A stretch of 64,000 nt of DNA from Phycisphaerae bacterium (lineage in GTDB: Bacteria; Planctomycetota; Phycisphaerae; UBA1845; Fen-1342). Below the pieces are notes generated by a model, which was not told the DNA's origin, ran no database searches, and was given only the letters and a program-made list of their open reading frames with translations. A program made the translations under genes and the position numbers. Of this stretch, positions 1 to 64,000 are shown in pieces. The stretch lies in contig JANQNU010000058.1 of assembly GCA_028279405.1 (NCBI GenBank), positions 1 to 64,000 on the forward strand. Reading direction: 5' to 3'. Position 1 is the first letter of the stretch; each line of letters opens with the position of its first letter.

Positions 1-8
1 GAATCACA

Positions 9-130
9 GGGTGGGGCGGGCGTCTCGCCCGCCATTGGCCGCTCGCTTGCGCTCGCGGCTCGCGTTGGCGCCGCAGGCCCGAGCGCGCGGCACACCTACA
101 CAACGAGCCCCGAGCGCGAGCGAGGGGGCA
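9..130. repeat. Dispersed GC-rich intergenic repeat, copy 1
   Basis: This non-coding stretch opens with a short inverted repeat, GGCGGGCGTCTCGCCCGCC, followed by CCGCTCGCTTGCGCTCGCGG and later by GAGCCCCGAGCGCGAGCG. The same order of blocks returns near 4335 and 8126. It is a host-side repeat family found only between genes here. Nothing else is seen in bases 1-235 apart from the ribosome binding site of the next gene. Confidence 0.65.
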
Positions 131-235
131 AGTGTCGCTGGCGGCCTGTTACCCGGTGGCCCCGGGCAGGAAAATCCACGCTCACGCGTTAGAATCCAGC
201 ATCACGCGTAGCCGAAACAGAAGGAAGGAGAGGCC

Positions 236-1495
236 ATGAAGCTCCATTCACTACAACGTGCAGTGTTTTTGTCGCCGATGGTGCTGTTGACGGTCGTCGG
301 GTCGGCGTACGGACAGTGGCCGCAGTGGGGTGGGCCGCATCGCGACTTCGTCGTTCGCGACGGCGCGAAGCTCGCCGAAGCGTGGCCAACCGGCGGGCCG
401 AAGGTTCGCTGGCGCAAGCCGCTCGGGAACGGGTACTCCTCGATTGCGGTCGAGGGTGGGCGGCTGTTCACGATGATGCGCGCCGACGAGCGGGAGTATG
501 TCGTTTGTCTACGGGCCGAGAACGGTAGCGAGGCGTGGCGCCACGGCTGGGACGCGCCGCTCTTTGACGGATTCTTCGCGCAGTTCGGGAAGGGGCCGCA
601 TGCGACGCCGACGGTTATTGACGGTCGCGTTTTTGCCATCGGTGCGACAGCCAAACTCGTCGCGCTCGATGGATCGAAGGGGACGGTGCTCTGGTCACGC
701 GACCTGATGAAGGAGTTAGAGTTTACGCCGATGATCTGCGGCTATGCGTGCAGCCCGCTGCCGTACAAGGACACGATCATTCTCCCCGCCGGCGGCAAGG
801 GTCATGGAGTCGTCGCGCTGCGTCAGAAGGATGGATCCACGGCTTGGCATGCGCTCGACATCGAGTCGTCGTACGCTTCGCCGATACTGATCAATCTGGG
901 TGGTCAGGAGCAGTTGATCGTGTTCTCGCGCAAGGGGATCAACGGCCTCGACCCGGCCAACGGCGCTCTGCTCTGGGAGCACGCGCATTCGACACAGTAT
1001 GATGTGCATGCATGCACGCCCGTGTGGGACCCCGAGCGTAACGAGCTGTTCATTTCGTCCGCCTACGGCAGCGGCAGCGAGCTGTTGCGCCTCCAACGGG
1101 TCGACGGAAAGACGAAGGTCGAGTCGCGCTGGTCGAATCGCAAGATGCAGATTCACCACTCGAATGTCATTGTCGAGGACGGGCGGATTTTCGGTGTGAG
1201 CGGCGACTTCGGCGCCAAGCTCTTCTGTTGCGTAAACGCCAACGACGGGGAGTTCGTCTTCCGGGAGCGCGGCTTCACGAAGGCCAGTATCGTCCACGCC
1301 GACGGCAAGTTCATCATGCTTCAGGAGGACGGAACGCTCAGTCTGGCCCGGCCGGGGTCGGACGGCATTCGCACGCTCTCGTCATTTCCGCTGTTCGACA
1401 CGCGTTCGGGACCGGCATGGACCTCTCCGACGCTTGTCGGCAAACAGCTCTACGCGCGTGATCGCGCGGAGATCGTTGCCCTGGACCTCAACTAA
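236..1495 (+). CDS. Secreted PQQ-binding-like beta-propeller protein
   Basis: The 419-residue protein has an N-terminal signal peptide (hydrophobic to about residue 24, likely cleaved after AYG) followed directly by the WPQWGGPHRDF motif that starts many planctomycete PQQ-like (BamB-type WD40-like) propeller proteins. Repeated blades are visible, each with a GxLLWxH- or G-x-V-LW-type strand such as GTVLWSRD and NGALLWEHA. The ATG follows GGAGAGGCC. It is probably an extracytoplasmic binding protein or a quinoprotein-like fold without proven enzyme activity. It stands alone; the next gene begins about 250 bases away. Confidence 0.85.
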   Translation: MKLHSLQRAVFLSPMVLLTVVGSAYGQWPQWGGPHRDFVVRDGAKLAEAWPTGGPKVRWRKPLGNGYSSIAVEGGRLFTMMRADEREYVVCLRAENGSEAWRHGWDAPLFDGFFAQFGKGPHATPTVIDGRVFAIGATAKLVALDGSKGTVLWSRDLMKELEFTPMICGYACSPLPYKDTIILPAGGKGHGVVALRQKDGSTAWHALDIESSYASPILINLGGQEQLIVFSRKGINGLDPANGALLWEHAHSTQYDVHACTPVWDPERNELFISSAYGSGSELLRLQRVDGKTKVESRWSNRKMQIHHSNVIVEDGRIFGVSGDFGAKLFCCVNANDGEFVFRERGFTKASIVHADGKFIMLQEDGTLSLARPGSDGIRTLSSFPLFDTRSGPAWTSPTLVGKQLYARDRAEIVALDLN

Positions 1496-1748
1496 TGTAC
1501 CGTTTCGCGGGTGGGGCGGGATGCGTCCCGACTCACCCGGGCGTCCAGCGGCACAATCGGTGACGTTCCCACTACCTTTCGACGGAACGACCGCTGCACG
1601 AATAGTCGGGCGCGCGACCCGAATCCCGGTAGGGCCGCGCGTGGCCTCCAGCGCCCGGACAGTCCTCGGCACATCTGTGGGTCCTTGGACCGGGCTTGGT
1701 CCAGCGGTACACTGGTGAGTGCATCCGATCCTTGACCCGGGATGTTCT

Positions 1749-2453
1749 GTGACGTTGCCGAACCAAATCACGCTCTTGCGGATCGTACTCGCGATCGTGT
1801 TCTTCGCGGTGTTGTCGTTCTTCGACGCCACCCGCCTCGATGAAACGCGGTGGCTGGTGACGGTCGCGTTCGTGCTGTTCGTCGTGGCGGCGATCAGCGA
1901 CTGGCTCGACGGCATGTTGGCGCGCCGACTAGACGTGGTCAGCACGTTCGGGCGGGTCATCGATCCTGTCGCCGACAAGGTACTGATCTGCGGTGCATTC
2001 CTTTTCTTCTCGAGCGACGTCTTCTTCGACGGGGCGCAGAACATCACGGGCGTCGCGGCGTGGATGTCGGTGGTCGTGCTCGGGCGCGAGTTGCTGGTGA
2101 CGGCCTTGCGTTCACACAGCGAGGCCAGCGGATCGGATTTCAGCGCCGTCTGGAGCGGCAAGATCAAGATGTTTGTGCAATCAATCACCGCCGGTGTGAT
2201 CCTCGGCCGGATTGCGTTCAGGCTCGATTCGTTTGCGCCGCTCGCCACCGTTCTGATTTACGCGACCGTGATTGTGACGCTGATCTCGATGTTGACCTAT
2301 CTGAATCGTGCAAAAGGATTCCTGCTCGAATCCCGTGGAAAATCCCCCGAACCCTCCCCCCATCCTTCTCCCGATCGATCCTCCGGCGGACCGCATTCCG
2401 ACTCGTCGGAGGGGTCGGAGTCGCACACGCGAGTGAAGGGAGCTTCCGCGTGA
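1749..2453 (+). CDS. pgsA: CDP-diacylglycerol-glycerol-3-phosphate 3-phosphatidyltransferase
   Basis: PgsA makes phosphatidylglycerophosphate from CDP-diacylglycerol and glycerol-3-phosphate in the inner membrane. The CDP-alcohol phosphotransferase signature D-x2-DG-x2-AR-x8-G-x3-D-x3-D is intact as DWLDGMLARR...GRVIDPVADK. Several hydrophobic helices surround it, and the N-terminus VTLPNQITLLRI is typical of the family. The GTG at 1749 is preferred to the in-frame ATG at 1719 because it places the conserved LPNxIT at the N-terminus. The C-terminal tail is Ser/Pro rich. Its stop codon overlaps the GTG start of pgpA. Confidence 0.93.
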   Translation: MTLPNQITLLRIVLAIVFFAVLSFFDATRLDETRWLVTVAFVLFVVAAISDWLDGMLARRLDVVSTFGRVIDPVADKVLICGAFLFFSSDVFFDGAQNITGVAAWMSVVVLGRELLVTALRSHSEASGSDFSAVWSGKIKMFVQSITAGVILGRIAFRLDSFAPLATVLIYATVIVTLISMLTYLNRAKGFLLESRGKSPEPSPHPSPDRSSGGPHSDSSEGSESHTRVKGASA

Positions 2454-3025
2454 GGCGGGAGGTGGCGCCGGGGGACTGGTTCAAGGTCTTGACGATCACC
2501 GTCCTCGGCAGCGGCTTTGCGCCGTTCGCCTCCGGCTCGTGGGGTTCGCTGGCGGCTGTTCTGCTGTATCTCCCGTTGCTGCTTGCGGCCCGAACGTTGG
2601 GCTGGTCCGCGGGCTCGCTCGCGGGTCTGACCGCGGTCGGGATTCTGTTGGCATGTATTTGGAGCATACAGTTCGGCGAATGGGCGATCGCGCGCTTCGG
2701 TCGCAAGGATCCCAAGCAGTTCGTGCTGGATGAGTTCGCCGGTCAGTGGATTGCGCTGCTCTGGCTGCCGATCGTGATCGATGCTGGCTGGGCGACCGTG
2801 GCGGCGGTCTTGTTCGTGCAACTGTTCTTCTTCCGACTGACCGACGTGCTCAAGGTTCCGCCGGCGGCGCAGTTCGAGCGTTTGCCGGCCGGGTGGGGGG
2901 TGCTGTTCGACGACCTGGCGGCGGGCGTTTATGCGTTGCTGCTGGGGCATCTCTTCTGGCGTTTTCTGCCGGCCGCCGAGTGGCTCGGGCTGCCGCTGAG
3001 CGATTTTGGCGGGAGTGCCGGTTGA
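2450..3025 (+). CDS. pgpA: Phosphatidylglycerophosphatase A
   Basis: PgpA removes the phosphate from phosphatidylglycerophosphate, the step after PgsA. The 191-residue protein has the family N-terminal motif (GSGFAPFASGSWGS), a central D-E-FAGQW block and the late FRLTDVLK...GVLFDDLAAG motif, with several membrane helices. It starts at GTG 2450, overlapping the pgsA stop (GTGA), and its own stop overlaps the ATG of uppP (TGATG). This indicates translational coupling of three lipid genes. The longer in-frame ORF that begins at 1850 runs inside pgsA and is not a real start. Confidence 0.9.
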   Translation: MRREVAPGDWFKVLTITVLGSGFAPFASGSWGSLAAVLLYLPLLLAARTLGWSAGSLAGLTAVGILLACIWSIQFGEWAIARFGRKDPKQFVLDEFAGQWIALLWLPIVIDAGWATVAAVLFVQLFFFRLTDVLKVPPAAQFERLPAGWGVLFDDLAAGVYALLLGHLFWRFLPAAEWLGLPLSDFGGSAG

Positions 3026-3828
3026 TGGAGGCACTCAAGGCGGTCGCGCTTGGCGTGATCGAAGGACTTACCGAGTTCCTGCCGGTTTCCAGTACCGGCC
3101 ACATGATCATCGCCAATCCGCTGCTCGGGGTCGACCCGGAACTGCCGCGCTGGCGCATCTTCCTGATCGTGAGTCAGCTCGGCGCGATCGCGGCGGTCAT
3201 CCTCTACTTCTGGCGCGACCTGTGGCGACAGACATTTCAGACGCGGGTCGCTTCCGTGCGTGACCATCTGATGGTCAAGCTGATCGTGGGCGTGTTCCCT
3301 GCGCTGGTTGCCGGCTATTTCGCGAATGACTATCTCGAGCAGCATCTCGAGAACAACCCGCAAGCGGTCGCCGGCGCGCTGATCGTCGGCGCGATTGCGA
3401 TGGAGATCATTGAACGTCGATATCGACGTGGGACCGATATGCGGATCGATGACGTCAGCTACCGTCAGGCGTTCCTGATCGGCATCGCGCAGTGCCTGGC
3501 GATCTGGCCCGGCATGTCGCGGGCGGCATGCACGATCATGGGCGGGTTGATCGTCGGTTTATCGCCGCGCGTTGCGGCACAGTTCTCGTTCTATCTTGCG
3601 ATTCCGACGATGCTCGCCGCGAGTGCGAAGCGAATTTGGGACTACGGTGACCAGGTCCGTGCGAACGACCTCGGCGTCGTCGGTCTCGGTACTGCGGTCG
3701 CGTTCCTGGTCGCGTTGGGGGTCGTTGCGAGCTTCCTGCCGTACGTTCAGCGGCACCGCTTCACGCCTTTCGCGATCTATCGCGTCTTGCTCGGCGTCGG
3801 TGTCTTGCTGTATTTTGGTACCCGGTAG
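3025..3828 (+). CDS. uppP: Undecaprenyl-diphosphatase (bacitracin resistance BacA/UppP)
   Basis: The 267-residue polytopic protein hydrolyses undecaprenyl pyrophosphate to recycle the peptidoglycan carrier lipid. The active-site block EGLTEFLPVSSTGH is intact near the N-terminus, and the second conserved block is seen as QCLAIWPGMSRAACTIMGGL. The ATG at 3025 overlaps the pgpA stop by one base. The grouping of pgsA, pgpA and uppP joins phospholipid and cell-wall lipid supply. Longer upstream extension in the same frame runs through pgpA and is not coding. Confidence 0.95.
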   Translation: MEALKAVALGVIEGLTEFLPVSSTGHMIIANPLLGVDPELPRWRIFLIVSQLGAIAAVILYFWRDLWRQTFQTRVASVRDHLMVKLIVGVFPALVAGYFANDYLEQHLENNPQAVAGALIVGAIAMEIIERRYRRGTDMRIDDVSYRQAFLIGIAQCLAIWPGMSRAACTIMGGLIVGLSPRVAAQFSFYLAIPTMLAASAKRIWDYGDQVRANDLGVVGLGTAVAFLVALGVVASFLPYVQRHRFTPFAIYRVLLGVGVLLYFGTR

Positions 3829-3868
3829 CGGGTTCCGGCGTATTCGAGCGAGGATGGTGGGGTGAATC

Positions 3869-4141
3869 ATGGTTCGATCTGTCGTTGTCATGATTGTCGG
3901 CGTGTTGCTGATTGGCTTCGCGTGGTATTGGGCTACGGTACCGGCATCAAATCAAGTGACGCTCCTTGAGTTGGCCATACTGATGAAGGAAAACAGACGT
4001 CCGCCTTTGATGGATGCGCAGCCGGAGATGGATCCGGTGCAGCGTCTTTTCCAGAGCGCTCTCGCGGGAGCAACCGGATTGGTCTGCTTCACGCTCGGAC
4101 TGTGGCGGTACCTCAGCTTCGGCGTGACGACGAGACGCTGA
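3869..4141 (+). CDS. Small membrane protein of unknown function
   Basis: The 90-residue product has an N-terminal hydrophobic segment (about residues 3-22) and a second near the C-terminus (about residues 66-84), separated by a polar region rich in Met, Pro and charged residues. No family is recognised. It lies 40 bases after uppP on the same strand and may be cotranscribed with it. Confidence 0.55.
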   Translation: MVRSVVVMIVGVLLIGFAWYWATVPASNQVTLLELAILMKENRRPPLMDAQPEMDPVQRLFQSALAGATGLVCFTLGLWRYLSFGVTTRR

Positions 4142-4476
4142 TGCCGCCGTTGTTGCGCGAGGCAGTCCGTCGGATGGCGGAGGTCGCGAGCCCGTCGCCG
4201 GATCGGCCATTGTGGGGTGCGGAGCCGCCCGCGGCCCGGCCCGTACGGCCGCCTGGCCACGAGTAGCGTCCGGTCGTAGCGCGCTCCGCTCACCGGACGG
4301 CGCTATGAGCGACTGCGGTTCGTCCTTGCCGTCTAGGGTGGGGCGGGCGTCTCGCCCGCTATTGACCGCTCGCTTGCGCTTCGCGGCTCGCATTGACGGC
4401 GCTCGGCTCAGTAGCGGCCCGCACTGACGCGTCCGTCCGAGGAGGGCAATGCCTGCTAATCGCCGCGGGTTACAGC
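4142..4476. repeat. Intergenic region with dispersed repeat copy 2 (4335-4425)
   Basis: No gene is seen in this 335-base gap between two convergent genes. The second copy of the GC-rich repeat lies at about 4335-4425, with the inverted block GGGCGGGCGTCTCGCCCG followed by CCGCTCGCTTGCGCTTCGCGG. Its position between convergent genes would suit a transcription-end role, but that is inference. Confidence 0.6.
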
Positions 4477-5616
4477 CTACTGCATCTGCATGATGAAGTA
4501 GGCGGCCGCGCCGACGACGATCAGGCCGGCCAGCACCGCCAGCGTGATCTTGATCCAGCTCCACGGGCGTTCACCCTGTACTTCGCCGGTCCGGGCGTTG
4601 ACCAGGAAGCGGTACACCTTCGCGCGATAGCGGTACGCGCTGACCCATACGGGCAGCAGCAGATGCTTGAAGGTCGTGTTCTGATAGGTCGAGCGCATCT
4701 CGTGGATGCGTTGGTGGTCGCCGCCGATGTCGCCGCAGATTGTGCTGCGGATGGTGGGTTCCATGATGCGTTGCGCGATCCCGAACCCTTCGTCCAGGCT
4801 GATTTGATACTGTTCGGCGCGGAAGCCGCTGAGATACGCCTCGGTGTACGGTACGAGTTCCGCGAGGTCCCACGGTTCGAGTCGGGTTACGTACTTTTCC
4901 GGGAGCGATCGGCTGGCGCACACCAACACGTCGTCGAAGTCGTTGTGGACTGTGCCGGAGACCCATGTCCAACGCGTCTTGCGCACCTGCCGCGTGCGCG
5001 TGACCGTGCGGCCGTTTTCCTGGGTCGTGTAGGTTTGTGTGACCCAGTAGTCGTCGCCGCGCTGGCCGCTGTACTGGGTGGTCGCGTATGTATCGTAGGT
5101 CCAGAAGGGAAGGTAGATCCCGGACAGTTTCTGGTCGATCTTGGCGTAACGTTTCAATGCGTTCGGGGCGAACCAGAGGCTGCGGATCCACGTGCGGAAC
5201 GAGTCGCGGGCCGCCTCCCGCGGGATCTTGAACGGCAGCAGCGATCGCGGCTGGAGCAGTCGGCGGGTATGCGTCTTCAGCACGATGTTCGAGCCGCAGA
5301 ACGGGCACTCCAGTGCCGTCACGTGTTCCGGGCGCTCGAATTCGGCCGCACATGCGTCACACTTGACCAGCGTGCACTCGACGCGGTCGGCGTCGGCGAC
5401 CGCTTCTTCCAGATGTTGGTTGAAATCGAGTTCGAGGATTGCTTCTTCGGACGCCGCGATCGGGTCCTCGGCACCACAGTACGGACACGCGAGCAGCTCG
5501 GCACCGGGTTTGAAGGCCAGCTGTGCGCCGCACTGGTCGCACGGAAAACGCCGTTCAGCGTTCGAATCCGCTCGTTCGCGTGTCTCTTCGCTCATACGCG
5601 CGTCGTCGGCCTGCAT
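4477..5616 (-). CDS. Zinc-ribbon protein with C-terminal membrane anchor
   Basis: The 379-residue protein carries two zinc-ribbon-like Cys pairs near the N-terminus: CDQC...CPYC (about residues 26-52) and CDAC...CPFC (about 85-112). A long central part rich in Tyr/Trp follows, with YLPFWTYDTYATTQYSGQRGD. A single hydrophobic helix near the C-terminus (about 356-377) would anchor it in the membrane. The family is often labelled as a replication-factor-Y or TFIIB-type zinc-finger protein, but no enzymatic role is established. It begins two bases after the SPFH gene upstream, so the two are very likely one operon. The inner ATG at 5595 is an alternative start. Confidence 0.7.
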   Translation of the reverse strand: MQADDARMSEETRERADSNAERRFPCDQCGAQLAFKPGAELLACPYCGAEDPIAASEEAILELDFNQHLEEAVADADRVECTLVKCDACAAEFERPEHVTALECPFCGSNIVLKTHTRRLLQPRSLLPFKIPREAARDSFRTWIRSLWFAPNALKRYAKIDQKLSGIYLPFWTYDTYATTQYSGQRGDDYWVTQTYTTQENGRTVTRTRQVRKTRWTWVSGTVHNDFDDVLVCASRSLPEKYVTRLEPWDLAELVPYTEAYLSGFRAEQYQISLDEGFGIAQRIMEPTIRSTICGDIGGDHQRIHEMRSTYQNTTFKHLLLPVWVSAYRYRAKVYRFLVNARTGEVQGERPWSWIKITLAVLAGLIVVGAAAYFIMQMQ

Positions 5617-5617
5617 A

Positions 5618-6736
5618 TTACTGCGGCGGCAACGGCGGCGGGACGGCGTCGAACAGCGGCTTCAGCTCGGCGACCTCCGACGCAGGCGCCCAGTTCTCCA
5701 TGCCTTGCTTCCACGCAAGTGTCGTACCGGTGACCTCGCCGGACTGGATCTTGAGCTTGATCGCGTTCAGGTCCAGCGGACCCACCCGCTGCTGATTGAT
5801 CCCCAGATAGAACTGCGTCTGTCCGGGCAACGGCGGCGGTGCAGCCCCCCCCGACTGCCCGCTCGAACCCGGTTGTTGTTGCTGGCTGAATGCCTGGCCC
5901 ATCTGGTTGGCCATCGCAAAACCCATTCCCATACCCATCCCGCCGGCCGCGGCACCCCCGGGGTTCTTCGCGGCTTCGGCCATCGCTTCCGCCGCCTGGA
6001 ATTGTGTGTAAGCGCTCAGGTTGCCGATCACGCCCATGCTCGTTCGCTTGTCGAGCGCTTCCTCCACCTTCGGCGGGAGCGAGATGTTCTCCACCAGCAG
6101 CGTCGGCAACTCCAACCCGTACCCGGCAAATTCCGGAGTGAGCCGGTTCTTCACGAACGTGCCCAACTCGTCGTAGTTGCCCGCCAGGTCCAGCACCGGG
6201 ATCTTGCTCTCTCCGAGAATATCCGTGAACCGTGCCACGATCAGGTTGCGCAGCTGGTCCGTGATGTCCTCCGTCCGGAAGTGTCCGTCCGTACCGACGA
6301 TCTCGCGGATCATTTCCGCTGGGTCCGAAATCCGCGTCGTATAGGTGCCGAAGGCCCGAAGCCGAACCGGACCGAACTCCGCGTCGCGCAGCATGACCGG
6401 ATTCTTCGTGCCCCATTTCAGGTCCGTGAAGGTCCGCGTATTGCAGTAGTAGACCTCGGCCTTGAACGGGCTGTTGAACCCGTGCGCCCAGCCCATCAGC
6501 GTTGACAGGATCGGCAGGTTCTTGGTCTCGAGGGTATAGGTGCCGGGCTGGAACACATCCGCCAACTGACCCTCGTTGACGAACACCGCCGCCTGACCCT
6601 CGCGTACGACGAGCTTGGCGCCGTGCTTGATCTCGTTCTGATAACGTTCGAAGCGGTGGACCAGCGTGTCGCTGCTGCTGTCCGTCCATTCGATAATGTC
6701 GATCAGTTCGCCGCGAATCTTGTCCCATATGCCCAT
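5618..6736 (-). CDS. SPFH-domain protein with C-terminal GYF_2 domain (YdjI/virion-core-like)
   Basis: The 372-residue protein matches the bacterial 'virion core protein' type of SPFH protein: N-terminal MGIWDKIRGELIDIIEW, then an SPFH/band-7 domain to about residue 230. A Gly/Met/Gln-rich linker (GGAAAGGMGMGMGF...QQQQ) leads to a GYF_2-type module at about 300-355 (FYLGINQQRVGPLDLNAIK...WKQGMENWAP). No strong N-terminal membrane helix is present. SPFH proteins form membrane-associated oligomers; the GYF module probably binds proline-rich partners. It is coupled to the zinc-ribbon gene downstream. Confidence 0.8.
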   Translation of the reverse strand: MGIWDKIRGELIDIIEWTDSSSDTLVHRFERYQNEIKHGAKLVVREGQAAVFVNEGQLADVFQPGTYTLETKNLPILSTLMGWAHGFNSPFKAEVYYCNTRTFTDLKWGTKNPVMLRDAEFGPVRLRAFGTYTTRISDPAEMIREIVGTDGHFRTEDITDQLRNLIVARFTDILGESKIPVLDLAGNYDELGTFVKNRLTPEFAGYGLELPTLLVENISLPPKVEEALDKRTSMGVIGNLSAYTQFQAAEAMAEAAKNPGGAAAGGMGMGMGFAMANQMGQAFSQQQQPGSSGQSGGAAPPPLPGQTQFYLGINQQRVGPLDLNAIKLKIQSGEVTGTTLAWKQGMENWAPASEVAELKPLFDAVPPPLPPQ

Positions 6737-6978
6737 GCGTCCACCTGCCTTTCGGTCGGTTCGGAGCCCGATTTTGCCCCACGTCCAAAGGAGTATACGG
6801 AATTCCGCCCCGGGCGCGAATTATAGATCGAACGCGCGATTATCAGGGCCCCAACGGCTCCATACGCTCGATCGGCAGCACCAGCCCGGGGCCTGCGGAG
6901 AAACTTTGCGTGAATCGACCGTACCGGCGTCGCCCTAATCGTGGACGAATGACAGGGTTTTCACAGGAGCAGCAGACG

Positions 6979-8082
6979 ATGACGATCGCGATCAGCCCGC
7001 CGGACCGGCACGAGGCCCCCACGCCCGAATTCTGGAGCAACCGCATTCTCGAATCTCTCGGCGGGGCCATGACGATCTTCACGATGTACATCGGCGATCG
7101 GCTCGGCTACTACCGAGCACTTGCGCGGACCACCCGCGGTCTGACGTCGGCCGAACTCGCGGCATCCTGCGACACCGTCGAGCGCTACACCCGCGAATGG
7201 CTCGAACAGCAGGCCACCACCGGCTTCGTTGCGGTCGACGATATCGAGGCGGATGGAACGGAGCGGCGCTACAGCCTGCCCCCGGGGGCCGCGTCGGTGC
7301 TGGTCGACCGCAACAGCCTGGACTACTTCGCGCCGCTCGGACGATTGTTCGTCGGTGCCACGCGCCCGATACACGCCGTCGTTGACGCCCATCGACACGG
7401 CGGCGGCGTACCGTACAAAGCCTACGGCGAAGACATGGTTGTCGGCCAGGCGGAAATCAACCGACCGATGTTCCTCCAGCAGCTCGGGCACGAATGGTTG
7501 CCGGCGCTTCCCGACGTCCATGCCAAACTCGAGGCCGGAGGGCGGGTGGCCGACATCGGCTGCGGTGCCGGCTACTCGAGCATCGGAATCGCCACCGCGT
7601 ACCCGGAAGTACGGATTGATGGCTACGACGCCGACGGCGCATCGATCAAGCACGCCGTGCGAAACGCCGCAGTGGCCGAGGTCGACGATCGCGTCAACTT
7701 CTATGCCCAGGACGCCGTCGAGGCGGAGGGTACATATGATCTGGTCATCGCGCTCGAATGCCTTCACGACATGTGCAATCCCGTCGAAGTGCTGCGCAAT
7801 CTGCGTCGACTCGCCGGCGAAGACGGAACGGTCCTGATCGTCGACGAACGCACGAGCCACCGCTTCGGCGGCGCGGGCAGCGATATCGAGTGGATGCTCT
7901 ACGGCTGGAGCGTGCTGCACTGTCTTCCGGTCGGAATGACCGATGCACCGTGCGCCGGGACCGGGACCGTGATGCGACCGGATACGCTTCGAGAGTACGC
8001 CCAGGCCGCTGGGTTTGCCGACGTTGAAGTGCTTCCGATCGACAACTTCCTGTTCCGCTTCTACAAGCTGGTCAGCGAATAG
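6979..8082 (+). CDS. SAM-dependent methyltransferase with N-terminal winged helix
   Basis: The 367-residue protein has an N-terminal winged-helix-like region (about 20-100), as in Rv2258c-type methyltransferases. A class I SAM-binding core follows, with motif I VADIGCGAGYSS (about 190-201), an acidic strand end DGYDAD, and VIALECLHDM later. The substrate cannot be told. The start at 6979 is chosen because AGGAG lies 11 bases upstream; in-frame ATGs at 6910 and 6949 lack this. It is transcribed divergently from the SPFH gene and stands alone. Confidence 0.8.
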   Translation: MTIAISPPDRHEAPTPEFWSNRILESLGGAMTIFTMYIGDRLGYYRALARTTRGLTSAELAASCDTVERYTREWLEQQATTGFVAVDDIEADGTERRYSLPPGAASVLVDRNSLDYFAPLGRLFVGATRPIHAVVDAHRHGGGVPYKAYGEDMVVGQAEINRPMFLQQLGHEWLPALPDVHAKLEAGGRVADIGCGAGYSSIGIATAYPEVRIDGYDADGASIKHAVRNAAVAEVDDRVNFYAQDAVEAEGTYDLVIALECLHDMCNPVEVLRNLRRLAGEDGTVLIVDERTSHRFGGAGSDIEWMLYGWSVLHCLPVGMTDAPCAGTGTVMRPDTLREYAQAAGFADVEVLPIDNFLFRFYKLVSE

Positions 8083-8590
8083 GACGACTCCCCGGGGCCT
8101 CGCTAGAACGATCCCAAGAAACGAAGGTAGGGCAGGCGTCTCGCCCGCCATTGCCCGCTCGCCTGCGCTCGCGGCTCGCATTAGCGTCGCTCGGCGCCGT
8201 AACGGTCCGCGAGGACCGAACGCCCCGAGCCCCTAGTGCGAGCGAGGGGAGGAGGGAGCAAGCTTCCTTTGCGAGGCCTTGTCGGCGCCAAAAGCCCACG
8301 GCGCAACCACAAAACGAGCCCCGAGCGCGAGCGAGGGGATCATGATGCGTGCGACGCGAGAACCCGTCCGGGCTCGTTGGGTCGGGAGCTTTAGCTAGAG
8401 GTCGGTGCCCCACCCCATCTTGGGGTGGGGGACGGAAAGAGGTTGTCGTCAATCCCTCATCCCTAGAAGGGATGGGGCACCGTGCCCGTGGGGCAGACAC
8501 GGTGGGTGGCACTGGCGGCTTGCCCGCCAGTGACGCGGCGTTGCGTCGTTAGGAACGGAACTCCCAGAGAGCGACGGGTTCGGGGCCATC
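8083..8590. repeat. Intergenic region with dispersed repeat copy 3 (8126-8250 and 8311-8340)
   Basis: No gene is supported here. The third copy of the GC-rich repeat starts at about 8126 (GGCAGGCGTCTCGCCCGCC, then CCGCTCGCCTGCGCTCGCGG). The companion block GAGCCCCGAGCGCGAGCG occurs near 8315, with a relative at about 8225. A short inverted repeat built on CCCCATC/GATGGGG lies at about 8410-8475. The region separates convergent genes. Confidence 0.55.
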
Positions 8591-8640
8591 AAAAATGAAC
8601 GCATCGCGCCCGCCGAATAAGGTGCGCGAGCGCGATGCGT
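8591..8640 (-). terminator. Rho-independent terminator of the M56 peptidase gene
   Basis: A perfect 11-bp stem (ACGCATCGCGC at 8599-8609 with GCGCGATGCGT at 8630-8640) lies just past the stop of the leftward M56 gene. Read on the minus strand it is followed by TTCATTTTTG. Confidence 0.7.
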
Positions 8641-8673
8641 AACCGGGAGTATTGGTGTTCGTCGTTGTTGGAC

Positions 8674-10899
8674 TTACTTTTCGCTGTCGGCGTCCGCATT
8701 GCGGTGCTCGTCGACCGCGTCCTGAATGGCCGCTTGGCCGGCACGGATGACGAGCGTTCGTACCTTGTCGGCGATTGTCGTGTTGGCGTGCTTTTCGAGC
8801 ACTTCGTGCAGATGCGTTTGGAAATCGGCGTCGTGGTCTCCGCGCACCGCGTCGATCTGGCTGTTGAAGAATTCTCTCAGTTCCTCTTTCGAGAGATCGC
8901 CGTCGCCATCAGTGTCGATTTCCGGATGAACTTCCATCAGATGTTTGTTCATCCGAAGCCGTTGGTCATTCATGTACGCCTCACGCTCCTCTGCGGTCAG
9001 CGTGCCGTCGCCGTCAGCGTCGGCCTGCGGCATCATCTCGAGGAAGCTTGCGTTCTCGGCCTCCTCGACGACAGGAACGAAGCTCGCGACTTCCTCAGCT
9101 GTCGGTGTACCCTCGACATTCGCGAGCAGCCACTGGCTCGGTGATGCGACAAACCGGAATTCGGACACCGCGTCCGCGACCTTCGCCGCGATCGGTTCGT
9201 CGGCGGTCCATACCGCCTTGCTGCGCAGGACGACCTTCATCGGTTTTTGAGAGCCGTCCGCCGTCTCGGCGACAACGTCGAAGCTCGTGACCTCGGGTGT
9301 TTCGTTCTCGGTGACGCGTCGAATGAAGTGCGCCCGATGTTCGACGTTCGCTCCGACGCCGGCGTGGATCTCGTCGGCGTGAACGCCGATGCCGACGACG
9401 TTCAGGTGATCATGGAGTTGGGCGCGGTGCCTGAGCGGCATTCCACCCGTCAGCCGAGCAGCTTCTTGTGCTTGGAGTACCCCATCATCGTTGTGATCGG
9501 CATACGGGAATTGCTCGATGACTCGCTCCGGCGCGCCCATCGCGAGCGAGACCAAGTACGCATTTCGTTCTTGCGACGAAGTGCGACCGTCACCGTCGGC
9601 GTCGGATGTCGGGTGGTTTTCACGGAACGCATCGAGATTGCCGGAGTGCCCTGCGCGAATCATCAACGGCATCGACGGGCTGCCACTGTCATCGGTGAAC
9701 ATGATTGCCGTGCGCCGGCCGCTGACGAACGAGGGCGCTGCGTCTCCGTCACTCGATTTCCAGACAAAGACATTCTGCGGGGTTTCGGACTCATTATCAG
9801 AGGCCGCCTGCGGATCACTCGCGGGGACGGCACCGGTGAGCATAAAGGCGCCCCATCCGAGAAGCAGACCGCTCGCGAGGCCGCGGCCAAGCCAAGAGCG
9901 CGTGGGCGCGCTGAGATTCAGAATCATGTCGATTCTCCTTTCGACGTGGTTGGGATTGGAGGCCATCGCTGCCGGGGTGTAGGCTGTCGACATGTCCGTC
10001 GCCGGATGCACGGCGCGCAACAGGCACCGCGCGTATGCGCTCGATGTGAGTCGGCTGCGACGAAGGGCCCATTCATCGCATGCATGCTCACGCGCCAGAT
10101 CGATCTGACGATTCACCCAGGCCACAACCGGCCAGAAGAAGAAGGCTGTTCCTGCCAGCCATTGCAGATAACGTACGAAGAGGTCGCCGCGACGCAGGTG
10201 CGCTACCTCGTGCAACACGACGGCCTCGAGTTCGACGGCGTTTCCGAGCTGCCGATGCGACAGCACCAGCAACGGTCGAAACATTCCAAGGATGAACGGT
10301 GCCGGCGCGTCGTTGCTCAGCCGAACGTCCGGAGTCCGCTTCAGCCCGGCGCGTGCACAAACATGCTCGACGACCGCTAAAGCGGCGCCTTCGCAGCGCG
10401 GCAGCGCCCGACAGCGGTCGCGGAATCGCTGATACGCGCGAATTCGCCAGCCGCCGATCAACACCAGCAGTACGACGTAGGCGAGCGCGAGCCCGACGAT
10501 CGTCGGCCGGACCAGTGCAGTCGAATCGCTGACTGCCGACTGCTCGGCGTCGGGTGCCGTTTCGGTCGGCAGCGCCGCGATCGGTAGCACCTCAAGTTCG
10601 AGTTCACCGTTCGCAACACCTTCCGTCGGCTTCGCGATCGGACTTGTCAGGTCCGGAATCCAGGCTTGCGCCAAGCTCGTCGCGGACAGCGACCATGCCG
10701 GGCCGAACGGGACGAGGAATTTCACGAGTACGAGAATCCAGAAGAGGCTGATGAGCGGCAACGTGCTGCGCCGTAACGCAAAACGTACCAGCGCCCAGGT
10801 CGCGATCGCCAGCAGCGTCCCGAGAATGATCGCTGACAGCACCCAATCGAGTAGCACAACCGACCAGCCGTTGAGTTGCGTGAACAGTTCGTTGCTCAT
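8674..10899 (-). CDS. M56-family (BlaR1-like) membrane metallopeptidase with EF-hand repeats
   Basis: The 741-residue protein has N-terminal membrane helices (about 12-65 and 135-152). A zinc-peptidase domain follows with HEVAH at about 230-234 and the third ligand in REHACDEWAL (about 270-278), and a further membrane segment near 330-355. The large C-terminal half is not a penicillin-binding domain. It holds EF-hand loops such as DADGDGRTSSQE, DHNDDGVLQAQE, DADGDGTLTAEE and DTDGDGDLSKEE. In the BlaR1/MecR1 family the peptidase inactivates the partner repressor. Here the start overlaps the repressor stop (ATGA), so the pair is probably a sensor-repressor unit. The signal is unknown; calcium or a ligand of the C-terminal part is inference. 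Confidence 0.85.
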   Translation of the reverse strand: MSNELFTQLNGWSVVLLDWVLSAIILGTLLAIATWALVRFALRRSTLPLISLFWILVLVKFLVPFGPAWSLSATSLAQAWIPDLTSPIAKPTEGVANGELELEVLPIAALPTETAPDAEQSAVSDSTALVRPTIVGLALAYVVLLVLIGGWRIRAYQRFRDRCRALPRCEGAALAVVEHVCARAGLKRTPDVRLSNDAPAPFILGMFRPLLVLSHRQLGNAVELEAVVLHEVAHLRRGDLFVRYLQWLAGTAFFFWPVVAWVNRQIDLAREHACDEWALRRSRLTSSAYARCLLRAVHPATDMSTAYTPAAMASNPNHVERRIDMILNLSAPTRSWLGRGLASGLLLGWGAFMLTGAVPASDPQAASDNESETPQNVFVWKSSDGDAAPSFVSGRRTAIMFTDDSGSPSMPLMIRAGHSGNLDAFRENHPTSDADGDGRTSSQERNAYLVSLAMGAPERVIEQFPYADHNDDGVLQAQEAARLTGGMPLRHRAQLHDHLNVVGIGVHADEIHAGVGANVEHRAHFIRRVTENETPEVTSFDVVAETADGSQKPMKVVLRSKAVWTADEPIAAKVADAVSEFRFVASPSQWLLANVEGTPTAEEVASFVPVVEEAENASFLEMMPQADADGDGTLTAEEREAYMNDQRLRMNKHLMEVHPEIDTDGDGDLSKEELREFFNSQIDAVRGDHDADFQTHLHEVLEKHANTTIADKVRTLVIRAGQAAIQDAVDEHRNADADSEK

Positions 10900-11354
10900 G
10901 CCGTACCCTCCGCGTCGTCGGCCGAATCCGCCCCGGACCGCCCGTCGTCACCTTTCTCCGCTTGTTCGCGGGCTTCGATCTTGGCCTCGATCCGTTTGAT
11001 GTCGTCGCTGGAGAGTTCCGCGTCCTCGACCAAACGCAACACGAGTTCGCTCGCTTGCCCGTCGAAGACCTGCTGCAGGAACTGCTGAACCCGTTGCCGC
11101 AGGACGATCTCCCGCCCGATCGTCGGCGTGTACACGAACGGCTGACGGTCGCGATCGACGTCGAGCACGCCCTTGGCAGCGAGCTGATTCATGAGCGTCA
11201 TGATGGTGGTGTAAGCGTTGGTCTCGTTCAGATCGCGTTCGAGCCGATCCTTGACGCCCCGCACCGTCCCGGAGCCGAGCGTCCACAGGACTTTGAGGAT
11301 CTTCAGCTCGGTCGGCGTGATGTTCGGAATCGATTTCTTCGGCTTTTTCGGCAT
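10896..11354 (-). CDS. BlaI/MecI/CopY-type transcriptional repressor
   Basis: The 152-residue protein begins with ITPTELKILKVLWTLGSGTVRGVKD, the winged-helix start of the BlaI/CopY family, followed by the family block ETNAYTTIMTLMNQLAAKGVLD and a helical dimer region. The start at 11354 is preferred to the ATG at 11390 because GGAGAGG lies 8 bases upstream. It is the first gene of a two-gene operon with the M56 peptidase. A perfect palindrome in the promoter region is the likely operator, so autorepression is expected. Confidence 0.9.
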   Translation of the reverse strand: MPKKPKKSIPNITPTELKILKVLWTLGSGTVRGVKDRLERDLNETNAYTTIMTLMNQLAAKGVLDVDRDRQPFVYTPTIGREIVLRQRVQQFLQQVFDGQASELVLRLVEDAELSSDDIKRIEAKIEAREQAEKGDDGRSGADSADDAEGTA

Positions 11355-11485
11355 GTCGATGCCCTCTCCAGATCGCGTGGATCTGCTCATTCCTTCGAAA
11401 TCGCGGCGGCGGGTCGGCCTACAGCCGCGGGTCCCGGTCGCAGCGGGGTCTCCCGGCCCGCATACTACCCACTACGTATATCGGA

Positions 11486-11515
11486 AGACTACTATGGTCA
11501 TAGTAGTCCTGTCAA
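11486..11515 (-). promoter_or_regulatory. Promoter of the blaI-M56 operon with BlaI-type operator
   Basis: On the minus strand TTGACA (11515-11510) and TAGTCT (11491-11486) are spaced by 18 bases. The spacer and -10 contain a perfect palindrome, GACTACTATG-GT-CATAGTAGTC (11487-11508). BlaI/MecI repressors bind dyads of the TACTA/TAGTA kind overlapping their own promoters, which fits this arrangement. Confidence 0.7.
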
Positions 11516-11566
11516 GAATTTTCTCGATTTGACGGGGAAGGGGCCGCTAGCTGGGGATGTCGACGT

Positions 11567-11585
11567 CTGTCGGCCCTGCCGACAG
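11567..11585. other. Hairpin at the prophage target site
   Basis: CTGTCGGC-CCT-GCCGACAG is a perfect 8-bp inverted repeat. Its last five bases, GACAG, are the target-site duplication, so the phage inserted exactly at the foot of this hairpin. Confidence 0.6.
11581..11585 (+). repeat. Left target-site duplication GACAG
   Basis: GACAG directly precedes the TGT of the left end and recurs at 47628-47632 directly after the ACA of the right end. Five-base duplications are the rule for Mu-type transposition. The match runs on by chance or design to GACAGTGTGC at both places, so the exact boundary is set by comparing the two ends. Confidence 0.8.
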
Positions 11586-11591
11586 TGTGCG

Positions 11592-11635
11592 GTGACACAA
11601 AACATGAGCACAGTGTGACACCTAACTGAGCACAG
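11592..11635 (+). promoter_or_regulatory. Left-end transposase binding sites L1 and L2
   Basis: Two tandem sites 23 bases apart: L1 GTGACACAAAACATGAGCAC (11592-11611) and L2 GTGACACCTAACTGAGCACA (11615-11634). They match the right-end sites around GTGACA...AAC(A/G)TG.GCACA. They are presumed transposase sites, by analogy with the attL sites of Mu. Confidence 0.7.
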
Positions 11636-11673
11636 AAAAATCTCAAAAAACTCGGTGGCGGGGTTTACCTATC

Positions 11674-12456
11674 TTAACTTCGGTGCTTGGGGTTTGTCGT
11701 CGACAATCGACGCAGAAATTGGCTGAGAGGTTGACCCATCTGATCCGCGTCGCGGAACTGTAGCTCCCTCATCAAGCTGAGCCAACTCCATCCAAGAATT
11801 GAATCGTGCGGTTGGTCAAACCAATCGTCCGGGGATGCGTGTTCGCAGTGGGCCATTAGCGCGGTGTACCAAACCAGGGGGTTTCGACCAGGCCATCTTT
11901 TCGCGTAATCCAGCAGTTCGAGAGCTCGGTCGGGGGCTTTCTCAGCAGTACTCGTAATCAACAACACACACACACCAAAGAACTTGCTTTTTTCCTGCTT
12001 CGTCGATTCATCAAGCAGATATGCGATGCGCTCGTACAACGCAATTTGATTCTGCTCGGCTAGGAGCTGATTCTGGTGACGAACTGCTTCGGTTTGCGCC
12101 GTGGTAACGCGCACCTGCTTGACGAGTTCCTCTTGCTGCGCCTCGAGCGCCTCCGCCTGCGATACCGCCACGTTGCGTGTTTCGGCAAGCTCGATCGCCT
12201 GCAGGATCAACGCCCCGAAGAAGAGTACTACGCCGGCCAGCGCCGAGACTAACGTCGCATGCCCACCCCAAAAATCACCTCGGGTGCCCAGCGCTACCCA
12301 GTCAATGGGCTGGGTAGCGGTTTGGAACGGCCTTATGCTGCCCGACGAGAGTCCCAGGGCGACAACGATCGTCGCGACGGCGAACACAATGGTGATGGTA
12401 ACGACCCAGCGCCCCTTTGACGTCATCCCTCGACGTTCAACGGCCTCATCGGGCAT
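11674..12456 (-). CDS. Two-helix membrane protein with coiled coil, candidate phage-borne exclusion or abortive-infection protein
   Basis: The 260-residue protein has two membrane helices (about 17-37 and 67-88) separated by a short loop containing GDFWGG. A long coiled coil (about 90-135, LEAQQEELVKQ...LLAEQNQ) and a cytosolic helical domain ending in a basic tail follow. The GDFWGG-helix-coiled-coil layout resembles the putative phage abortive infection (PutAbiC-type) membrane proteins, but the C-terminal part is not recognised. It is the gene nearest the left end and has AGGAG before its ATG. TATAGT at 12486-12491 may be the -10 of its own promoter, the pattern of a lysogenic 'moron' gene. 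The function is inferred only. Confidence 0.65.
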   Translation of the reverse strand: MPDEAVERRGMTSKGRWVVTITIVFAVATIVVALGLSSGSIRPFQTATQPIDWVALGTRGDFWGGHATLVSALAGVVLFFGALILQAIELAETRNVAVSQAEALEAQQEELVKQVRVTTAQTEAVRHQNQLLAEQNQIALYERIAYLLDESTKQEKSKFFGVCVLLITSTAEKAPDRALELLDYAKRWPGRNPLVWYTALMAHCEHASPDDWFDQPHDSILGWSWLSLMRELQFRDADQMGQPLSQFLRRLSTTNPKHRS

Positions 12457-12485
12457 CAGGAACTCCTGGCTGCAAGTGCCATCTT

Positions 12486-12491
12486 ACTATA
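12486..12491 (-). promoter_or_regulatory. Possible -10 box for the left-end membrane protein gene
   Basis: TATAGT lies about 30 bases upstream of the ATG at 12456 in an AT-rich stretch unusual for this GC-rich operon. No good -35 is seen, so this is weak evidence for separate expression. Confidence 0.35.
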
Positions 12492-12509
12492 GGTAAAACA
12501 TTATTTGCG

Positions 12510-12785
12510 CTATTCCATTAGCTTGCAATGCTCGAACACACGCGTGTTCACCTCGCCTCGCCGATAGAACACTTGGACAAGCCCTGCCGAGAGCGGCTTG
12601 CAGTACGCGACGAACTCACTGTTCCGCAGTTCCGGTGTCTCGGCAAATCGGAGCCCATCGAGGGGACCGCCTGCGAGCATGGACCACTCTTGGGCTTCGG
12701 AAACCGTTTTGCGCTGGCAGCGCATGAACGCTTCGCGCATTGCATTCCGGTCGTCCGACGACAACTCGATACTTTGCAGCTTCAT
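12510..12785 (-). CDS. Small phage protein of unknown function
   Basis: The 91-residue product starts at the ATG of MKLQSIELSSDD, chosen because AGGAGG lies just upstream; the in-frame ATG at 12845 lies before this site. It has the sequence WSMLAGGPLDGLRFAE and an C-terminal strand-rich part (FVAYCKPLSAGLVQVFYRR). No family is recognised. Confidence 0.55.
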   Translation of the reverse strand: MKLQSIELSSDDRNAMREAFMRCQRKTVSEAQEWSMLAGGPLDGLRFAETPELRNSEFVAYCKPLSAGLVQVFYRRGEVNTRVFEHCKLME

Positions 12786-12841
12786 AGATGGTGCCCCCTC
12801 CTGAACAACACCATCTATTGTCTGCATCAATCGACGGCCAG

Positions 12842-13072
12842 TCAATCGTCGTCGTCACCATCATCATCTCCCTCGTCGTCGGGCGGATAGCCGTCCGGCC
12901 ATTCGAGCTTGACATCGACCTTCGCCTTGACGTTGTCGTCCGCGTCGAGCAGTGACAACTCGAACGCTTCGGCGTGCTTCATCAGGCCATCGACCCACAT
13001 GCCCGGCCACAACTTGTTACCGATGAGGTGAATCACCGCAGGATCGGCTACTTCGATCGTCATACTGGCCAC
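12842..13072 (-). CDS. Small acidic-tailed phage protein
   Basis: The 76-residue protein ends in a run of acidic residues (DDEGDDDGDDDD) after a strand-rich part (KVDVKLEWPDGYPP). It overlaps the end of the gene upstream by 13 bases. The function is unknown; acidic tails occur in DNA mimics and in proteins that bind basic partners, which is only a possibility here. Confidence 0.5.
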   Translation of the reverse strand: MASMTIEVADPAVIHLIGNKLWPGMWVDGLMKHAEAFELSLLDADDNVKAKVDVKLEWPDGYPPDDEGDDDGDDDD

Positions 13073-13329
13073 CGCTTCGCCTCCTCCATGAGCTCGTTTG
13101 CATTGTCCCGCACGTGCTTGGTGAGCTTCTCGAAGCCCTCATCTTCGGTCTTGTGATCGAAGCCACGGAAGGTCACACGAGCGGGATAGGCCCGTTTGAA
13201 GGCCCCATCCTTCTCGCTGTATTCGAACACAATCGCCCAGCCGAAGAAATGGAGCATGCGATTAGCCCACCATAGCAGCCCGCAGTCCTTGAACTCGGAC
13301 CATGTACGCTCGCGCGTCGCCATCTTCAT
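13060..13329 (-). CDS. Small phage protein of unknown function
   Basis: The 89-residue product starts MKMATRERTWSEFKDCG. AAGGAGG lies 6 bases before this ATG, so the longer forms at 13365 and 13410 are rejected. The ATG also overlaps the stop of the next upstream gene (TGATG). It has the aromatic stretch LLWWANRMLHFFGWAIVFEY, then a basic strand and a helical C-terminus. It resembles small conserved phage proteins with no assigned role. Confidence 0.55.
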   Translation of the reverse strand: MKMATRERTWSEFKDCGLLWWANRMLHFFGWAIVFEYSEKDGAFKRAYPARVTFRGFDHKTEDEGFEKLTKHVRDNANELMEEAKRWPV

Positions 13330-13586
13330 CAATTGCCTCCTTGCTTTGTTGGCCATCTTGGACATCGAAACCCCTCGTATTCGATCCGATACGCGAGCTG
13401 CCGAGCACACGGCCGTTTACGAATCGGGTGCAGGTTCTCCGGCAGGCTGCACGCGAAGCTGCCATCCGGACAGTGCTCGGTTGCCGGTCCGATGACGAGC
13501 AAATCGCATCCCTCGCAAAGGGTTTCGACGTCGATGTTGAGCACGGTCAGTCTCTCGCTGCATCCGCAAGCCATTGGACGCGTCAC
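13329..13586 (-). CDS. Cys-rich small protein
   Basis: The 85-residue protein has eight or so cysteines, including CGC near the start and CEGC (about 24-27), which may bind a metal. It is coupled to the gene downstream by TGATG. The C-terminus is basic. No family is recognised. Confidence 0.5.
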   Translation of the reverse strand: MTRPMACGCSERLTVLNIDVETLCEGCDLLVIGPATEHCPDGSFACSLPENLHPIRKRPCARQLAYRIEYEGFRCPRWPTKQGGN

Positions 13587-13587
13587 C

Positions 13588-14172
13588 TCACAACGGCGGG
13601 TTGGTAATCATGACGTCGGAACGCCCGACGCCTCCCAAGAACAGGTCGATCTCCTCCTGAACAACATCCGGCCGGCAATTGAAGTTGAGGTCGAACGGCG
13701 GAAATGACGTTGCGGAGATGACGTCGTTGTCGTGCAAGAACTCCAGGAACCATGCCTGAGAGTTGCCCGCAGGACGCAGAAACACTCCAAGCCGAAAGAC
13801 ACCCGGCACCTCGAACCGCGGCAGGCAGTATCGCGGGATGATTCCCGGCTGCGGCGGGCCGAAGTTGACGCATTGGACCTCGCCCAGCGGCTCAGTGATA
13901 AAGGAGCAACCAAACCGTCGACAGATATGCTCCCCTGTGATGTCCGGGTGCTGCCAGCGGAAGCGCGTCGGTTCGAGCGGCCCGGGCGGCGGTGGCGGGA
14001 CGAAGTTGCTAAACTCGACCGTGATCGAGTTGGGCGAATACGATCCCGGTACACCGCTGGGTCCGAAACACTGAACGCACGCAGGACCGCAACGACGGAC
14101 CAACCACGGCTCGGTGTCTGAACATCGAGCGAGCAAGTGCGGCTGGCCATTGCAACGTTGCAGGAGCGTCAT
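13588..14172 (-). CDS. Hypothetical phage protein, possibly virion associated
   Basis: The 194-residue protein has a Pro-rich segment (VPPPPPGPLEP, about 55-65), several cysteines and many strand-like stretches. Starting at 14172 gives an ATGA overlap with the stop of the gene upstream. It follows a gene set with virion-like proteins in the same operon, so a structural role is possible but unproven. Confidence 0.5.
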   Translation of the reverse strand: MTLLQRCNGQPHLLARCSDTEPWLVRRCGPACVQCFGPSGVPGSYSPNSITVEFSNFVPPPPPGPLEPTRFRWQHPDITGEHICRRFGCSFITEPLGEVQCVNFGPPQPGIIPRYCLPRFEVPGVFRLGVFLRPAGNSQAWFLEFLHDNDVISATSFPPFDLNFNCRPDVVQEEIDLFLGGVGRSDVMITNPPL

Positions 14173-14522
14173 GGACACGAGCCTCGAAGCACTCCGGCCA
14201 AGCACCACTGGCCGTGTTGATTCTTGAACACGCCAACGTCGGAGTTGACCTCCAAGGCGTGGTGCGTTACCGCGTTCACTTCCCCGGAAGCAAACAGACG
14301 CACAGTGAATGGGTTGCCGATCATCGCGTCGTCAGCATCAAGTTCGCGCACCGTGCAGGTAGTCGCTTGAACGGTTTGTACGCGGGCGATTGTCAGGACT
14401 GCAGCCGAGGCGAGGCCGCCACCAGGTTGCACCAGCAGGTCGTCCTGGTCATCGTCCAGGTGCTGTGCTAGCACTGCCTGCTGGTGTTGATGCAAGCGTC
14501 TTACGTCGTTAGCGTCCCACAC
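14169..14522 (-). CDS. Hypothetical phage protein, strand-rich C-terminus
   Basis: The 117-residue protein starts with a polar helical region rich in His, Gln and Asp (RRLHQHQQAVLAQHLDDDQDD). A predicted beta-rich region follows (VRELDADDAMIGNPFTVRLF...EVNSDVGVF) that looks like a small fibre or carbohydrate-binding fold. It sits directly after the tail-collar gene and is coupled to the next gene. Confidence 0.5.
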   Translation of the reverse strand: MWDANDVRRLHQHQQAVLAQHLDDDQDDLLVQPGGGLASAAVLTIARVQTVQATTCTVRELDADDAMIGNPFTVRLFASGEVNAVTHHALEVNSDVGVFKNQHGQWCLAGVLRGSCP

Positions 14523-14531
14523 GGCAGAGCC

Positions 14532-15314
14532 TCATTTGATACGTATGATCCACTGGACGACTCGCAAGCGGCATCCTAACCACCTAGGCTCTTCGATCCT
14601 CGCACGAAGAGGGTTGCCCCCCCCAGCATCAAAAGCTAACGCAAGACCCACACCGTCCGGCGACTCGCTGCCTATCAGAATAGTCGACACCAAGTCTGGC
14701 ACTCGGTGGCCCTTGAAAGGACTGCTGTCGTCGCGAACCATCTGTCCATCGCAAGGAAGCCAACCGCTTGGAAGCGGCTCTCCTTCTATTCCTTTCGGGT
14801 ACCATGCCACGATGGAGCCGATGGGCACGTTACTGTTCCTTAGCTCACTCCTAACAAGTTGTTCCAGAGTTAGCATCTGTGCATCTTTGAGTTTGCTTTC
14901 AATCTCCTGCTCTAGTAGCTTTCCAACATCGGTCGCAAGCGCATTCTTGGATGCAACTGCTATTGCAGAACTAATGCCCGCGATGGCTTCTTGCGTCTTG
15001 GCTTTGACGTCCGTAGTGAGTTGGGACTTGAAGTTGTTAGACGCTTCGTCAATCTGGGTCGTTAGCTGTTCACGAAAGCTCTCCCTATCAAGTAGCTTCG
15101 CGGCTGCTCCTTCAACTGACTTGCCGAACAAGAGTGCGCCGCCGCCTATTATCAGCGAAAGCACGATGCCAACAGCCCAGGTAACATGCTTAAGCAGCCG
15201 CTCAAGAAACTGGCGATGCGCTTCAACGTCCCTGCGAAAACTCTCGGAACTCTCGCTCTGAACGATCTTCCTAATCTGGTCCTCCGATAGTCCCACTTCT
15301 ACGTGATCATTCAT
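14532..15314 (-). CDS. Membrane-anchored coiled-coil protein with tail-collar domain
   Basis: The 260-residue protein starts MNDHVEVGLSEDQIRK after AAGGAGC. A membrane helix lies at about 44-66 (WAVGIVLSLIIGGGALLFG), followed by a long helical coiled coil (about 70-165). A phage tail-collar-like domain comes last (VPIGSIVAWYPKG...LPSGWLPCDGQ...VPDLVSTILIG). The collar domain is normally found in tail fibres, so a membrane anchor is odd. A run of eight G (minus strand, 14617-14624) sits inside the collar-domain codons. A one-base slip would replace the last 26 or so residues. Confidence 0.65.
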   Translation of the reverse strand: MNDHVEVGLSEDQIRKIVQSESSESFRRDVEAHRQFLERLLKHVTWAVGIVLSLIIGGGALLFGKSVEGAAAKLLDRESFREQLTTQIDEASNNFKSQLTTDVKAKTQEAIAGISSAIAVASKNALATDVGKLLEQEIESKLKDAQMLTLEQLVRSELRNSNVPIGSIVAWYPKGIEGEPLPSGWLPCDGQMVRDDSSPFKGHRVPDLVSTILIGSESPDGVGLALAFDAGGGNPLRARIEEPRWLGCRLRVVQWIIRIK

Positions 15315-15369
15315 GGGCGTTGCTCCTTGAGTTCGATTTGTTGATAATCCCGTACCGGTTTTAGTATTC

Positions 15370-16761
15370 TCACGGTACTTCCCCAACAACACCAGCAACA
15401 CCCGCAGGCGTCGAATCCGGAATCCGCAGCCTGGCCGTCTGGAATCGATCGACGCTGCTGTACAACGCAGACGGTGACATCGCAACGCGCGGGATCAATC
15501 CCGCCACGCCCCCGACTGTCACCGCTCGAACGGTGTAGAACCGTTCGTCACCCAGCGACAGTGGATCACCGACCCATTCATACTGCGATTGCTTCTCGCT
15601 GAACGCGACCGATGCGAGCGGCGCGGCGAAGTTGAAGTCCGCTAGCCGAGTTGCGACAAAGATGTCGAAGTGGTCCGGCAACGCGCGTTCGCGCTTGCCG
15701 CTGTAGATCCAGCGCAGTACCGGTCGCAAGTCGGGCGTCGCCGACACTGACAGACGCGACGGTGTGTTCGGAAGCACGTCAACGAGCTCACCTTTGTCAA
15801 ACACGCGCGTTACGATCTCATCGACCTGCAGCTTGCCCCGTTTCCCTCCCCCTGAAACCTGCACGGTCGCGTAGTGATAAACGACGTCCTGGTGCGTGAC
15901 GTGCGCAAACTCCTTGATCTCTGTGGCGGATGAGGGCGCGTGTCCGACGATCTCCGCGGTGCGGGACGTCGATCCATCGATCGACGGGATCGGCAGGCGA
16001 TCGCCGCTCCATCGCACAAGGACGTGCCCGCCGTTGTTGAACAGTCCGGCGAGTACTCGGCTCCCGACGCGTTCCGGTGCGGCCAGGCCATATGCATGGC
16101 GTTGCAGCCAGGCGATTTCAGTATCGACGAGCGCACGATCCCACACGCCGACGAGATCGATGCCAGTGTTGAGCCATGTGGAGGGGGTGTCGCTATCGGT
16201 TGCGGCGACGATGAGATCCTTCGCCTGCTTCGCCTCGACGCCAACATTGGCGTTGCTCACGAACACGCCGTCGACATAGATACGCGCCGTTGTGCCATCC
16301 CACGTGAAGACGTAGTCGTGCCAACCGCCGTCGATCGACGCAATCAGCGTTGCCGCGTTCCGCAAGTACAGCGTCAGGTTCCCGCCCGCAGCCAAGATGC
16401 TGAAGGTGCCCGTCAGCGTCCCGCGACTGATCATGATTCCGAGATCGACGGTCGGCTTGAGACGCGCGAAGAGCGTGAATTGTTCGCCAGCGTCGGCGAA
16501 TAGCTCGGTAGTGCCGAACGCCGAACGGTTGGTGTCAAGGTATCCACCCGTGAGCTTCGATGTTTGGAGCACACACCCAGCAGGTCCGGACGTCCACGCC
16601 GTCGAGGGCGCTTGGTCACGCAGGGTAGCCGGGGCACCGCCTACCGAGTCATGCACGTCGACACCGCTGCCGTCTGCGAGCGAGTACCACGCCTGGAGCC
16701 CGTCTGCGATCGGCAGGTGCGCTCGAAGCGGATACGGAAACGGTGGCTTGTGGACGATCAT
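15370..16761 (-). CDS. LamG-type jellyroll virion protein
   Basis: The 463-residue protein has an N-terminal LamG/concanavalin-A-like jellyroll: YSLADGSG...DSVGG, HDYVFTWDGTTARIYVDG and VGVWDRALVDTEIAWLQ (about 22-225). The C-terminal half has a fibronectin-III-like part (RLSVSATPDLRPVLRWIY...). Such proteins decorate phage tails or heads and bind sugars. The start at 16761 makes an ATGA overlap with the gene upstream. It lies in the leftward operon, far from the main tail genes. Confidence 0.75.
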   Translation of the reverse strand: MIVHKPPFPYPLRAHLPIADGLQAWYSLADGSGVDVHDSVGGAPATLRDQAPSTAWTSGPAGCVLQTSKLTGGYLDTNRSAFGTTELFADAGEQFTLFARLKPTVDLGIMISRGTLTGTFSILAAGGNLTLYLRNAATLIASIDGGWHDYVFTWDGTTARIYVDGVFVSNANVGVEAKQAKDLIVAATDSDTPSTWLNTGIDLVGVWDRALVDTEIAWLQRHAYGLAAPERVGSRVLAGLFNNGGHVLVRWSGDRLPIPSIDGSTSRTAEIVGHAPSSATEIKEFAHVTHQDVVYHYATVQVSGGGKRGKLQVDEIVTRVFDKGELVDVLPNTPSRLSVSATPDLRPVLRWIYSGKRERALPDHFDIFVATRLADFNFAAPLASVAFSEKQSQYEWVGDPLSLGDERFYTVRAVTVGGVAGLIPRVAMSPSALYSSVDRFQTARLRIPDSTPAGVAGVVGEVP

Positions 16762-17123
16762 CCCCATAGCAGCGCGGTAACCTCGCCAACCATGATGAGA
16801 ACGGTGACGCTCTGCGATCCCGGCCGGGTGACCGTGAAACGCACATACATCGTCGGTAGCGGTAGCTCGACCGCGAAACTCTCGACGCCGTTGTTGTCGG
16901 TGTTGCCCTTGAGCGGCTTACCCCAAGCCCACCAGTTAGCGTTGTCCGGGCTCAGCTCGATCTGTACCTCGGCAGCCGTGCTCGGTCCGGTTGCGCCGTT
17001 CGTCAGCTTGATGTAGACGATCGATTCGTAGCGCTCCCTCAAGTCGTGCGTCGGTTGGATTGCTCCGCCGCTGGATGCGACGGCTTGGTTGTAAACCTCG
17101 ACGGATGCCTTGGTCGCTGCCAT
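16758..17123 (-). CDS. Small virion-type protein
   Basis: The 121-residue, strand-rich protein contains VYIKLTNGATGPSTAAEVQIELSPD and VRFTVTRPGSQSVTV, a pattern seen in small decoration or fibre-associated phage proteins. A similar style of protein is encoded at 36968-37375 after the capsid gene. It is coupled to both neighbours by start-stop overlaps. Confidence 0.55.
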   Translation of the reverse strand: MAATKASVEVYNQAVASSGGAIQPTHDLRERYESIVYIKLTNGATGPSTAAEVQIELSPDNANWWAWGKPLKGNTDNNGVESFAVELPLPTMYVRFTVTRPGSQSVTVLIMVGEVTALLWG

Positions 17124-17476
17124 CAGCGAGCCTCCTCGAACAGTGAGAGTTGTTGTCCAGCCGTGCGTTCGATCGCTCGGCGCAGCGCGCGCCGCCGACG
17201 GAAGATCCGCGATGCACGCCCACGCAAGGATTCGTAGTACCGTCGTGCTGGTTCGAGATCACCGCCAGGCGGGATGAGGAAGCGACCGGGGCGCTTCCCG
17301 CACGTCGCAACGATCACGTATCCGGCCTCGATCAACTCAAATGAGAGATCGACGATGCGGCGCTTTGGAATTCCACCGAGGCATGCTGCGATGAACTCGT
17401 CTGTTACTGCGCTCTCGGGCGTAGTTGCTCTGAGGCGATTCAGACAATTGAGCATCAGGATCGCATGCATCGTCAC
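17123..17476 (-). CDS. Putative winged-helix DNA-binding protein
   Basis: The 117-residue protein has a helical N-terminal part ending in [32 protein letters not shown], which looks like the recognition helix and wing of a small winged helix. A very basic helix follows ([28 protein letters not shown]). It overlaps the methyltransferase stop (ATGA). A regulatory or DNA-packaging role is inference. Confidence 0.5.
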
Positions 17477-18360
17477 GACGTTCCTCCGATCGCATCGCCG
17501 GCGTTGACGCCATTCACACGCTCAAGCGCTCGCTCGACGTAGTCCTCCGAGATGTCGTAGCCGCACCATCGCCGGTTGAGTTTCTTGGCCACCGCGAGGG
17601 TCGTACCGCTGCCGACGAATGGATCGAGCACGACCTCGCGTTCGTTCGAGGAGACACGAATGATCCGCGCGAGGATCTCTTCGGGCATCTGGCAACCGTG
17701 CCACCGTTGCCGCTCTTTGAACGTGCCAGCTACACGGGGAACGTGCCACGTGTCGCCGGAGTCGGGGAATCCGTCTGGCAGATCCTGGGGACGCAACACG
17801 TAGCCATCGTGATCGAATCGTGGCTCGCCCGACCGAACGATCCACGTGTCGTCCGGAACGCGGCCTTTGCCATTTGCGCGCTTATCGTTGTAGACAAGCT
17901 GGCGCGCTGACGGCACGCGTACAGCGTCTGCATTGAACGTGAAGGGCGCGCCCGGTTTGACGAAGTGCAATAGGTGCGTGTGGCTGCGTCCGAACTTGCG
18001 CTCACAGTGAACGCCGAACGTGTAGTACCAAATCACCCAGCTACGGAGCTCGAAGAGCTCACGAGTGCAGACCTTCAGTTCTGCGGCGTATTCGTCGCCG
18101 ATCGCTAGCCAGAACGCTCCGCCCGGCTTGAGGATGCGGGCGACTTGTTCGATCCAAAGGTACGACCACTCGAAGTAATCGTCATCCGAGCGTCGATCGT
18201 CGTAGCTGTCGTACTGGAAGCCGATATTGAACGGCGGGTCAGCGAATACGAGATCGACACACCCGGGCTTAAGCTCGCGCATGGCCGCAACGCAATCTCG
18301 GGCCAGGATGCTGCCGGAGAAGATTCTCACGCCGCGTTTTCTCTTCGTAGACTTCGGCAT
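17473..18360 (-). CDS. DNA methyltransferase, N6-adenine/N4-cytosine type, beta class
   Basis: The 295-residue enzyme has the catalytic motif IV as [10 protein letters not shown] (about residues 38-47) ahead of motif I as [11 protein letters not shown] (about 240-250), the order of the beta class. Methylation of adenine is more likely with DPPF, but N4-cytosine cannot be excluded. It has no nuclease partner, so it is a solitary phage methylase, presumably protecting phage DNA as Mom does in Mu. It is embedded in the leftward operon. Confidence 0.85.
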
Positions 18361-18629
18361 CACTGATCCTGGCGGTGCTCCGCGACTCGATCCTTGAACT
18401 GCTTAACTTGCGACTTCGCGAACGGTCTGAGCAAGACAACTAGCGAGGCTCCGAGAATGGACGACCCGACACAGACCATTCCGCAAGGCGCATAGGCCAT
18501 CCAGATTCCGATGATCGTGAACAGCGATCCGATTGCTCCGAGGCCCAGTGCCCCCGCCACGCGTGCGTCCAGTTGCAGCGTAGTCCTTTCTTGTGTCGCT
18601 TCCGTTGTCGGTGCGCTTTCGTCCGTCAT
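18360..18629 (-). CDS. Small two-helix membrane protein
   Basis: The 89-residue protein has two membrane helices (about 26-45 and 50-70) and a charged C-terminal tail, a topology shared with holins and small exclusion proteins. It overlaps both neighbouring genes by four or so bases. The role is unknown. Confidence 0.5.
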
Positions 18630-19351
18630 TCTTCAACCTCCTTGAGCCATCGGATCATTGCCCATCGTTTCGCTTCCTCTAATCCCCCGCAGAATTCCAG
18701 TGCCTCCGCGCGCTGCTCCTCGGTCAGTCGCTGCCAGAACGCCTCGCGTCGCGCGGTGAGCTTCTGCTCGTACTGTTCTGAGAGCCGAAGCTTCGCAGCC
18801 CTATCCGCTTTCGTCTGGGCCGCCTGAGCGTTGGCTTGCGCCTCGAGGCGCCGTTCGTACTCAGCCTGGCGCTGCGCTTGCCGCTCTCGCTCCGGAGCGT
18901 TGAGGGCTCGCTGCTTACGTCGCTGCGCATCTCGGTGCTCGTCGCTCAGCCGGAGCAATCCGGCGATCCGGTTAGGGTCGAAGAAGTTCTCCGGGCGCGG
19001 TAGGAACTTGAACTCCGGGTGCCGAGCGACCTGTTTACCCTTGACATCGATGGCGCGCTGAATCTCGACGACCGTACAGGCGATGAACGCCCCGAGCACG
19101 GCCCGCATGACCTTGTCGTTGAGGACGCGGATGCCACCAACCTTGTCGAATAGCTGCTTGACCAGTGCCTCGGCGGCCTTGAGAGTCTCCGGATTCCATT
19201 GCGGATCGATCGCGTAGTCGCGCTTGAGGACGTAGTCGCCGCTCGGGTTCGCGGTCGTCCGACGAGGGAAGTCGTCCGTGCGGCGCTCCCATCGTGAACG
19301 CTTGCGCGGCGCTTCGACGATCGGCCCGAATAGCCCTTCCTGGACGGTCAT
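18626..19351 (-). CDS. Hypothetical helical phage protein
   Basis: The 241-residue protein starts MTVQEGLFGP, chosen for the ATGA overlap with the gene upstream; the longer frame to 19462 runs through that gene. The N-terminal half may fold as a small globular domain (LNDKVMRAVLGAFIACTVVEIQ). The C-terminal half is a long Ala/Arg/Glu/Gln-rich helix (about 135-230). No family is recognised. Confidence 0.55.
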   Translation of the reverse strand: MTVQEGLFGPIVEAPRKRSRWERRTDDFPRRTTANPSGDYVLKRDYAIDPQWNPETLKAAEALVKQLFDKVGGIRVLNDKVMRAVLGAFIACTVVEIQRAIDVKGKQVARHPEFKFLPRPENFFDPNRIAGLLRLSDEHRDAQRRKQRALNAPERERQAQRQAEYERRLEAQANAQAAQTKADRAAKLRLSEQYEQKLTARREAFWQRLTEEQRAEALEFCGGLEEAKRWAMIRWLKEVEE

Positions 19352-19605
19352 GACCGATGCACGCTGCCTTCCGGAATGGTCCCAGTGTCGATCCCGTGGG
19401 CCACCCCCGACCTCGACCGGCTTCGTCGTCGTCGATCGATGATGTCCTCGCACCGTTCGCAATTGATCGCGCCTTCCGGGCTGATCAGCCCGTAGTCGGG
19501 CGCGTCATAGGCGCGAAGCAAACCTTCGGCGATGTCCGCCACGCGGTTGAGCTCACCAAGCGTCCGCGGCTCGCGAGGTGTTTCAGGTGCGTCGCTGCTT
19601 GGCAT
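19348..19605 (-). CDS. Small phage protein with Cys pair
   Basis: The 85-residue protein has the motif INCERCEDIIDRRRRSRSRSG, where CERC and the basic stretch recall a partial zinc finger. It overlaps the gene upstream by 23 bases. The function is unknown. Confidence 0.45.
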   Translation of the reverse strand: MPSSDAPETPREPRTLGELNRVADIAEGLLRAYDAPDYGLISPEGAINCERCEDIIDRRRRSRSRSGVAHGIDTGTIPEGSVHRS

Positions 19606-19957
19606 TGCGGGCCTCCTTGCCCCTTGTTAGAGGACGCGTCGGGCCTCGTGCGAGGCCGCCGCCGGAATCGATGTGAGCGCAAGTCATCGCGCCGATCAAC
19701 ATCAACGCAGATACCGCGCTTAGCGAGTACGTATCGGCATTGACAATCGCAGCGATTACCTCGCGGTCATTGGCCGCGAACATGGCGGACTCGACCGCCT
19801 TGAAATCCGCTTTCCCGAATCCGTTTCCGGAGCGGACATCAGACATCATCGCATTCGCCATCGCGTCCAGCTTCGAGATCCCGAATTCACGGTTCCTGAG
19901 AAACTCGTCGGATAGCAGGACCAAGGCGTTGCTCATGCTCTGGATCGTGTCAGACAT
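19583..19957 (-). CDS. Hypothetical phage protein
   Basis: The 124-residue product starts MSDTIQSMSNALVLLSDEF, within 8 bases of the end of the GemA-like gene. It is helical, with a hydrophobic stretch near residues 73-92 (LSAVSALMLIGAMTCAHI) and a basic end. The longer frame reaching 20278 is a shadow of the GemA-like gene. Confidence 0.5.
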   Translation of the reverse strand: MSDTIQSMSNALVLLSDEFLRNREFGISKLDAMANAMMSDVRSGNGFGKADFKAVESAMFAANDREVIAAIVNADTYSLSAVSALMLIGAMTCAHIDSGGGLARGPTRPLTRGKEARNAKQRRT

Positions 19958-20477
19958 CACATGCTGCCCCCTTGCGCTCGCGCGCGAGCAATTCCTCGGC
20001 CTTCCGAGTCCAACCCTTGAGCGCCTGAATGAGGTGGCTGGCGTCGCGCGTGTCGTAGGTATCGGCTTCGACGTCGTCGATCTCGTAGTTGTCGTAGATC
20101 CAGGTTCGGAGAAGTTGCGGATCACGGCCGAGTCTGACGAGGCCGGTGACCAGGGCCTTGATCGCGGCGACTTGGCCAGGTCCGCGAGGCCGGATCGCTC
20201 CCCGAGCCGTTCGGTTGTTTGTCCGCTGCGGTGTGGGGCGACCGATCCCTTGCCCGCGGAGCTTTGCGATCGCCGCATCGGCCTGGGCGTTGGTTACGGT
20301 CTTGAGACTTTCGACACCGCAGACGTGCCGGACAGCTTCGAGAAGTTCGGAGCGGCTGTAGTGAATCTGCGCTTTCTCGCCCCAGTCCTTGACGATCGCG
20401 AACAGCGTAGCACGCCGCTTCGATGTCATTGGTTGGTCTGCTTGGGTCTCCAACTCGTGGCCCTCCTTGGCCAGCAT
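19950..20477 (-). CDS. GemA-like (Mu gp16, DUF1018) host-modulation protein
   Basis: The protein matches the GemA family pattern. An N-terminal helical part reads SKRRATLFAIVKDWGEKAQIHYSRSELLEAVRHVCG, then LTNAQADAAIAKLRGQG. A second part has QVAAIKALVTGLVRLGRDPQLLRTWIY and ends with DASHLIQALKGW. In Mu, GemA alters host gene expression and DNA supercoiling. The start is uncertain: ATG at 20477, TTG at 20450 (after AAGGAGG) or ATG at 20429. The gene lies after the transposition genes, as in Mu-like phages. Confidence 0.75.
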   Translation of the reverse strand: MLAKEGHELETQADQPMTSKRRATLFAIVKDWGEKAQIHYSRSELLEAVRHVCGVESLKTVTNAQADAAIAKLRGQGIGRPTPQRTNNRTARGAIRPRGPGQVAAIKALVTGLVRLGRDPQLLRTWIYDNYEIDDVEADTYDTRDASHLIQALKGWTRKAEELLARERKGAACDV

Positions 20478-20493
20478 CGATTCCAGGGACGTC

Positions 20494-20760
20494 CTATCCC
20501 GTTGTTTCCCCCATGGCGCGTGCGCAGGCGTCGCGGATGATCTCTAGCGCGAGCCGCTTGTCGGCGCCCGACTCCAGTGCTTCGTCGGCGACCAGGCGGA
20601 CAAACATGACTCCGGCGAGCGCGTGGCAACCGCACATCTTCGGCCGGTCGCCAGGCCAGCCCTCGCCGGGAAGGCCATCTATGGCGTTCTCGACGATCTC
20701 TGCTGCCCGTTGCGGGTCGATTGTCGGTTGCTCGTGTTCGTCGCGCAGTACATCGATCAC
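20494..20760 (-). CDS. Small phage protein of unknown function
   Basis: The 88-residue protein starts at GTG 20760 (GTGATCGATG), overlapping the MuB-like stop. It has the stretch MCGCHALAGVMFVRLVADEALESGADK and looks helical. It lies between the transposition and GemA-like genes. Confidence 0.5.
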   Translation of the reverse strand: MIDVLRDEHEQPTIDPQRAAEIVENAIDGLPGEGWPGDRPKMCGCHALAGVMFVRLVADEALESGADKRLALEIIRDACARAMGETTG

Positions 20761-21893
20761 GCGCTCGCCTCCTTCGCTGTCGCCGTGGTGCCTTCGTCGG
20801 CCCAGGCGATCGAGAACGAGTCGCCCTGATCCAGGAAGTCCAATGCCTCTTGCACGAGATCCACGGTGATCTCGTCCAATCCGCGATACTCTGCAATTGA
20901 CGTGGCGGTGTCGTAGATTCGCGCCGCGCGGCGTAGATGCCCCTTACCGGGCAGCGTTGCCGCGACACGTAGCATCTTGGCCGCGTCGTTGTGCAGCTTG
21001 ACCCGTCCAGTAGCGAAGACCTGCTTGATCTCGGTGACTGTGTAGAGCTTCTTGCCGCCGCCCTTGCCGCCGGTGGACTGGTGAACTTCCGGAGCGAGGT
21101 CGATCCGCATCCCGACGCGACTCGAAAACTGCGAATAGTGCGGGTCCTCGTCGTCGCTGGTCATCGTGCGGACGTCGATCGTGCCGACGAGCAGGATTGA
21201 TAGCCGTGCGTGGTCGTGCAGATCCATCAAGACTTGCAAGGCGCTGGCACGTAGCAAGTGGGCCTGGTCGATGATCAGGACCCGCCGCGCCTTGACGCTG
21301 GGCGGTTGCACCAAGCGCTCGATCAGCATATCCACCGTCACGCTGCTCGTACTTCGACGGCTCGACGAAGCTTGCCAGATCGCCTTCTTGAGGGCTGTCG
21401 CGCTACGCTGATCGCCCCGCACGGAAACCGCCGTGATTCCGCCGCCGTACTCCGCTTTCAGGGCCTCGATCGTGAGCGACTTCCCGATCCCGGCCGGACC
21501 GGTGCAGATCATGATGTCCGCGCGCCGCCTGAGCTGATCGACGACCGCTTGCATCTTGCGGGCCACGCGCGTCCAGACGAATTCCGCGGGACGCTCGGCG
21601 CGCCGCGCCATCGATTCATCCTCGATCCAGTTGTTGGCGCGAACGAGGAGGCCGTCGTGCGTATCGTCGTGCCCCTGTACATCGAGCGCCGCCTGCAACG
21701 CGTCAGCACGGACGCCAAGGGTCTTGGCGACGTGCTTGAGCTCGATGCCCTCGCGCTTCATGAAGCGCTTGATGTCGCCGATGATTCCACGGCGTGTCTG
21801 ATAGGAAAGCGTGCCATTGGGGGGGACCATCCGTGATTCCCTTCTACGCCGGGCGTCCTGCCCGAGCCTGTCAAACAGATCTCCGTCATTCAT
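20757..21893 (-). CDS. MuB-like AAA+ ATPase (transposition target-selection protein)
   Basis: The 378-residue protein has an N-terminal helix-turn-helix region (about 30-75, like MuB). An AAA+ core follows with Walker A GPAGIGKS (132-139) and Walker B VLIIDQAH (205-212), and the C-terminal lid is helical. In Mu, MuB binds DNA, stimulates the transposase and gives target immunity. It begins 8 bases inside the transposase gene, so the two are translationally coupled. Confidence 0.9.
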   Translation of the reverse strand: MNDGDLFDRLGQDARRRRESRMVPPNGTLSYQTRRGIIGDIKRFMKREGIELKHVAKTLGVRADALQAALDVQGHDDTHDGLLVRANNWIEDESMARRAERPAEFVWTRVARKMQAVVDQLRRRADIMICTGPAGIGKSLTIEALKAEYGGGITAVSVRGDQRSATALKKAIWQASSSRRSTSSVTVDMLIERLVQPPSVKARRVLIIDQAHLLRASALQVLMDLHDHARLSILLVGTIDVRTMTSDDEDPHYSQFSSRVGMRIDLAPEVHQSTGGKGGGKKLYTVTEIKQVFATGRVKLHNDAAKMLRVAATLPGKGHLRRAARIYDTATSIAEYRGLDEITVDLVQEALDFLDQGDSFSIAWADEGTTATAKEASA

Positions 21894-23769
21894 CGTCGTC
21901 GTCCTCGTCGTCGTCGCTGCCGGACAGCGCGCGGAGGGTAAGCGTCAGGTCGTCGTCGCTGCCGTCATCGTCGTCATCGTCGTCGGCATCCGGGCGCGAG
22001 ATCGCCCGCATCAACTCGAAGGGGTCCTCCTCAGTAGGGGGGCGCGTCCGGGCCGGCGTCATCCCCACCGCACCTGGCACGAGCTGCACCGGCCGCGTGA
22101 TCTCCGCGCCGGCAGCCTTCCGAAGTTCGTCAGCGGATGCGTTGATCCGCGTTTGGGCCGCAATCATCGCGTGTTCGGTCAGCGGAATGTGGGCATCGCG
22201 CGCAGCCGGCAGCGCTTGTTTCGCGAGCCGTGCTGCGTTGCGCTTGCTCTTGTGCGCCGCGCGGAGATCCTCGTGCGTCGTGCCGCGAATACGGTCATTC
22301 GTTGCACGAAGCAGTCGACGACCGGCGAGGTCGCAGACGAGGACGTAGCTGGCGTCCAACGGATCGATCCGCAGCATCACCTGCCTGTCACGCATCGCGA
22401 ACAGCTCGGTGTTATGAGCGCCGTAATGGATGCCGTTGTACCGGACACCCTTGCGGGTGACCTTGACCGTGGCGACCGGCATCAGCAGCTCTTCGAGTAG
22501 TTCGTCAGGTGCCGTGCGGCGAGCAATCGGTGGTGCGTCAGCGATCGCACCGTTGAACACCTGGACCGGCGCCAGGCCGTTCATTCCCTCACCGCCATGC
22601 GGAGCCGTGTGATAAACGTCCTCGACCCACTGCCGGAACAACACCGTAGCTTCCGCTAGCGCCGGGACGTGGATGTTCTCGGAGCGAAGGTCAGCGTACA
22701 AACTCTCAGGACGGTTCTCGGGCTTGTTGCCGCAGTAGGTCGGCATGAAGCGCGAGAACTTGTCGCAAACCTCGCGGAACGCTCGTTCGATCGACTTGGA
22801 ACCCGGTTTGTAAGGCTGTGTGAAGTGCGCCTCCACGCCGAGCTGCGCGACGATCCCGCCGACACGTTCTTCGTCGACGCGCGCCTTGGTTTTCTTGCCG
22901 CCGGCGAACCCCTTGCTGCGGTAGTCCTTACCGTTGTCGATCGTGATGCGATTCGGCGCCCCATGTTCCCGCACGCCTTGGCCAAAGCTGGCGATGATGG
23001 TGCCCGAATGCGGTGTCGGCGCGATCAGCCACGCCACGAAGTAGCGGCTTCGCGCGTCCATCCAGGCGGTGAGCCAGGGGCGGATTGGCGCGCCATCGTG
23101 CATAGCCAGGAAATCGAATTGATGGTGGTCGCCGACCCAGTTTTGATTCGGTCGGTAGATCGTGGGATCGAACTGCACACACGGTGCAACATTGGTCTCC
23201 CAATGACGCCTTCCGCGCCGGTGATAGTCCGCGATCGAGCTTGGTAGCTCGCGTTCGACTCGTCGCAGGATCGTGCGGTAGGTCGGCCAAGCGAGGCCGT
23301 TGTCTTCGGCAAACACGCTCGCCATGCGGTAGCAGTCGCGCACCGCACGCCGTTGCTCCGTCAGATAGAGCGCCTTGAAGTGATTCCAGGCTTCCTGGGA
23401 GCAGTGCGTCTCGTTGTCGGATGGCCGGCCACGGTCGTCGACCAGGCCCCGAAGGCCATAGTGCTTGAATGCTGCCGTCCAACGGCGGATGGTGGGGGCA
23501 GAGGGCGGATTGTCGACCTTGTTGGCCAGGTTGCGCACGAACTGCGGCAACGCTCTGCGGCCCGAGATTCCCTCTGCCGCCTTTCGCTCGCGGTAGCCAA
23601 GCCACGCTTGGACGACCGTGTGCCGTCCAAGTGTGGCGGTCCGCTGTTTGTCCGTAAGTGCCGCGAGCGCTTCACCATCCTCGTCCGCGACCAGCCAAGG
23701 CGTCACCACGCGCTCGCCAGTCGGAGCGTCGCCGTGTCGGTCGTCGATTGGATGGGGTTGTGCGGACAC
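21886..23769 (-). CDS. Mu-type DDE transposase (MuA-like)
   Basis: The 627-residue protein has N-terminal helix-turn-helix regions (about 40-180) that would bind the end sites. The rve integrase core carries likely catalytic residues D214 (WVGDHHQFDF), D278 (TIDNGKDYRSKGF) and E328 (KSIERAFREV). A beta-barrel-like part follows (about 440-500, VRYNGIHYGAHN). The tail (about 590-627) is extremely acidic, with runs of Asp. It starts at GTG 23769 after AGGAGCTCAG. The spacing of the triad (64 and 50 residues) is close to that of MuA. It would cut and join both prophage ends. Confidence 0.92.
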   Translation of the reverse strand: MSAQPHPIDDRHGDAPTGERVVTPWLVADEDGEALAALTDKQRTATLGRHTVVQAWLGYRERKAAEGISGRRALPQFVRNLANKVDNPPSAPTIRRWTAAFKHYGLRGLVDDRGRPSDNETHCSQEAWNHFKALYLTEQRRAVRDCYRMASVFAEDNGLAWPTYRTILRRVERELPSSIADYHRRGRRHWETNVAPCVQFDPTIYRPNQNWVGDHHQFDFLAMHDGAPIRPWLTAWMDARSRYFVAWLIAPTPHSGTIIASFGQGVREHGAPNRITIDNGKDYRSKGFAGGKKTKARVDEERVGGIVAQLGVEAHFTQPYKPGSKSIERAFREVCDKFSRFMPTYCGNKPENRPESLYADLRSENIHVPALAEATVLFRQWVEDVYHTAPHGGEGMNGLAPVQVFNGAIADAPPIARRTAPDELLEELLMPVATVKVTRKGVRYNGIHYGAHNTELFAMRDRQVMLRIDPLDASYVLVCDLAGRRLLRATNDRIRGTTHEDLRAAHKSKRNAARLAKQALPAARDAHIPLTEHAMIAAQTRINASADELRKAAGAEITRPVQLVPGAVGMTPARTRPPTEEDPFELMRAISRPDADDDDDDDGSDDDLTLTLRALSGSDDDEDDDDE

Positions 23770-23777
23770 CTGAGCTC

Positions 23778-24194
23778 CTACAGCTTGACGACCCGAGGAA
23801 GCCGGGGCGGACGACGTTCGTGGAGAGGCTTGCGGTTGTGGACACGTAGCTTGCGGAGCGCACGTCCGTACTTGCGCTCCATGCCCTCCAGGTCCCGTGC
23901 ATCGTTTGTCAGCAGGTAGCCGTCATCCGCCTCATTGAGCTCGGCAATGAAGCTCTCCAATGCGGCGTGGGAGATCACTTCGAGCACAAACAGCGCCTGG
24001 ACGAACCCGCGAAGCAGGGGGCGCGAGAGCGATCCGCTGTAGTGGATGCTTCCGCGCGGCGTCTTGATGACCGGCCAACCGGTTGAACCGCACATGACGA
24101 AAGCAACGCACTTCTGGACCCGACTTGAGACGCCACGGTAGATCCGAAGCCTGGCGATCTCTTCGACCCGGGTCTCGATCTTCCACCTTGTCAC
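23778..24194 (-). CDS. Hypothetical protein before the transposase
   Basis: The 138-residue protein starts at GTG 24194 after GGGAGG and overlaps the previous stop. It has a central hydrophobic part (LLRGFVQALFVLEVISHAALESFIAEL) and a very basic C-terminus. No family is recognised; the position just upstream of the transposase suggests an early gene. Confidence 0.5.
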   Translation of the reverse strand: MTRWKIETRVEEIARLRIYRGVSSRVQKCVAFVMCGSTGWPVIKTPRGSIHYSGSLSRPLLRGFVQALFVLEVISHAALESFIAELNEADDGYLLTNDARDLEGMERKYGRALRKLRVHNRKPLHERRPPRLPRVVKL

Positions 24195-24436
24195 GCCGTG
24201 CCTCCCTTCTGCGTTCGCTCGAAGATTTCGAGGCGTTCGCCCGCAATCGCACGATCGAGCAGGCCCTGACGGCGCTTGAGCTCTTCGCTCGCCGTTCGTA
24301 ACGCTGTCTTGCAGGCCGCGCAGTGTTTCTGTTGGGCTTCAACTTCGGACCGCGCGAAGCGGATCTGCTCAAGCTGCTGGTCAGATGTCAGCTCGGCGTA
24401 TTCGGCGACGCGTGGTGCCTTCTTCGCCGCACCCAT
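24191..24436 (-). CDS. Small coiled-coil protein
   Basis: The 81-residue protein is mostly helical and charged, with a CAAC pair at about 39-42 and heptad-like Leu/Ala spacing. Its start overlaps the previous stop by one base (TGATG) and its end overlaps the next start. The function is unknown. Confidence 0.5.
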   Translation of the reverse strand: MGAAKKAPRVAEYAELTSDQQLEQIRFARSEVEAQQKHCAACKTALRTASEELKRRQGLLDRAIAGERLEIFERTQKGGTA

Positions 24437-24855
24437 CAGGCGACCTTTCGCGACTTCATGGTCAAGATGGAGCTGGTCTTGATGAGATGGTCAGCAGCAA
24501 GCCAGTCGTCGAGCTGCTGCCCGAGCAGCAGCAACGCCGCGTCCTTGTCCACTGACTCGACTGTCTTGATCGATCGGTCGATGATGTCGTCGGCAACGCC
24601 CTTTTCTCCGCAGACCTCGCGGAACCAAGTGGCGTCAATGTTGCGGCGCGTCTCCTTATGGATGGCGTGCTTGAATTGCTCGGTCTCAACGCTGACCAGG
24701 CCAGCGCTAAGCATCTCTTCGAGGAGCCGTTCACGAGCCTGATCGTGCCGCTTCTTGGCTAGCTCCGCTTCGCGCTTCGCGCCCTCGACGCGGCTGGCTA
24801 GTTTTTGGAACCTTCTCGGCACCTTTACCTTGCGATCCGTCGCGGTTGCTGCCAT
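24436..24855 (-). CDS. Hypothetical helical early phage protein
   Basis: The 139-residue protein starts MAATATDRKVKVPRRF after CGGAG. It has a long charged helix (about 15-50) and a part with VSVETEQFKHAIHKETRRNIDATWF. This resembles small phage proteins that accompany single-strand annealing or Gam-like functions (long helix plus small domain), but the match is not good enough to name it. Confidence 0.5.
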   Translation of the reverse strand: MAATATDRKVKVPRRFQKLASRVEGAKREAELAKKRHDQARERLLEEMLSAGLVSVETEQFKHAIHKETRRNIDATWFREVCGEKGVADDIIDRSIKTVESVDKDAALLLLGQQLDDWLAADHLIKTSSILTMKSRKVA

Positions 24856-24859
24856 TTGG

Positions 24860-25291
24860 TCACACTCCGTTGAGTAGGTAAGCGGTGATCGCCGCGACCA
24901 CAGCGGCCGCGAGCAGGTATGTCGTGTAGCGGCCCAAGCCAACGCCGGAGAGCATCACCGGCTCGATCCTTACATTCGGCTCGGGAACACTGGGGTAGTG
25001 CTGCCGGAAATCCCCACCCGGTCCCACAGCGACGACCGGTCCGTTCCGGTTCCCGAGCCATCGCTGATTCGCCAGTGCGTCGTGCATGATGTCGAGCAGT
25101 TGCTCGGGCGATTCGATCCGTTGCGCGGCGATGGACACGATCACCCAGCGCTGTGCCGGGCTAATGTCGCATGTGGCAATCGCGTCGATCGCGTGCGCCT
25201 GGTCGACCGTAACGTCGCCGTGTGCCTCGAATCGGAGCGTCCTTGAAACCGGCTGCGATTCATGATCAAGCACGAAGTCGGAATCGGTCAT
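24860..25291 (-). CDS. Tail-anchored hypothetical protein, first gene of the leftward operon
   Basis: The 143-residue protein has a soluble N-terminal part and one hydrophobic helix at the very C-terminus (YTTYLLAAAVVAAITAYLL), so it is probably tail-anchored. It is the first confident gene of the leftward unit. No family is recognised. Confidence 0.5.
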   Translation of the reverse strand: MTDSDFVLDHESQPVSRTLRFEAHGDVTVDQAHAIDAIATCDISPAQRWVIVSIAAQRIESPEQLLDIMHDALANQRWLGNRNGPVVAVGPGGDFRQHYPSVPEPNVRIEPVMLSGVGLGRYTTYLLAAAVVAAITAYLLNGV

Positions 25292-25822
25292 GGAGGATCA
25301 CCTACAGGAGCATGGCCGATTCGGCGCGCGGCTTCCTTGCCGCACCGGTCGCGTCCCTGCGACCTCGCCGAATCGTCCGTGACTCGGTTTATGGAAAGGC
25401 GTGAGCGCCGACCGCCCCCTTGCAGCGGCAGCGCTTGCCTGGAAGGCAAAGACGCGCGGCAGCACACCGCTACCGCGCGGCGTAGCTTCCCGGGACCGAC
25501 CCGGGGTATCACGGCAATAGAGGCCGCGCAGTGAAGCGACCGTCACGCCCGGCACCAATACGCCGAACGTTTCCGTAGGAGGGGAAAAAACAAGTTGGTC
25601 CTGCTGCGGCACCCCGGGAACGGCGAGAGGCGGGCGGATGGAGGACCGCTGGTCGCCCCCAAGCATGTTCGCGACATCCGCATGAGGATGCTGGGTCGCG
25701 ACATGCACACCGCCGGGGTGCCTGCGCAGCTCTAGGCATGGATAAGAGGCCGCTCTCGACCAGATTCGCAACCTACCTGAGAGCCGCCCAGCTTGCCGGA
25801 TGTGCATCCGGACGTAGTGGCG

Positions 25823-25875
25823 GGGCGCTGCCAGAACAAAACACCGCCATCCGGCAGCGCCCTGATTGGGTTTTT
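25823..25875 (+). terminator. Strong terminator-like hairpin in the control region
   Basis: GGGCGCTGCC (25823-25832) and GGCAGCGCCC (25853-25862) form a perfect 10-bp stem. It is followed on the plus strand by TGATTGGGTTTTTCT. No rightward gene precedes it, so it may end a small RNA. Confidence 0.6.
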
Positions 25876-25885
25876 CTACGTGAAT

Positions 25886-25938
25886 GCAGGGGCCGGAATC
25901 GAACCGGCCTGGGAACCGGGCCGAAGCCCCGGCCCTGC
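25886..25938 (-). ncRNA. tRNA-like structure (T-arm plus acceptor-like stem)
   Basis: On the minus strand the outer stem GCAGGG/CCCTGC encloses two hairpins. One is CCGGG-x7-CCCGG. The other is a perfect T-arm, GCCGG-TTCGATT-CCGGC, with the canonical tRNA loop. No D-arm or anticodon arm of normal size fits, so it is not a standard tRNA. It could be a tRNA-like RNA element, a regulatory RNA or a relic of a tRNA 3' end. Confidence 0.5.
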
Positions 25939-26405
25939 TTATTGCAGTGGAAGTCTCTGTCACTAGCGCTTGTTCACTTGACACCTCCCGTGCGTTCGCA
26001 CTCTGGGTTGCAGCGACAATGCATATCCAACGGTCAATCGATCGGCTTGCAGTAGTAGCTAGCGTTCCATAGGGCACCTCCGATCGTTGACCGTGCATGC
26101 GACCCGCCGCCCGGCCCCGCGGGGTTTCATCAGGGGATGGGTGGGCTAGATGGAATGCCGCGCGGTAGCGCGGGCCAGCGGACGCGTGCAGGATGGTTGC
26201 GCGAAACCGTCGCGCGCCGGCGACCGGGTGTCCGCCCGGCGACGGCCTCGGGGAACAGCCCCCGTGGGATCGTGAAGCGACTGGCGCTGAGCGCTCGCCG
26301 TCGCAGTTTTGGCTTGCAGCCGCATGGCGATTGTGGGATGATGCTGGCGTTATCTGCCCTAAAATGGGCCGAACAAACCGCATGGACGCACCCCAAAGGT
26401 GTTAT

Positions 26406-26624
26406 CTAGGCCGCCGTCTCGGCATGGAGGCGGTTCGGTGGCTGCTTGACCGGTACGTCAGTTTCGCCCTCGGTAATCCCGAGGTGGGTAAGGACGGCTT
26501 TTCGAATGAGCTCTTCGATGGTGAGCGGGTACTCACGGTCTTTGGCTGCATCCCGGATGGCTTTTGCGTGCTGTTCCGTGAACTTGACGCCCAGACGAAC
26601 GTGTTTTCCGGTTCCACGACTCAT
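26406..26624 (-). CDS. Putative ribbon-helix-helix regulator (leftward)
   Basis: The 72-residue protein starts MSRGTGKHVRLGVKF. It has a strand (HVRLGVKFT), a helix (EQHAKAIRDAAKDREY) and a second helix (TIEELIRKAVLTHLG), the fold order of CopG/Arc regulators. The ATG lies beside repeated GTTAAC sites. It faces away from the second regulator at 26691 and could be the lysogeny repressor or its antagonist. The longer frame to 27200 runs over that second gene and is a shadow. Confidence 0.65.
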   Translation of the reverse strand: MSRGTGKHVRLGVKFTEQHAKAIRDAAKDREYPLTIEELIRKAVLTHLGITEGETDVPVKQPPNRLHAETAA

Positions 26625-26690
26625 GGTTAACAGGGTACACCCGGTTAACCGGGTTAACAAGTCCTTTTGTGCAAAAAACACACGTTTGTT
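26625..26690. promoter_or_regulatory. Operator-promoter region between divergent regulators
   Basis: GTTAAC occurs at 26626-26631, 26644-26649 and 26653-26658. The middle copy lies in the perfect palindrome CCGGTTAACCGG (26641-26652). The spacings are 18 and 9 bases. RHH proteins often bind tandem half-sites with spacing of this order. This is the probable genetic switch of the prophage. Confidence 0.6.
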
Positions 26691-27059
26691 ATGAGTGCAG
26701 CGCGCAAGCCAATAATGGCGGTCCGTGTCGAGCCGGAGATGCTCGAAATGCTGAATCGCTTCTGTGATGGCACCAAGCGAGACTTGCCCGCTACGGTGCG
26801 CGGGATCATCGAGGTGTTTTTCGCCGAAGGTTTCGAGGTGGCCAGCGAGCGCCTGAACGCCGGTCTTTGGGCCGGCACCGCCAGTGAACTGGAGGCCGGA
26901 CCTGATGATGAGGTTGACGCCAGCAACCTGTCCGAAGCCGAGGTTCAATCGCTTATCGATGAAATGGACCCGCCGATGACATCGGACGAGCACAACGCCT
27001 ATTTGGCTTTCGGACGCCTTCCGGTGCGAGCGTTTAATCGTCGGAAAAAGTCGGGTTGA
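26691..27059 (+). CDS. Putative ribbon-helix-helix regulator (rightward)
   Basis: The 122-residue protein starts near MSAARKPIMAVRVEPEM. It has a strand, then helix LEMLNRFC and helix LPATVRGIIEVFFAEG, as in CopG/MetJ-type proteins, followed by an acidic C-terminal part. No clear ribosome binding site is visible, so a leaderless or weakly translated message, or a start at ATG 26715, is possible. It is divergent from the regulator at 26406. Confidence 0.6.
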   Translation: MSAARKPIMAVRVEPEMLEMLNRFCDGTKRDLPATVRGIIEVFFAEGFEVASERLNAGLWAGTASELEAGPDDEVDASNLSEAEVQSLIDEMDPPMTSDEHNAYLAFGRLPVRAFNRRKKSG

Positions 27060-27099
27060 AAGCTCTCCGGAGCGGTCTGATCCCCCGGGGGAAAATATG

Positions 27100-27129
27100 T
27101 TGGTCATCCCTTGTCCGAATGCGTATAAA
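27100..27129 (+). promoter_or_regulatory. Candidate promoter of the rightward late operon
   Basis: TTGGTC (27100-27105) and TATAAA (27124-27129) are 18 bases apart in the gap before the first late genes. Confidence 0.45.
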
Positions 27130-27255
27130 TGATCTGGCGTGAAGAGCGAGCGCGCCGTCCACTGTCCGCGGTGGGCGCCAGGAGGGATGGGGGGTGCCAT
27201 CCGCGACCTAATTGATTCAGGCCCTCTTGTTTATTGAGCGAGAGAGGGGTCGATC

Positions 27256-27465
27256 ATGGACCGGGCGGATGAAGGAACGAAGCTCGTTCTGCGGATCAGC
27301 GCGAACCACGCACCGACGGACAATGACCTGCACCTTGCAATCGAGTGGGTGCTGAGCCTTGAGAGGGGTGAGCTGGCCATGCTTGCACGCCGTATTCGCA
27401 AGACGCGGTCCAGGGACGCTCACGGCCGCAGAGCTTGTACGCGCCGGGGCAACTCGCCTGCGTAG
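27256..27465 (+). CDS. Small hypothetical protein
   Basis: The 69-residue protein has GAGAGGGG six bases before its ATG. The N-terminal half looks like a folded small domain (TKLVLRISANHAPTDNDLHLAIEWVL), and the C-terminus is basic. It is the first gene after the putative late promoter. The role is unknown. Confidence 0.45.
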   Translation: MDRADEGTKLVLRISANHAPTDNDLHLAIEWVLSLERGELAMLARRIRKTRSRDAHGRRACTRRGNSPA

Positions 27466-27518
27466 ACAGAGCGTTTTCCGCTTGCTATTTTCTTTATCAT
27501 CCGTCAATCTCCTTTGCT

Positions 27519-27887
27519 ATGAGCGGTGAGAATCTAGCGTTCATTATCCTGGTTTGGATGTTCGTCGGGGGCGTTGTAGGGTCACTTCTCGGTGATACGC
27601 GGGGTAGGGGCTTGGCTGGCGCTGCGCTCGGTGCCCTGGCTGGACCGATGGGCTGGATAGCCGTTCTGCTCCTGACCCCAACGCCGGACAAGGTGGCTGA
27701 GCATCTGAGTCGAGTGAGGAACAGTCTCGTTCGAATCGGCCTTGGTCCTAACGCGGTGGCTACTGAAATCGCTCAACACGTCGCGAGAGAACTTCGCAAG
27801 ACGAACAGCGCGCAACCGAATGATGCGGACAGCGATGCATTCCGTCAGTTTCGGTCGCAGGGCGATCAAGCAAACGAGAAATCCTGA
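27519..27887 (+). CDS. Small membrane protein with glycine-rich helices
   Basis: The 122-residue protein starts MSGENLAFIILVW. It has two hydrophobic segments (about 5-22 and 34-52) with small-residue patterns (GGVVGSLLG, GAALGALAGPMG). A cytosolic helical tail follows. Gly-zipper-like pairs are found in holins and membrane-remodelling proteins. The upstream in-frame start at 27435 overlaps the previous gene and is less likely. Confidence 0.5.
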   Translation: MSGENLAFIILVWMFVGGVVGSLLGDTRGRGLAGAALGALAGPMGWIAVLLLTPTPDKVAEHLSRVRNSLVRIGLGPNAVATEIAQHVARELRKTNSAQPNDADSDAFRQFRSQGDQANEKS

Positions 27888-27987
27888 ATCCCTCTTGACA
27901 ACCGCACCGTCGTAGCGCTGTAATAACAGACGATGGTTGCGCGCTCTCTGAGCGCACCGGCATGGATTGACTGCAAGGATGCATCCC

Positions 27988-28461
27988 ATGCCGAGGAATG
28001 GAATCCGAGGCTGCGCCGATGAGCGTGGCGCCCGCAACTCACTACCCCGATGCTGCACGCTGATCGCTTGCGTGCTTCTCCTTTGCTCTGTCGGCTGCAA
28101 CACTTTCCAGCCGCACGGTTTCCCGCGCGAAATCGGCGGCGCCGCCCAGCAGGCTGCGCTCGCAATCACTGACCAAGCCAAGTTCGACGAGGTTCTAGCG
28201 CGCCTCCGTGGCCAGATGATCACACCTGGCCTGCGGGGCTACGTCGGCGTGATGTACGTGTTCGGCGGCGAGCTGACGGGTGTCTCCGGCCAGCTCTCGC
28301 TTGAGGGCGACGGCACTGGGAGCGGCGAGTTGTCGGACGCCGCGCGCGCCCGGCTCGTCGAGTTATCCAAGGACGACCCAGACGCACTCCAGCTCCTCAT
28401 CAAACTCGCGAAGGAAAGTGCGACGCAGCCCCCGAGTGGGCCACCCGTGCCGGGCGAGTAG
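27988..28461 (+). CDS. Phage-encoded lipoprotein
   Basis: The 157-residue protein has a basic start, a hydrophobic stretch (LIACVLLLCS) and a lipobox ending in VGC, so it should be a lipid-anchored secreted protein. The mature part is Gly-rich near LSLEGDGTGSGEL and Pro-rich at the end. AAGGATG precedes the ATG; an ATG at 27979 is also possible. It may belong to the lysis genes (outer spanin) or block superinfection. Confidence 0.6.
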   Translation: MPRNGIRGCADERGARNSLPRCCTLIACVLLLCSVGCNTFQPHGFPREIGGAAQQAALAITDQAKFDEVLARLRGQMITPGLRGYVGVMYVFGGELTGVSGQLSLEGDGTGSGELSDAARARLVELSKDDPDALQLLIKLAKESATQPPSGPPVPGE

Positions 28462-28523
28462 CTGGGCACCGACCACCCCGACGTACCGAGTCTCGAAACG
28501 CGCAACCCAAGGAGAACACGCAC

Positions 28524-28763
28524 ATGTCCGTACAACCCATGACCTCGTTCAAGACCCGCGGCGAAAACGCTGGCCGTTCTTTCGGCGAGGCGATCGACGA
28601 GATGGGCGCAAAGGCCGACGCCGAGCTCAACCAATTGCAACAACGTTCGATCGCCCACGAGACGGCGATCACGAACTTGCAGGGCCACCAACACCCCGAA
28701 CTCGTTCAGCAGATCCAGGAACTGGAAGCGCGCATCGCGAAGCTGGAAGGCGGTGGCAAGTGA
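28524..28763 (+). CDS. Small coiled-coil protein
   Basis: The 79-residue protein has AAGGAG before its ATG. It is a charged helical protein with a coiled coil near the C-terminus (VQQIQELEARIAKLEGG). Its stop overlaps the GTG of the next gene (GTGA). A virion or lysis-accessory role is possible. Confidence 0.55.
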   Translation: MSVQPMTSFKTRGENAGRSFGEAIDEMGAKADAELNQLQQRSIAHETAITNLQGHQHPELVQQIQELEARIAKLEGGGK

Positions 28764-29248
28764 GCACGTCGATCTACGCACGCGACAAGAAGTCTGACGC
28801 GCCGGAGTTCTGGAGCTACCAGGGCGTCCACTTCAAGGGCACAGCGAACTTCTTCAAGCGCGCCGTGAAAGCGTGCTTGGCTGCGCTCGCAACACCCGGC
28901 TCGCCGGCGTGCAACAAGCTCTCGGCCCTGCTAATTGCGTATCGCCGCGCAACGAGCCAGTCGGCCGATGTCGCCAGCACGATCAAGCCGGAGTATCCGG
29001 CGAAGATCGACACGACGGTTGAGATCGACGCGACTACTCCGATCAACTGGTCAAGCGAGTTCCGCGTACCACGCGGCGCAAAGGCATTCGTCGGCGCGTG
29101 CTGTGTTTGCGCGTTTCACGCGGAGGCGGAGCCGGCGAAGTTCCAACGCGCGGCGCTCGAAGAGCTGATCGCCGAGGTCGAGCCGGCACCCAATGTCGCT
29201 GGCGCGGACGAGGGTAAGGGCGGTACTGAGACGGAGGGGCAGTCCTGA
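28760..29248 (+). CDS. Hypothetical protein in the putative lysis cluster
   Basis: The 162-residue protein starts at GTG 28760 (overlap GTGA) with STSIYARDKKSDAPEFW. It has a helical N-terminal half and the stretch FVGACCVCAFHAEAEP. It is not recognised as a lysozyme, amidase or endopeptidase, though it sits where an endolysin would be expected. Its stop overlaps the next ATG. Confidence 0.5.
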   Translation: MSTSIYARDKKSDAPEFWSYQGVHFKGTANFFKRAVKACLAALATPGSPACNKLSALLIAYRRATSQSADVASTIKPEYPAKIDTTVEIDATTPINWSSEFRVPRGAKAFVGACCVCAFHAEAEPAKFQRAALEELIAEVEPAPNVAGADEGKGGTETEGQS

Positions 29249-29496
29249 TGACGGCACACCGTTGTATGAACGCCGGATGGCTAACAGGAGTGCGGCCCTT
29301 GCTCGCGCTCCTGTTAGCCGCAGCGTGGGTCGTGGGCTGCATCACGATCGAGCGGGTCGAGGTGTTCCCCAACGTGCATTTCGATCCGTTGAATCGGAAC
29401 TCCGACATTGCTGAGGAGCTGCCCGACGAGGATGTCGAGGCAGTCATCGAACAGCAACTTGGCGTCAAACTCAAGGAGGGCACATTCCATGACTGA
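29248..29496 (+). CDS. Small phage lipoprotein
   Basis: The 82-residue protein has a signal sequence (LLALLLAAAWVVGC) with a lipobox at AWVVGC and a short acidic mature part. Size and type suit an Rz1-like outer-membrane spanin subunit. It overlaps the previous stop by one base. Confidence 0.6.
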   Translation: MTAHRCMNAGWLTGVRPLLALLLAAAWVVGCITIERVEVFPNVHFDPLNRNSDIAEELPDEDVEAVIEQQLGVKLKEGTFHD

Positions 29497-29776
29497 CGTC
29501 TCAGTTAAGCCCAAAGGATGGCGCCGCTGGTTCTGGTTCTTACTCAGTCGCAAGGTCCAGGTAGCGATCGCAACGCTCATTACGTCCGCGCTGGCGCACT
29601 GGGGGTTCAGTGTATCAGGCGAGATGGTGCTCGCGATTGTCGGTGTCGGATCAACCGTGATCCTTGGCATTGCACACGAGGACAACGGGCGGAACCGAGC
29701 TGCCGGAAACATGGAGCCAATCGAGAGCCAAGCGCTGGAGATCGAGAGGAGCCGGAGCAACAACGGCAACCGTTGA
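29489..29776 (+). CDS. Putative holin
   Basis: The 95-residue protein starts MTDVSVKPKGWRRWFWFLLS. It has a basic N-terminus, then two hydrophobic segments (VAIATLITSALAHWGF and MVLAIVGVGSTVILGIA) and a charged tail beginning HEDNG. This resembles holins of the two-helix type with the final acidic motif. The start overlaps the previous gene by 8 bases. Confidence 0.6.
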   Translation: MTDVSVKPKGWRRWFWFLLSRKVQVAIATLITSALAHWGFSVSGEMVLAIVGVGSTVILGIAHEDNGRNRAAGNMEPIESQALEIERSRSNNGNR

Positions 29777-29813
29777 ACCCATGCGCCAGGGATGGGCGCG
29801 GGGATGGGAGTAA

Positions 29814-30071
29814 ATGCGGATGGAACCGCGCGACTGGATCACACTTGCCGCCTTCGTCGTCCAGATGATCGTCATTGCCGTCTCCGTTTCTCGTTCGATC
29901 AACGGGCTACGGGTCCAGCTTGCGAGGTCGGAGGAGCGTGAGAAGGCGCAAGACCGCGACCTCGGCGAGATTCGAAAAGAGCTCCATGAGCTCAAGGGCG
30001 GCTTGTTCGCTCGGCTCAACGACTATGGCGAGCGGATCGTGCGGCTCGAATCCAAAGGGGGCAATGCTTGA
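29814..30071 (+). CDS. Membrane-anchored coiled-coil protein (possible inner spanin)
   Basis: The 85-residue protein has one N-terminal membrane helix (WITLAAFVVQMIVIAVSVS) and a long coiled coil (LARSEEREKAQDRDLGEIR...). This N-in anchored coiled coil suits an i-spanin or a holin accessory protein. Its stop overlaps the TTG start of the next gene. Confidence 0.55.
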   Translation: MRMEPRDWITLAAFVVQMIVIAVSVSRSINGLRVQLARSEEREKAQDRDLGEIRKELHELKGGLFARLNDYGERIVRLESKGGNA

Positions 30072-30427
30072 GCGATCGTCGCAGACAAGCGAGTGATCAG
30101 AAGCGCGATGCTGCAGCACGTGAGGAGTTCGCGGCTTGCTCGGAGGTGGTGCGTAGGTGGATCGCTGACCGGATGGTCGCTGCCAGGGAGCACCATCCCC
30201 GGAGTAAGGCGTTCCCGGTCGCAGTGAGTGACGTCGTCGACAATCAACTGCTGGTGACGCGAGCGCTGGCTGGCCTAGGGGCGCACGCCACACTCAAGCA
30301 AGACCATTTCACGAACAATCTGGTTCTCGTCTTGAAGGTCTCGCCGCATGCACTACGCCGCGCGGTCCGATTGATGGAGCCGTTCGTTGTGCTGCCCCCT
30401 AACGCGCAAGAGGGGGGGCGGCAATGA
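30068..30427 (+). CDS. Hypothetical phage protein before the terminase genes
   Basis: The 119-residue protein seems to start at TTG 30068, overlapping the previous stop (TTGA). It is helical and charged at the N-terminus, with a C-terminal part HATLKQDHFTNNLVLVLKVSPHALRRAVRLM. It overlaps the gp27-like gene by four bases (ATGA). The role is unknown. Confidence 0.5.
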   Translation: MSDRRRQASDQKRDAAAREEFAACSEVVRRWIADRMVAAREHHPRSKAFPVAVSDVVDNQLLVTRALAGLGAHATLKQDHFTNNLVLVLKVSPHALRRAVRLMEPFVVLPPNAQEGGRQ

Positions 30428-30990
30428 GCAAGATCATCAAGCATCCGGGACCACCGAAGCGTGGAAAGAAGCGCGCGCGGCAATGGCAGAAGACGCTGCC
30501 CTACGGACTTCTCGGCGAGGTCCTGAGTGCGATCGACGGCTCGAAAGACGGTGCGCGCCCGATCTTCTCGCGTTTCAATCTCGACGAATACGTCTGCCTA
30601 CGGACGTTTCAGCGGTTCGTGAGCACGCGCCGTCGCCAAACCAAACGCCAGCGCAAGTCGGCGGATGAGTACGTCTCCGAATCGAAGACCACGATCGACG
30701 AGATGTGCATGAGTTCGGTGCGCTACGTCTACCGAAAGTTGATGGCCGACGAGATCCCGAATGCGCGGCTAGGGCCGACGCTGACATCGATCCTTGGCTT
30801 CCGGCTCCTACTCGTGCGCGAGGAGGCCGACAGGCGCGCTCGGGAGATCCACGAAGCGAAGATGAGCGAGGCCCGCAAGAAGCTCAAGAAGGCCGTGGGC
30901 GACTTGACGAAGTCCAAGGGCTGTCCGCCCAGCAAGTCAGAGCTCTACCAGCTGATCGACGACTACATGCGGGGTAAGGCTGATGAGTAG
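30424..30990 (+). CDS. Mu gp27-like small terminase subunit (probable)
   Basis: The 188-residue protein has a basic N-terminus, then YGLLGEVLSAIDGSKDGARPIFSRF and YVCLRTFQRFVSTRR. That is a helix-turn-helix-like order similar to the DUF3486 (Mu gp27) family, followed by helices. It lies directly before the gp28-like large terminase and overlaps it by 8 bases. The identity rests mainly on position and fold pattern. Confidence 0.6.
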   Translation: MSKIIKHPGPPKRGKKRARQWQKTLPYGLLGEVLSAIDGSKDGARPIFSRFNLDEYVCLRTFQRFVSTRRRQTKRQRKSADEYVSESKTTIDEMCMSSVRYVYRKLMADEIPNARLGPTLTSILGFRLLLVREEADRRAREIHEAKMSEARKKLKKAVGDLTKSKGCPPSKSELYQLIDDYMRGKADE

Positions 30991-32464
30991 CCGAGCCGCC
31001 AAACGCAGGCAATCGCGCGCCCAAGCAGAGTCGACGCCGCTGCTGCCGTACCAAGTCGATTGGATCGAGGATCGCGCGCCGCGAAAGATATCCGAAAAGT
31101 CGCGGCGAGTTGGCATCACCTACGTCGAGGCGTATGACGCCTTTAGCGCTCGCATCACGGGCACCGCCAAGCACGACTACTGGATTACGACTGCTGACGG
31201 GCATGCCGCGCTTGAGTTCATCGAGGAGTGTCAGGGGTGGAACAGGCTATATAGCTACGCGGCTCAGCGAGACGACTTCGTAGAGCGCGATCCCGAGACC
31301 GGTGCCGAGTTCACGAACTGGTGTATCCGTTTCCCTTCCGGGGCCAAGATCGGCGCGTTGACAAGCAATCCGCGCCGACTGCGTTCGAAGGGCGGGGACG
31401 GTGCAGCAGACGAGTTCGCGCACCACGATGACCAGGAGAACCTGCATGCCGCGTTAACGCCGGTGTCACGGTGGGTTGGTCAGACGAAGATCATCAGCAG
31501 CCATAACGGCGAAACGTCGGTCTTCAACAGCATCGTGCAAAAGATGCGAGACGTGTACGCGGAGCTAGGGGCGCTGGACGATCGCGGGCGCCCGCGCCGC
31601 GTTGACTGGGCGACACTATCTGCGACTGCCAAGCGCATGAACGTTAGCCCGGTGTACAGCTATCACCGAGTGACGTTGCAGGATGCGATCGACCAAGGAC
31701 TGGTCGAGCGGATCAACGAGATTAACGGTGCGAACCAATCACGCGAAGACTACTACGACGAATGCAAGTCGAGCTGCTTGGACGATGAAGAGTTCCTGCA
31801 GGAGTACATGTGCGTTCCGGGTGTTGGATTGGACGCTCTTCTCCCTTGGGCGCTGATCGAGGCGTGTGAGGACAAGGGTGTACCGAATCCTGACGAGCCG
31901 CTTACCGGCTATAAGGGTGGCTACTGTGCGATCGGGATTGACGTGGGGCGCACGAAGGACCTGACTGTCGTATGGGTGCTGGAGCCGATCGGCGACGTCC
32001 TCTGGACGCGTCAGGTCATGGTGATGCACAACACTCCGATGCCAGAGCAGGAGGCTCGGATCAAGCAGCTCCTGTCTTCGATCCGTTGGTCGACCGTTCT
32101 GATCGACAAAGGGCACGTCGGGTTCGCGCTGTGTGACTATCTGCAGCGCAACGTTGGGGGAGACATCCAGGGGATCGACTTTACGGTCCAATCGAAGAAG
32201 GTCCTTGCGACCGGCCTCAAGCACTGCTTCGAAGACCGCGCCATCCGAATTCCGCACAACAACAAGGAGGTCCGCGACGACCTGCACAGTGTTCGGAAAG
32301 TCGTAACGGCGAGCGGCAACGTCACCTACGTCGCGAAACGCGATAAGAACGGCCACGCCGATCGCTTTTGGGGAGCCGCCCTGGCGGTCAATGCGGCAAC
32401 GGCCGTCGCGGGTAGCGACGTCTACACCTGCAACGGTGTCGATCTTTGGGAGGCGTTGCGATGA
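30983..32464 (+). CDS. Mu gp28-like large terminase subunit
   Basis: The 493-residue packaging motor has an atypical Walker A in ISEKSRRVGIT (about 36-46), Walker B as GAADEFAHHDD (about 140-150) and a coupling block QTKIISSHNGE. The RNase-H-like nuclease begins with YCAIGIDVGRTKDLT (about 314-328). This set is typical of Mu gp28-like terminases. It should package DNA into the procapsid. Its stop overlaps the portal ATG. Confidence 0.88.
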   Translation: MSSRAAKRRQSRAQAESTPLLPYQVDWIEDRAPRKISEKSRRVGITYVEAYDAFSARITGTAKHDYWITTADGHAALEFIEECQGWNRLYSYAAQRDDFVERDPETGAEFTNWCIRFPSGAKIGALTSNPRRLRSKGGDGAADEFAHHDDQENLHAALTPVSRWVGQTKIISSHNGETSVFNSIVQKMRDVYAELGALDDRGRPRRVDWATLSATAKRMNVSPVYSYHRVTLQDAIDQGLVERINEINGANQSREDYYDECKSSCLDDEEFLQEYMCVPGVGLDALLPWALIEACEDKGVPNPDEPLTGYKGGYCAIGIDVGRTKDLTVVWVLEPIGDVLWTRQVMVMHNTPMPEQEARIKQLLSSIRWSTVLIDKGHVGFALCDYLQRNVGGDIQGIDFTVQSKKVLATGLKHCFEDRAIRIPHNNKEVRDDLHSVRKVVTASGNVTYVAKRDKNGHADRFWGAALAVNAATAVAGSDVYTCNGVDLWEALR

Positions 32465-34671
32465 ACCCGCAGACCTTCGCTGGCTCGTTCTTCCGCCGGG
32501 CCGCCGACGTGCTCGACGCCGCTGCAGGCGCTTGGACGGGAGCGTCGTTCGATCAACTGAAGAGCTGGATTCTGCGTCCGGATATGCGCGATCCAGCGCG
32601 CGTCTCCAATCCATATGAGCAGGTCTCTTGGGTCTTCGCCGGCGTCCAGCCAATCATCAACACGATGGCCGGTTTCCCTTGCACCATTTTCGCTGGCGGC
32701 TCTGACCAAGCATTGACCAACGGTGCGGCCTACGAGCTGTTGGACCGACCGCAGCCGCACGAGACATGCTCGATGATGATCGAGCGGCTGGTCGCGTACT
32801 ACGTCCTCACGGGAGAGGCGCACCTGATCTATCAGGACATGGCGGGCCGACCAACATCGATCGGGTCTGAGATCAAGCGGCTGGCGGTCGTCGGCTACAA
32901 CCAAATGCAGCCGCTTCGGGGCGCGAACGGCGAACTCTTGGCATGGCGCTATACGCCGATCGGCGGTTCGCGCTCGGTGACGATCCTTCCCGATGAAGTC
33001 GGCACGTTGAAGCTGTTCAATCCGCGCGATCCGATTCGTGGGTTGAGCAAGCTGAAGGCTGCGACCCTTGGGATCGCCCAGGATTACAACTCGTCCCTCT
33101 ACAACATTGCCGCACTACGCAACGGTGGCTCGCCGGGCGGGATTGTGAGTTTCCCCGAGCGCTCCCTGACACCCGAGCAGCGGGCGCTGCGACGTCGAGA
33201 GATCGAAGCGCGTCACGGTGGAGCGGAGAACGCGAACCGCGTGATGGTCTTGGAGGGCGGCGCGACCTGGCAACAGGTCGCAATGAGCAACGTCGATCTG
33301 AGCATGATCGACCTGCAGAAGCTCGGGCGCGAGGGCATTCTCGCGGCGCTCGGCACGCCTCCGGTGGTCGCTGGTCTATTCGATGCAGCGCACTACAACG
33401 TCGCTCCCGCAGCGCAGGCGATCTTCGTCCGTCACACGCTGATGCCGATCGCTCGTCAGATCCAAAACCTCTTCAACGTCGTCATCCTTCCATTAGTGCA
33501 GCAAGGCGCGCGGCTGCAGATCGATATGTCCGGTCATCCGGCGTTGCAGGAAATCGAGTGGTCGAAGATCGACACCTTCAACAAAATGTTGAGCAACGGC
33601 GTGCCGTATAACGAGGCTTCCACCTTCCTGGGGCTCAAGATTAAGCCGCAGAAGTGGGGCGACACATCCCTTCTGCAAAGCGGATTGCTTCCAGCCAAGG
33701 ACGTTGTCGAGGGCACGGTTTTTAGCGTGCCCGAGTTACCAGTACCGAACGATGACGATGACGAAGATCAGGACGATGATCCAGCCGAGCAAGAGGAGCG
33801 GGATGAAGAGGCCGCGGCACTTGAGCGCTACTATGCCAATCGCTCGGTCCAACGCGACGAGCGTCGAGCGATCGAAGAGGTCACACCATCGATTCGCAGC
33901 CGTTACGCGGCCCATTTCCGTCGACAGTCGGTCCAGATGGTGCGCAACCTGCGCCGCGTTGCGAAGCAAGAGAAGCTCGGCGAGCAGTCCAGCTCTTATA
34001 CGTGGACGAAGGCGGCGAACGACGCGGAACGTATTGCTCGCAAAGTGCTGCTTGATTTAGGACGTGAGCAATCAAGACTGCGAGATTTGGTCCGCGGCTA
34101 CTGGACACCGACCGCTCAAGAAGCCGTCCTGGCTGAGCTCGAACGCTTCGGGATCGAGGGCGAGCAGGCCAAGCGGATCGTCTCCAAACTTCGCGGCGGT
34201 CGTCTCTGGGCGCTCATTCTGCGACGCCAGCAAAGCAAGGTCGCCAACATCGAGCTGGTGACGCGTGCCCGGATCGTGCGCACCCTACGCCAGGGGATTG
34301 ATTCCGGCGAGACCGTTACGCAGCTCGCCGAGCGCATCCAGCACGTCATGAATTCATCGCGCGGCCGCGCCCTGAATATCGCACGAACGGAGGCCGGATC
34401 AGCGGTTACCACCGGCCGCTTCCTGGGGATGGAATCCGCAGGTGTGGACGGCAAGGGCTGGATACCCGGCGCCAACACGCGCCCGACGCACGACGAAGCG
34501 GGACGGGACTACAACCCGCGTTCAAGCCCAATACCGATCGATCGGGCGTTCAGCGTCGGCGCGGACAAGCTGATGTACCCCCGTGATCCCCGCGGCTCGG
34601 CTGCCGAGGTGGTGAACTGCAACTGCACCCTCGTACCCGTGAGGCTCAAGCGACGAAAGGCCGCGGCATGA
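32461..34671 (+). CDS. Fused HK97-type portal and MuF head-morphogenesis protein
   Basis: The 736-residue protein joins two functions normally encoded by separate genes. Residues to about 420 are an HK97-type portal (VSWVFAGVQPIINTMAGFP, YYVLTGEAHLIYQD, GSPGGIVSFP). An acidic linker (NDDDDEDQDDDPAEQEERDEE, about 421-450) follows. The C-terminal 200 residues are a MuF domain (ALNIARTEAGSAV, KGWIPGANTRPTHDEAGRD, LMYPRDPRGSAAEVVNCNCTL). The start at 32461 gives an ATGA overlap with the terminase. Confidence 0.85.
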   Translation: MNPQTFAGSFFRRAADVLDAAAGAWTGASFDQLKSWILRPDMRDPARVSNPYEQVSWVFAGVQPIINTMAGFPCTIFAGGSDQALTNGAAYELLDRPQPHETCSMMIERLVAYYVLTGEAHLIYQDMAGRPTSIGSEIKRLAVVGYNQMQPLRGANGELLAWRYTPIGGSRSVTILPDEVGTLKLFNPRDPIRGLSKLKAATLGIAQDYNSSLYNIAALRNGGSPGGIVSFPERSLTPEQRALRRREIEARHGGAENANRVMVLEGGATWQQVAMSNVDLSMIDLQKLGREGILAALGTPPVVAGLFDAAHYNVAPAAQAIFVRHTLMPIARQIQNLFNVVILPLVQQGARLQIDMSGHPALQEIEWSKIDTFNKMLSNGVPYNEASTFLGLKIKPQKWGDTSLLQSGLLPAKDVVEGTVFSVPELPVPNDDDDEDQDDDPAEQEERDEEAAALERYYANRSVQRDERRAIEEVTPSIRSRYAAHFRRQSVQMVRNLRRVAKQEKLGEQSSSYTWTKAANDAERIARKVLLDLGREQSRLRDLVRGYWTPTAQEAVLAELERFGIEGEQAKRIVSKLRGGRLWALILRRQQSKVANIELVTRARIVRTLRQGIDSGETVTQLAERIQHVMNSSRGRALNIARTEAGSAVTTGRFLGMESAGVDGKGWIPGANTRPTHDEAGRDYNPRSSPIPIDRAFSVGADKLMYPRDPRGSAAEVVNCNCTLVPVRLKRRKAAA

Positions 34672-35612
34672 GTGAGACCATGAACATCGCGCACGGATTC
34701 GACACCAGCAAAAAGCTCCAGCACGCGAGCTACTCGCTGCAAATCGAGACTGCACAGCGCGATGAGCAGGGCAACCTACGAATCAAAGGGCTCGCCAACA
34801 CGTTTGGCGTCATGCGCTCACGGCGCGTGCTACTGCCAAGTGCGTTCAACGACTGGCTCGCCGGCAACAACGGCAACGTCAACATCAACCTGCTTGCCAA
34901 CCATGGTTTCGTTCCCGGCTTCGCTTCTATTGGCAAAGTCGAGACGATGCGGGTTACGAACAAGGGCCTGCAGTTCGAGGGTTTCATCGGCAAGGGAACG
35001 GTGCTGATGGATGAAGCTGCGACCCTCGTCGAGTCCAAGATCCTGGACAGCTTCTCGCTCGGGTGGATGAGCAATCAGAGCCGCGTGGTTTCGCGCGAGG
35101 ACAGCGATCTCGATCCGCACCTCAAGAAGCTGTTCAGCCAGAACAAGGAACTGACGCACCTCTGGGCGTTCTTCCGCGTCGAAGTCGTCGAGCTCAGCCT
35201 CGTCGATGTAGCTGATGACCGCGGTGCAAAGCTCGCGGCCGACTTTCGCCGCGGGCTCCTGGATGATGTGCGCTCGGCGCTACGCGATTCCCAGCCAGCA
35301 ACGAAGACTGGCACTCCGGTGCCAGACAGCGCCGCGGTACAGGATGCTATCGCGACCATCGTCAGGGAACAGATCGCAAGAATGGACGACCGCCTCTCCG
35401 AGTTCAAAGACGAGGTCGTCGGGGCAGTTGAAGGAGTCTTAGCCGATCACGGTGACTATGCAGGATACATGCTCCTCAGTGACGAGGATTCCCCGCGCTC
35501 CTGCACGCACGCTGATGATCGCCAACCGAACGCGGGGAATCGTGACCGAATTGACGTCAAAGGTTTGCGCGCCGACCTGGCGCCACTGATCCAAGGAGCC
35601 AAGGATGGCTAA
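34668..35612 (+). CDS. HK97-family prohead protease, with extended C-terminus
   Basis: The 314-residue protein has the family start (LRIKGLANTFGV...RVLLPSAF), a His in LLANHGFVPG that is the likely catalytic base, and a Ser in ILDSFSLGW. It is longer than usual: after about residue 190 comes a helical, scaffold-like part (IVREQIARMDDRLSEFKDEVV). That part may act as the scaffold, as in fused protease-scaffolds. It overlaps the portal (ATGA) and the capsid gene. Confidence 0.82.
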   Translation: MSETMNIAHGFDTSKKLQHASYSLQIETAQRDEQGNLRIKGLANTFGVMRSRRVLLPSAFNDWLAGNNGNVNINLLANHGFVPGFASIGKVETMRVTNKGLQFEGFIGKGTVLMDEAATLVESKILDSFSLGWMSNQSRVVSREDSDLDPHLKKLFSQNKELTHLWAFFRVEVVELSLVDVADDRGAKLAADFRRGLLDDVRSALRDSQPATKTGTPVPDSAAVQDAIATIVREQIARMDDRLSEFKDEVVGAVEGVLADHGDYAGYMLLSDEDSPRSCTHADDRQPNAGNRDRIDVKGLRADLAPLIQGAKDG

Positions 35613-36915
35613 AACAGCACTGGAGACCCCCAAGTCTCCCCAGGAAGAGGGCCTGGAGAGCCTCGTCGCCGACATGGCGAAGATCGTGAAGCGTCACGAT
35701 CAGGCGCTGAATGAACTCGCCGAGAACGACCGCAAGGACATTGCCGAGCAGGCACGCAAGATCGCCGAGCTCAGCGACAAGGTGGAGCGCACACAGTCTG
35801 ACATTTTGGAACGCTTCCGCGGGTTTGTGGATCGTTACGCGAATTCGACCGGCGGACCGCACGTCGGGTTCTTCCCGGATCACGAGAGTGCGCGCGCGTT
35901 CGGCCGTGCTTGCATTGCGCTTGTCCGCAAGAACACCGCCAAGATCGAGCAATGGAAGCAGGAGGACCCGCTCTTTGCGCGTATGTGCGACGCCTCGACT
36001 GCCTCTATCTCGGGCGACACGGGCGAGGACGGCGACTTCATTCGCGTCGAGAGCGTCGTCCCTGGCATTCTCCGAACCGTCGAGAATTTCGGCGTATTCG
36101 AGCGCAACGTGCGAGTGGTTCCGCTTGGCAGCCAAGACGGTGGTCTGATTCGACGCACCTCGGGTCTGGCAGTCCGGTTTCCGCAGCTGGGGCAAGCACC
36201 GGCCGAGTCGAAGCCGAAGTTTGGAAAAACGAACTTCAGCCTCACGGTCTGGGCCGTCCTTGCGATCGCCGAGAACTCGATGTTCCAGGACAACCTGGTG
36301 ATTGCGCTTGCGGAGTTCATCGTCTCCGAACTGCAACTCGCACTTGCCGAAGGCACTGATCAGTTCGGGTTCGCCGGCGACGGCAGTGATGCACACGGTC
36401 GCGTCACCGGGTTCTTTAACTACACGCCGAGCAACATCGTGATCGCGGATGTGGGCGATAACACGTTCGCCAAGGTCGCGGCCAAGAACATGCACTACCT
36501 CGCGAAGTGCTTCGGAGCGCTGCCCGAGAAGCATCACCAGACCGGAGTTCCGAGCTGGGTGATGAGTCGCTCGATCTTCGCGCTCTACCTGGGCGTGCTC
36601 GACACGACCAACCAACCGATCGTCCACATGATCTCGACGGCGGAGGGGCCGGTATTCCGGATCATGGGCTACCCCATTGTGCTGACTTCGTTCGCGCCGA
36701 CCATCGCGGACTCGGGCGTCAGCAAGACGATGCTCGGCCTCTCGTCTTTGCGTAACGCCTTCGCGATCGCCAACCACGCCGCCGGCGCCGAGCTTCGCAG
36801 CTCGGACCAGGTCAAATGGCTGGAGCTGGAAACGGCGCTGATGCTGCACATTCGACGTGACATCAAGCCGCTTGAGAAGGACGCGACCGTCTGGCTCCAA
36901 ACGGCGGGCAGCTAG
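35605..36915 (+). CDS. HK97-type major capsid protein
   Basis: The 436-residue protein has an N-terminal coiled-coil delta domain (about 1-75, LVADMAKIVKRHDQALNELAE...). The capsid fold follows, with the family signatures FAGDGSDAHGRVTGFFNY, SWVMSRSIFALYLGVLD and IMGYPIVLTSFAP. The N-terminal helix is probably removed by the protease upstream. It starts inside the protease gene end by 8 bases. Confidence 0.88.
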   Translation: MAKTALETPKSPQEEGLESLVADMAKIVKRHDQALNELAENDRKDIAEQARKIAELSDKVERTQSDILERFRGFVDRYANSTGGPHVGFFPDHESARAFGRACIALVRKNTAKIEQWKQEDPLFARMCDASTASISGDTGEDGDFIRVESVVPGILRTVENFGVFERNVRVVPLGSQDGGLIRRTSGLAVRFPQLGQAPAESKPKFGKTNFSLTVWAVLAIAENSMFQDNLVIALAEFIVSELQLALAEGTDQFGFAGDGSDAHGRVTGFFNYTPSNIVIADVGDNTFAKVAAKNMHYLAKCFGALPEKHHQTGVPSWVMSRSIFALYLGVLDTTNQPIVHMISTAEGPVFRIMGYPIVLTSFAPTIADSGVSKTMLGLSSLRNAFAIANHAAGAELRSSDQVKWLELETALMLHIRRDIKPLEKDATVWLQTAGS

Positions 36916-36967
36916 GAACCGACTTCAATCCGCCCCGCCAAGGCGGGGGAAACGGAGGTACTTGAGA

Positions 36968-37375
36968 ATGACAGGACGCTTAGTTGAGGCAACCAGCACG
37001 ATCAACGCCCTTGTCCCTGCGGCGTACAACGGCGCCAACAACGGGGCCGCGATCGATACGATCGGCTCCGACGCTGCGCGGTTCACCTTGCAATGTGCCA
37101 CGATCGGAGCCGTTGCGATCGACTTGAAGATTCAGGAGTCCGACGACGGCTCGACCGGCTGGGCGGACATCACTGGCGCGGCGATCGCCTCCCTTGGCGA
37201 CGCCAACGACAACGAGTTGCGACGCATCGATATCGATCTCGGTCGCCTGCGCAACCGCAAGCGGTTTATCCGCCCGGTGCTCACGGCCGGCGGCGCGACC
37301 ACCATGTCCGTGCTCTGCGATCTTTATCGGCTGCACCAGCAGCCGGAGTCGCAGACCGGAGACGTGATCGTCTAA
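36968..37375 (+). CDS. Small virion protein (possible capsid decoration protein)
   Basis: The 135-residue strand-rich protein starts MTGRLVEATSTINALVPA after GGAGG. It has blocks FTLQCATIGAVAIDLKIQESDDGSTGW and KRFIRPVLTAGGATTMSVL, as in small decoration or head-associated proteins. It follows the capsid gene. A protein of similar style is encoded at 16758-17123 in the leftward operon. Confidence 0.6.
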   Translation: MTGRLVEATSTINALVPAAYNGANNGAAIDTIGSDAARFTLQCATIGAVAIDLKIQESDDGSTGWADITGAAIASLGDANDNELRRIDIDLGRLRNRKRFIRPVLTAGGATTMSVLCDLYRLHQQPESQTGDVIV

Positions 37376-37391
37376 CTCAGCGGAGACGTTA

Positions 37392-37994
37392 GTGCTCGCA
37401 ACGGTAGCACAACTCAAGGACGCCGTCGGCGTGACGAGCACCGAGCACGATACGGAGCTCACGCGCATCCTCGGAGACGTCTCGTCCGCGATCGAGCAGC
37501 ACCTGGGCAACCGGCCGCTGATCCATCCCGGCACGGACGTCACCGAGGACTACGACGGTGGTCTTTTTGATGTGCAATTGCGCCGGTGGCCGATCCCCGA
37601 CGCGCAGGCCGTAACGGTCAAGGTCGCCGTCGATCGCGATTTCGCGTCGGCGACCGACCTAGTGGTCGACGAGGACTATTACCTCGATCGAGCGATGGGA
37701 GTGATTTCGAGGCTGCCTGACCGCACGTGCTGGGAGTCGGGCCGCGGTGTCATCCGTGTTACCTATGCCGGCGGCTACGCCGACCCGAACGCAGACCCGA
37801 CGCCGGCGGGCGTCGCCACGCTACCTGGACATATTCGCCAAGCGGCGTTGTTGCAGGCGGCGCATGAGTGGGATCGCAAACGCAAACCTGGCGCATCGAG
37901 CGAAGGGATGGCCGGGGGTTCGGTTGGTTGGGTTGGGCAGGTCGCACTACTCAAGGGAGTCGGGGAGATGCTGGTGACGGAGAAACGCTGTTGA
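37392..37994 (+). CDS. Head-tail connector protein (gp6-like adaptor)
   Basis: The 200-residue protein starts at GTG 37392 with LATVAQLKDAVGVTSTEHDTELTRILGDVSSAIEQ. That is the helical start of HK97 gp6/SPP1 gp15-type adaptors, followed by RWPIPDAQAVTVKV and a C-terminal helix (IRQAALLQAAHEWDRKR). It would form the ring under the portal. Its stop overlaps the TTG of the next gene. Confidence 0.8.
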   Translation: MLATVAQLKDAVGVTSTEHDTELTRILGDVSSAIEQHLGNRPLIHPGTDVTEDYDGGLFDVQLRRWPIPDAQAVTVKVAVDRDFASATDLVVDEDYYLDRAMGVISRLPDRTCWESGRGVIRVTYAGGYADPNADPTPAGVATLPGHIRQAALLQAAHEWDRKRKPGASSEGMAGGSVGWVGQVALLKGVGEMLVTEKRC

Positions 37995-38575
37995 CGTCGG
38001 TCACGATCAAACCCGATGTCTCCGGCGTCAAGGGCGGTCTTGATGCGATCGTGCGTCAAGTCGCCGAGGCGCTCGCGCAGGGCCTCAACGCGGCAGGACA
38101 GGTCGGCGTGCGGCACGTTGTGCTTGAGGCCGACGCGCGCGGCATCAAGGCGCGTAGTGGTGCTCTGTTCGCGAGCATCAAGAGCCTAGAGATCGACGAT
38201 CTGACGATCGAGGTCGGAGTTCCGGACGCATCGCCGGCGCGCAAATACGCCGGCCTGCTCACGGCCGGCGGTATCCGGCCGAAGAAAGGCCGCGCCTTAA
38301 CAATCCCGATCGGCAAGGGCGCCACGCGCGGCGGCACGGGGCGCTTCACGAGCGTCGCTGACGCCGAGGCCCAGCTCGGCAAGCAGCTCTTCCGTGTCGG
38401 TCGGACGCTGGGATTCAACGACGGCCGCAACAAGTTCCAGCCCGTGTTCGTGTTGGTCTCGCACGTTCGCGGTCGCAACGTCTTGGAGCCGGCGATCGAC
38501 AAGGCCAAGGATGAGATGACCGAAGCCGTGCAACAGGTCGTTGATGAGGTCATCAAGGAGGGCGGACTCGGATGA
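37991..38575 (+). CDS. HK97 gp10-like neck/tail-completion protein (probable)
   Basis: The 194-residue protein probably starts at TTG 37991 (overlap TTGA). It has a long N-terminal helix, the block RHVVLEADARGIKARSGALFASIKSL, and GVPDASPARKYAGLLTAGG. These fit HXXEE/gp10-type tail-completion proteins, and its place between adaptor and next neck protein agrees. Confidence 0.6.
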   Translation: MTSVTIKPDVSGVKGGLDAIVRQVAEALAQGLNAAGQVGVRHVVLEADARGIKARSGALFASIKSLEIDDLTIEVGVPDASPARKYAGLLTAGGIRPKKGRALTIPIGKGATRGGTGRFTSVADAEAQLGKQLFRVGRTLGFNDGRNKFQPVFVLVSHVRGRNVLEPAIDKAKDEMTEAVQQVVDEVIKEGGLG

Positions 38576-39003
38576 GCAGGCCCGCGGAAATCCTGAAGGA
38601 GCTCAAGCTGGCGATCGAAGACGCCGGTTTCGGTGTCGTGTTCGGACAGGTCGCGCCGGTCTCGCTCAACGATGGCGAGGTCGGCATCACGCCGGCCGAC
38701 ATCTCGATCTCGGATGCGGACGGTAGCGCGGTTCATTGGACATTCCCAGTGGATTTCGCGGTGCGTTCGAAGCTCGGCGCGACATCGGCCGCGACGACCG
38801 CATGGGACAAGACCGTAGACGACGTGATGGACCTGCTGCGCAAGATAATGCAGTGGCCCGCGCTGAAGCCCGGCGGAAGTCTCACACGCCTGCGCAAGTT
38901 CGAGGGCGGAACGATCGACGCGCTGCCCGAAACGAAAGAAGGGACCAAGACCGCCCTGACCGGGCGATTCGTTTTTCAGTGGCGCGACGACCTCGCGCTA
39001 TAG
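38572..39003 (+). CDS. Tail terminator-like protein (probable)
   Basis: The 143-residue protein starts MSRPAEILKELKLAIEDAGF and contains a strand-rich core with WTFPVDFAVRSKLG and TALTGRFVFQW. The layout of an N-terminal helix, then VxF strands, then a final strand is that of tail terminators. Its position before the tail-tube candidate agrees. Confidence 0.55.
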   Translation: MSRPAEILKELKLAIEDAGFGVVFGQVAPVSLNDGEVGITPADISISDADGSAVHWTFPVDFAVRSKLGATSAATTAWDKTVDDVMDLLRKIMQWPALKPGGSLTRLRKFEGGTIDALPETKEGTKTALTGRFVFQWRDDLAL

Positions 39004-39033
39004 GGGCACGGACGCCCCGAGGAGTGGCCTGAC

Positions 39034-39468
39034 ATGGCTGGATCTGCACAACCATCAATTATCAACATCGTCTCCGCGGCGGGGGGCGTCGCTGGCCTTA
39101 CAGCCATTGATCGCGCGCGACGCTTCAACCTGTTAGTCGACGTAACAACCAAGGAGGTTCCCGGCGACAAAATGCCGAAGGACCACGTAGCTACGTATAC
39201 GCGCGCCGATCTTGAGATCGAGACAACCAGTCTCGCCGCATATCACCTACATCTGTTCAACACCACGGCCCAAGTCCTAAAGGTCGTAGTGCAAGGCGAG
39301 GCAGCACAAGAAACGCACACCTTCAGCAAAGTCAAGCCAGCCGGTGGCGGACCGTCACAATACGACCCACCGGAAGAGGGTGGTCAAGTCAAAGCCTATG
39401 TTCTCCGCTTTAAGGCCATGGAGAACGCCCCGGGCGAGGGCTTCGATACTTTCCTCACCGTGTCATAA
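39034..39468 (+). CDS. Putative tail tube protein
   Basis: The 144-residue strand-rich protein contains LEIETTSLAAYHLHLFNTTAQVLKVVVQGEA. It lies between the terminator-like gene and the tape-measure gene, where the major tail protein is expected. The family itself is not recognised. Confidence 0.5.
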   Translation: MAGSAQPSIINIVSAAGGVAGLTAIDRARRFNLLVDVTTKEVPGDKMPKDHVATYTRADLEIETTSLAAYHLHLFNTTAQVLKVVVQGEAAQETHTFSKVKPAGGGPSQYDPPEEGGQVKAYVLRFKAMENAPGEGFDTFLTVS

Positions 39469-39480
39469 GAAGGCGATTCC

Positions 39481-40833
39481 GTGGCCGACAACGTTCGCAT
39501 ACCAGTCAAGGTCGAAGGCGCTGATCCCGCCAAGCAGGAGCTCCGCGAAGTCGGTCAGGCGGTCGAAAGTGTGGGTAGCGCAGGAAACGCAAGCGCATCC
39601 GGCACACGCCAAGTTGCGTCCGGCGTTGACAGCGTCGGGAAGAGCGCTGGCAAAGCGGCTAGCGGAACCAAGGAAGTCGCCAAAGGTCTCGGCCAGGTCG
39701 ACGATTCCGCCAAGACGGCGGTATCCGGATTGGTGAGCCAGTTCAACCCTGCAATGGGCGCTGCAGTCAATCTGGCGACCGATCTGGCCAAGGGCGCAGG
39801 GGCTATTACGACGAACCTGATCGCTCTTGCGGGTGCCGGTATCGCACTCACTGGAATTGTCGTAGTCGCCCAAGGAATCGCTGATGCTTGGCGTGACGCC
39901 GCCGAACAGGCGCGCAAGCTGCGCGAGCAGCAGCGGAAGCTCACCGAAGAGGGTATTGCCGACCAGGAGCGACTGGCGGATGTCGTCCGCGACGCGGGAA
40001 TCCCTGGCACCGCCGGCGAAGCTCGTGCCATCAGCCGTAGGCTACAGCTCACCGGCATTGAGGAGCGGCTCGCTGATTTGGGTGCTGCTGCGCAGCTTCG
40101 TGCATCGTTGACAGACGACCAGACTCTGCAGTTCATCGCTGGAGCCTTCCTCCAGCAAGTGCAAAGCGGCAGCGGACCTTCCGCTGGCGATCTCCGTACC
40201 CCAAATACTATCAGTCAAATTGTCGGTCGCGGTGGCAGCGATACCGCACAACAGGCTCTCGCGGCGCGTCTGCGCGACACCGGTCCGTTTGCACGCGCGG
40301 AGGCTCCCGCCCTCGGTACGCTTGTCGAAGATGCACGGCAGCGATTGTTCAGTGAAGTAGAGCGCATCATTGCAGACAACAGATTTCGCGATGAACAGCC
40401 CGAGGCTCAGTTGCTTCGTTCCCTCGTTGTGGGCGGAAAGCCCGTAGACGTCGGTAGTGTTTCTGCCGCCCAGCAGCGCGGGATTCTCGCCGGAGTCGAT
40501 TTGCCTCGCACATCGCAGGGGCTTGGTAGGTTCATCTTCGATCGAAACCAAGCTGCACAGGTGACAGAGTTCGTAGTTCGCGAGAATCGTGTCGGCGACA
40601 TGACCGCCGAGGAGCTCTTTCGCCTCTTCCAACGCGCTGCTGGACGCGCCGGTGTCGACCCAATCACGCTTCAGGAGAGTATTCGGAGCGAGACCAGCGA
40701 GCGCGTCATCATCAATTTCCAACAGACCAACGTGAACTCTGCGCAGTTCAACGGCGCCACGCCGCTCGACGCGTTGAGCGAGGACGCGTTGCTCGGCGCG
40801 CAGCCGCGCGTCAACTTCCCGGCGGGACCGTAA
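39481..40833 (+). CDS. Short tape-measure-like protein
   Basis: The 450-residue protein starts at GTG 39481. The N-terminal half is Ala/Gly/Ser/Val rich and repetitive (GTRQVASGVDSVGKSAGKAASGTKEV), followed by two hydrophobic segments (LIALAGAGIALTGIVVVAQGIA) and long helices (AEQARKLREQQRKLTEEG). That is typical of tape-measure proteins. It is short, which would mean a tail of roughly 70 nm if the usual length per residue holds. Confidence 0.7.
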   Translation: MADNVRIPVKVEGADPAKQELREVGQAVESVGSAGNASASGTRQVASGVDSVGKSAGKAASGTKEVAKGLGQVDDSAKTAVSGLVSQFNPAMGAAVNLATDLAKGAGAITTNLIALAGAGIALTGIVVVAQGIADAWRDAAEQARKLREQQRKLTEEGIADQERLADVVRDAGIPGTAGEARAISRRLQLTGIEERLADLGAAAQLRASLTDDQTLQFIAGAFLQQVQSGSGPSAGDLRTPNTISQIVGRGGSDTAQQALAARLRDTGPFARAEAPALGTLVEDARQRLFSEVERIIADNRFRDEQPEAQLLRSLVVGGKPVDVGSVSAAQQRGILAGVDLPRTSQGLGRFIFDRNQAAQVTEFVVRENRVGDMTAEELFRLFQRAAGRAGVDPITLQESIRSETSERVIINFQQTNVNSAQFNGATPLDALSEDALLGAQPRVNFPAGP

Positions 40834-40851
40834 CGAGGAGGAACTGCGTGC

Positions 40852-41271
40852 ATGCCAGTTGTATTCAACGGTTCAGCGGTCGACGGCAAGACGCCGATAA
40901 CGCTCGCTGCCGGCAACCACAATCTGATCCCTCCGACACAGGCGCAGGCATCCGCCGGACAGCTCGCGATGCGCACGCTCGTATCTCCGATACCGCGGAT
41001 CGATGCCAGCGCTTCGCAGCACTTCGGTGTCGATCCGCAGGACATCATCGTCCGCTACTGGCTCTCGTTCGGAACGGTCGCGCACCTGCAAGCGTTCTAC
41101 GAACTGTTTCGCCAATACCGCGCCGGCCGGTACAGCCTACTCGACGATGTCGGCCAGACGTTCCAGTTCGTGGAGTTTCGTCGCATCGTCCCGGCCGGGA
41201 GACCCGAGACCACGGTCGACAACAAGTTCCTCGCCGAGGGACGCGTCGAGTTCAAGATCATGCAACCGTAG
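40852..41271 (+). CDS. Hypothetical tail protein
   Basis: The 139-residue protein is strand-rich with a central helix (FGTVAHLQAFYELFRQY). It lies between the tape measure and the Acb2/Tad1-like gene. Position suggests a distal tail or adaptor protein; no family is recognised. Confidence 0.5.
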   Translation: MPVVFNGSAVDGKTPITLAAGNHNLIPPTQAQASAGQLAMRTLVSPIPRIDASASQHFGVDPQDIIVRYWLSFGTVAHLQAFYELFRQYRAGRYSLLDDVGQTFQFVEFRRIVPAGRPETTVDNKFLAEGRVEFKIMQP

Positions 41272-41290
41272 ACGGCATCGGAGTTAGCTA

Positions 41291-41746
41291 GTGGACGCGC
41301 GATCGGAAGACTATTGCCCCACTTGTCGTAGGTGTTTACCCAAGGACTGGCCCTGCCCATCGTGCGAAGGCGAAGAGGCGTTGTTTGTCAAAGGAGATCG
41401 CATGTACAGCGACGGAAACCGAATCGTTCAGCAAGCTGGCGAACGCACCGCGGGTGGTGCTTACTACGAGTACCACATCGTCGAGGAGATCGGCCGCGAC
41501 CAGACGCGTCTTCTTGAGTCGATCGAGTTCCAGTCTGCGCCGATTGCGGAGGTTGGTGTTCAGGGTGTCACGAACGAGTGCCTGCTTGCGATCGTCGCGG
41601 ATCGTCTGCAGGAATTCCAGCATGGTTCCCACCCCTGTGACGAGAACCTTGAGGCACTGCATCACATTCGCGATGCGCTCGCTGCGCTTGAGCGTCGCAC
41701 GGCAGCTCGCAAGATGCGTGGTGTCGAGGGCACGAAACAGGAGTAG
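41291..41746 (+). CDS. Candidate Acb2/Tad1-like cyclic-nucleotide sponge with zinc-ribbon start
   Basis: The C-terminal part has the pattern IEFQSAPIAEVGVQGVTNECLLAIVADRLQEFQ, then NLEALHHIRDALAALERRT and GVEGT. That is the core of a widespread phage family annotated Acb2/Tad1-domain; Acb2 and Tad1 bind immune signal molecules of CBASS and Thoeris defence. The N-terminal extension carries four Cys (C9, C12, C22, C25) in a CPxC...CPxC ribbon, unusual for this family. Two starts have good sites: GTG 41291 after GGAG, and ATG 41402 after AAGGAG, giving a form without the ribbon. It sits among tail genes. Confidence 0.6.
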   Translation: MDARSEDYCPTCRRCLPKDWPCPSCEGEEALFVKGDRMYSDGNRIVQQAGERTAGGAYYEYHIVEEIGRDQTRLLESIEFQSAPIAEVGVQGVTNECLLAIVADRLQEFQHGSHPCDENLEALHHIRDALAALERRTAARKMRGVEGTKQE

Positions 41747-41752
41747 TCGCGC

Positions 41753-44161
41753 GTGGGCCTTGTCGGTGCAGACATCCTCTCCGTTGGCCAGTCGCCATCG
41801 TTCGAGCCGTCCGGCGGTATCGCCGACACGGGCGAGGGTGCCAACCCGCGCAACCCTGTGGAGCGCGACCCGCTGGTCGTCACGATCGACGGGCAGATCG
41901 TGCGCTGGCTCGGCGCGGACATTTCGATTGTCCATCGCGTCAACGACTTCCCGCAGGCCACGCTCGGCGTCGCGATCGCTCGCGGCTTTGGTGTCGACAA
42001 CGGCGCTGACGGACATCCCGCGATAGCGCCGCTGCACGAGATCATCAACGACGGGCAGGTCATCGAAATCGGTACGGGTCGCGATGACCTCGCGCTAGAC
42101 GTCAACCTGTTCCGCGGACACGTGGCGCGGCGGTCGCACCGCAACGACGGTCCTGACAGCGCGTCGATCACGTTGGAGCACATCGGCACCGACCTGCACT
42201 ACCTGCCGCGTTTCACCGTTGTCGGGCAGGTGCGCCCGAACGGCGACGGCTACAACGCGGTGATATCTGATCCGGCGGCGCCGATCCCGCTGATGGTCGC
42301 CAAAACGCTTCCTGCGATCTTCAATCTCAACAACCGACCCAACTGTTGGTCGCACCAGGTTGACTATCCCGACGTCGAGCTCGGCCCCGGGGGCGTCACC
42401 GGGACCATGCCGGTCCGCGCGTTCTTTGATGGACAGCGCGCGCCCGATGGTGAGGCGGTCTACTGGTCGTGGGCGCGCGTGTTTGCCTACCTGTTCTATG
42501 TCGCGCGCCGGAACGGCGCCGGTGCCGGTCAGGAGGGCTTCCCAGGGCACTGGGGGGATTCCGAACGGTTCTTCGACTGGAATCTCCTCGACATCATCAA
42601 GGATCGCGAGCTGCTGCAAATCGAGCCCGAGTCAGTCGGGAACCCAGCCAGCCTGCAAGACCCGTGGACGCGTGTGTTGTTGGAGCGCCCCGTCAATCAC
42701 GTCATCGACGGCCTTTCATGGTGGGACGCGCTCAAAGCAACTTGCCTGCGCGCCGGTATCAATTTCGCGTGGGAGCCGCGGCAAGACTCGGCCAATGGCT
42801 ACTGGCACTGGGGCTTGCGATTCTTCCTTGCGGACGCCGATCCGGTCGCACGCGATGGCAACCGCCGCGTACAGATCCGGTTCCCGTCCGATGCGCTCAA
42901 CACACAGCAGCCCCTCGCGAACATTCGACGGTTCGCCGACGCGAGCAGCTTGCAGATCGCAGCCGACTACAGCAAGGTCCGCAACTCCGGCCAAGTCGTG
43001 GGTGGTCCCAATCACTACGAGGTGACCGTGGAACTCGTGCCGGGCTGGCCCGCCAATGGCGACTGGGACGTCGACCCGGGCAGTCAGAGCGCCGTTGATG
43101 CCGCGATTGCGAATATCGGCTCGGCCGGATGGTCAAACAAGTACGACGGCTCCCAACCCGGAAACGTCGGCGCCGACCGACTCGTCGGTCGCTATTGGGT
43201 GCTCAACACACAGGGTCAGTTCTCGGCCGCGCAGTACGGCCGGCTCTTCGGTCCGTTCACGGCCGCGCGTTACGGGCTCTTTGATCTTGCCGACGTCGGT
43301 GCCGGCGAAGGCCAGGGGCGCCGCGGCAAGGGCTTCCCACGACCGCGTCCGTTCGGGCCGCAGGTGACGACGCTGCAAGGCACCAAGCGTAACGAGCCCG
43401 AGGTCGAGGTCAGTTTCAACGGCGGATCGTCGTGGGTCCGTGCCAACCTATCGATCACGGTGCTACGTGTAGACGCCGCGATCGCGATCCGCGAAGCCAA
43501 GCTCGGCGACTTCGTCGATCCTTCCGGCAACACGAGCGAGACGTTCGCGACCGCGTACATCAGGGGCCTGTTGCGTGTGCGGATCACGGCGACCTTGCAG
43601 GGTGACGTCGCGATCGGTGTCGACCGTTTCGTGTCGACGGCCGGCTCCCTTTCCCAGCGTGCCCGGCACCGGCTCTACCTCAAGCGTGACGCGGTAGTCC
43701 TGCGGCGCGAGGACCGCGATGGTTTTGGCGGTGGCAACAGCAAGTACCAGGGCAGCGGCTTCCCTTCGGCCGAGCGGGACGACTTCACGCAAGTCGATCA
43801 CTTCATGGTCAGCGAAATCAATGGCAACGATCGCGTTCCGCACGTCGGCTCGATCGAGCTGCCCGAGATCGTGTTCTATGAGGACCGCAATGGTAATCCC
43901 GACTTCGCTACGGGCTACCGGCCCGGCGACCTGGTCGACGCGATCGTCGCTGAGCCGACCGCAACCGGCGGCGAGTGGGTGCTGCCGCTCGACACGCGGC
44001 CTGGCGAGCGCGGTGCTGTCATCGCGGCGCTGGAGTGGCGCTACAGCGAGGGCACGCCCGAGCGTGGCGGCATGGCCTACAACACGCGTATCCAGCTCGA
44101 GGCGCAGTCTTCCCTCGCACAGTTCAGACAAGGACTCACCTTTCAAGGAGGATCACGGTGA
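41753..44161 (+). CDS. Large tail protein (hub or tip candidate)
   Basis: The 802-residue protein starts at GTG 41753. It is strand-rich, with blocks such as LVVTIDGQIVRWLGADISIVHRVNDFPQ and EVEVSFNGGSSWVRANLSI. The size, position after the tape measure and lack of enzyme motifs suggest a tail hub or tip protein. The N-terminal VTIDG...DISI block resembles the hub-fold start. Its stop overlaps the next GTG. Confidence 0.6.
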   Translation: MGLVGADILSVGQSPSFEPSGGIADTGEGANPRNPVERDPLVVTIDGQIVRWLGADISIVHRVNDFPQATLGVAIARGFGVDNGADGHPAIAPLHEIINDGQVIEIGTGRDDLALDVNLFRGHVARRSHRNDGPDSASITLEHIGTDLHYLPRFTVVGQVRPNGDGYNAVISDPAAPIPLMVAKTLPAIFNLNNRPNCWSHQVDYPDVELGPGGVTGTMPVRAFFDGQRAPDGEAVYWSWARVFAYLFYVARRNGAGAGQEGFPGHWGDSERFFDWNLLDIIKDRELLQIEPESVGNPASLQDPWTRVLLERPVNHVIDGLSWWDALKATCLRAGINFAWEPRQDSANGYWHWGLRFFLADADPVARDGNRRVQIRFPSDALNTQQPLANIRRFADASSLQIAADYSKVRNSGQVVGGPNHYEVTVELVPGWPANGDWDVDPGSQSAVDAAIANIGSAGWSNKYDGSQPGNVGADRLVGRYWVLNTQGQFSAAQYGRLFGPFTAARYGLFDLADVGAGEGQGRRGKGFPRPRPFGPQVTTLQGTKRNEPEVEVSFNGGSSWVRANLSITVLRVDAAIAIREAKLGDFVDPSGNTSETFATAYIRGLLRVRITATLQGDVAIGVDRFVSTAGSLSQRARHRLYLKRDAVVLRREDRDGFGGGNSKYQGSGFPSAERDDFTQVDHFMVSEINGNDRVPHVGSIELPEIVFYEDRNGNPDFATGYRPGDLVDAIVAEPTATGGEWVLPLDTRPGERGAVIAALEWRYSEGTPERGGMAYNTRIQLEAQSSLAQFRQGLTFQGGSR

Positions 44162-45147
44162 CACGTTTCGAACGCTATTCAATGCTCGCGGTGATTGTGC
44201 TGTTGTTGTTCGTGCGCGCGACGTTGGCGCAGGACACCAAGGCTCCGGAGGCCACCGATACCAAGCGTCGCGCGGCGCTGCCGACTCTCGTGCGCACGGT
44301 GGACGATCTACGATCTGCTGCTCGCGGTAAGGGCATCGTGCGCGTGGCGCCGGGCCTCTACCAAGTCGAGCCGCCGTTGATCGTAACTGCAGAGCTTGTC
44401 GGGTTCGGGCAGCCGACTATCGTCGCCAAGACCGGCGGCGAACTATCGATCAAGAGCACATGGTCGGCACTCGTTCGCGTACAGGGCGAAGGCGGCCTCA
44501 ACAACTTCACGATCGACTGCGATGGCAAGGTCGGGCACGGGATCAGCGTCGAGGCTGTCCGCTCACGCATCCACAATGTCCGTGTCCTCAACTTCGCCAC
44601 CAAGGGCATCCGTTGTGTACACGACGGCAAGCGGCCGATCGAGTCCCTTGATTTCGAGAACCTCTACATTGCCTCCAATCGCGGCGTCAACTGGGATCTG
44701 CTCGGTGCCTTTCAGGTCGACTCGCGTAGTCGGCAATGCAAGCGACTACGTGTCCGTGGGATCACGATCCCGCGCAATGGCCTATCGCACTGGCAAGGCA
44801 AGGCGGCGGTCGCGATCAAGCTGGCCGCTGTGGACGACGCGATTGTTGAGGGCTTGCATACCGAATATCGCTGGGTCTTCGGTGAGAACTGCGGCCGCAT
44901 TGAGTTCCGCGATGTCAGCTTCGGGCACGATCCGGAGTTCTATCCCGACACAGGCGCGCTGCGGAATCTGCAATCGACTGACGGGATGTTCCCGCAAACG
45001 CTGATCGTTCGTGGTGTTCGCAAGCTCAAAGGATTCGTCGATCCCAACTTGCCGCGCACGTTGGATGCCGCCGAGGAAGCAGCGCTGATCGGTGTCGATC
45101 CCTACGCGGAAACCAGCTACGACACTGGCGCTACGGTGGGTGATTGA
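44158..45147 (+). CDS. Secreted parallel beta-helix protein in the tail module
   Basis: The 329-residue protein starts at GTG 44158 (GTGA overlap). The body shows pectate-lyase-like beta-helix rungs (GHGISVEAVRSRIHNVRVLNFATKGIRCV, ...LDFENLYIASN). It begins with an apparent Sec signal peptide (basic start, LAVIVLLLFVRATLAQ). Tail spikes do not normally carry one, so the protein may be exported from the lysogen, or this may be a host-derived gene. The catalytic residues of lyases are not recognised. Confidence 0.7.
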   Translation: MTRFERYSMLAVIVLLLFVRATLAQDTKAPEATDTKRRAALPTLVRTVDDLRSAARGKGIVRVAPGLYQVEPPLIVTAELVGFGQPTIVAKTGGELSIKSTWSALVRVQGEGGLNNFTIDCDGKVGHGISVEAVRSRIHNVRVLNFATKGIRCVHDGKRPIESLDFENLYIASNRGVNWDLLGAFQVDSRSRQCKRLRVRGITIPRNGLSHWQGKAAVAIKLAAVDDAIVEGLHTEYRWVFGENCGRIEFRDVSFGHDPEFYPDTGALRNLQSTDGMFPQTLIVRGVRKLKGFVDPNLPRTLDAAEEAALIGVDPYAETSYDTGATVGD

Positions 45148-45398
45148 TGGCTTGTAGATGCAAGATGATAAACCGCGTCGGTGACGAGGGTCAGCGATAC
45201 GTGCTGTCGATCGTCCGGTTGGACGGGACGCGCGAGGAGTTGATGTACGCCGATGACTGGCCCGAGGCTGCTCACGCGATTCTCGCGCATCCCGCGAGCG
45301 TCGATGTAGAGGTGCGAGACCGCAACTACGACGGGGCTTTCCTCGCAGTCGGCGACGGATTCTTGAGCGACCCGAAACTCCAGGAGCAACAGGACTGA
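45147..45398 (+). CDS. Small phage protein
   Basis: The 83-residue protein starts at ATG 45147 (TGATG overlap). It contains CRCKMINRVGDEGQRYVLSIVRLDGTREELMYADDW, an alternation of strands and helix typical of a small alpha-beta domain. The role is unknown; a chaperone or tail-fibre accessory is possible. Confidence 0.5.
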   Translation: MACRCKMINRVGDEGQRYVLSIVRLDGTREELMYADDWPEAAHAILAHPASVDVEVRDRNYDGAFLAVGDGFLSDPKLQEQQD

Positions 45399-45820
45399 TG
45401 CCGGTTCGCGCGACCATCTACGTTCCGACTGAAAACATACGGCCCGGGACGGCCGTGCAGCTCGTCGGTCCTAACGACGCGGGCATTCTTGACGACGCGG
45501 CCGTCGTACCTGGTCAGCGCGATTGCGTGGCAAGCCACCCGACCAAGGGACTCGCGCAACAGGGGCCACTCGATCTTGGCACGGCAGGCGGACAGACGAA
45601 ACCAATCGTCTTGCGTTCGGGGGCGCTCGTGTTTGGCACCAAGGAGTTTGCGGTACGCGCGATCGACGCTCGTACTGGGCAACCGACCGGCGACGCGCTG
45701 GAGACAAAGACGGTCAGGGTCGACTCGACACCGGTCCCGGCCAGGTACATCAGGCCGCTTGCACCGGATGTCAGCGGGCGCTTGCGTTTCGCGATCGGCA
45801 ACAAAGGAGTGTTGGTATGA
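45398..45820 (+). CDS. Hypothetical tail-region protein with Ig-like pattern
   Basis: The 140-residue protein has strand-rich stretches (VRATIYVPTENIRPGTAVQLVG, LRSGALVFGTKEFAVRAID) as in Ig-like phage domains. It overlaps the next gene by four bases (ATGA). The function is unknown. Confidence 0.5.
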   Translation: MPVRATIYVPTENIRPGTAVQLVGPNDAGILDDAAVVPGQRDCVASHPTKGLAQQGPLDLGTAGGQTKPIVLRSGALVFGTKEFAVRAIDARTGQPTGDALETKTVRVDSTPVPARYIRPLAPDVSGRLRFAIGNKGVLV

Positions 45821-47142
45821 GCGAGCCATGGGTAGCTGACAGCCTGGAAATCTCTGAGACCAGCGCGGCTGCGAAGGCGTCAACACGTCACACCTATGGA
45901 GGTCAATTCCCTGATCCATCGCTTTCGGCGCAGACCACGCCGACGCGTTTGAAGGATGACATCCGGCGTTTCGAGCATATCTACGAGACGGCATTCAGCG
46001 AGCTGACGTGCCAGCGCCATTCGGACGGTGGGCTCAAGGTTGTTGTCCGCGCTGGGAACTATCGGAAGCCCAACAACGACAACGTCGCGTTCTCGGAGAC
46101 GACGCTCGACTGCACGGACAATACGACCGGGTTGAAAATCTGGATCAACATTGCGACGAACACGCTCGCACAGGGTGCCACCTGGCCGTTGACGGTTACC
46201 GACTTCTTTCCGATCGCCGAGCTCAACACGTCGGGCGGCGCGGTGGTTGACGGTACGATTCGGAGTCGTCGCGAGCTGGTTGCTTTTTGGATGCACTCGG
46301 CAGTCGCGGCGATCACCGGCACCGACTCGGCCGAGTTCACGCTCGATGCGGATAATGTTGGTCCGGGCGCCGTGCAGCTAAACTTGCGTTTCAACCGTGG
46401 CACCTCGGGGGAAGGTGAGGACGCCGGCATCCAGTGGGACGAGAACGTTGGTCGCATCCGAATACTTGCTAAGGTCGATAGTGAGTCGTTCGCCGAAACG
46501 CAGGTCGGCAGTCTTCGCATCGGTAGCCTGGTCGTCCTCGATACTGGAGGCGAGCTTGCGCCCGCCGGCATCGGGTCAACCAAGCTCTACACGTTCGGCC
46601 CCAACGGATCTTCGCAGGCCGGCCTGCAGATCGCCCCGGCGGCGTCGCCTGGGCCGCCGATCGCGGGAGCGCACGCCCCCGGGGAGATCCATTCGGACAG
46701 CGACAACGTGCCGTGGATCTGCACCGTCGCCGGCACACCCGGTACGTGGGTTAAGCTCGGCGACCACAGTTTCTCATTCATGGACAAGCTGGTGCAGGTG
46801 AGCGTCGGCGACGCCAACGGCGCGTCTCCGCAGGACGCGTCCGTCCAGGTGCTCGATCGTCAGGGCAACGCGTTGAATCAGGAGGTCTTACTCATAGTCG
46901 GTGTGTACCAGGATTCGGACGGTGGGGCGGATGCAACGAACGCCACTATCGGAGTGCAGGTCGGGACCGACGTCCGCGACGTGGTTGCGACCAAGACGAA
47001 GGTCATCAAGACGAACCCTTCGGGCCTGGCCACGATCCGGGTCACAAACGGTGTATCGGAGACCGTTTATCTGCGGGCCGCACCCGCGCCGGGCTCCCCG
47101 CACTTGGACTGCTCCGACCTCGGGACGGTGACGATCGTATGA
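45817..47142 (+). CDS. Tail-fibre-like protein, last gene of the late operon
   Basis: The 441-residue protein starts MSEPWVADSLEISETS. It has a helical part (LKDDIRRFEHIYETAFSELT), strand-rich repeats, the SxxPGEIHSDSDNVPWICTVAGTPGTW motif seen in fibre-like proteins and an Ig-like C-terminus (VQVSVGDANGASPQDASVQVLD). It lies just before the late terminator. It may bind the host surface. Confidence 0.65.
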   Translation: MSEPWVADSLEISETSAAAKASTRHTYGGQFPDPSLSAQTTPTRLKDDIRRFEHIYETAFSELTCQRHSDGGLKVVVRAGNYRKPNNDNVAFSETTLDCTDNTTGLKIWINIATNTLAQGATWPLTVTDFFPIAELNTSGGAVVDGTIRSRRELVAFWMHSAVAAITGTDSAEFTLDADNVGPGAVQLNLRFNRGTSGEGEDAGIQWDENVGRIRILAKVDSESFAETQVGSLRIGSLVVLDTGGELAPAGIGSTKLYTFGPNGSSQAGLQIAPAASPGPPIAGAHAPGEIHSDSDNVPWICTVAGTPGTWVKLGDHSFSFMDKLVQVSVGDANGASPQDASVQVLDRQGNALNQEVLLIVGVYQDSDGGADATNATIGVQVGTDVRDVVATKTKVIKTNPSGLATIRVTNGVSETVYLRAAPAPGSPHLDCSDLGTVTIV

Positions 47143-47220
47143 TTTCGACTGCCGAATATTCCGAACACATGGTAGAATTCACATCGGAAGCGGGAGGAAG
47201 CGAGCAGCAAAGGAGCAGTC

Positions 47221-47280
47221 ATGCTCTTTTTAGAACTCCGCTTGCTCGGCCTGCACATCCGGTTAGTCGTGCGGTTTTGA
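47221..47280 (+). CDS. Tiny hydrophobic peptide, 19 residues
   Basis: An ATG at 47221 follows AAAGGAG with ideal spacing and opens a 19-residue frame, MLFLELRLLGLHIRLVVRF, that ends just before the late terminator. The peptide is Leu- and Arg-rich. It could be a real small membrane peptide; chance cannot be excluded. Confidence 0.4.
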   Translation: MLFLELRLLGLHIRLVVRF

Positions 47281-47285
47281 GCTAC

Positions 47286-47320
47286 GAGGGCTGTCACCCG
47301 CTGAGGTGGCAGCCCTCTTC
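47286..47320 (+). terminator. Late-operon terminator
   Basis: GAGGGCTGTCACC and GGTGGCAGCCCTC form a 13-bp stem with one G-T pair and a 6-base loop, followed by TTCTC. It closes the rightward operon, about 145 bases after the last fibre gene. Confidence 0.75.
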
Positions 47321-47373
47321 TCATGCAAGTGCCGTGCCAACACCAGCCACCGCGTCGATAGCCCGCAGCTATG

Positions 47374-47621
47374 TGTGCGCACGTTTTTGTCACACCGTTA
47401 AGCTGGGCAAACCTTCCCGCTGCTGGCGATTTCGCCGTAACGCATTTTCTATAAGCGGCTTATCGCAATCTCGGCGATCCGTGAGCGTGCGCATGTTTTT
47501 GTCACAAACGCCAATGTTAGGGTGTTTTTGTGACACGACTTGCGCACACCCAAAACAGCCGTAACCCGATTACAGACAAAGCGTTATGGCTCTTCTGGTG
47601 TGTGCGCATGTTTAATGTCGC
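47374..47621. promoter_or_regulatory. Right-end transposase binding sites R1-R4
   Basis: Four related sites: R4 at 47374-47393 (minus, GTGACAAAAACGTGCGCACA), R3 at 47486-47505 (minus, GTGACAAAAACATGCGCACG), R2 at 47529-47547 (plus, GTGACACGACTTGCGCACA) and R1 at 47601-47621 (minus, GCGACATTAAACATGCGCAC). Consensus GTGACAAAAACRTGCGCACA. R2 is reversed relative to the others. A few open frames cross this region but are not convincing genes. Confidence 0.7.
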
Positions 47622-47627
47622 GCAACA

Positions 47628-47632
47628 GACAG
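47628..47632 (+). repeat. Right target-site duplication GACAG
   Basis: GACAG directly follows the terminal ACA and matches 11581-11585. Confidence 0.8.
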
Positions 47633-47749
47633 TGTGCCGCGTAACCTCGATCGCGTGACCCCGGAACAACTCGCCGTCGTCGTGCCAGAGGGTGAGGGAT
47701 TCTATTAGACTCTTTTCGAGGCGGCGGTCCCCGCTCAGGAGCGATACAC

Positions 47750-50206
47750 ATGCTTCATTTTGTGCACAAGTTCCTTCAGGCGTTGACTTGCCTGAGCACA
47801 TTCCTGGTTACGGACGTGGCCGTCGCGCCGGATGATCGGCCGCTCGTCATCGGTCACCGCGGTGCCAGTGGTTACCGACCCGAGCATACGCTTGAAGCGT
47901 ACCGGCTGGCGATCGAACTGGGTGCCGACTTCATCGAGCCGGATTTGGTGGCGACCCGCGACGGCGTGCTGATCGCTCGGCACGAGAATGAGTTGGGCAG
48001 CACGACCGATGTCGCCGACCGTCCGGAGTTTGCCGGCCGGATGACGACCAAGTTGATCGACGGCGTCTCAACCACGGGCTGGTTCAGCGAGGACTTCACG
48101 CTGGCCGAGATCAAGACCCTGCGGGCGCGCGAACGGATTCCGGCCGTTCGGCCGGACAATACGGCGTTCGACGGGCTGTTCGAGATTCCGACGCTGGGCG
48201 AGGTGATTCAACTCGTTCGAGAGTTCGAGGACCGGACCGGCCGTAAGATCGGCATCTATCCGGAAACGAAGCATCCGACCTTCTTTGCCATCGAAGGGCG
48301 TCGGCTGGATGGTTCTCCGATCAACACGTCGCTGGGCCAGCTTCTGATCGACACGCTGGTCGCCGAGGACTTCGTCGACCCGACACGGATCTTCATCCAG
48401 TCGTTCGAGGTCGCGAACCTGATCGAATTGCAGAACGTGATCATGCCGGCGGCTTCGGTCGATATTCCGCTCGTGCAGCTCTACGGTGATGTGACCGACG
48501 CGTTCGTGCAGCCGTCGAGCGGCTTCTCGCGGCCTTACGACATGGTCTATAACGCGGCCAACGGCGGCGATCTCAACGCGATCTACGGCGGTCTCGCGGC
48601 GCTCGTCCCCGGCGGCATCACGTCGACCACGGGCTACAGTGCGCTGACCGGCACGGATGTTCTGACCTGGATCAGTCAGAACTACGCCGAGGGCATGGGG
48701 CCCTGGAAGAACAGCGTCCTGCTCCGTGACGCGATCGACCCGCCCATCGACTGTAACAACGACGGTACGCCGGAGGTTGAGGGTCAGCTGACGGGCCAGG
48801 TCGCGCCGTTCCTGAGCGTCGCACTCGGACTGGGCCTCGAAGTCCATCCGTACACGCTGCGCACCGAGGAGAACTTCCTCACGCTCAACGACGACGGCAC
48901 GTGCCGGAGCATTCAGGACGAGGCGGCGCAGCTTCTGGCGCTAGGCGTCACAGGCTACTTCATCGATCAGCCGGACGACGGCTTCTCCGGTCGCGAGCAG
49001 TACGAACGCAGCCGTTCGACGCGATTCGCCACTTTCAACGCAGCGCTGGTTCGAAACAGCCAGGGGCAGCTGATTACCGATTTGAGCACGTCGGACGATT
49101 CGCAGGCCCGCGCGGTCGCCGAAATCATCCAGCGGGTGAATCCCGACATCCTGCTCATCAACGAGTTCGACTTCGACGACCAGGACACAGCGATCGGCCA
49201 GTTTCAGAAAAACTACTTGAGTATCGGCTGGAACGGCGCAGAACCGGTTGAGTATCCGTTCGTTTTCAACGGACCTTCCAACACCGGTATTCCGAGTGGA
49301 CTCGATCTCGACAACAACGGCGACAGCACCGGTCCGGGGGACGCGCTGGGATTCGGATTTCATCCGGGGCAGTACGGGATGGTGTTGTTGTCGAAGTATC
49401 CCATCGAATCGGTTCGTACGTTCCGGAACTTCCTTTGGAAGGACATGCCCGGTGCGCTCCTGCCGGACAATCCGTTGACGCCGGCGTCCGTCACGGCCGA
49501 CTGGTATGACCAGGAGGAGTTGGCGGTGCTGCCGCTTTCCTCGAAGAGCCATTGGGACGCGTCGATCAATGTCGAGGGCGTCGTCGTCCACGTGTTGTGC
49601 GCGCACCCGACGCCGCCGGTGTTCGATGGTCCCGAGGATCGCAACGGCCGTCGGAACTTCGACGAGATTCGGTTGTGGAGCGACTATGTTACGCCCGGTG
49701 CCGGAAGCTACATTTTTGACGACAAGGGCACATCCGGCGGGTTGCCGATGGGGGTGCCGTTCGTCGTGCTTGGCGACTACAACGCGGACCCGAACGATGG
49801 CGACGCGTTCCCGGGAGCGATTCGGCAGTTGACGCAGAATCCGCTGATCAACAAGGATTGCACGCCCGAAAGCGACGGCGGCTTCGAGTCTGTGGATCGT
49901 CAGGGCGGCGCGAACCTGACGCATATTGGCAGCGCCCGTCAGGACACAGGCGACCTAGGCGACAAGGCGCCCGGCAACCTGCGCCTGGACTACGTGCTGA
50001 CTTCGCTCGACTTCCGGATCTTGCGCAGCGGTGTCTTCTGGCCCACGTCGACCGATCCGTTGTTCCGTCTGGTGGGAAAGGGCGATCCGATCGTGAGTTC
50101 GGATCATCGGCTGGTTTGGATCGATGCGGAGCTGCTCGTGTCGCCGCCGATCGACCCGTTGGCGAACGACTCATCGGTTACGAACACGCCGGCTACCAAG
50201 CGCTAG
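47750..50206 (+). CDS. Secreted glycerophosphodiester phosphodiesterase fused to an EEP-family domain
   Basis: The 818-residue protein has an N-terminal hydrophobic stretch (signal-like). A GDPD domain follows with GHRGASGYRPEHT (about 35-47), the metal ligands FIEPDLV (E63, D65) and H78. Residues from about 425 form an endonuclease/exonuclease/phosphatase domain with DILLINEFDF, GDYNADPNDGD and SDHRLVWID. Such fusions would act on phospholipid head groups or other phosphodiesters outside the cytoplasm. It is the first host gene after the prophage. Its own promoter is not seen, and the insertion lies about 115 bases upstream. Confidence 0.85.
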   Translation: MLHFVHKFLQALTCLSTFLVTDVAVAPDDRPLVIGHRGASGYRPEHTLEAYRLAIELGADFIEPDLVATRDGVLIARHENELGSTTDVADRPEFAGRMTTKLIDGVSTTGWFSEDFTLAEIKTLRARERIPAVRPDNTAFDGLFEIPTLGEVIQLVREFEDRTGRKIGIYPETKHPTFFAIEGRRLDGSPINTSLGQLLIDTLVAEDFVDPTRIFIQSFEVANLIELQNVIMPAASVDIPLVQLYGDVTDAFVQPSSGFSRPYDMVYNAANGGDLNAIYGGLAALVPGGITSTTGYSALTGTDVLTWISQNYAEGMGPWKNSVLLRDAIDPPIDCNNDGTPEVEGQLTGQVAPFLSVALGLGLEVHPYTLRTEENFLTLNDDGTCRSIQDEAAQLLALGVTGYFIDQPDDGFSGREQYERSRSTRFATFNAALVRNSQGQLITDLSTSDDSQARAVAEIIQRVNPDILLINEFDFDDQDTAIGQFQKNYLSIGWNGAEPVEYPFVFNGPSNTGIPSGLDLDNNGDSTGPGDALGFGFHPGQYGMVLLSKYPIESVRTFRNFLWKDMPGALLPDNPLTPASVTADWYDQEELAVLPLSSKSHWDASINVEGVVVHVLCAHPTPPVFDGPEDRNGRRNFDEIRLWSDYVTPGAGSYIFDDKGTSGGLPMGVPFVVLGDYNADPNDGDAFPGAIRQLTQNPLINKDCTPESDGGFESVDRQGGANLTHIGSARQDTGDLGDKAPGNLRLDYVLTSLDFRILRSGVFWPTSTDPLFRLVGKGDPIVSSDHRLVWIDAELLVSPPIDPLANDSSVTNTPATKR

Positions 50207-50275
50207 GCGACGATGCGCTGGTGCCGGAGGGGGGCCGGGCGAGAGACGCCGGCCGCTGGTTTTGATGGATACGGT

Positions 50276-50310
50276 TGCGCCGGATCTCCGGGGCCGGCGC
50301 ATTTCCTTTT
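50276..50310 (+). terminator. Terminator after the GDPD gene
   Basis: A perfect 8-bp stem, TGCGCCGG/CCGGCGCA, is followed by TTTCCTTTT. It separates the phosphodiesterase gene from the tRNA. Confidence 0.75.
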
Positions 50311-50347
50311 CGGTCGTCCGTTTTCTGGGTATGATCAGCGCCACTTG

Positions 50348-50421
50348 CGGGGCGTAGCTCAGCCTGGTAGAGCGCTTGGTTTGGGACCAAGAGGTCGCAG
50401 GTTCGAATCCTGTTGCCCCGA
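50348..50421 (+). tRNA. tRNA-Pro (anticodon TGG)
   Basis: A full cloverleaf is seen. The acceptor stem is CGGGGCG/TGCCCCG, with a D-arm GCTC-AGCCTGGTA-GAGC. The anticodon arm is CTTGG-TTTGGGA-CCAAG with TGG, and the T-arm is GCAGG-TTCGAAT-CCTGT. CCA is not encoded. Confidence 0.95.
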
Positions 50422-50434
50422 TTGCTTCAAATAG

Positions 50435-50466
50435 GCCCGTTCGGCGAGGTAGTCGAACGGGCTTCT
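50435..50466 (+). terminator. tRNA terminator
   Basis: GCCCGTTCG (50435-50443) and CGAACGGGC (50454-50462) form a 9-bp stem followed by TTCTCATTT. Confidence 0.7.
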
Positions 50467-50628
50467 CATTTGCAGACAAAGACCTACGTCGTCGAGAGTG
50501 CGGTTCAAAGTCACGCTTTCGAGCAGGTCGCGTTTCTCGGAGAACTTGCGCCAGTGTGATCGGCCAGTCGCTGGCGGACATCGAAGACGGACAAGCCGTT
50601 CTTCTTGCTCTGGCTAAGGCTGTCTCAC

Positions 50629-52581
50629 ATGACGAATCTTAAGCAGTGCCAGAAGCAGATCCGGCCGGCGATTCAAACGGGCTCCACCCGTTTTCTTGAG
50701 GTACGACACAGGACCGGAGAAAAGCGCTGGCTGAATCTCATTCGATGGCGACTCGCTTCGATGACGACAGTCCTTGCGTTTGCGGGCTGTTCAGGGGTTG
50801 ACCGAAGTGTAACCAGTCCGCCCTCGTTCACGTCTGACAAAGGGCGTGTCTCATCCTTTGGTCGGTACGAAGGGTACTCCCCACAGCTGTACGATGAGTG
50901 GGTGAACTCCTCGGTTTACGTCAGCATGCGTGACGGGGTGCGCATCGCCGTCGACATCACGCGGCCCGCGGTCGATGGCGTAGCAGTGGACATTTCCTAT
51001 CCGGTGGTCTGGGCGCTGTCGCGCTACCACCGGAACTTTCTGGCCCCGAATCGTCAGGGCACCAACGTGGACGCTGTTGCCGGTCTACAGCGACTCGTGA
51101 AGCATGGATACGTCGTTTGCACAGCTGCGATCCGTGGGACTGGTGCCTCCTTCGGGCGTTGCGAGGAACCTTTTTCGAGCACCGAAACGGCAGACGCGGT
51201 CGAGTTGATTAGCTGGTTCGCCCAACAGCCTTGGTGCGACGGAAACGTAGGCATGTTCGGCCTATCCTACCTTGGGATCACCCAGTACATGGTGGCTTCC
51301 CACGCGCCACCCGCGCTGAAAGCCATCTTTCCGGATGTTGCTGGCTTCGACCTCTATGACTTCGTTCACGCAGGCGGCATTTTTAGGGAGGATGCCTTTC
51401 GGCATTGGTCAGACTCAACTCGCAGGCTCGACACGGAACTCGTTCCCCGGCCGGTCGACGCGGATCCTAGCGGCGATCTAATGCGAGCAGCGATCCGTGA
51501 GCACAAGGACAATTGGGATGTGATGCTTGGTTTTTCCTCGGCTCCCTTTCGTGATAGCGACTCAGAACTGCATGACTGGTCGAAGTACGGACCCTCGGCT
51601 CGCATCGAAGAAATTCGCGCAGCGGCGGTGCCGGCCTATCACTTCGGTGGATGGTTTGACGCCTTTGCACTGGATACGACGCTCTGGTTTGCGAACTACG
51701 CAGGCCCGCAGCGGATGACGATCGGTGCATGGTCCCACACCGAGTTGACACCCTACCGAATGGCCTTAATCGCCGTGGAACAACATCGTTGGTTCGACCG
51801 CTGGCTGAAAGGCATCCAAAACGGCGTCGATACCGAAGCGCCCGTGCGGTACGCCCTGATGCGTGGCCCCGGGGACTGGACTTGGGAAATCTCGAAAACT
51901 TGGCCCGTCTCGGTAACCAAGACACTTCGTTTTGCGTTGGATGCGGGCCCTTCTGGCTCGGTGGAATCAGTCAACGATGGGGTTCTCACACTCAGTCGAG
52001 GCGGTGCCGGGCACGACGTGTACCAAGTCGACCCCACGACAACGAGCGGATCGCATTCGCGCTGGGACGATGCGATGGGACAGGGCCCCATGAGTTATCG
52101 CGAACTTCGCGAGAATGATGGGAAGTCACTGACGTATACGAGCGCTGTATTGTCGGCAGACTTGTCTGTTGTCGGTCACCCCGTAGTACGGCTTTTTGTT
52201 ACATCGTCATCTGGCGATGCCGATCTGCACGTCCTGCTGGAGGAGGTGGACGAAGACGGTGGCGTGCAGTACGTCACTGAGGGGATGCTGCGGTCCTCTC
52301 TAAGGAGGCTCTCCGAGGCGCCCTATGACAACTTGGGGCTGCCGTTTCAGATGTGCCAGAAGGGCGATTCTCAGAGGCTGTCGAGTAATGAGCCCGATGA
52401 AATCCTGATGGACCTGCAGCCGACGGCCAACGTATTTGAAGCCGGCCACAGGCTGCGGATTTCGATCATGGGCGCTGACAGGGATAACACCGTGCACTCG
52501 CCTGTGGTAGATAACACACGGCTTCGTGTGTTTCGCGGGCCGGCGCACCCATCGGAGATCGCATTGCCAGTCCTGCAGTAA
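50629..52581 (+). CDS. CocE/NonD-type X-Pro dipeptidyl-peptidase-like hydrolase, lipoprotein
   Basis: The roughly 650-residue protein has a possible lipobox (AFAGCSG) near residue 45. An alpha/beta-hydrolase fold follows with the nucleophile in GMFGLSYLGITQ, the His in IGAWSHTELTPY, and the characteristic C-terminal jellyroll end MDLQPTANVFEAGHRLRISI. The family (X-Pro dipeptidyl-peptidases, cocaine esterase, acylases) cleaves peptides or esters, and the substrate here is unknown. The start is uncertain: ATG 50629 or a later site nearer the lipobox; a TTG at 50605 is also in frame. Confidence 0.82.
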   Translation: MTNLKQCQKQIRPAIQTGSTRFLEVRHRTGEKRWLNLIRWRLASMTTVLAFAGCSGVDRSVTSPPSFTSDKGRVSSFGRYEGYSPQLYDEWVNSSVYVSMRDGVRIAVDITRPAVDGVAVDISYPVVWALSRYHRNFLAPNRQGTNVDAVAGLQRLVKHGYVVCTAAIRGTGASFGRCEEPFSSTETADAVELISWFAQQPWCDGNVGMFGLSYLGITQYMVASHAPPALKAIFPDVAGFDLYDFVHAGGIFREDAFRHWSDSTRRLDTELVPRPVDADPSGDLMRAAIREHKDNWDVMLGFSSAPFRDSDSELHDWSKYGPSARIEEIRAAAVPAYHFGGWFDAFALDTTLWFANYAGPQRMTIGAWSHTELTPYRMALIAVEQHRWFDRWLKGIQNGVDTEAPVRYALMRGPGDWTWEISKTWPVSVTKTLRFALDAGPSGSVESVNDGVLTLSRGGAGHDVYQVDPTTTSGSHSRWDDAMGQGPMSYRELRENDGKSLTYTSAVLSADLSVVGHPVVRLFVTSSSGDADLHVLLEEVDEDGGVQYVTEGMLRSSLRRLSEAPYDNLGLPFQMCQKGDSQRLSSNEPDEILMDLQPTANVFEAGHRLRISIMGADRDNTVHSPVVDNTRLRVFRGPAHPSEIALPVLQ

Positions 52582-53008
52582 ACTGCGCTGCCTGAAACGT
52601 CGAGGAGCTTTTTCCTTTGTCGGAGTGATTGTCGATAAACCGGCTCCCCGATGTGTCTTTAAAGTGGCGTTCACCAAATCTTCTGCGGTTGCGGTAACCG
52701 AGGAGATGCAGATCAGCGCGCAGAAGCGATGGGGGCGGAAGTTCGCCGGGTTGCCGTCGCCGAATTCACGAAGAAGCTAGAATCCGCGTTTCCGGGCTCC
52801 AGAAGCCGATTTGGGCGACTTCTATCGGTGTCCAGTCACCCCGATTTTGAGCGGCGTAGCCGCCCAAAAAGAGCAGGTGAGCATCAGGTGAACAGGTGAG
52901 GGGATGTGACGTTCTCTTGCGACGCGGGATAGTCGGCAGGTCGGCTCGCCTGCGGTCTCCTGATCAATTGTTCTACTGCTCAATTCCGGGGGTTACCGAT
53001 GGCGTTTC
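52582..53008. other. Non-coding stretch with a short repeat shared with 57006
   Basis: No gene is seen. The block CTAGAATCCGCGTTTCCGGG (about 52777) recurs at about 57006 as CTAGAATCAGTGTTTCTGGG, and both are followed within 70 bases by GTCACCCCGAT. These may be remnants of the same lost element. Confidence 0.35.
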
Positions 53009-53165
53009 ATGTTCGAGAAGCGAGAGGTCTATCAGAAGGCGGTGGATCTTGCTGACGAGTTGGCCCGGCTCACCGAAGGGTTACGCCGTCGGGTCTGCAG
53101 TTCAAACAAACGACCTCAACGACGCGGCTTGCCCGAGTCCATCCGATCGGGCAATGACCCGGCGT
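53009..53165 (+). pseudogene. Remnant of a four-helix-bundle protein gene
   Basis: The frame from 53009 starts MFEKREVYQKAVDLADELARLTE, the usual N-terminus of the small four-helix-bundle (23S rRNA intervening-sequence-type) proteins. After about 25 residues the expected continuation is lost and the frame degenerates. Only the first helix is kept. Confidence 0.5.
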
Positions 53166-54185
53166 TCACCGCGAATTCGGAAGCTCCGTCTCTGCTCCTG
53201 CAAGTTCGATGATTGTGGCGATGAATCCGTCAGCGAGGCGGGCCATCTCGTCGTAGTTCAGGTTCTCGGCCCTGTCAGTTGAGGAGTGGTAGTGTGGATC
53301 CCTGAACTCAGAAGTGTCGGACATCATGATGCCGGGGTACCCGCTCCACCAGAACGCAGCGTGATCACCTCTCGATGCATGCTTGGAGTCGCTCGCAGCA
53401 CCGATTGAAGGGAGCGCTGTCTCATTCTGGAAGACGGAAACGACCCTATCCAGCAACGGAGCATTCTCCAGGTTGCTACCAAACGCGATGAAGTTCGCTT
53501 TCTTTGGGAGGTTGAGTGCGAAGATCGGATACTTCTGGCTGCCGGGCTTGTTCGAGAAGTACCCGACGCTATCAACCGCTATCATGGCGACGATGTTGTC
53601 CCCGTTTTCGCGGCAGTGCCTGGCGTATACCTTACTCCCCATCTGGATCCCCCAACTGAAGGGGTACTCTTCGTTTACGAAGAACACGATACGGACTGTC
53701 CTGTCGATCTTCGCGTCGCCAAGTCTTCGGGCGGCTGCCAGGAGCATCGAGACACCGGACGCATTGTCGTTGGCGCCGGGAGAATCGAACACCGTATCGT
53801 AATGTGCACCGATCACGAGAATCTCGTCTGCGTTCTTGTTCCCGGGGAAGCTGACCTCGATGTTCGCAACGCTTCCGTTGCCCATTTTGACTTCGATACG
53901 ACGCGCATCGAGTCCGGAAACGGAAAGCGCTTCGAGGAGCCATTGCTCCGCCGCAAGGATGTTCTGTGGTGTGTAGGCCGCGTTGCGGGGCCCAATCTGT
54001 GCGGAGAGTGTCCGAACGTCCCGCGTCATTTCATCCCTGAGCTGCACCTGAGCTTGGGTCAGCGGATCGTCCGATGGCGGGTGCAACGTCCCGGGTGAGC
54101 GGTGGACACATCCCTGGAGCATTCCCTGTCCCGCGAGAGCCGCGGACACAGCGAGGAGTTGGATGGCAACTCGAGCGAAATACAT
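53166..54185 (-). CDS. M28-family aminopeptidase, lipoprotein
   Basis: The 339-residue protein has a signal sequence with lipobox LQGC (about 23-26). The zinc-peptidase motifs are in order: VIGAHYDTV (about 122-130), GANDNASG (about 135-142), FFVNEEYP (about 170), IAVDSVGY and PHYHSSTD near the end. It should cleave N-terminal residues from peptides outside the cytoplasm. It follows a TetR gene by four bases, so both form an operon. Confidence 0.88.
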   Translation of the reverse strand: MYFARVAIQLLAVSAALAGQGMLQGCVHRSPGTLHPPSDDPLTQAQVQLRDEMTRDVRTLSAQIGPRNAAYTPQNILAAEQWLLEALSVSGLDARRIEVKMGNGSVANIEVSFPGNKNADEILVIGAHYDTVFDSPGANDNASGVSMLLAAARRLGDAKIDRTVRIVFFVNEEYPFSWGIQMGSKVYARHCRENGDNIVAMIAVDSVGYFSNKPGSQKYPIFALNLPKKANFIAFGSNLENAPLLDRVVSVFQNETALPSIGAASDSKHASRGDHAAFWWSGYPGIMMSDTSEFRDPHYHSSTDRAENLNYDEMARLADGFIATIIELAGAETELPNSR

Positions 54186-54189
54186 GTGA

Positions 54190-54870
54190 TTATTCCGGGT
54201 GATTGGTTTGCGAGTGGGCGTTCAAGTAGCGCAGGATCAGGTCCGCGGTCCTGGCCTTCAGTTCTTTGTGGCTGTACTTCAAGGCGAGTCCGGAGCGAGT
54301 TCCGAAGACGATGCGGCCTTGTGCGACATCCTGCGCGGCCAGCAATGCGAACTCGCATGCAGTCCGAGTTTGAGCGTCCGTTCTGTTTGGCATTCGCTCT
54401 GCAAGGAACGCGGCGGCGGATCGGAACATCGACGTGGCGTTCTTCCGAAAGCCGCTCATGTTCTCGTTTGCCGCCTCGCTGGGGCTGGTGTACAGGTGAT
54501 TGGTCACTGCTCGCACAACGCCGCGATGCTTGTGAAACAGGCTGACCATCAGTTCACACAGGGCCTCGACTCTCTCCACGAGTCCGGCGTCATCCAACGT
54601 ACTGAACAGGTCGCCCGCCTGTTTCGTTGCACAAGCCATGTAGCGATCGTGCAGACAGAAGAGAAGGTGTTCTTTGTCAGCCACCCGCCCGTAGACGGTG
54701 CCCACGGCACAGCCAGCCTTTGACGCGATATCGGCGACCGAGAGCTGGTCGAACTCACGGTCGACCAGCAACGCCTCAGCAGCCGAGAGGATTCGTTCGA
54801 GCGTGTCCGCGCTCCTGGCTTGGAGTGCAGGTTTCCCGGCTCGCGGTTTGTGTCCAGACGCAGAACGCAT
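54190..54870 (-). CDS. TetR-family transcriptional regulator
   Basis: The 226-residue protein has an N-terminal helix-turn-helix (RILSAAEALLVDREFDQLSVADIASKAGCAVGTVYGRVADKEHLL, about 23-67) and a helical ligand-binding C-terminal part. The start at 54870 is chosen because the longer frame to 54948 runs into a perfect palindrome at 54896-54917. It probably represses itself and the M28 gene. Confidence 0.85.
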   Translation of the reverse strand: MRSASGHKPRAGKPALQARSADTLERILSAAEALLVDREFDQLSVADIASKAGCAVGTVYGRVADKEHLLFCLHDRYMACATKQAGDLFSTLDDAGLVERVEALCELMVSLFHKHRGVVRAVTNHLYTSPSEAANENMSGFRKNATSMFRSAAAFLAERMPNRTDAQTRTACEFALLAAQDVAQGRIVFGTRSGLALKYSHKELKARTADLILRYLNAHSQTNHPE

Positions 54871-54895
54871 GGGTGATGACACTCCCAATAACACG

Positions 54896-54917
54896 AATTC
54901 GAATCCGTATTCGAATT
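54896..54917. promoter_or_regulatory. TetR-type operator palindrome
   Basis: AATTCGAAT-CCGT-ATTCGAATT is a perfect 22-bp palindrome just upstream of the TetR start. Confidence 0.7.
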
Positions 54918-55010
54918 TATGCCAACTTTGATTCCGTGTCAATCCCATTTCCAGTCCCGTTCAATCGTGTCCCGTCGCTGTCGGGCACACCGTGCCGATT
55001 TGAAACATCT

Positions 55011-55892
55011 TTAGGCGGATGAACTGGACGCCCAGTCTCTAGGGGCTTGGCCGAACTGCCGCTTGAACTCCCGACTGAACTGCGACTGACTGTTGTACCC
55101 CACGGACGCTGCGACCTCGCCGGTACGCATCCCGGCGGCCAGTTGCATCGCCGCCGTGTTCAAGCGGAACTGCTTGATGAACTGGATAGGGGCCATCCCA
55201 GTGGCCTTTTTGAAGTTGCGATGGAACGCGGCTCGGCTCATGCCGGACCATCTGGCCAACTGGTCAATTGTGAGTTGCTCGTTGATGTGATCGCGCAGGT
55301 AGCACACGGTCTCCGCGATCTTGTGCGTCTCTCCAAATCGTCGGCGGAGAACCGGGCCCAGAGGGCTGGTCAAAAGAACGAAGTACACCTCGGTGAGCCG
55401 ACTCTGCGCCAGCGCACGCTTCGAAGTTGGGTCGTCGATCAACTCAAGCAGTCGCAGCATGGCGTCCGCGAGTTCCTCAGACACGATGCCGACCGCAAGC
55501 CCCTCGGGCATCGCCGCTCCGGACGCAGAATCGGAATCACAGCCACGGGTTGCTGATATCGCTGCGATGAGTTCCCGGAGGAGGATCGCGTCGAATTCGA
55601 GCGAGACGCCGAGGACTGGTTCTCTTGACGTTGCCTTTGGGACGTCCGATTCCACGGGGACGGGCATGGTGCAGCAGATGAAGTGCCGGTCGTCGTAGGT
55701 ATGAGTCTTGCCGTTGGAGAACACGCGCTTTGCACCGCTCGTGTTGAAGCAGATGCGAGGCGTGTAAATGGCGGGCGTCCGCTCAATCGGTCCGGAGATT
55801 CTGTACAACTGGACGCCGGGAATGCCGGTCGCGGTGACACCCTCCTGGGTTGCATGACGTTTCACGATCGATCGAGCTGATAGCCGGCTCAT
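55011..55892 (-). CDS. AraC-family transcriptional regulator (AraC_N type)
   Basis: The roughly 293-residue protein has an N-terminal cupin-like AraC_N domain (PAIYTPRICFNTSGAKRV...). Two C-terminal helix-turn-helix motifs follow (LTIDQLARWSGMSRAAFHRNFKKATGMAPIQF and GEVAASVGYNSQSQFSREFKRQFGQAP). It is divergent from the alpha/beta hydrolase and likely controls it. The start is uncertain; an ATG at 55949 is also in frame. Confidence 0.85.
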   Translation of the reverse strand: MSRLSARSIVKRHATQEGVTATGIPGVQLYRISGPIERTPAIYTPRICFNTSGAKRVFSNGKTHTYDDRHFICCTMPVPVESDVPKATSREPVLGVSLEFDAILLRELIAAISATRGCDSDSASGAAMPEGLAVGIVSEELADAMLRLLELIDDPTSKRALAQSRLTEVYFVLLTSPLGPVLRRRFGETHKIAETVCYLRDHINEQLTIDQLARWSGMSRAAFHRNFKKATGMAPIQFIKQFRLNTAAMQLAAGMRTGEVAASVGYNSQSQFSREFKRQFGQAPRDWASSSSA

Positions 55893-56045
55893 TCCATCAG
55901 TATTAAGGGAATACGGACGTATAGCAACGGTCACGAGACGATTGTGCAAAAGATAGAGCCGATTGATGCGAGAATCCTCTGCTGTTCGAAAGTATTATGC
56001 TCCTGTCGCGGATGTGTACGTGGAAGCCGACGAAGAGCCAATGAC

Positions 56046-56987
56046 ATGACGGCGGTTGCTGACAACAAGATCGAAGTTCGATTCAAGAGCCAGGGCGTTG
56101 CGCTTGCGGGCATCCTGCACGTGCCGGATGACTTCAGCGAGGACGGCAACTACCCGGCGGTGATCTTCTCGCCTCCGTTCAACCAGGTGAAGGAGCAGAC
56201 AGGAGCGGTGTACGGGCGTCACCTTGCTGAAAGAGGATATGTGACCCTCGTGTTCGACCATCTTGGATACGGGGATAGCGGGGGAGAACTACGCAACAAC
56301 GAGAACTCGTTCGTCAAGATCGAGAGCATCCGCGATGCCATCAGCTACATGGGCACGCTGGACTTTGTGGACGGCAACAACCTGTACGGCCTGGGTGTCT
56401 GCGCGTCGGGCGGCTACATGGCGCTTGTCGCCACCACAGATAAGCGCCTCAATGCCATCGCATCCGTCGTGGGGATGCTTGGCAACCAGGCAAGCTACTT
56501 CGAAACCATGGATCGCGAAACGGTCACGGCATTGATCGCGGCACAGAACGCCGGGCGTCAGAAGTACTACGAAACAGGCGAAGTCGAGTATGTCGATGCA
56601 TTGGGGCTGGAAGCGGCGGCGGATCTGCCAGCGGACGATCTGGTTCGCGAAGGGTATGACTTCTACATGACCGAGCGTGCTGGCGCGCAGACTTATCCGA
56701 ACTACTCGCACTTGGCTCCGTCGTTCATGCTGGAAGCCCCGATGTTGGCTGACGCGACGGCCTATGCACCGTATCTCTACATGCCGGTCATCGTTATCAC
56801 GGGCACTGAAGCCATGACCAAGCCCTTGAGCGAGGCCTTTTTCGAGAAAGCGTCGCAGCCGAAAGAATATCTTGCCGTCGAAGGTGCAACGCATATCGAT
56901 CTTTATGACGTCGAAGGCAAGGTCAACAAAGCGGTTGAAGCGATGGATGCGTTCTTTAAGAAGCACAGCAATGCCAAGGGCGAATGA
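56046..56987 (+). CDS. Alpha/beta hydrolase, YcjY/dienelactone-hydrolase-like
   Basis: The 313-residue protein has the order VIFSPPFNQVKEQTG, VFDHLGYGDSGG and the nucleophile elbow GLGVCASGGYMA. In the last, the nucleophile position is probably Cys (G-x-C-x-x-G), as in dienelactone hydrolases and YcjY. The acid may lie in GTEAMTKPLSEAF and the base in GATHIDLYD. The N-terminal part to 56045 is not conserved and is left out. It is divergently paired with the AraC regulator, a common layout. Confidence 0.8.
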   Translation: MTAVADNKIEVRFKSQGVALAGILHVPDDFSEDGNYPAVIFSPPFNQVKEQTGAVYGRHLAERGYVTLVFDHLGYGDSGGELRNNENSFVKIESIRDAISYMGTLDFVDGNNLYGLGVCASGGYMALVATTDKRLNAIASVVGMLGNQASYFETMDRETVTALIAAQNAGRQKYYETGEVEYVDALGLEAAADLPADDLVREGYDFYMTERAGAQTYPNYSHLAPSFMLEAPMLADATAYAPYLYMPVIVITGTEAMTKPLSEAFFEKASQPKEYLAVEGATHIDLYDVEGKVNKAVEAMDAFFKKHSNAKGE

Positions 56988-56999
56988 CCCCGACTCACT

Positions 57000-57328
57000 G
57001 TGAAACTAGAATCAGTGTTTCTGGGCCCCAGGCGCGGATCCGTCACCCCGATGGTTGGCCTGGTGAGCTTCCTCGAATAACTCGATGCTGTCGGAGGCGG
57101 GACGCCGGCATTCATGGTGCTGGAGCAACTTGCGCGAGGTGATGTGTCGGTCCGCAGCGATATCTACGCGCTGCGCTTGGCCTTGCATGAGTTGCTGGGC
57201 TCTTGTCGCCCACGCACGAGAAGATCGCTCCGGCAGTTGTCCGGCAGGTGGATCCAGGAGCACCGCATCCAAATGTAACAGCAACCTGACCGTTGAAAGA
57301 CACCGAGGGTTTCGTCGCCGCAACGGCC
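57000..57328 (+). pseudogene. Remnant of a Ser/Thr protein kinase gene
   Basis: Between about 57112 and 57200 the frame reads MVLEQLARGDVSVRSDIYALRLALHELLG. Its VRSDIYALxxxLxELL block is the kinase subdomain IX helix seen in planctomycete kinases. No other kinase motif is present and stops flank it, so it is a decayed fragment. The start of the gap (57006) holds the second copy of the short repeat also seen near 52777. Confidence 0.5.
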
Positions 57329-58285
57329 CTATTTCCTTCGTCGCAGCGCGAATATGCTAGTTGTCATGCTCAAGAGCAGGAATGAACTCGGTTCGGGAAG
57401 CACCGTAAACGCAACTACATCATGGGGCGAAAGTGTGCCATCAGGAATTCCGAAACTACTGTCGGGATCCCAAGCAGCAGTCATAGTTAGAGCGTAATCG
57501 CCCGGTACTGCCCCGCCTAAGAATGCGACACTGGCGTCATCAATGAGCAAGCCCGATAGCGGGTTCATCTCGGTGTTAGAGAGGATTTCGATGGTAAGGT
57601 CGCGGCCAGATGTTTGAACCATGCCGATCTCGATATCGGCTTCCAAATAATTGCTCACGGTCGGCGTTTCCTGCCAAGTGAAGTGCTCTGGAAGTGAAAA
57701 CGTGACCGTCGAATTGGCCGAGATGAAGTTAACCGGCGACGGGTCAATCAGATCCATCTGTTCTTGATTGTTCTGTTGAAACTGCCAGGACAACCCAGCA
57801 ATGACTGTTGGAGCGCTTGGGTCGTCGATTGTCGAGACGGCACCCCGTAGACCCGTATTCTGGGCACTGGGCTCTTGAAAAATGGAACCGTTATCAAACC
57901 TGATTCTTAGCGGTCGGCGATCACGAGCACCTTGATTGGACGCAATCTTTGAGCAAGTGATCCTACTATCGCCGTTCGCATCGGTCCTGCCTGACATGCT
58001 CCCAAACGCGCAGACAATCGGCAGCCATATGCCGCCCCTTGTTTGGTACTCCCATCGGTACGACTTCGATGCTGGCCCACCCAAGACGACGGCGGTGTCC
58101 CAAAACGGTCCCCGTTTGTACAAGAAGGGTCCGGCGTTCGCGACTTGGGAACCTGCAAGAATTATGGCAATCGCACCGATAGCAAGGCGAGAACCAATCG
58201 AAGTCACTTGGGATATCTGTCGTCGGCGTGAATTCCTGTGTTCATGTTTCAGGCAAACTGCGCTGTTCATCGAGCCGTGCTCCAT
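57329..58285 (-). CDS. PEP-CTERM sorting-domain protein
   Basis: The 318-residue protein has a signal peptide (IGAIAIILAGSQVANA, about 33-50) and a strand-rich body. It ends in the PEP-CTERM signal VLPEPSSFLLLS...FALRRRK: Pro-Glu-Pro, a hydrophobic helix and a basic end. The motif directs surface sorting in species with an exosortase. An inner ATG at 58270 is an alternative start. Confidence 0.85.
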   Translation of the reverse strand: MEHGSMNSAVCLKHEHRNSRRRQISQVTSIGSRLAIGAIAIILAGSQVANAGPFLYKRGPFWDTAVVLGGPASKSYRWEYQTRGGIWLPIVCAFGSMSGRTDANGDSRITCSKIASNQGARDRRPLRIRFDNGSIFQEPSAQNTGLRGAVSTIDDPSAPTVIAGLSWQFQQNNQEQMDLIDPSPVNFISANSTVTFSLPEHFTWQETPTVSNYLEADIEIGMVQTSGRDLTIEILSNTEMNPLSGLLIDDASVAFLGGAVPGDYALTMTAAWDPDSSFGIPDGTLSPHDVVAFTVLPEPSSFLLLSMTTSIFALRRRK

Positions 58286-58446
58286 GTATGAGTCGAATCG
58301 TCTTGGTGAAACTCGTCACCAAATAGCGGTAGCGTGAGCCGCGCTATCGCTCTGATCGGTCGCGGCGTAATTATAACGAAATAAATATTCTGCTGACGGC
58401 TGCGGAGGCCGGAGACAAAGATTTTGACACAAGTCGGCGTTCGTTG

Positions 58447-58962
58447 TCATTTTTGGGCTTCGCCATCCGACAGAGCGGAAGCGGCGCAACGATCGATCGA
58501 GTCCAGGGTGACTCGTGGGGAAAGGAAGCTTAGGTGGTGGGCGGCGTGGGCAGCATGGAACTGGTTGAATTCTTCGCGGGACATCCTGCCAAAGCCCGGG
58601 TGTGCGTGAAGTGGGCGTGTCGACTGTTGGAACTCGCGAACGCAGTTCTCGAGTTCGACGAGTTCCGCCGCGTCATCAAGATTGGCGGAAGGGACGAACA
58701 TGCTTGCGGTCCGCACTCCTTGAATTGAGTTGCCCGCAAGCAGGCGAGGCAAAGCGAAATGACGGAGCAGCGGGCGCATCGGCAGCCCGAGTGCTGTCAT
58801 CCACATAGGGTAGCCTTGCATGTTCGCTTCTATTGTCAGCCTGATGTGATTGCATATCTGTGCAAGGCTCCAGTTTCCGTTGCGTAGGTACCCGGTTTCG
58901 AGGAGTCGCCTGCACTCTGCGACAGTGTCGTCAAGATTGTCCAGCTTGAGTTCGCGTCGCAT
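58447..58962 (-). CDS. DUF1569 (DinB-like) protein
   Basis: The roughly 171-residue helical protein has the family features: LDNLDDTVAECRRLLETGYLRNGNWSLAQICNHI near the start, and MSREEFNQFHAAHAAHHLSFL near the end with possible metal-binding His. The fold resembles DinB four-helix bundles. The function is unknown. An in-frame ATG at 59022 is less likely because it overlaps the retropepsin gene's end. Confidence 0.8.
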   Translation of the reverse strand: MRRELKLDNLDDTVAECRRLLETGYLRNGNWSLAQICNHIRLTIEANMQGYPMWMTALGLPMRPLLRHFALPRLLAGNSIQGVRTASMFVPSANLDDAAELVELENCVREFQQSTRPLHAHPGFGRMSREEFNQFHAAHAAHHLSFLSPRVTLDSIDRCAASALSDGEAQK

Positions 58963-59018
58963 GGTACTACGTCTCTTCGATTCGCCGGTATGTTGTTCGC
59001 ATCGCGCACGCATCGCGA

Positions 59019-60323
59019 TCAATCCGCCGGCAATTCCCTCCGAGGGAGGAGGTCCTCGGCATGGATCTCGAATTGCAGCACGGAGCCCCTGCGATCAAGC
59101 TCGAAGACGCGACGTGTACCGGGCGGGTCGGCGATCAGTGAAGCGATTGTGAAGTCGAGTCCTGCGCCCGCGAGCGGTCGGCCATCGACCGCGACGAGAC
59201 GGTCGCCGGCCATCAACCCCGCCGCCGCAGCACTGCTCGCCGGCACGACGGCCCTCACTTCAAGGCCGCCGGCCCCGTCGGACGCAATGATGAACCCATG
59301 TCCGACAAACGGGCTCGGGAAAAGAGGCTCGCGATCCAAGTAAGGGAAGGCGGTGATTGCCCGGTTGGGGTAATCAATGACTGTGTAGTAGGGGAACGTA
59401 CCACTGACGCCGATCAGGCCAACCACCGGCTCACCAATGGCTGCGGCTACGCTGCTCAGGAGCGCAAACTCATCGACAACCACGACCACGTCGCCCGGAA
59501 GCGTCATGCTGCCGGTTATCACCGTGTCAGAACGACGATAGCTGCCGACGATCGTGTTCCCCTGGTTGTCGAATGTAATCATGGGCACGCCGGGCGTATT
59601 CGGCGGGGCCACAGACTCCCAATAGTCCGTGTACGCCAGACTGTTGATCGCGCCGGTGTCGAAAAGACATACCTGCTCATCGGATCGAGTGGTCAACCGG
59701 CATGGGACCACAAGATACCCACTAGAGTCGTCAAAGGTCGTCGATCGGCCCTTCCGTTCGGTGCGCCGGGGGCGGGAGATCGGCTCTCCAGCTGCCATCA
59801 GCCAAATCTCTTGCGCGGGGTAGTGCAGTCCCACCGCGAAGCCGGCGAAAAAGTCGTTGCCGACCACACCCTTGATCGGACCCGGGAGTCCAGGGTAGGT
59901 CATTTCCGCCTCGATCCAATCGACAAGCGTGATCGTGCGACGGCCAATCTCGACGGCGCCGATCCGAGCCTGGTGCTGGCCACCGACAATCCCAATGTGG
60001 CTCGCATGACCGGCGTCCACCACGGTGGTGGGTGACCCGGTGTCGTATCGCATGAGCACCGGATCACAACCATCAAACGAGACCTCCAGAAACACGCCGT
60101 AGCTGCGAACGAGCATGGGCGCGATTCGGGACGGATTGTCGACTTTCGCGCGGTCCTCCGGGCATTCAGGCACTGCGGTCGATCGACTCGCCCCCGTCCG
60201 ACACCCCATGGCACTCAACAGGGTCACCGCGACGGCGCACCCGAGAAGAGCTCCTGCAAGCGCGCGCGCACCAGTAACGCCGAGCCTCTCGTGCTTGTTC
60301 TTCGGACGGCCTTTCGCCAACAT
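59019..60323 (-). CDS. Retropepsin-like aspartic protease lipoprotein with PDZ domain
   Basis: The 434-residue protein starts after GAGGAGG. It has a lipobox (LLSAMGC, about 34-40). Two aspartic protease-like motifs follow: MRYDTGSPTTVVD (about 90-102) and CLFDTGAINSLAY (about 215-227). A C-terminal PDZ domain has VRAVVPASSAAAAGLMAGDRLVAVDG. The second motif DTGAINS is the retropepsin type. It probably works in the periplasm or at the membrane; the substrate is unknown. Confidence 0.8.
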   Translation of the reverse strand: MLAKGRPKNKHERLGVTGARALAGALLGCAVAVTLLSAMGCRTGASRSTAVPECPEDRAKVDNPSRIAPMLVRSYGVFLEVSFDGCDPVLMRYDTGSPTTVVDAGHASHIGIVGGQHQARIGAVEIGRRTITLVDWIEAEMTYPGLPGPIKGVVGNDFFAGFAVGLHYPAQEIWLMAAGEPISRPRRTERKGRSTTFDDSSGYLVVPCRLTTRSDEQVCLFDTGAINSLAYTDYWESVAPPNTPGVPMITFDNQGNTIVGSYRRSDTVITGSMTLPGDVVVVVDEFALLSSVAAAIGEPVVGLIGVSGTFPYYTVIDYPNRAITAFPYLDREPLFPSPFVGHGFIIASDGAGGLEVRAVVPASSAAAAGLMAGDRLVAVDGRPLAGAGLDFTIASLIADPPGTRRVFELDRRGSVLQFEIHAEDLLPRRELPAD

Positions 60324-60462
60324 TCGCGACCTCCTCAATAACGGTCCCAGCACCATCGTACACGGTTACCGAGTTCAGCATTAGCCTCGAAGAACCTGAC
60401 ATCCCAGCTGGCGCTTCGCAGTATCGAGCAGGCGAACAACTGTTCTGCGGTCGGAATGCGCG

Positions 60463-60506
60463 CAGAGAAAGAGAGCCAGCTCTCCTCGATAGGAAAGCCG
60501 ACTCTC
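60463..60506 (-). terminator. Terminator of the second PEP-CTERM gene
   Basis: On the minus strand GAGAGTCGG and CTGGCTCTC form a 9-bp stem with two G-T pairs. It is followed by TTTCTCT, about 35 bases after the stop codon. Confidence 0.55.
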
Positions 60507-60538
60507 GATGAACCGTTAACGACGAACGCTGTCGTAGC

Positions 60539-61186
60539 CTAGCGGCGGCGCAGGCCTGCGATGAGGCAGAGGCTCAGCAGCGACAGCGTGGACGGCTCCG
60601 GGACTGGCGTGGCGTACACGAAGAACTCGAAGGGGGGAATGCTTGCGAGGTCGCTGGCGGTCGGACCGCCCCGGCGACGAAAGGGATTCGGTGCTTCAAG
60701 GAACATCGTTCCAAAGTTCTCGCCACCGACCACGAAGAGGTCGGGGGTCTTGCGAGCCGTGAACCCGACTGCCGACACGCCGTCTGGATCGAACGGGACG
60801 ATATCGATCCGTCCACCCAGGCTCAGATCGCCCTCGAGAACGAATTGCACCTGCGCCACACTGCCATTCCCGAGCACTCGAACACGATTGTTTCCGATAG
60901 GGGCTGTGATTATGTCTGGACGTGCGATACCTCCACCGCCGAACAGCCCCGCGTCGATAAACACGACCTGCCCCAAGTCCGTATCGTACGTGAAGTTGAA
61001 TCCGAACCGGGCATCGCCGCCCGTGTCGGGAAGGACCGTCATAGGGACGTTATTCGTCGCATTGATGGTTGGAGAATCTGGGCTCGCCGCTGCGGTGAAG
61101 TAGTTCAGTATTGCCGCGCGAGCGCTCGTACTTGTTCCACTCAAGACAACCGCGAGCGCGAAGAACATGGTGTATCGGGGATTCAC
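60539..61186 (-). CDS. PEP-CTERM sorting-domain protein
   Basis: The 215-residue protein starts at GTG 61186 after GGAGG (the ATG at 61168 would cut the signal peptide). It has a signal peptide (MFFALAVVLSGTSTSARA) and a strand-rich body. The C-terminal signal is TPVPEPSTLSLLSLCLIAGLRRR. The long frame to 61579 overlaps the kinase start region and is not coding. Confidence 0.85.
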   Translation of the reverse strand: MNPRYTMFFALAVVLSGTSTSARAAILNYFTAAASPDSPTINATNNVPMTVLPDTGGDARFGFNFTYDTDLGQVVFIDAGLFGGGGIARPDIITAPIGNNRVRVLGNGSVAQVQFVLEGDLSLGGRIDIVPFDPDGVSAVGFTARKTPDLFVVGGENFGTMFLEAPNPFRRRGGPTASDLASIPPFEFFVYATPVPEPSTLSLLSLCLIAGLRRR

Positions 61187-61537
61187 TTCTTTCTTCCTCC
61201 GTTGCTTGGCCCGAGCCCGGCCGGGATGAGGGCACCACTGGCCACCGCCATCATGGCAACCGTGCAGAACCGATTCAACATGTCTGAACTTCCTCCCGGA
61301 CGTGAACTCCACGCCCAACGTGTACGGATCGCGACGCATGCGATCACGAGTCTTTCCACTCCGCCATGGCCAAATGCCCTGGCAGGACCAACTCCCATCG
61401 ACCGGACACGGGAGTCTCCGCAAACCAATACGAGAACGACCAGAGGTACCGGACAAACGCAAAAATATTTCCATGCGCCCCGCGCATGCGATACGCTCGT
61501 GGCGTCTGATCGACCACTCTTCGTGAGGGATACCGGA

Positions 61538-63865
61538 TTGCACATAGACGACATTCTGATGGACGTGCTCGATCTTCATCCGGACGAGCGCCGAGACGCG
61601 GTCGAACGCATATGCGGTACCGACACGGCGATGCGCGATCGTGTGCTTCGCTTGCTCGAGCTCAGTGAGAGCGATCGTGTGAAGTTCCTCGATAGTGATC
61701 CAGTCCAGCCGCGCGTTGGGAGATACATGCCTGGCGACATGATCGGGACATACCGCCTTGTTCGTTTGATTGGCACCGGCGGGTCGGGCGTCGTGTTCGA
61801 GGCCCAGCAGGACAGCCCACGGCGGCCCGTGGCGATCAAGCTACTGCGTTGGGGGGAGATGTCGCAGAGATTCGTCGACCGCTTTCGTGCCGAAGGCAAT
61901 CTGCTTGGCCGGTTGGTTCACCAGGGGATCGTTACCGTATTTGAATCCGGCGTTGATCGTGCGGAAGACGGCTGGGCTCAACCCTACATCGCCATGGCGT
62001 TGGTCGACGGTATGCCTTTGCATGAGTACGTCAAGACGTCACGTCCATCGTATCATCAGTTCATCGCCATCATGATTGAGGTGTGCAGCGCTGTGCATCA
62101 CGCGCACCAGCTCGGCGTCATTCACGGTGACCTGAAGCCGTCGAACATTCTTGTTTGCGCGGATGGCACGGCAAAGGTCATCGACTTCGGGATCGGGCGC
62201 CTCGTGAATAGCATCGATCCGCAGAGTACGCCTGCTCCCCCAGAGGGAACGCGACGATTCATCAGCCCTGAGCGGCTCTCCGGTACCAACGGCTACGCGA
62301 ACGCACGTAGTGACATCTATGCGCTCGGTGTCATCCTGCATTACTTCCTGACGGGGCGTTTCCCTCCAGACGACCGTGCCATCGATCCGAGCCGCTGGTT
62401 CGAGATGCGCGGAGTCGTTCCGGGAGTTCGTATCGCAAGACGCGATCGACGTCATGATCTTGGCTCGGTTGTCGCGAAGGCCGTCTCGCCCGATCCGCTG
62501 AGGCGGTACGACTCGGCTGCCCGACTCGCCGAGGACTTGCGGCATCTGCTTGCGATGCGACCGGTATCGACGCAGCGCCGAACCTTCATTTCGGCGGGTT
62601 GTTTGTTCGCCCGGCGAAGTCCCGTGCTAGCGTTGCTCATCGTTGTCGCATGTGGTCTGGCGATGACCGCGGCAGGCTCGGTAGCGTGGGGATTCCAGCG
62701 CGCGGTACAGTCCGAACAAGAGGTCCGTCGTGCGCTCGCCGATGCCAACGAGGTTGCGGGAGCCCTGCGTGAGATTATCGTTGGCGGTCGGTATGACACG
62801 CAAGCAGGACAGATATCGGTGGCTGACCTTCTCAAACAGGGCGAGCGCCATGTCCATTCTCTCGAGATCAACTCTCCCGAGGTAAAGGCCCGCCTGTATC
62901 TCACCCTTGCCGAGGGATACGACGCGATCGGTGAGATCAGCCGCTCTGTAACGTGCATCGAGAATGGCCTTGAGGTTCTGGATCGGTCTGGCACCGCTGC
63001 TCGTAAGGCGCGGATCGAGCTGCGGAATCTGCTGGGTACGGCGCACCGGAAGCTCGGGAATCCAGCGGAAGCGTTGCGCGTCCACCAATCGTTGGCCGAG
63101 GATCTCGAGCGTCAAGGCGCCGAGTTGCCGATCGTTGTTCGCGCCCGAGTGGCGGTTGGCCTCAATCTTCAGCAGCTCGGGAAGTATGAGCAAGCGGAGC
63201 GGACGCTCCGAGATATTCTCAGTGTCGTCGTAGATCTGTACGGAACGGAGCACCCCACAACCCTCACGGTGTACGCGAATCTCGCGCTGACGCTGCAGAG
63301 CATGGGCCGTGCCGAGGATGCAATCGAGTTTGCGGAAGTCGCCTATCGGAATAGCGATGCCGCATGGGGCACGCAGGATCAACGCGTCATCCAGACCGGG
63401 AATACGCTCGCGTGGGCTTACATGTCCGCCGATCGCTCGGACGAGGCCGTACGCGTGCTGCGCGATCTTCTTGACCTTATTCGTGAGAGATTCGGGTCCG
63501 AATCTCCATACCTGCCGCAGACGGCGTATTCGCTTGCCCACCATTATCTTGTGGAGGAAGAGTACAGCGAAATGCGACAAGTACTGGACGAGAATCTGGC
63601 AGCGGCCCATCACCACTTCGCCGCCGGCTCGTGGATACGTGGCGCGTATGACGGACTCTATGGGCTCTCGCTCGTTCGTACGGGGCATGCGTCAGACGCC
63701 GTACCCATTCTCGAGGATGCATGCATGACGCTCGAATCGGTGCTCGGTGCGCCGCATCGGACAACTCAGGAGGCAATCAAGGCGCTTGCGGAAGCGCTAG
63801 CGGCAACGGGAGACGCGGAATCTGCTGCCCGATGGGAGCTCAAGATCAGGGCGCATGCGCCCTGA
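61538..63865 (+). CDS. Ser/Thr protein kinase with TPR repeats
   Basis: The roughly 770-residue protein has a short N-terminal helical region (HPDERRDAVERICGTD...), then a kinase domain. The glycine loop is IGTGGSGVVFEAQ, the Lys is in VAIKLL, and the catalytic loop is VIHGDLKPSNILV, where the usual HRD Arg is replaced by Gly. DFG is VIDFGIGR, and the helix RSDIYALGVILHYFLTG follows. A membrane helix (LLIVVACGLAMTAAGSVAWGF) and C-terminal TPR repeats come last. Starts at GTG 61523, TTG 61538 or ATG 61559 are all possible. It faces a convergent sigma factor. Confidence 0.88.
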   Translation: MHIDDILMDVLDLHPDERRDAVERICGTDTAMRDRVLRLLELSESDRVKFLDSDPVQPRVGRYMPGDMIGTYRLVRLIGTGGSGVVFEAQQDSPRRPVAIKLLRWGEMSQRFVDRFRAEGNLLGRLVHQGIVTVFESGVDRAEDGWAQPYIAMALVDGMPLHEYVKTSRPSYHQFIAIMIEVCSAVHHAHQLGVIHGDLKPSNILVCADGTAKVIDFGIGRLVNSIDPQSTPAPPEGTRRFISPERLSGTNGYANARSDIYALGVILHYFLTGRFPPDDRAIDPSRWFEMRGVVPGVRIARRDRRHDLGSVVAKAVSPDPLRRYDSAARLAEDLRHLLAMRPVSTQRRTFISAGCLFARRSPVLALLIVVACGLAMTAAGSVAWGFQRAVQSEQEVRRALADANEVAGALREIIVGGRYDTQAGQISVADLLKQGERHVHSLEINSPEVKARLYLTLAEGYDAIGEISRSVTCIENGLEVLDRSGTAARKARIELRNLLGTAHRKLGNPAEALRVHQSLAEDLERQGAELPIVVRARVAVGLNLQQLGKYEQAERTLRDILSVVVDLYGTEHPTTLTVYANLALTLQSMGRAEDAIEFAEVAYRNSDAAWGTQDQRVIQTGNTLAWAYMSADRSDEAVRVLRDLLDLIRERFGSESPYLPQTAYSLAHHYLVEEEYSEMRQVLDENLAAAHHHFAAGSWIRGAYDGLYGLSLVRTGHASDAVPILEDACMTLESVLGAPHRTTQEAIKALAEALAATGDAESAARWELKIRAHAP
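63846..63865. terminator. Palindrome between convergent kinase and sigma genes
   Basis: TCAGGGCGCATGCGCCCTGA is a perfect 20-bp palindrome that overlaps the kinase stop codon and lies two bases from the end of the sigma gene. It could form a bidirectional end signal. Confidence 0.5.
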
Positions 63866-63866
63866 A

Positions 63867-64000
63867 TCAGGCAGCGTCGCCCTCAAACGCCTCGGCGAGA
63901 AACGCCTTGGCGAGTATCCAGTCGCGCCGGATGGTTCGAGTCGTCACGCCGAGAAGGTCCGCGGTGTCTTCCTCGCTCAGTCCGCCGAAGTAGCGCAGGA
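63867..64000 (-). CDS. ECF-like RNA polymerase sigma factor, C-terminal end only
   Basis: The minus strand encodes LRYFGGLSEEDTADLLGVTTRTIRRDW and then AKAFLAEAF before the stop. This is the region 4 helix-turn-helix of planctomycete ECF-type sigma factors that accompany kinases. The rest lies beyond the window end. Confidence 0.85.
   Translation of the reverse strand, partial: LRYFGGLSEEDTADLLGVTTRTIRRDWILAKAFLAEAFEGDAA

What the first reader, a model, noticed from the sequence alone, without database searches (positions are those of the whole stretch)
41291..41746. Candidate Acb2/Tad1-type anti-defence protein with a zinc-ribbon extension
The C-terminal core matches the widespread phage pattern GPIxEVGVxGVTxExLLAIVxDRLxxFQ...GVEGT, annotated Acb2/Tad1-like. 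Acb2 and Tad1 sponge signals of CBASS and Thoeris. The four-Cys N-terminus and two good start sites could give two isoforms. The host would be expected to carry such defence.
Basis: partly seen in the sequence, partly recalled or inferred. Interest (0 to 1): 0.68.

Follow-up and report, generated by a model that had tools for sequence, protein, structure and literature searches.

The report
Prophage Tad1 sponge, possible zinc ribbon
A phage lying dormant in a bacterial chromosome, probably a planctomycete, carries a clear member of the known Tad1 family, proteins that soak up the bacterium's alarm signals during infection, and the same bacterium has an alarm system (CBASS) of the kind such proteins disarm; the zinc-ribbon-like addition at its front end is unproven.

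Summary
ORF 41291-41746 encodes a Tad1 homologue: sequence alone finds solved Tad1 proteins (8kbb E 9e-14; CbTad1 7uav E 2e-11; phiKZ gp184 E 1.6e-10). The AlphaFold model has the Tad1 fold, and all 20 Foldseek hits with E<=0.001 are Tad1 (VIA Z 12.5; next unrelated 7.1). It is Tad1, not Acb2. The gene sits in the tail operon of a Mu-like prophage; a sister copy (67% identical, dN/dS about 0.15) lies in another phage-like region of the same genome. Most likely function: a cyclic-nucleotide sponge against CBASS; ligand binding is inferred. The N-terminal ribbon (CPTC-x9-CPSC) is in frame with its own ribosome-binding site, but the sister copy lacks it, its codon usage is poor and it has no relatives. 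One distant phage (L027) has a similar fusion, so a variant is possible. phiKZ injects its Tad1, and many relatives lie beside head or packaging genes, so virion delivery is open.

The parts
41291..41746 (+). tad1 homologue, full ORF, 151 aa (GTG start), between two tail-operon genes (gaps of 19 and 6 nt)
41402..41743 (+). Tad1 core, 114 aa from ATG (M38): strands 37-41, 44-52, 58-68, 71-80; helices 95-111 and 117-143 (numbering of the 151-aa form)
   Evidence: sister copy starts at the same Met
41291..41401 (+). candidate zinc-ribbon extension, CPTCRRCLPKDWPCPSC, 37 codons; translation not established
41280..41283 (+). GGAG, Shine-Dalgarno-like, 7 nt before GTG 41291
   Evidence: direct reading
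41390..41396 (+). AAAGGAG, Shine-Dalgarno-like, 5 nt before ATG 41402; equivalent AAAGGGAG before the sister copy on contig C29
20757..21893 (-). MuB-like transposition protein of the carrying prophage
   Evidence: PHROG 296 E 1.7e-27
21886..23769 (-). MuA-like transposase of the carrying prophage
   Evidence: PHROG 310 E 1.9e-93
30983..32464 (+). terminase large subunit
   Evidence: PHROG 5909 E 3e-32
32446..34671 (+). portal (with head-morphogenesis domain)
   Evidence: PHROG 2662 E 3.6e-77
34668..35612 (+). head maturation protease
   Evidence: PHROG 80 E 2.8e-11
35605..36915 (+). major capsid protein
   Evidence: PHROG 10 E 2.2e-12
37392..37994 (+). head-tail adaptor
   Evidence: PHROG 442 E 1.5e-21
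37868..38575 (+). tail completion or neck protein
   Evidence: PHROG 5 E 4.1e-5
39481..40833 (+). probable tail tape-measure protein (weak match)
   Evidence: PHROG 167 E 2.7e-4
40852..41271 (+). 139-aa gene just upstream of tad1, no family match; tail operon by position
41753..44161 (+). 802-aa gene just downstream of tad1, no family match; tail protein by position

Best explanation
The gene encodes a Tad1-family sponge carried by a Mu-like prophage. When the phage replicates in (or re-infects) its host, Tad1 assembles, by analogy with solved Tad1 as a hexamer of dimers, and traps the cyclic nucleotide made by the host's DncV-like CBASS cyclase, so that the patatin-type phospholipase effector is not switched on and the cell survives long enough to make phage. 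It may also trap gcADPR from any Thoeris-like system. Shown here: family membership by sequence, the fold by prediction, purifying selection between two copies, the prophage setting, and the CBASS operon in the same genome. Inferred: oligomeric state, ligand binding, which ligand, and the anti-CBASS effect. The ATG at 41402 is very likely a functional start; the GTG at 41291, which adds the ribbon, may give a second, longer form.
For: Sequence hits to experimentally solved Tad1 proteins, including forms crystallised with gcADPR and with cyclic trinucleotides. 37% identity to SBSphiJ7 Tad1; tad1 of SBSphiJ7 inhibits Thoeris (PMC12043709). Predicted fold: Foldseek 7uaw E 2.9e-9, all 20 hits with E<=0.001 are Tad1; VIA Z 12.5 against a next-best unrelated 7.1. 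Family-wide conserved positions are kept. Sister copy on C29 with dN/dS about 0.15 (0.33/2.19, dS near saturation), 69 of 128 differences at third positions. Host CBASS: cyclase (PADLOC E 5e-72; Pfam SMODS and DncV-like), E2 (E 2e-30) and phospholipase effector (E 1.5e-98) in a row, with intact GS...DxD, GGGIKG, GTSTG and DGG motifs. Tad1 is reported to bind CBASS nucleotides and block CapV and NucC (PMC12043709).
Against: No ligand or phage assay. The signal made by this host's cyclase is not known. Pfam's Acb2_Tad1_hairpin model, which finds SBSphiJ7 Tad1 (E 2.9e-8) and L027, reports nothing for the window protein. Placement in the tail operon suggests late expression, whereas a sponge would seem most useful early. 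The branch leading to the two copies is long, so ligand preference may have shifted.
Confidence: 0.8

Rival explanations
1. Virion-delivered sponge: the protein is made late with the tail, packaged into the particle and injected, so that it acts from the start of the next infection. (Compatible with the best explanation; it differs in timing and route.)
For: tad1 lies between tail-operon genes with gaps of 19 and 6 nt. The sister copy is in one run of genes with a 2027-aa protein bearing a ddrB-ParB domain, two genes lying between them. L022 has tad1 between the head-tail adaptor and a neck-position gene. Among 101 large neighbours of about 60 other tad1 loci, terminase, portal and head-tail adaptor families are at least as frequent as helicases. 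phiKZ gp184, found here as a Tad1 homologue, is a virion protein shown to be injected (PMC10449902; PMC13282480).
Against: No proteomics. Genes inserted in late operons need not be virion proteins. phiKZ gp184 is longer (230 aa), and this protein has no recognisable packaging domain.
Confidence: 0.25
2. Two-form variant: a zinc-ribbon-Tad1 fusion (151 aa) from GTG 41291 and a bare Tad1 (114 aa) from ATG 41402, the ribbon adding a partner, nucleic-acid or localisation function.
For: In frame, own GGAG; starting at 41402 alone would leave 130 nt untranslated in an operon whose neighbouring gaps are 2-30 nt. Two CxxC pairs in an open 37-codon stretch are rare by chance. L027 has an in-frame CPRC-x10-CEAC segment right before the Tad1 start, with a weak double-zinc-ribbon match, E 0.0075.
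Against: Ribbon missing in the sister copy; codon usage in the lowest 2%; pLDDT 54-60; no homologue in phages or the host genome above noise. L027 is distant in the tree. Few of the 87 loci showed any in-frame double CxxC before tad1 (L027, L028).
Confidence: 0.3
3. The protein is an Acb2 homologue rather than Tad1.
For: Pfam treats the helical hairpin of Acb2 and Tad1 as one family (PF24729).
Against: The model has the four-strand sheet that Tad1 has and Acb2 lacks. All confident structure and sequence hits are Tad1.
Confidence: 0.02
4. A Tad1-fold protein repurposed as a structural tail component without ligand binding.
For: Position in the tail operon; long branch.
Against: The sister copy lies among different genes, yet is the closest relative and conserves the core. 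The gene's slot differs in L022, which looks like a mobile accessory gene, not an obligate tail part.
Confidence: 0.08

Closest known systems
Tad1 (Thoeris anti-defense 1): SBSphiJ7 Tad1, CbTad1 (7uav/7uaw/8kbe), CmTad1 (8kbb-8kbd)
   Same: Same four-strand plus two-helix fold, same conserved core positions, phage or prophage origin
   Different: About 30-40% identical; tail-operon location in a Mu-like prophage; possible N-terminal ribbon; not found by Pfam PF24729
phiKZ gp184 (8y6v)
   Same: Tad1 domain at the C-terminus preceded by an extension
   Different: 230 aa with a longer, unrelated N-terminal part; a proven injected virion protein, which is not known here
Acb2 (anti-CBASS 2)
   Same: Helical hairpin and the sponge principle
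   Different: Acb2 lacks the N-terminal beta-sheet; no chain named Acb2 was hit

Membership tests
Tad1 | Significant sequence similarity to verified Tad1 proteins | tested here: met
   8kbb E 9e-14, 7uav E 2e-11; family profile 1e-37 and 5e-31; 37% identity to SBSphiJ7 Tad1
Tad1 | Four-stranded antiparallel sheet followed by two long C-terminal helices | tested here: met
   AlphaFold model and structure comparison; definition from PMC12043709
Tad1 | Conserved residues of the helices and C-terminal tail | tested here: met
   F80, Q81, V90, G92, E96, L98, R105, N119, L133, T137, R140, E146, G147 invariant in 57 sequences. That F109 and N119 match the CbTad1 ligand residues F82 and N92 is from memory
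Tad1 | Hexamer of dimers | not testable with these tools
   only a monomer was predicted
Tad1 | Binds gcADPR and cyclic di-/trinucleotides; blocks Thoeris or CBASS | not testable with these tools
   needs binding and plaque assays
Tad1 | Match to Pfam PF24729 (Acb2_Tad1_hairpin) | tested here: inconclusive
   no hit for the window protein at E<=10, while SBSphiJ7 Tad1 and L027 hit and L021 falls just under the cut-off; the model covers 58 positions and misses some divergent Tad1
[quoted passage not shown]
   the model has strands 37-80; definition from PMC12043709
Zinc ribbon | Two CPxC knuckles at suitable spacing | tested here: met
   CPTC-x9-CPSC read from the sequence
Zinc ribbon | Family match or confident fold | tested here: inconclusive
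   no Pfam match; pLDDT 54-60
Zinc ribbon | Binds zinc | not testable with these tools
   needs metal analysis

The most novel reading that the evidence does not exclude
A two-form, virion-delivered Tad1: a zinc-ribbon-Tad1 fusion and a bare Tad1 made from one gene in the tail operon, the long form being carried in the particle and injected to disarm CBASS at entry.
Probability: 0.08. Interest if true: 0.6.

Novelty: new member of a known kind. Interest (0 to 1): 0.35.

Why it matters
It places a Tad1 sponge in a Mu-like prophage of a probable planctomycete, together with a matching CBASS operon and a second, sister tad1 in the same genome, which gives a natural pair for testing counter-defence in a poorly studied phylum. 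If the ribbon form or virion delivery were shown, it would extend the phiKZ precedent of injected sponges to ordinary-sized phages.

Tried and rejected
Pfam and NCBIfam gave nothing useful for the protein. An early family search used PF21825, which is an unrelated crAss-phage family. Scans of the viral collection with the protein alone and with the two own copies found no relatives; the 13-sequence alignment was too divergent to search with; a five-sequence alignment gave 80 loci. The ThsB_TIR hit in the host is a pentapeptide-repeat-TIR protein with a TIR-TM protein nearby, neither with ThsA, so Thoeris was not claimed. Cas10 was not found. I first thought the structural-operon location unusual; the neighbour survey showed that many relatives sit by terminase and portal genes, so I dropped that claim. 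The ribbon has no relatives in phage records or the host genome beyond noise. The key Tad1 structure papers (Leavitt 2022 and the 2024 Tad1/Tad2 work) could not be read in the held library. No sigma-70-type promoter was found near the gene, which says little for this host.

Full report
Observation. The ORF at 41291-41746 (+) encodes 151 aa from a GTG. Five cysteines lie in the first 25 residues, two CPxC pairs and one single. Two starts with Shine-Dalgarno-like motifs exist, GTG 41291 and ATG 41402.

Family. PHROG 2428 matches residues 47-150 at E 3e-28. Single-sequence search of the PDB with the window protein returns only Tad1 chains and phiKZ gp184, and a 57-row family profile raises these to 1e-37 for CmTad1, 5e-31 for CbTad1 and 2e-27 for gp184. 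tblastn finds 110 phage records, among them SBSphiJ7 Tad1, 37% identical. The AlphaFold model (mean pLDDT 80.9; 85-98 over most of the core with one loop near 62, 54-60 over the first 30 residues) has four strands and two long helices. All 20 Foldseek matches with E<=0.001 are Tad1; VIA-align gives Z 12.5 for CmTad1 and 12.0 for CbTad1, the next unrelated chain 7.1. The Tad1 architecture of four strands plus two helices, as against Acb2's short helix plus two helices, is taken from PMC12043709. The Pfam hairpin model PF24729 misses the window protein though it finds other members.

Setting. The gene belongs to a Mu-like prophage: MuA and MuB on the minus strand, then terminase, portal, protease, capsid, head-tail adaptor, neck and a probable tape-measure gene on the plus strand. 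tad1 lies 19 nt after a 139-aa gene and 6 nt before an 802-aa gene, neither with a family match; that these are tail genes rests on position.

Second copy. The same genome has a sister at C29:96111-96494(-), 119 aa, 67% identical, grouped with the window copy at 100/100 support on a long stem. dN 0.33 and dS 2.19 (near saturation) give a ratio of about 0.15, and 69 of 128 differences are at third positions: purifying selection. Its neighbours differ; downstream, with two genes in between, is a 2027-aa protein with a ddrB-ParB domain. That this region is a prophage is likely from the gene content but was not shown by a capsid or terminase gene, because the contig ends nearby.

Host. The genome holds one 16S gene with an exact match to the EUB338-II probe site. 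That this site marks Planctomycetales is from memory, so the phylum is probable, not shown. On contig C57 (L113) a cyclase (PADLOC E 5e-72; Pfam SMODS E 3.7e-12 and DncV-like E 1.3e-6), an E2 (E 2e-30) and a patatin phospholipase (E 1.5e-98) stand in a row, with catalytic motifs present. This is a CBASS operon of the cyclase-E2-phospholipase type. A ThsA SLOG domain did not pass the cut-off, and Cas10 was not found. A review of published work says that Tad1 sequesters CBASS nucleotides and gcADPR and blocks CapV (PMC12043709); two Tad1 alleles also trigger Panoptes, a system that guards against such sponges (PMC12657218).

The ribbon. For: the stretch is open, in frame, has its own GGAG, fills what would otherwise be a 130-nt gap, and two CxxC pairs in an open 37-codon stretch arise in 0.0135% of random trials. 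L027, a phage contig, has CPRC-x10-CEAC in frame directly before its Tad1 start, a weak double-zinc-ribbon match (E 0.0075), and no Shine-Dalgarno motif before its internal ATG. Against: the sister copy begins at the equivalent of Met38 with nearly the same ribosome-binding site and no ribbon; the synonymous codon score is in the lowest 2%; no relatives are found; L027 is distant in the tree. I give the translated ribbon form about 0.3.

Virion delivery. phiKZ gp184 is injected with the genome (PMC10449902; PMC13282480). Here the gene lies in the late operon; in L022, whose portal, capsid and adaptor are related to the window's, tad1 sits in another late slot, after the head-tail adaptor. Terminase, portal and adaptor families are common among the neighbours of other tad1 genes. 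In G363, a genome of the same class, tad1 lies instead just before a 761-aa gene followed by a 386-aa one, sizes that suggest a MuA/MuB pair (not checked by a family search). Delivery in the particle is therefore possible, about 0.25.

Verdict. An ordinary but well-supported Tad1 in an interesting setting: a new member of a known family. A translated ribbon would make it a new variant.

Noticed in passing
L042:4131-5228, L044:396-1493, L001:2302-3315 (Burkholderia phage FLC9 gp131): In-frame fusion of a cyclophilin-type peptidyl-prolyl isomerase (Pfam PF00160, E 2e-44 in L042 and FLC9) with a C-terminal Tad1 domain; FLC9 is a 322-kb phage.
   Followed up: partly
L027:3405-3872: Phage contig with a CPRC-x10-CEAC segment fused in frame before Tad1, weak double-zinc-ribbon match.
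   Followed up: partly
L113:8789-11448 (G000:C57), with a CapP/IrrE-like gene at 6272-7168(-): CBASS operon of the host: DncV-like cyclase, E2, patatin phospholipase; a CapP-like metalloprotease gene (PADLOC E 2e-44) lies nearby on the other strand.
   Followed up: partly
L114:8240-9424 and L114:5490-6317 (G000:C87): A pentapeptide-repeat-TIR fusion protein and a TIR-TM protein close together, possible defence genes.
   Followed up: partly
window 44164-45147 and L115:5647-6522: A gene without family match is shared by the two tad1-bearing regions (36% identity, E 3e-43), suggesting exchange between the two phages.
   Followed up: no
L115:8377-14460 (G000:C29): 2027-aa protein with a ddrB-ParB domain near the second tad1, possibly a large ejected virion protein.
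   Followed up: no
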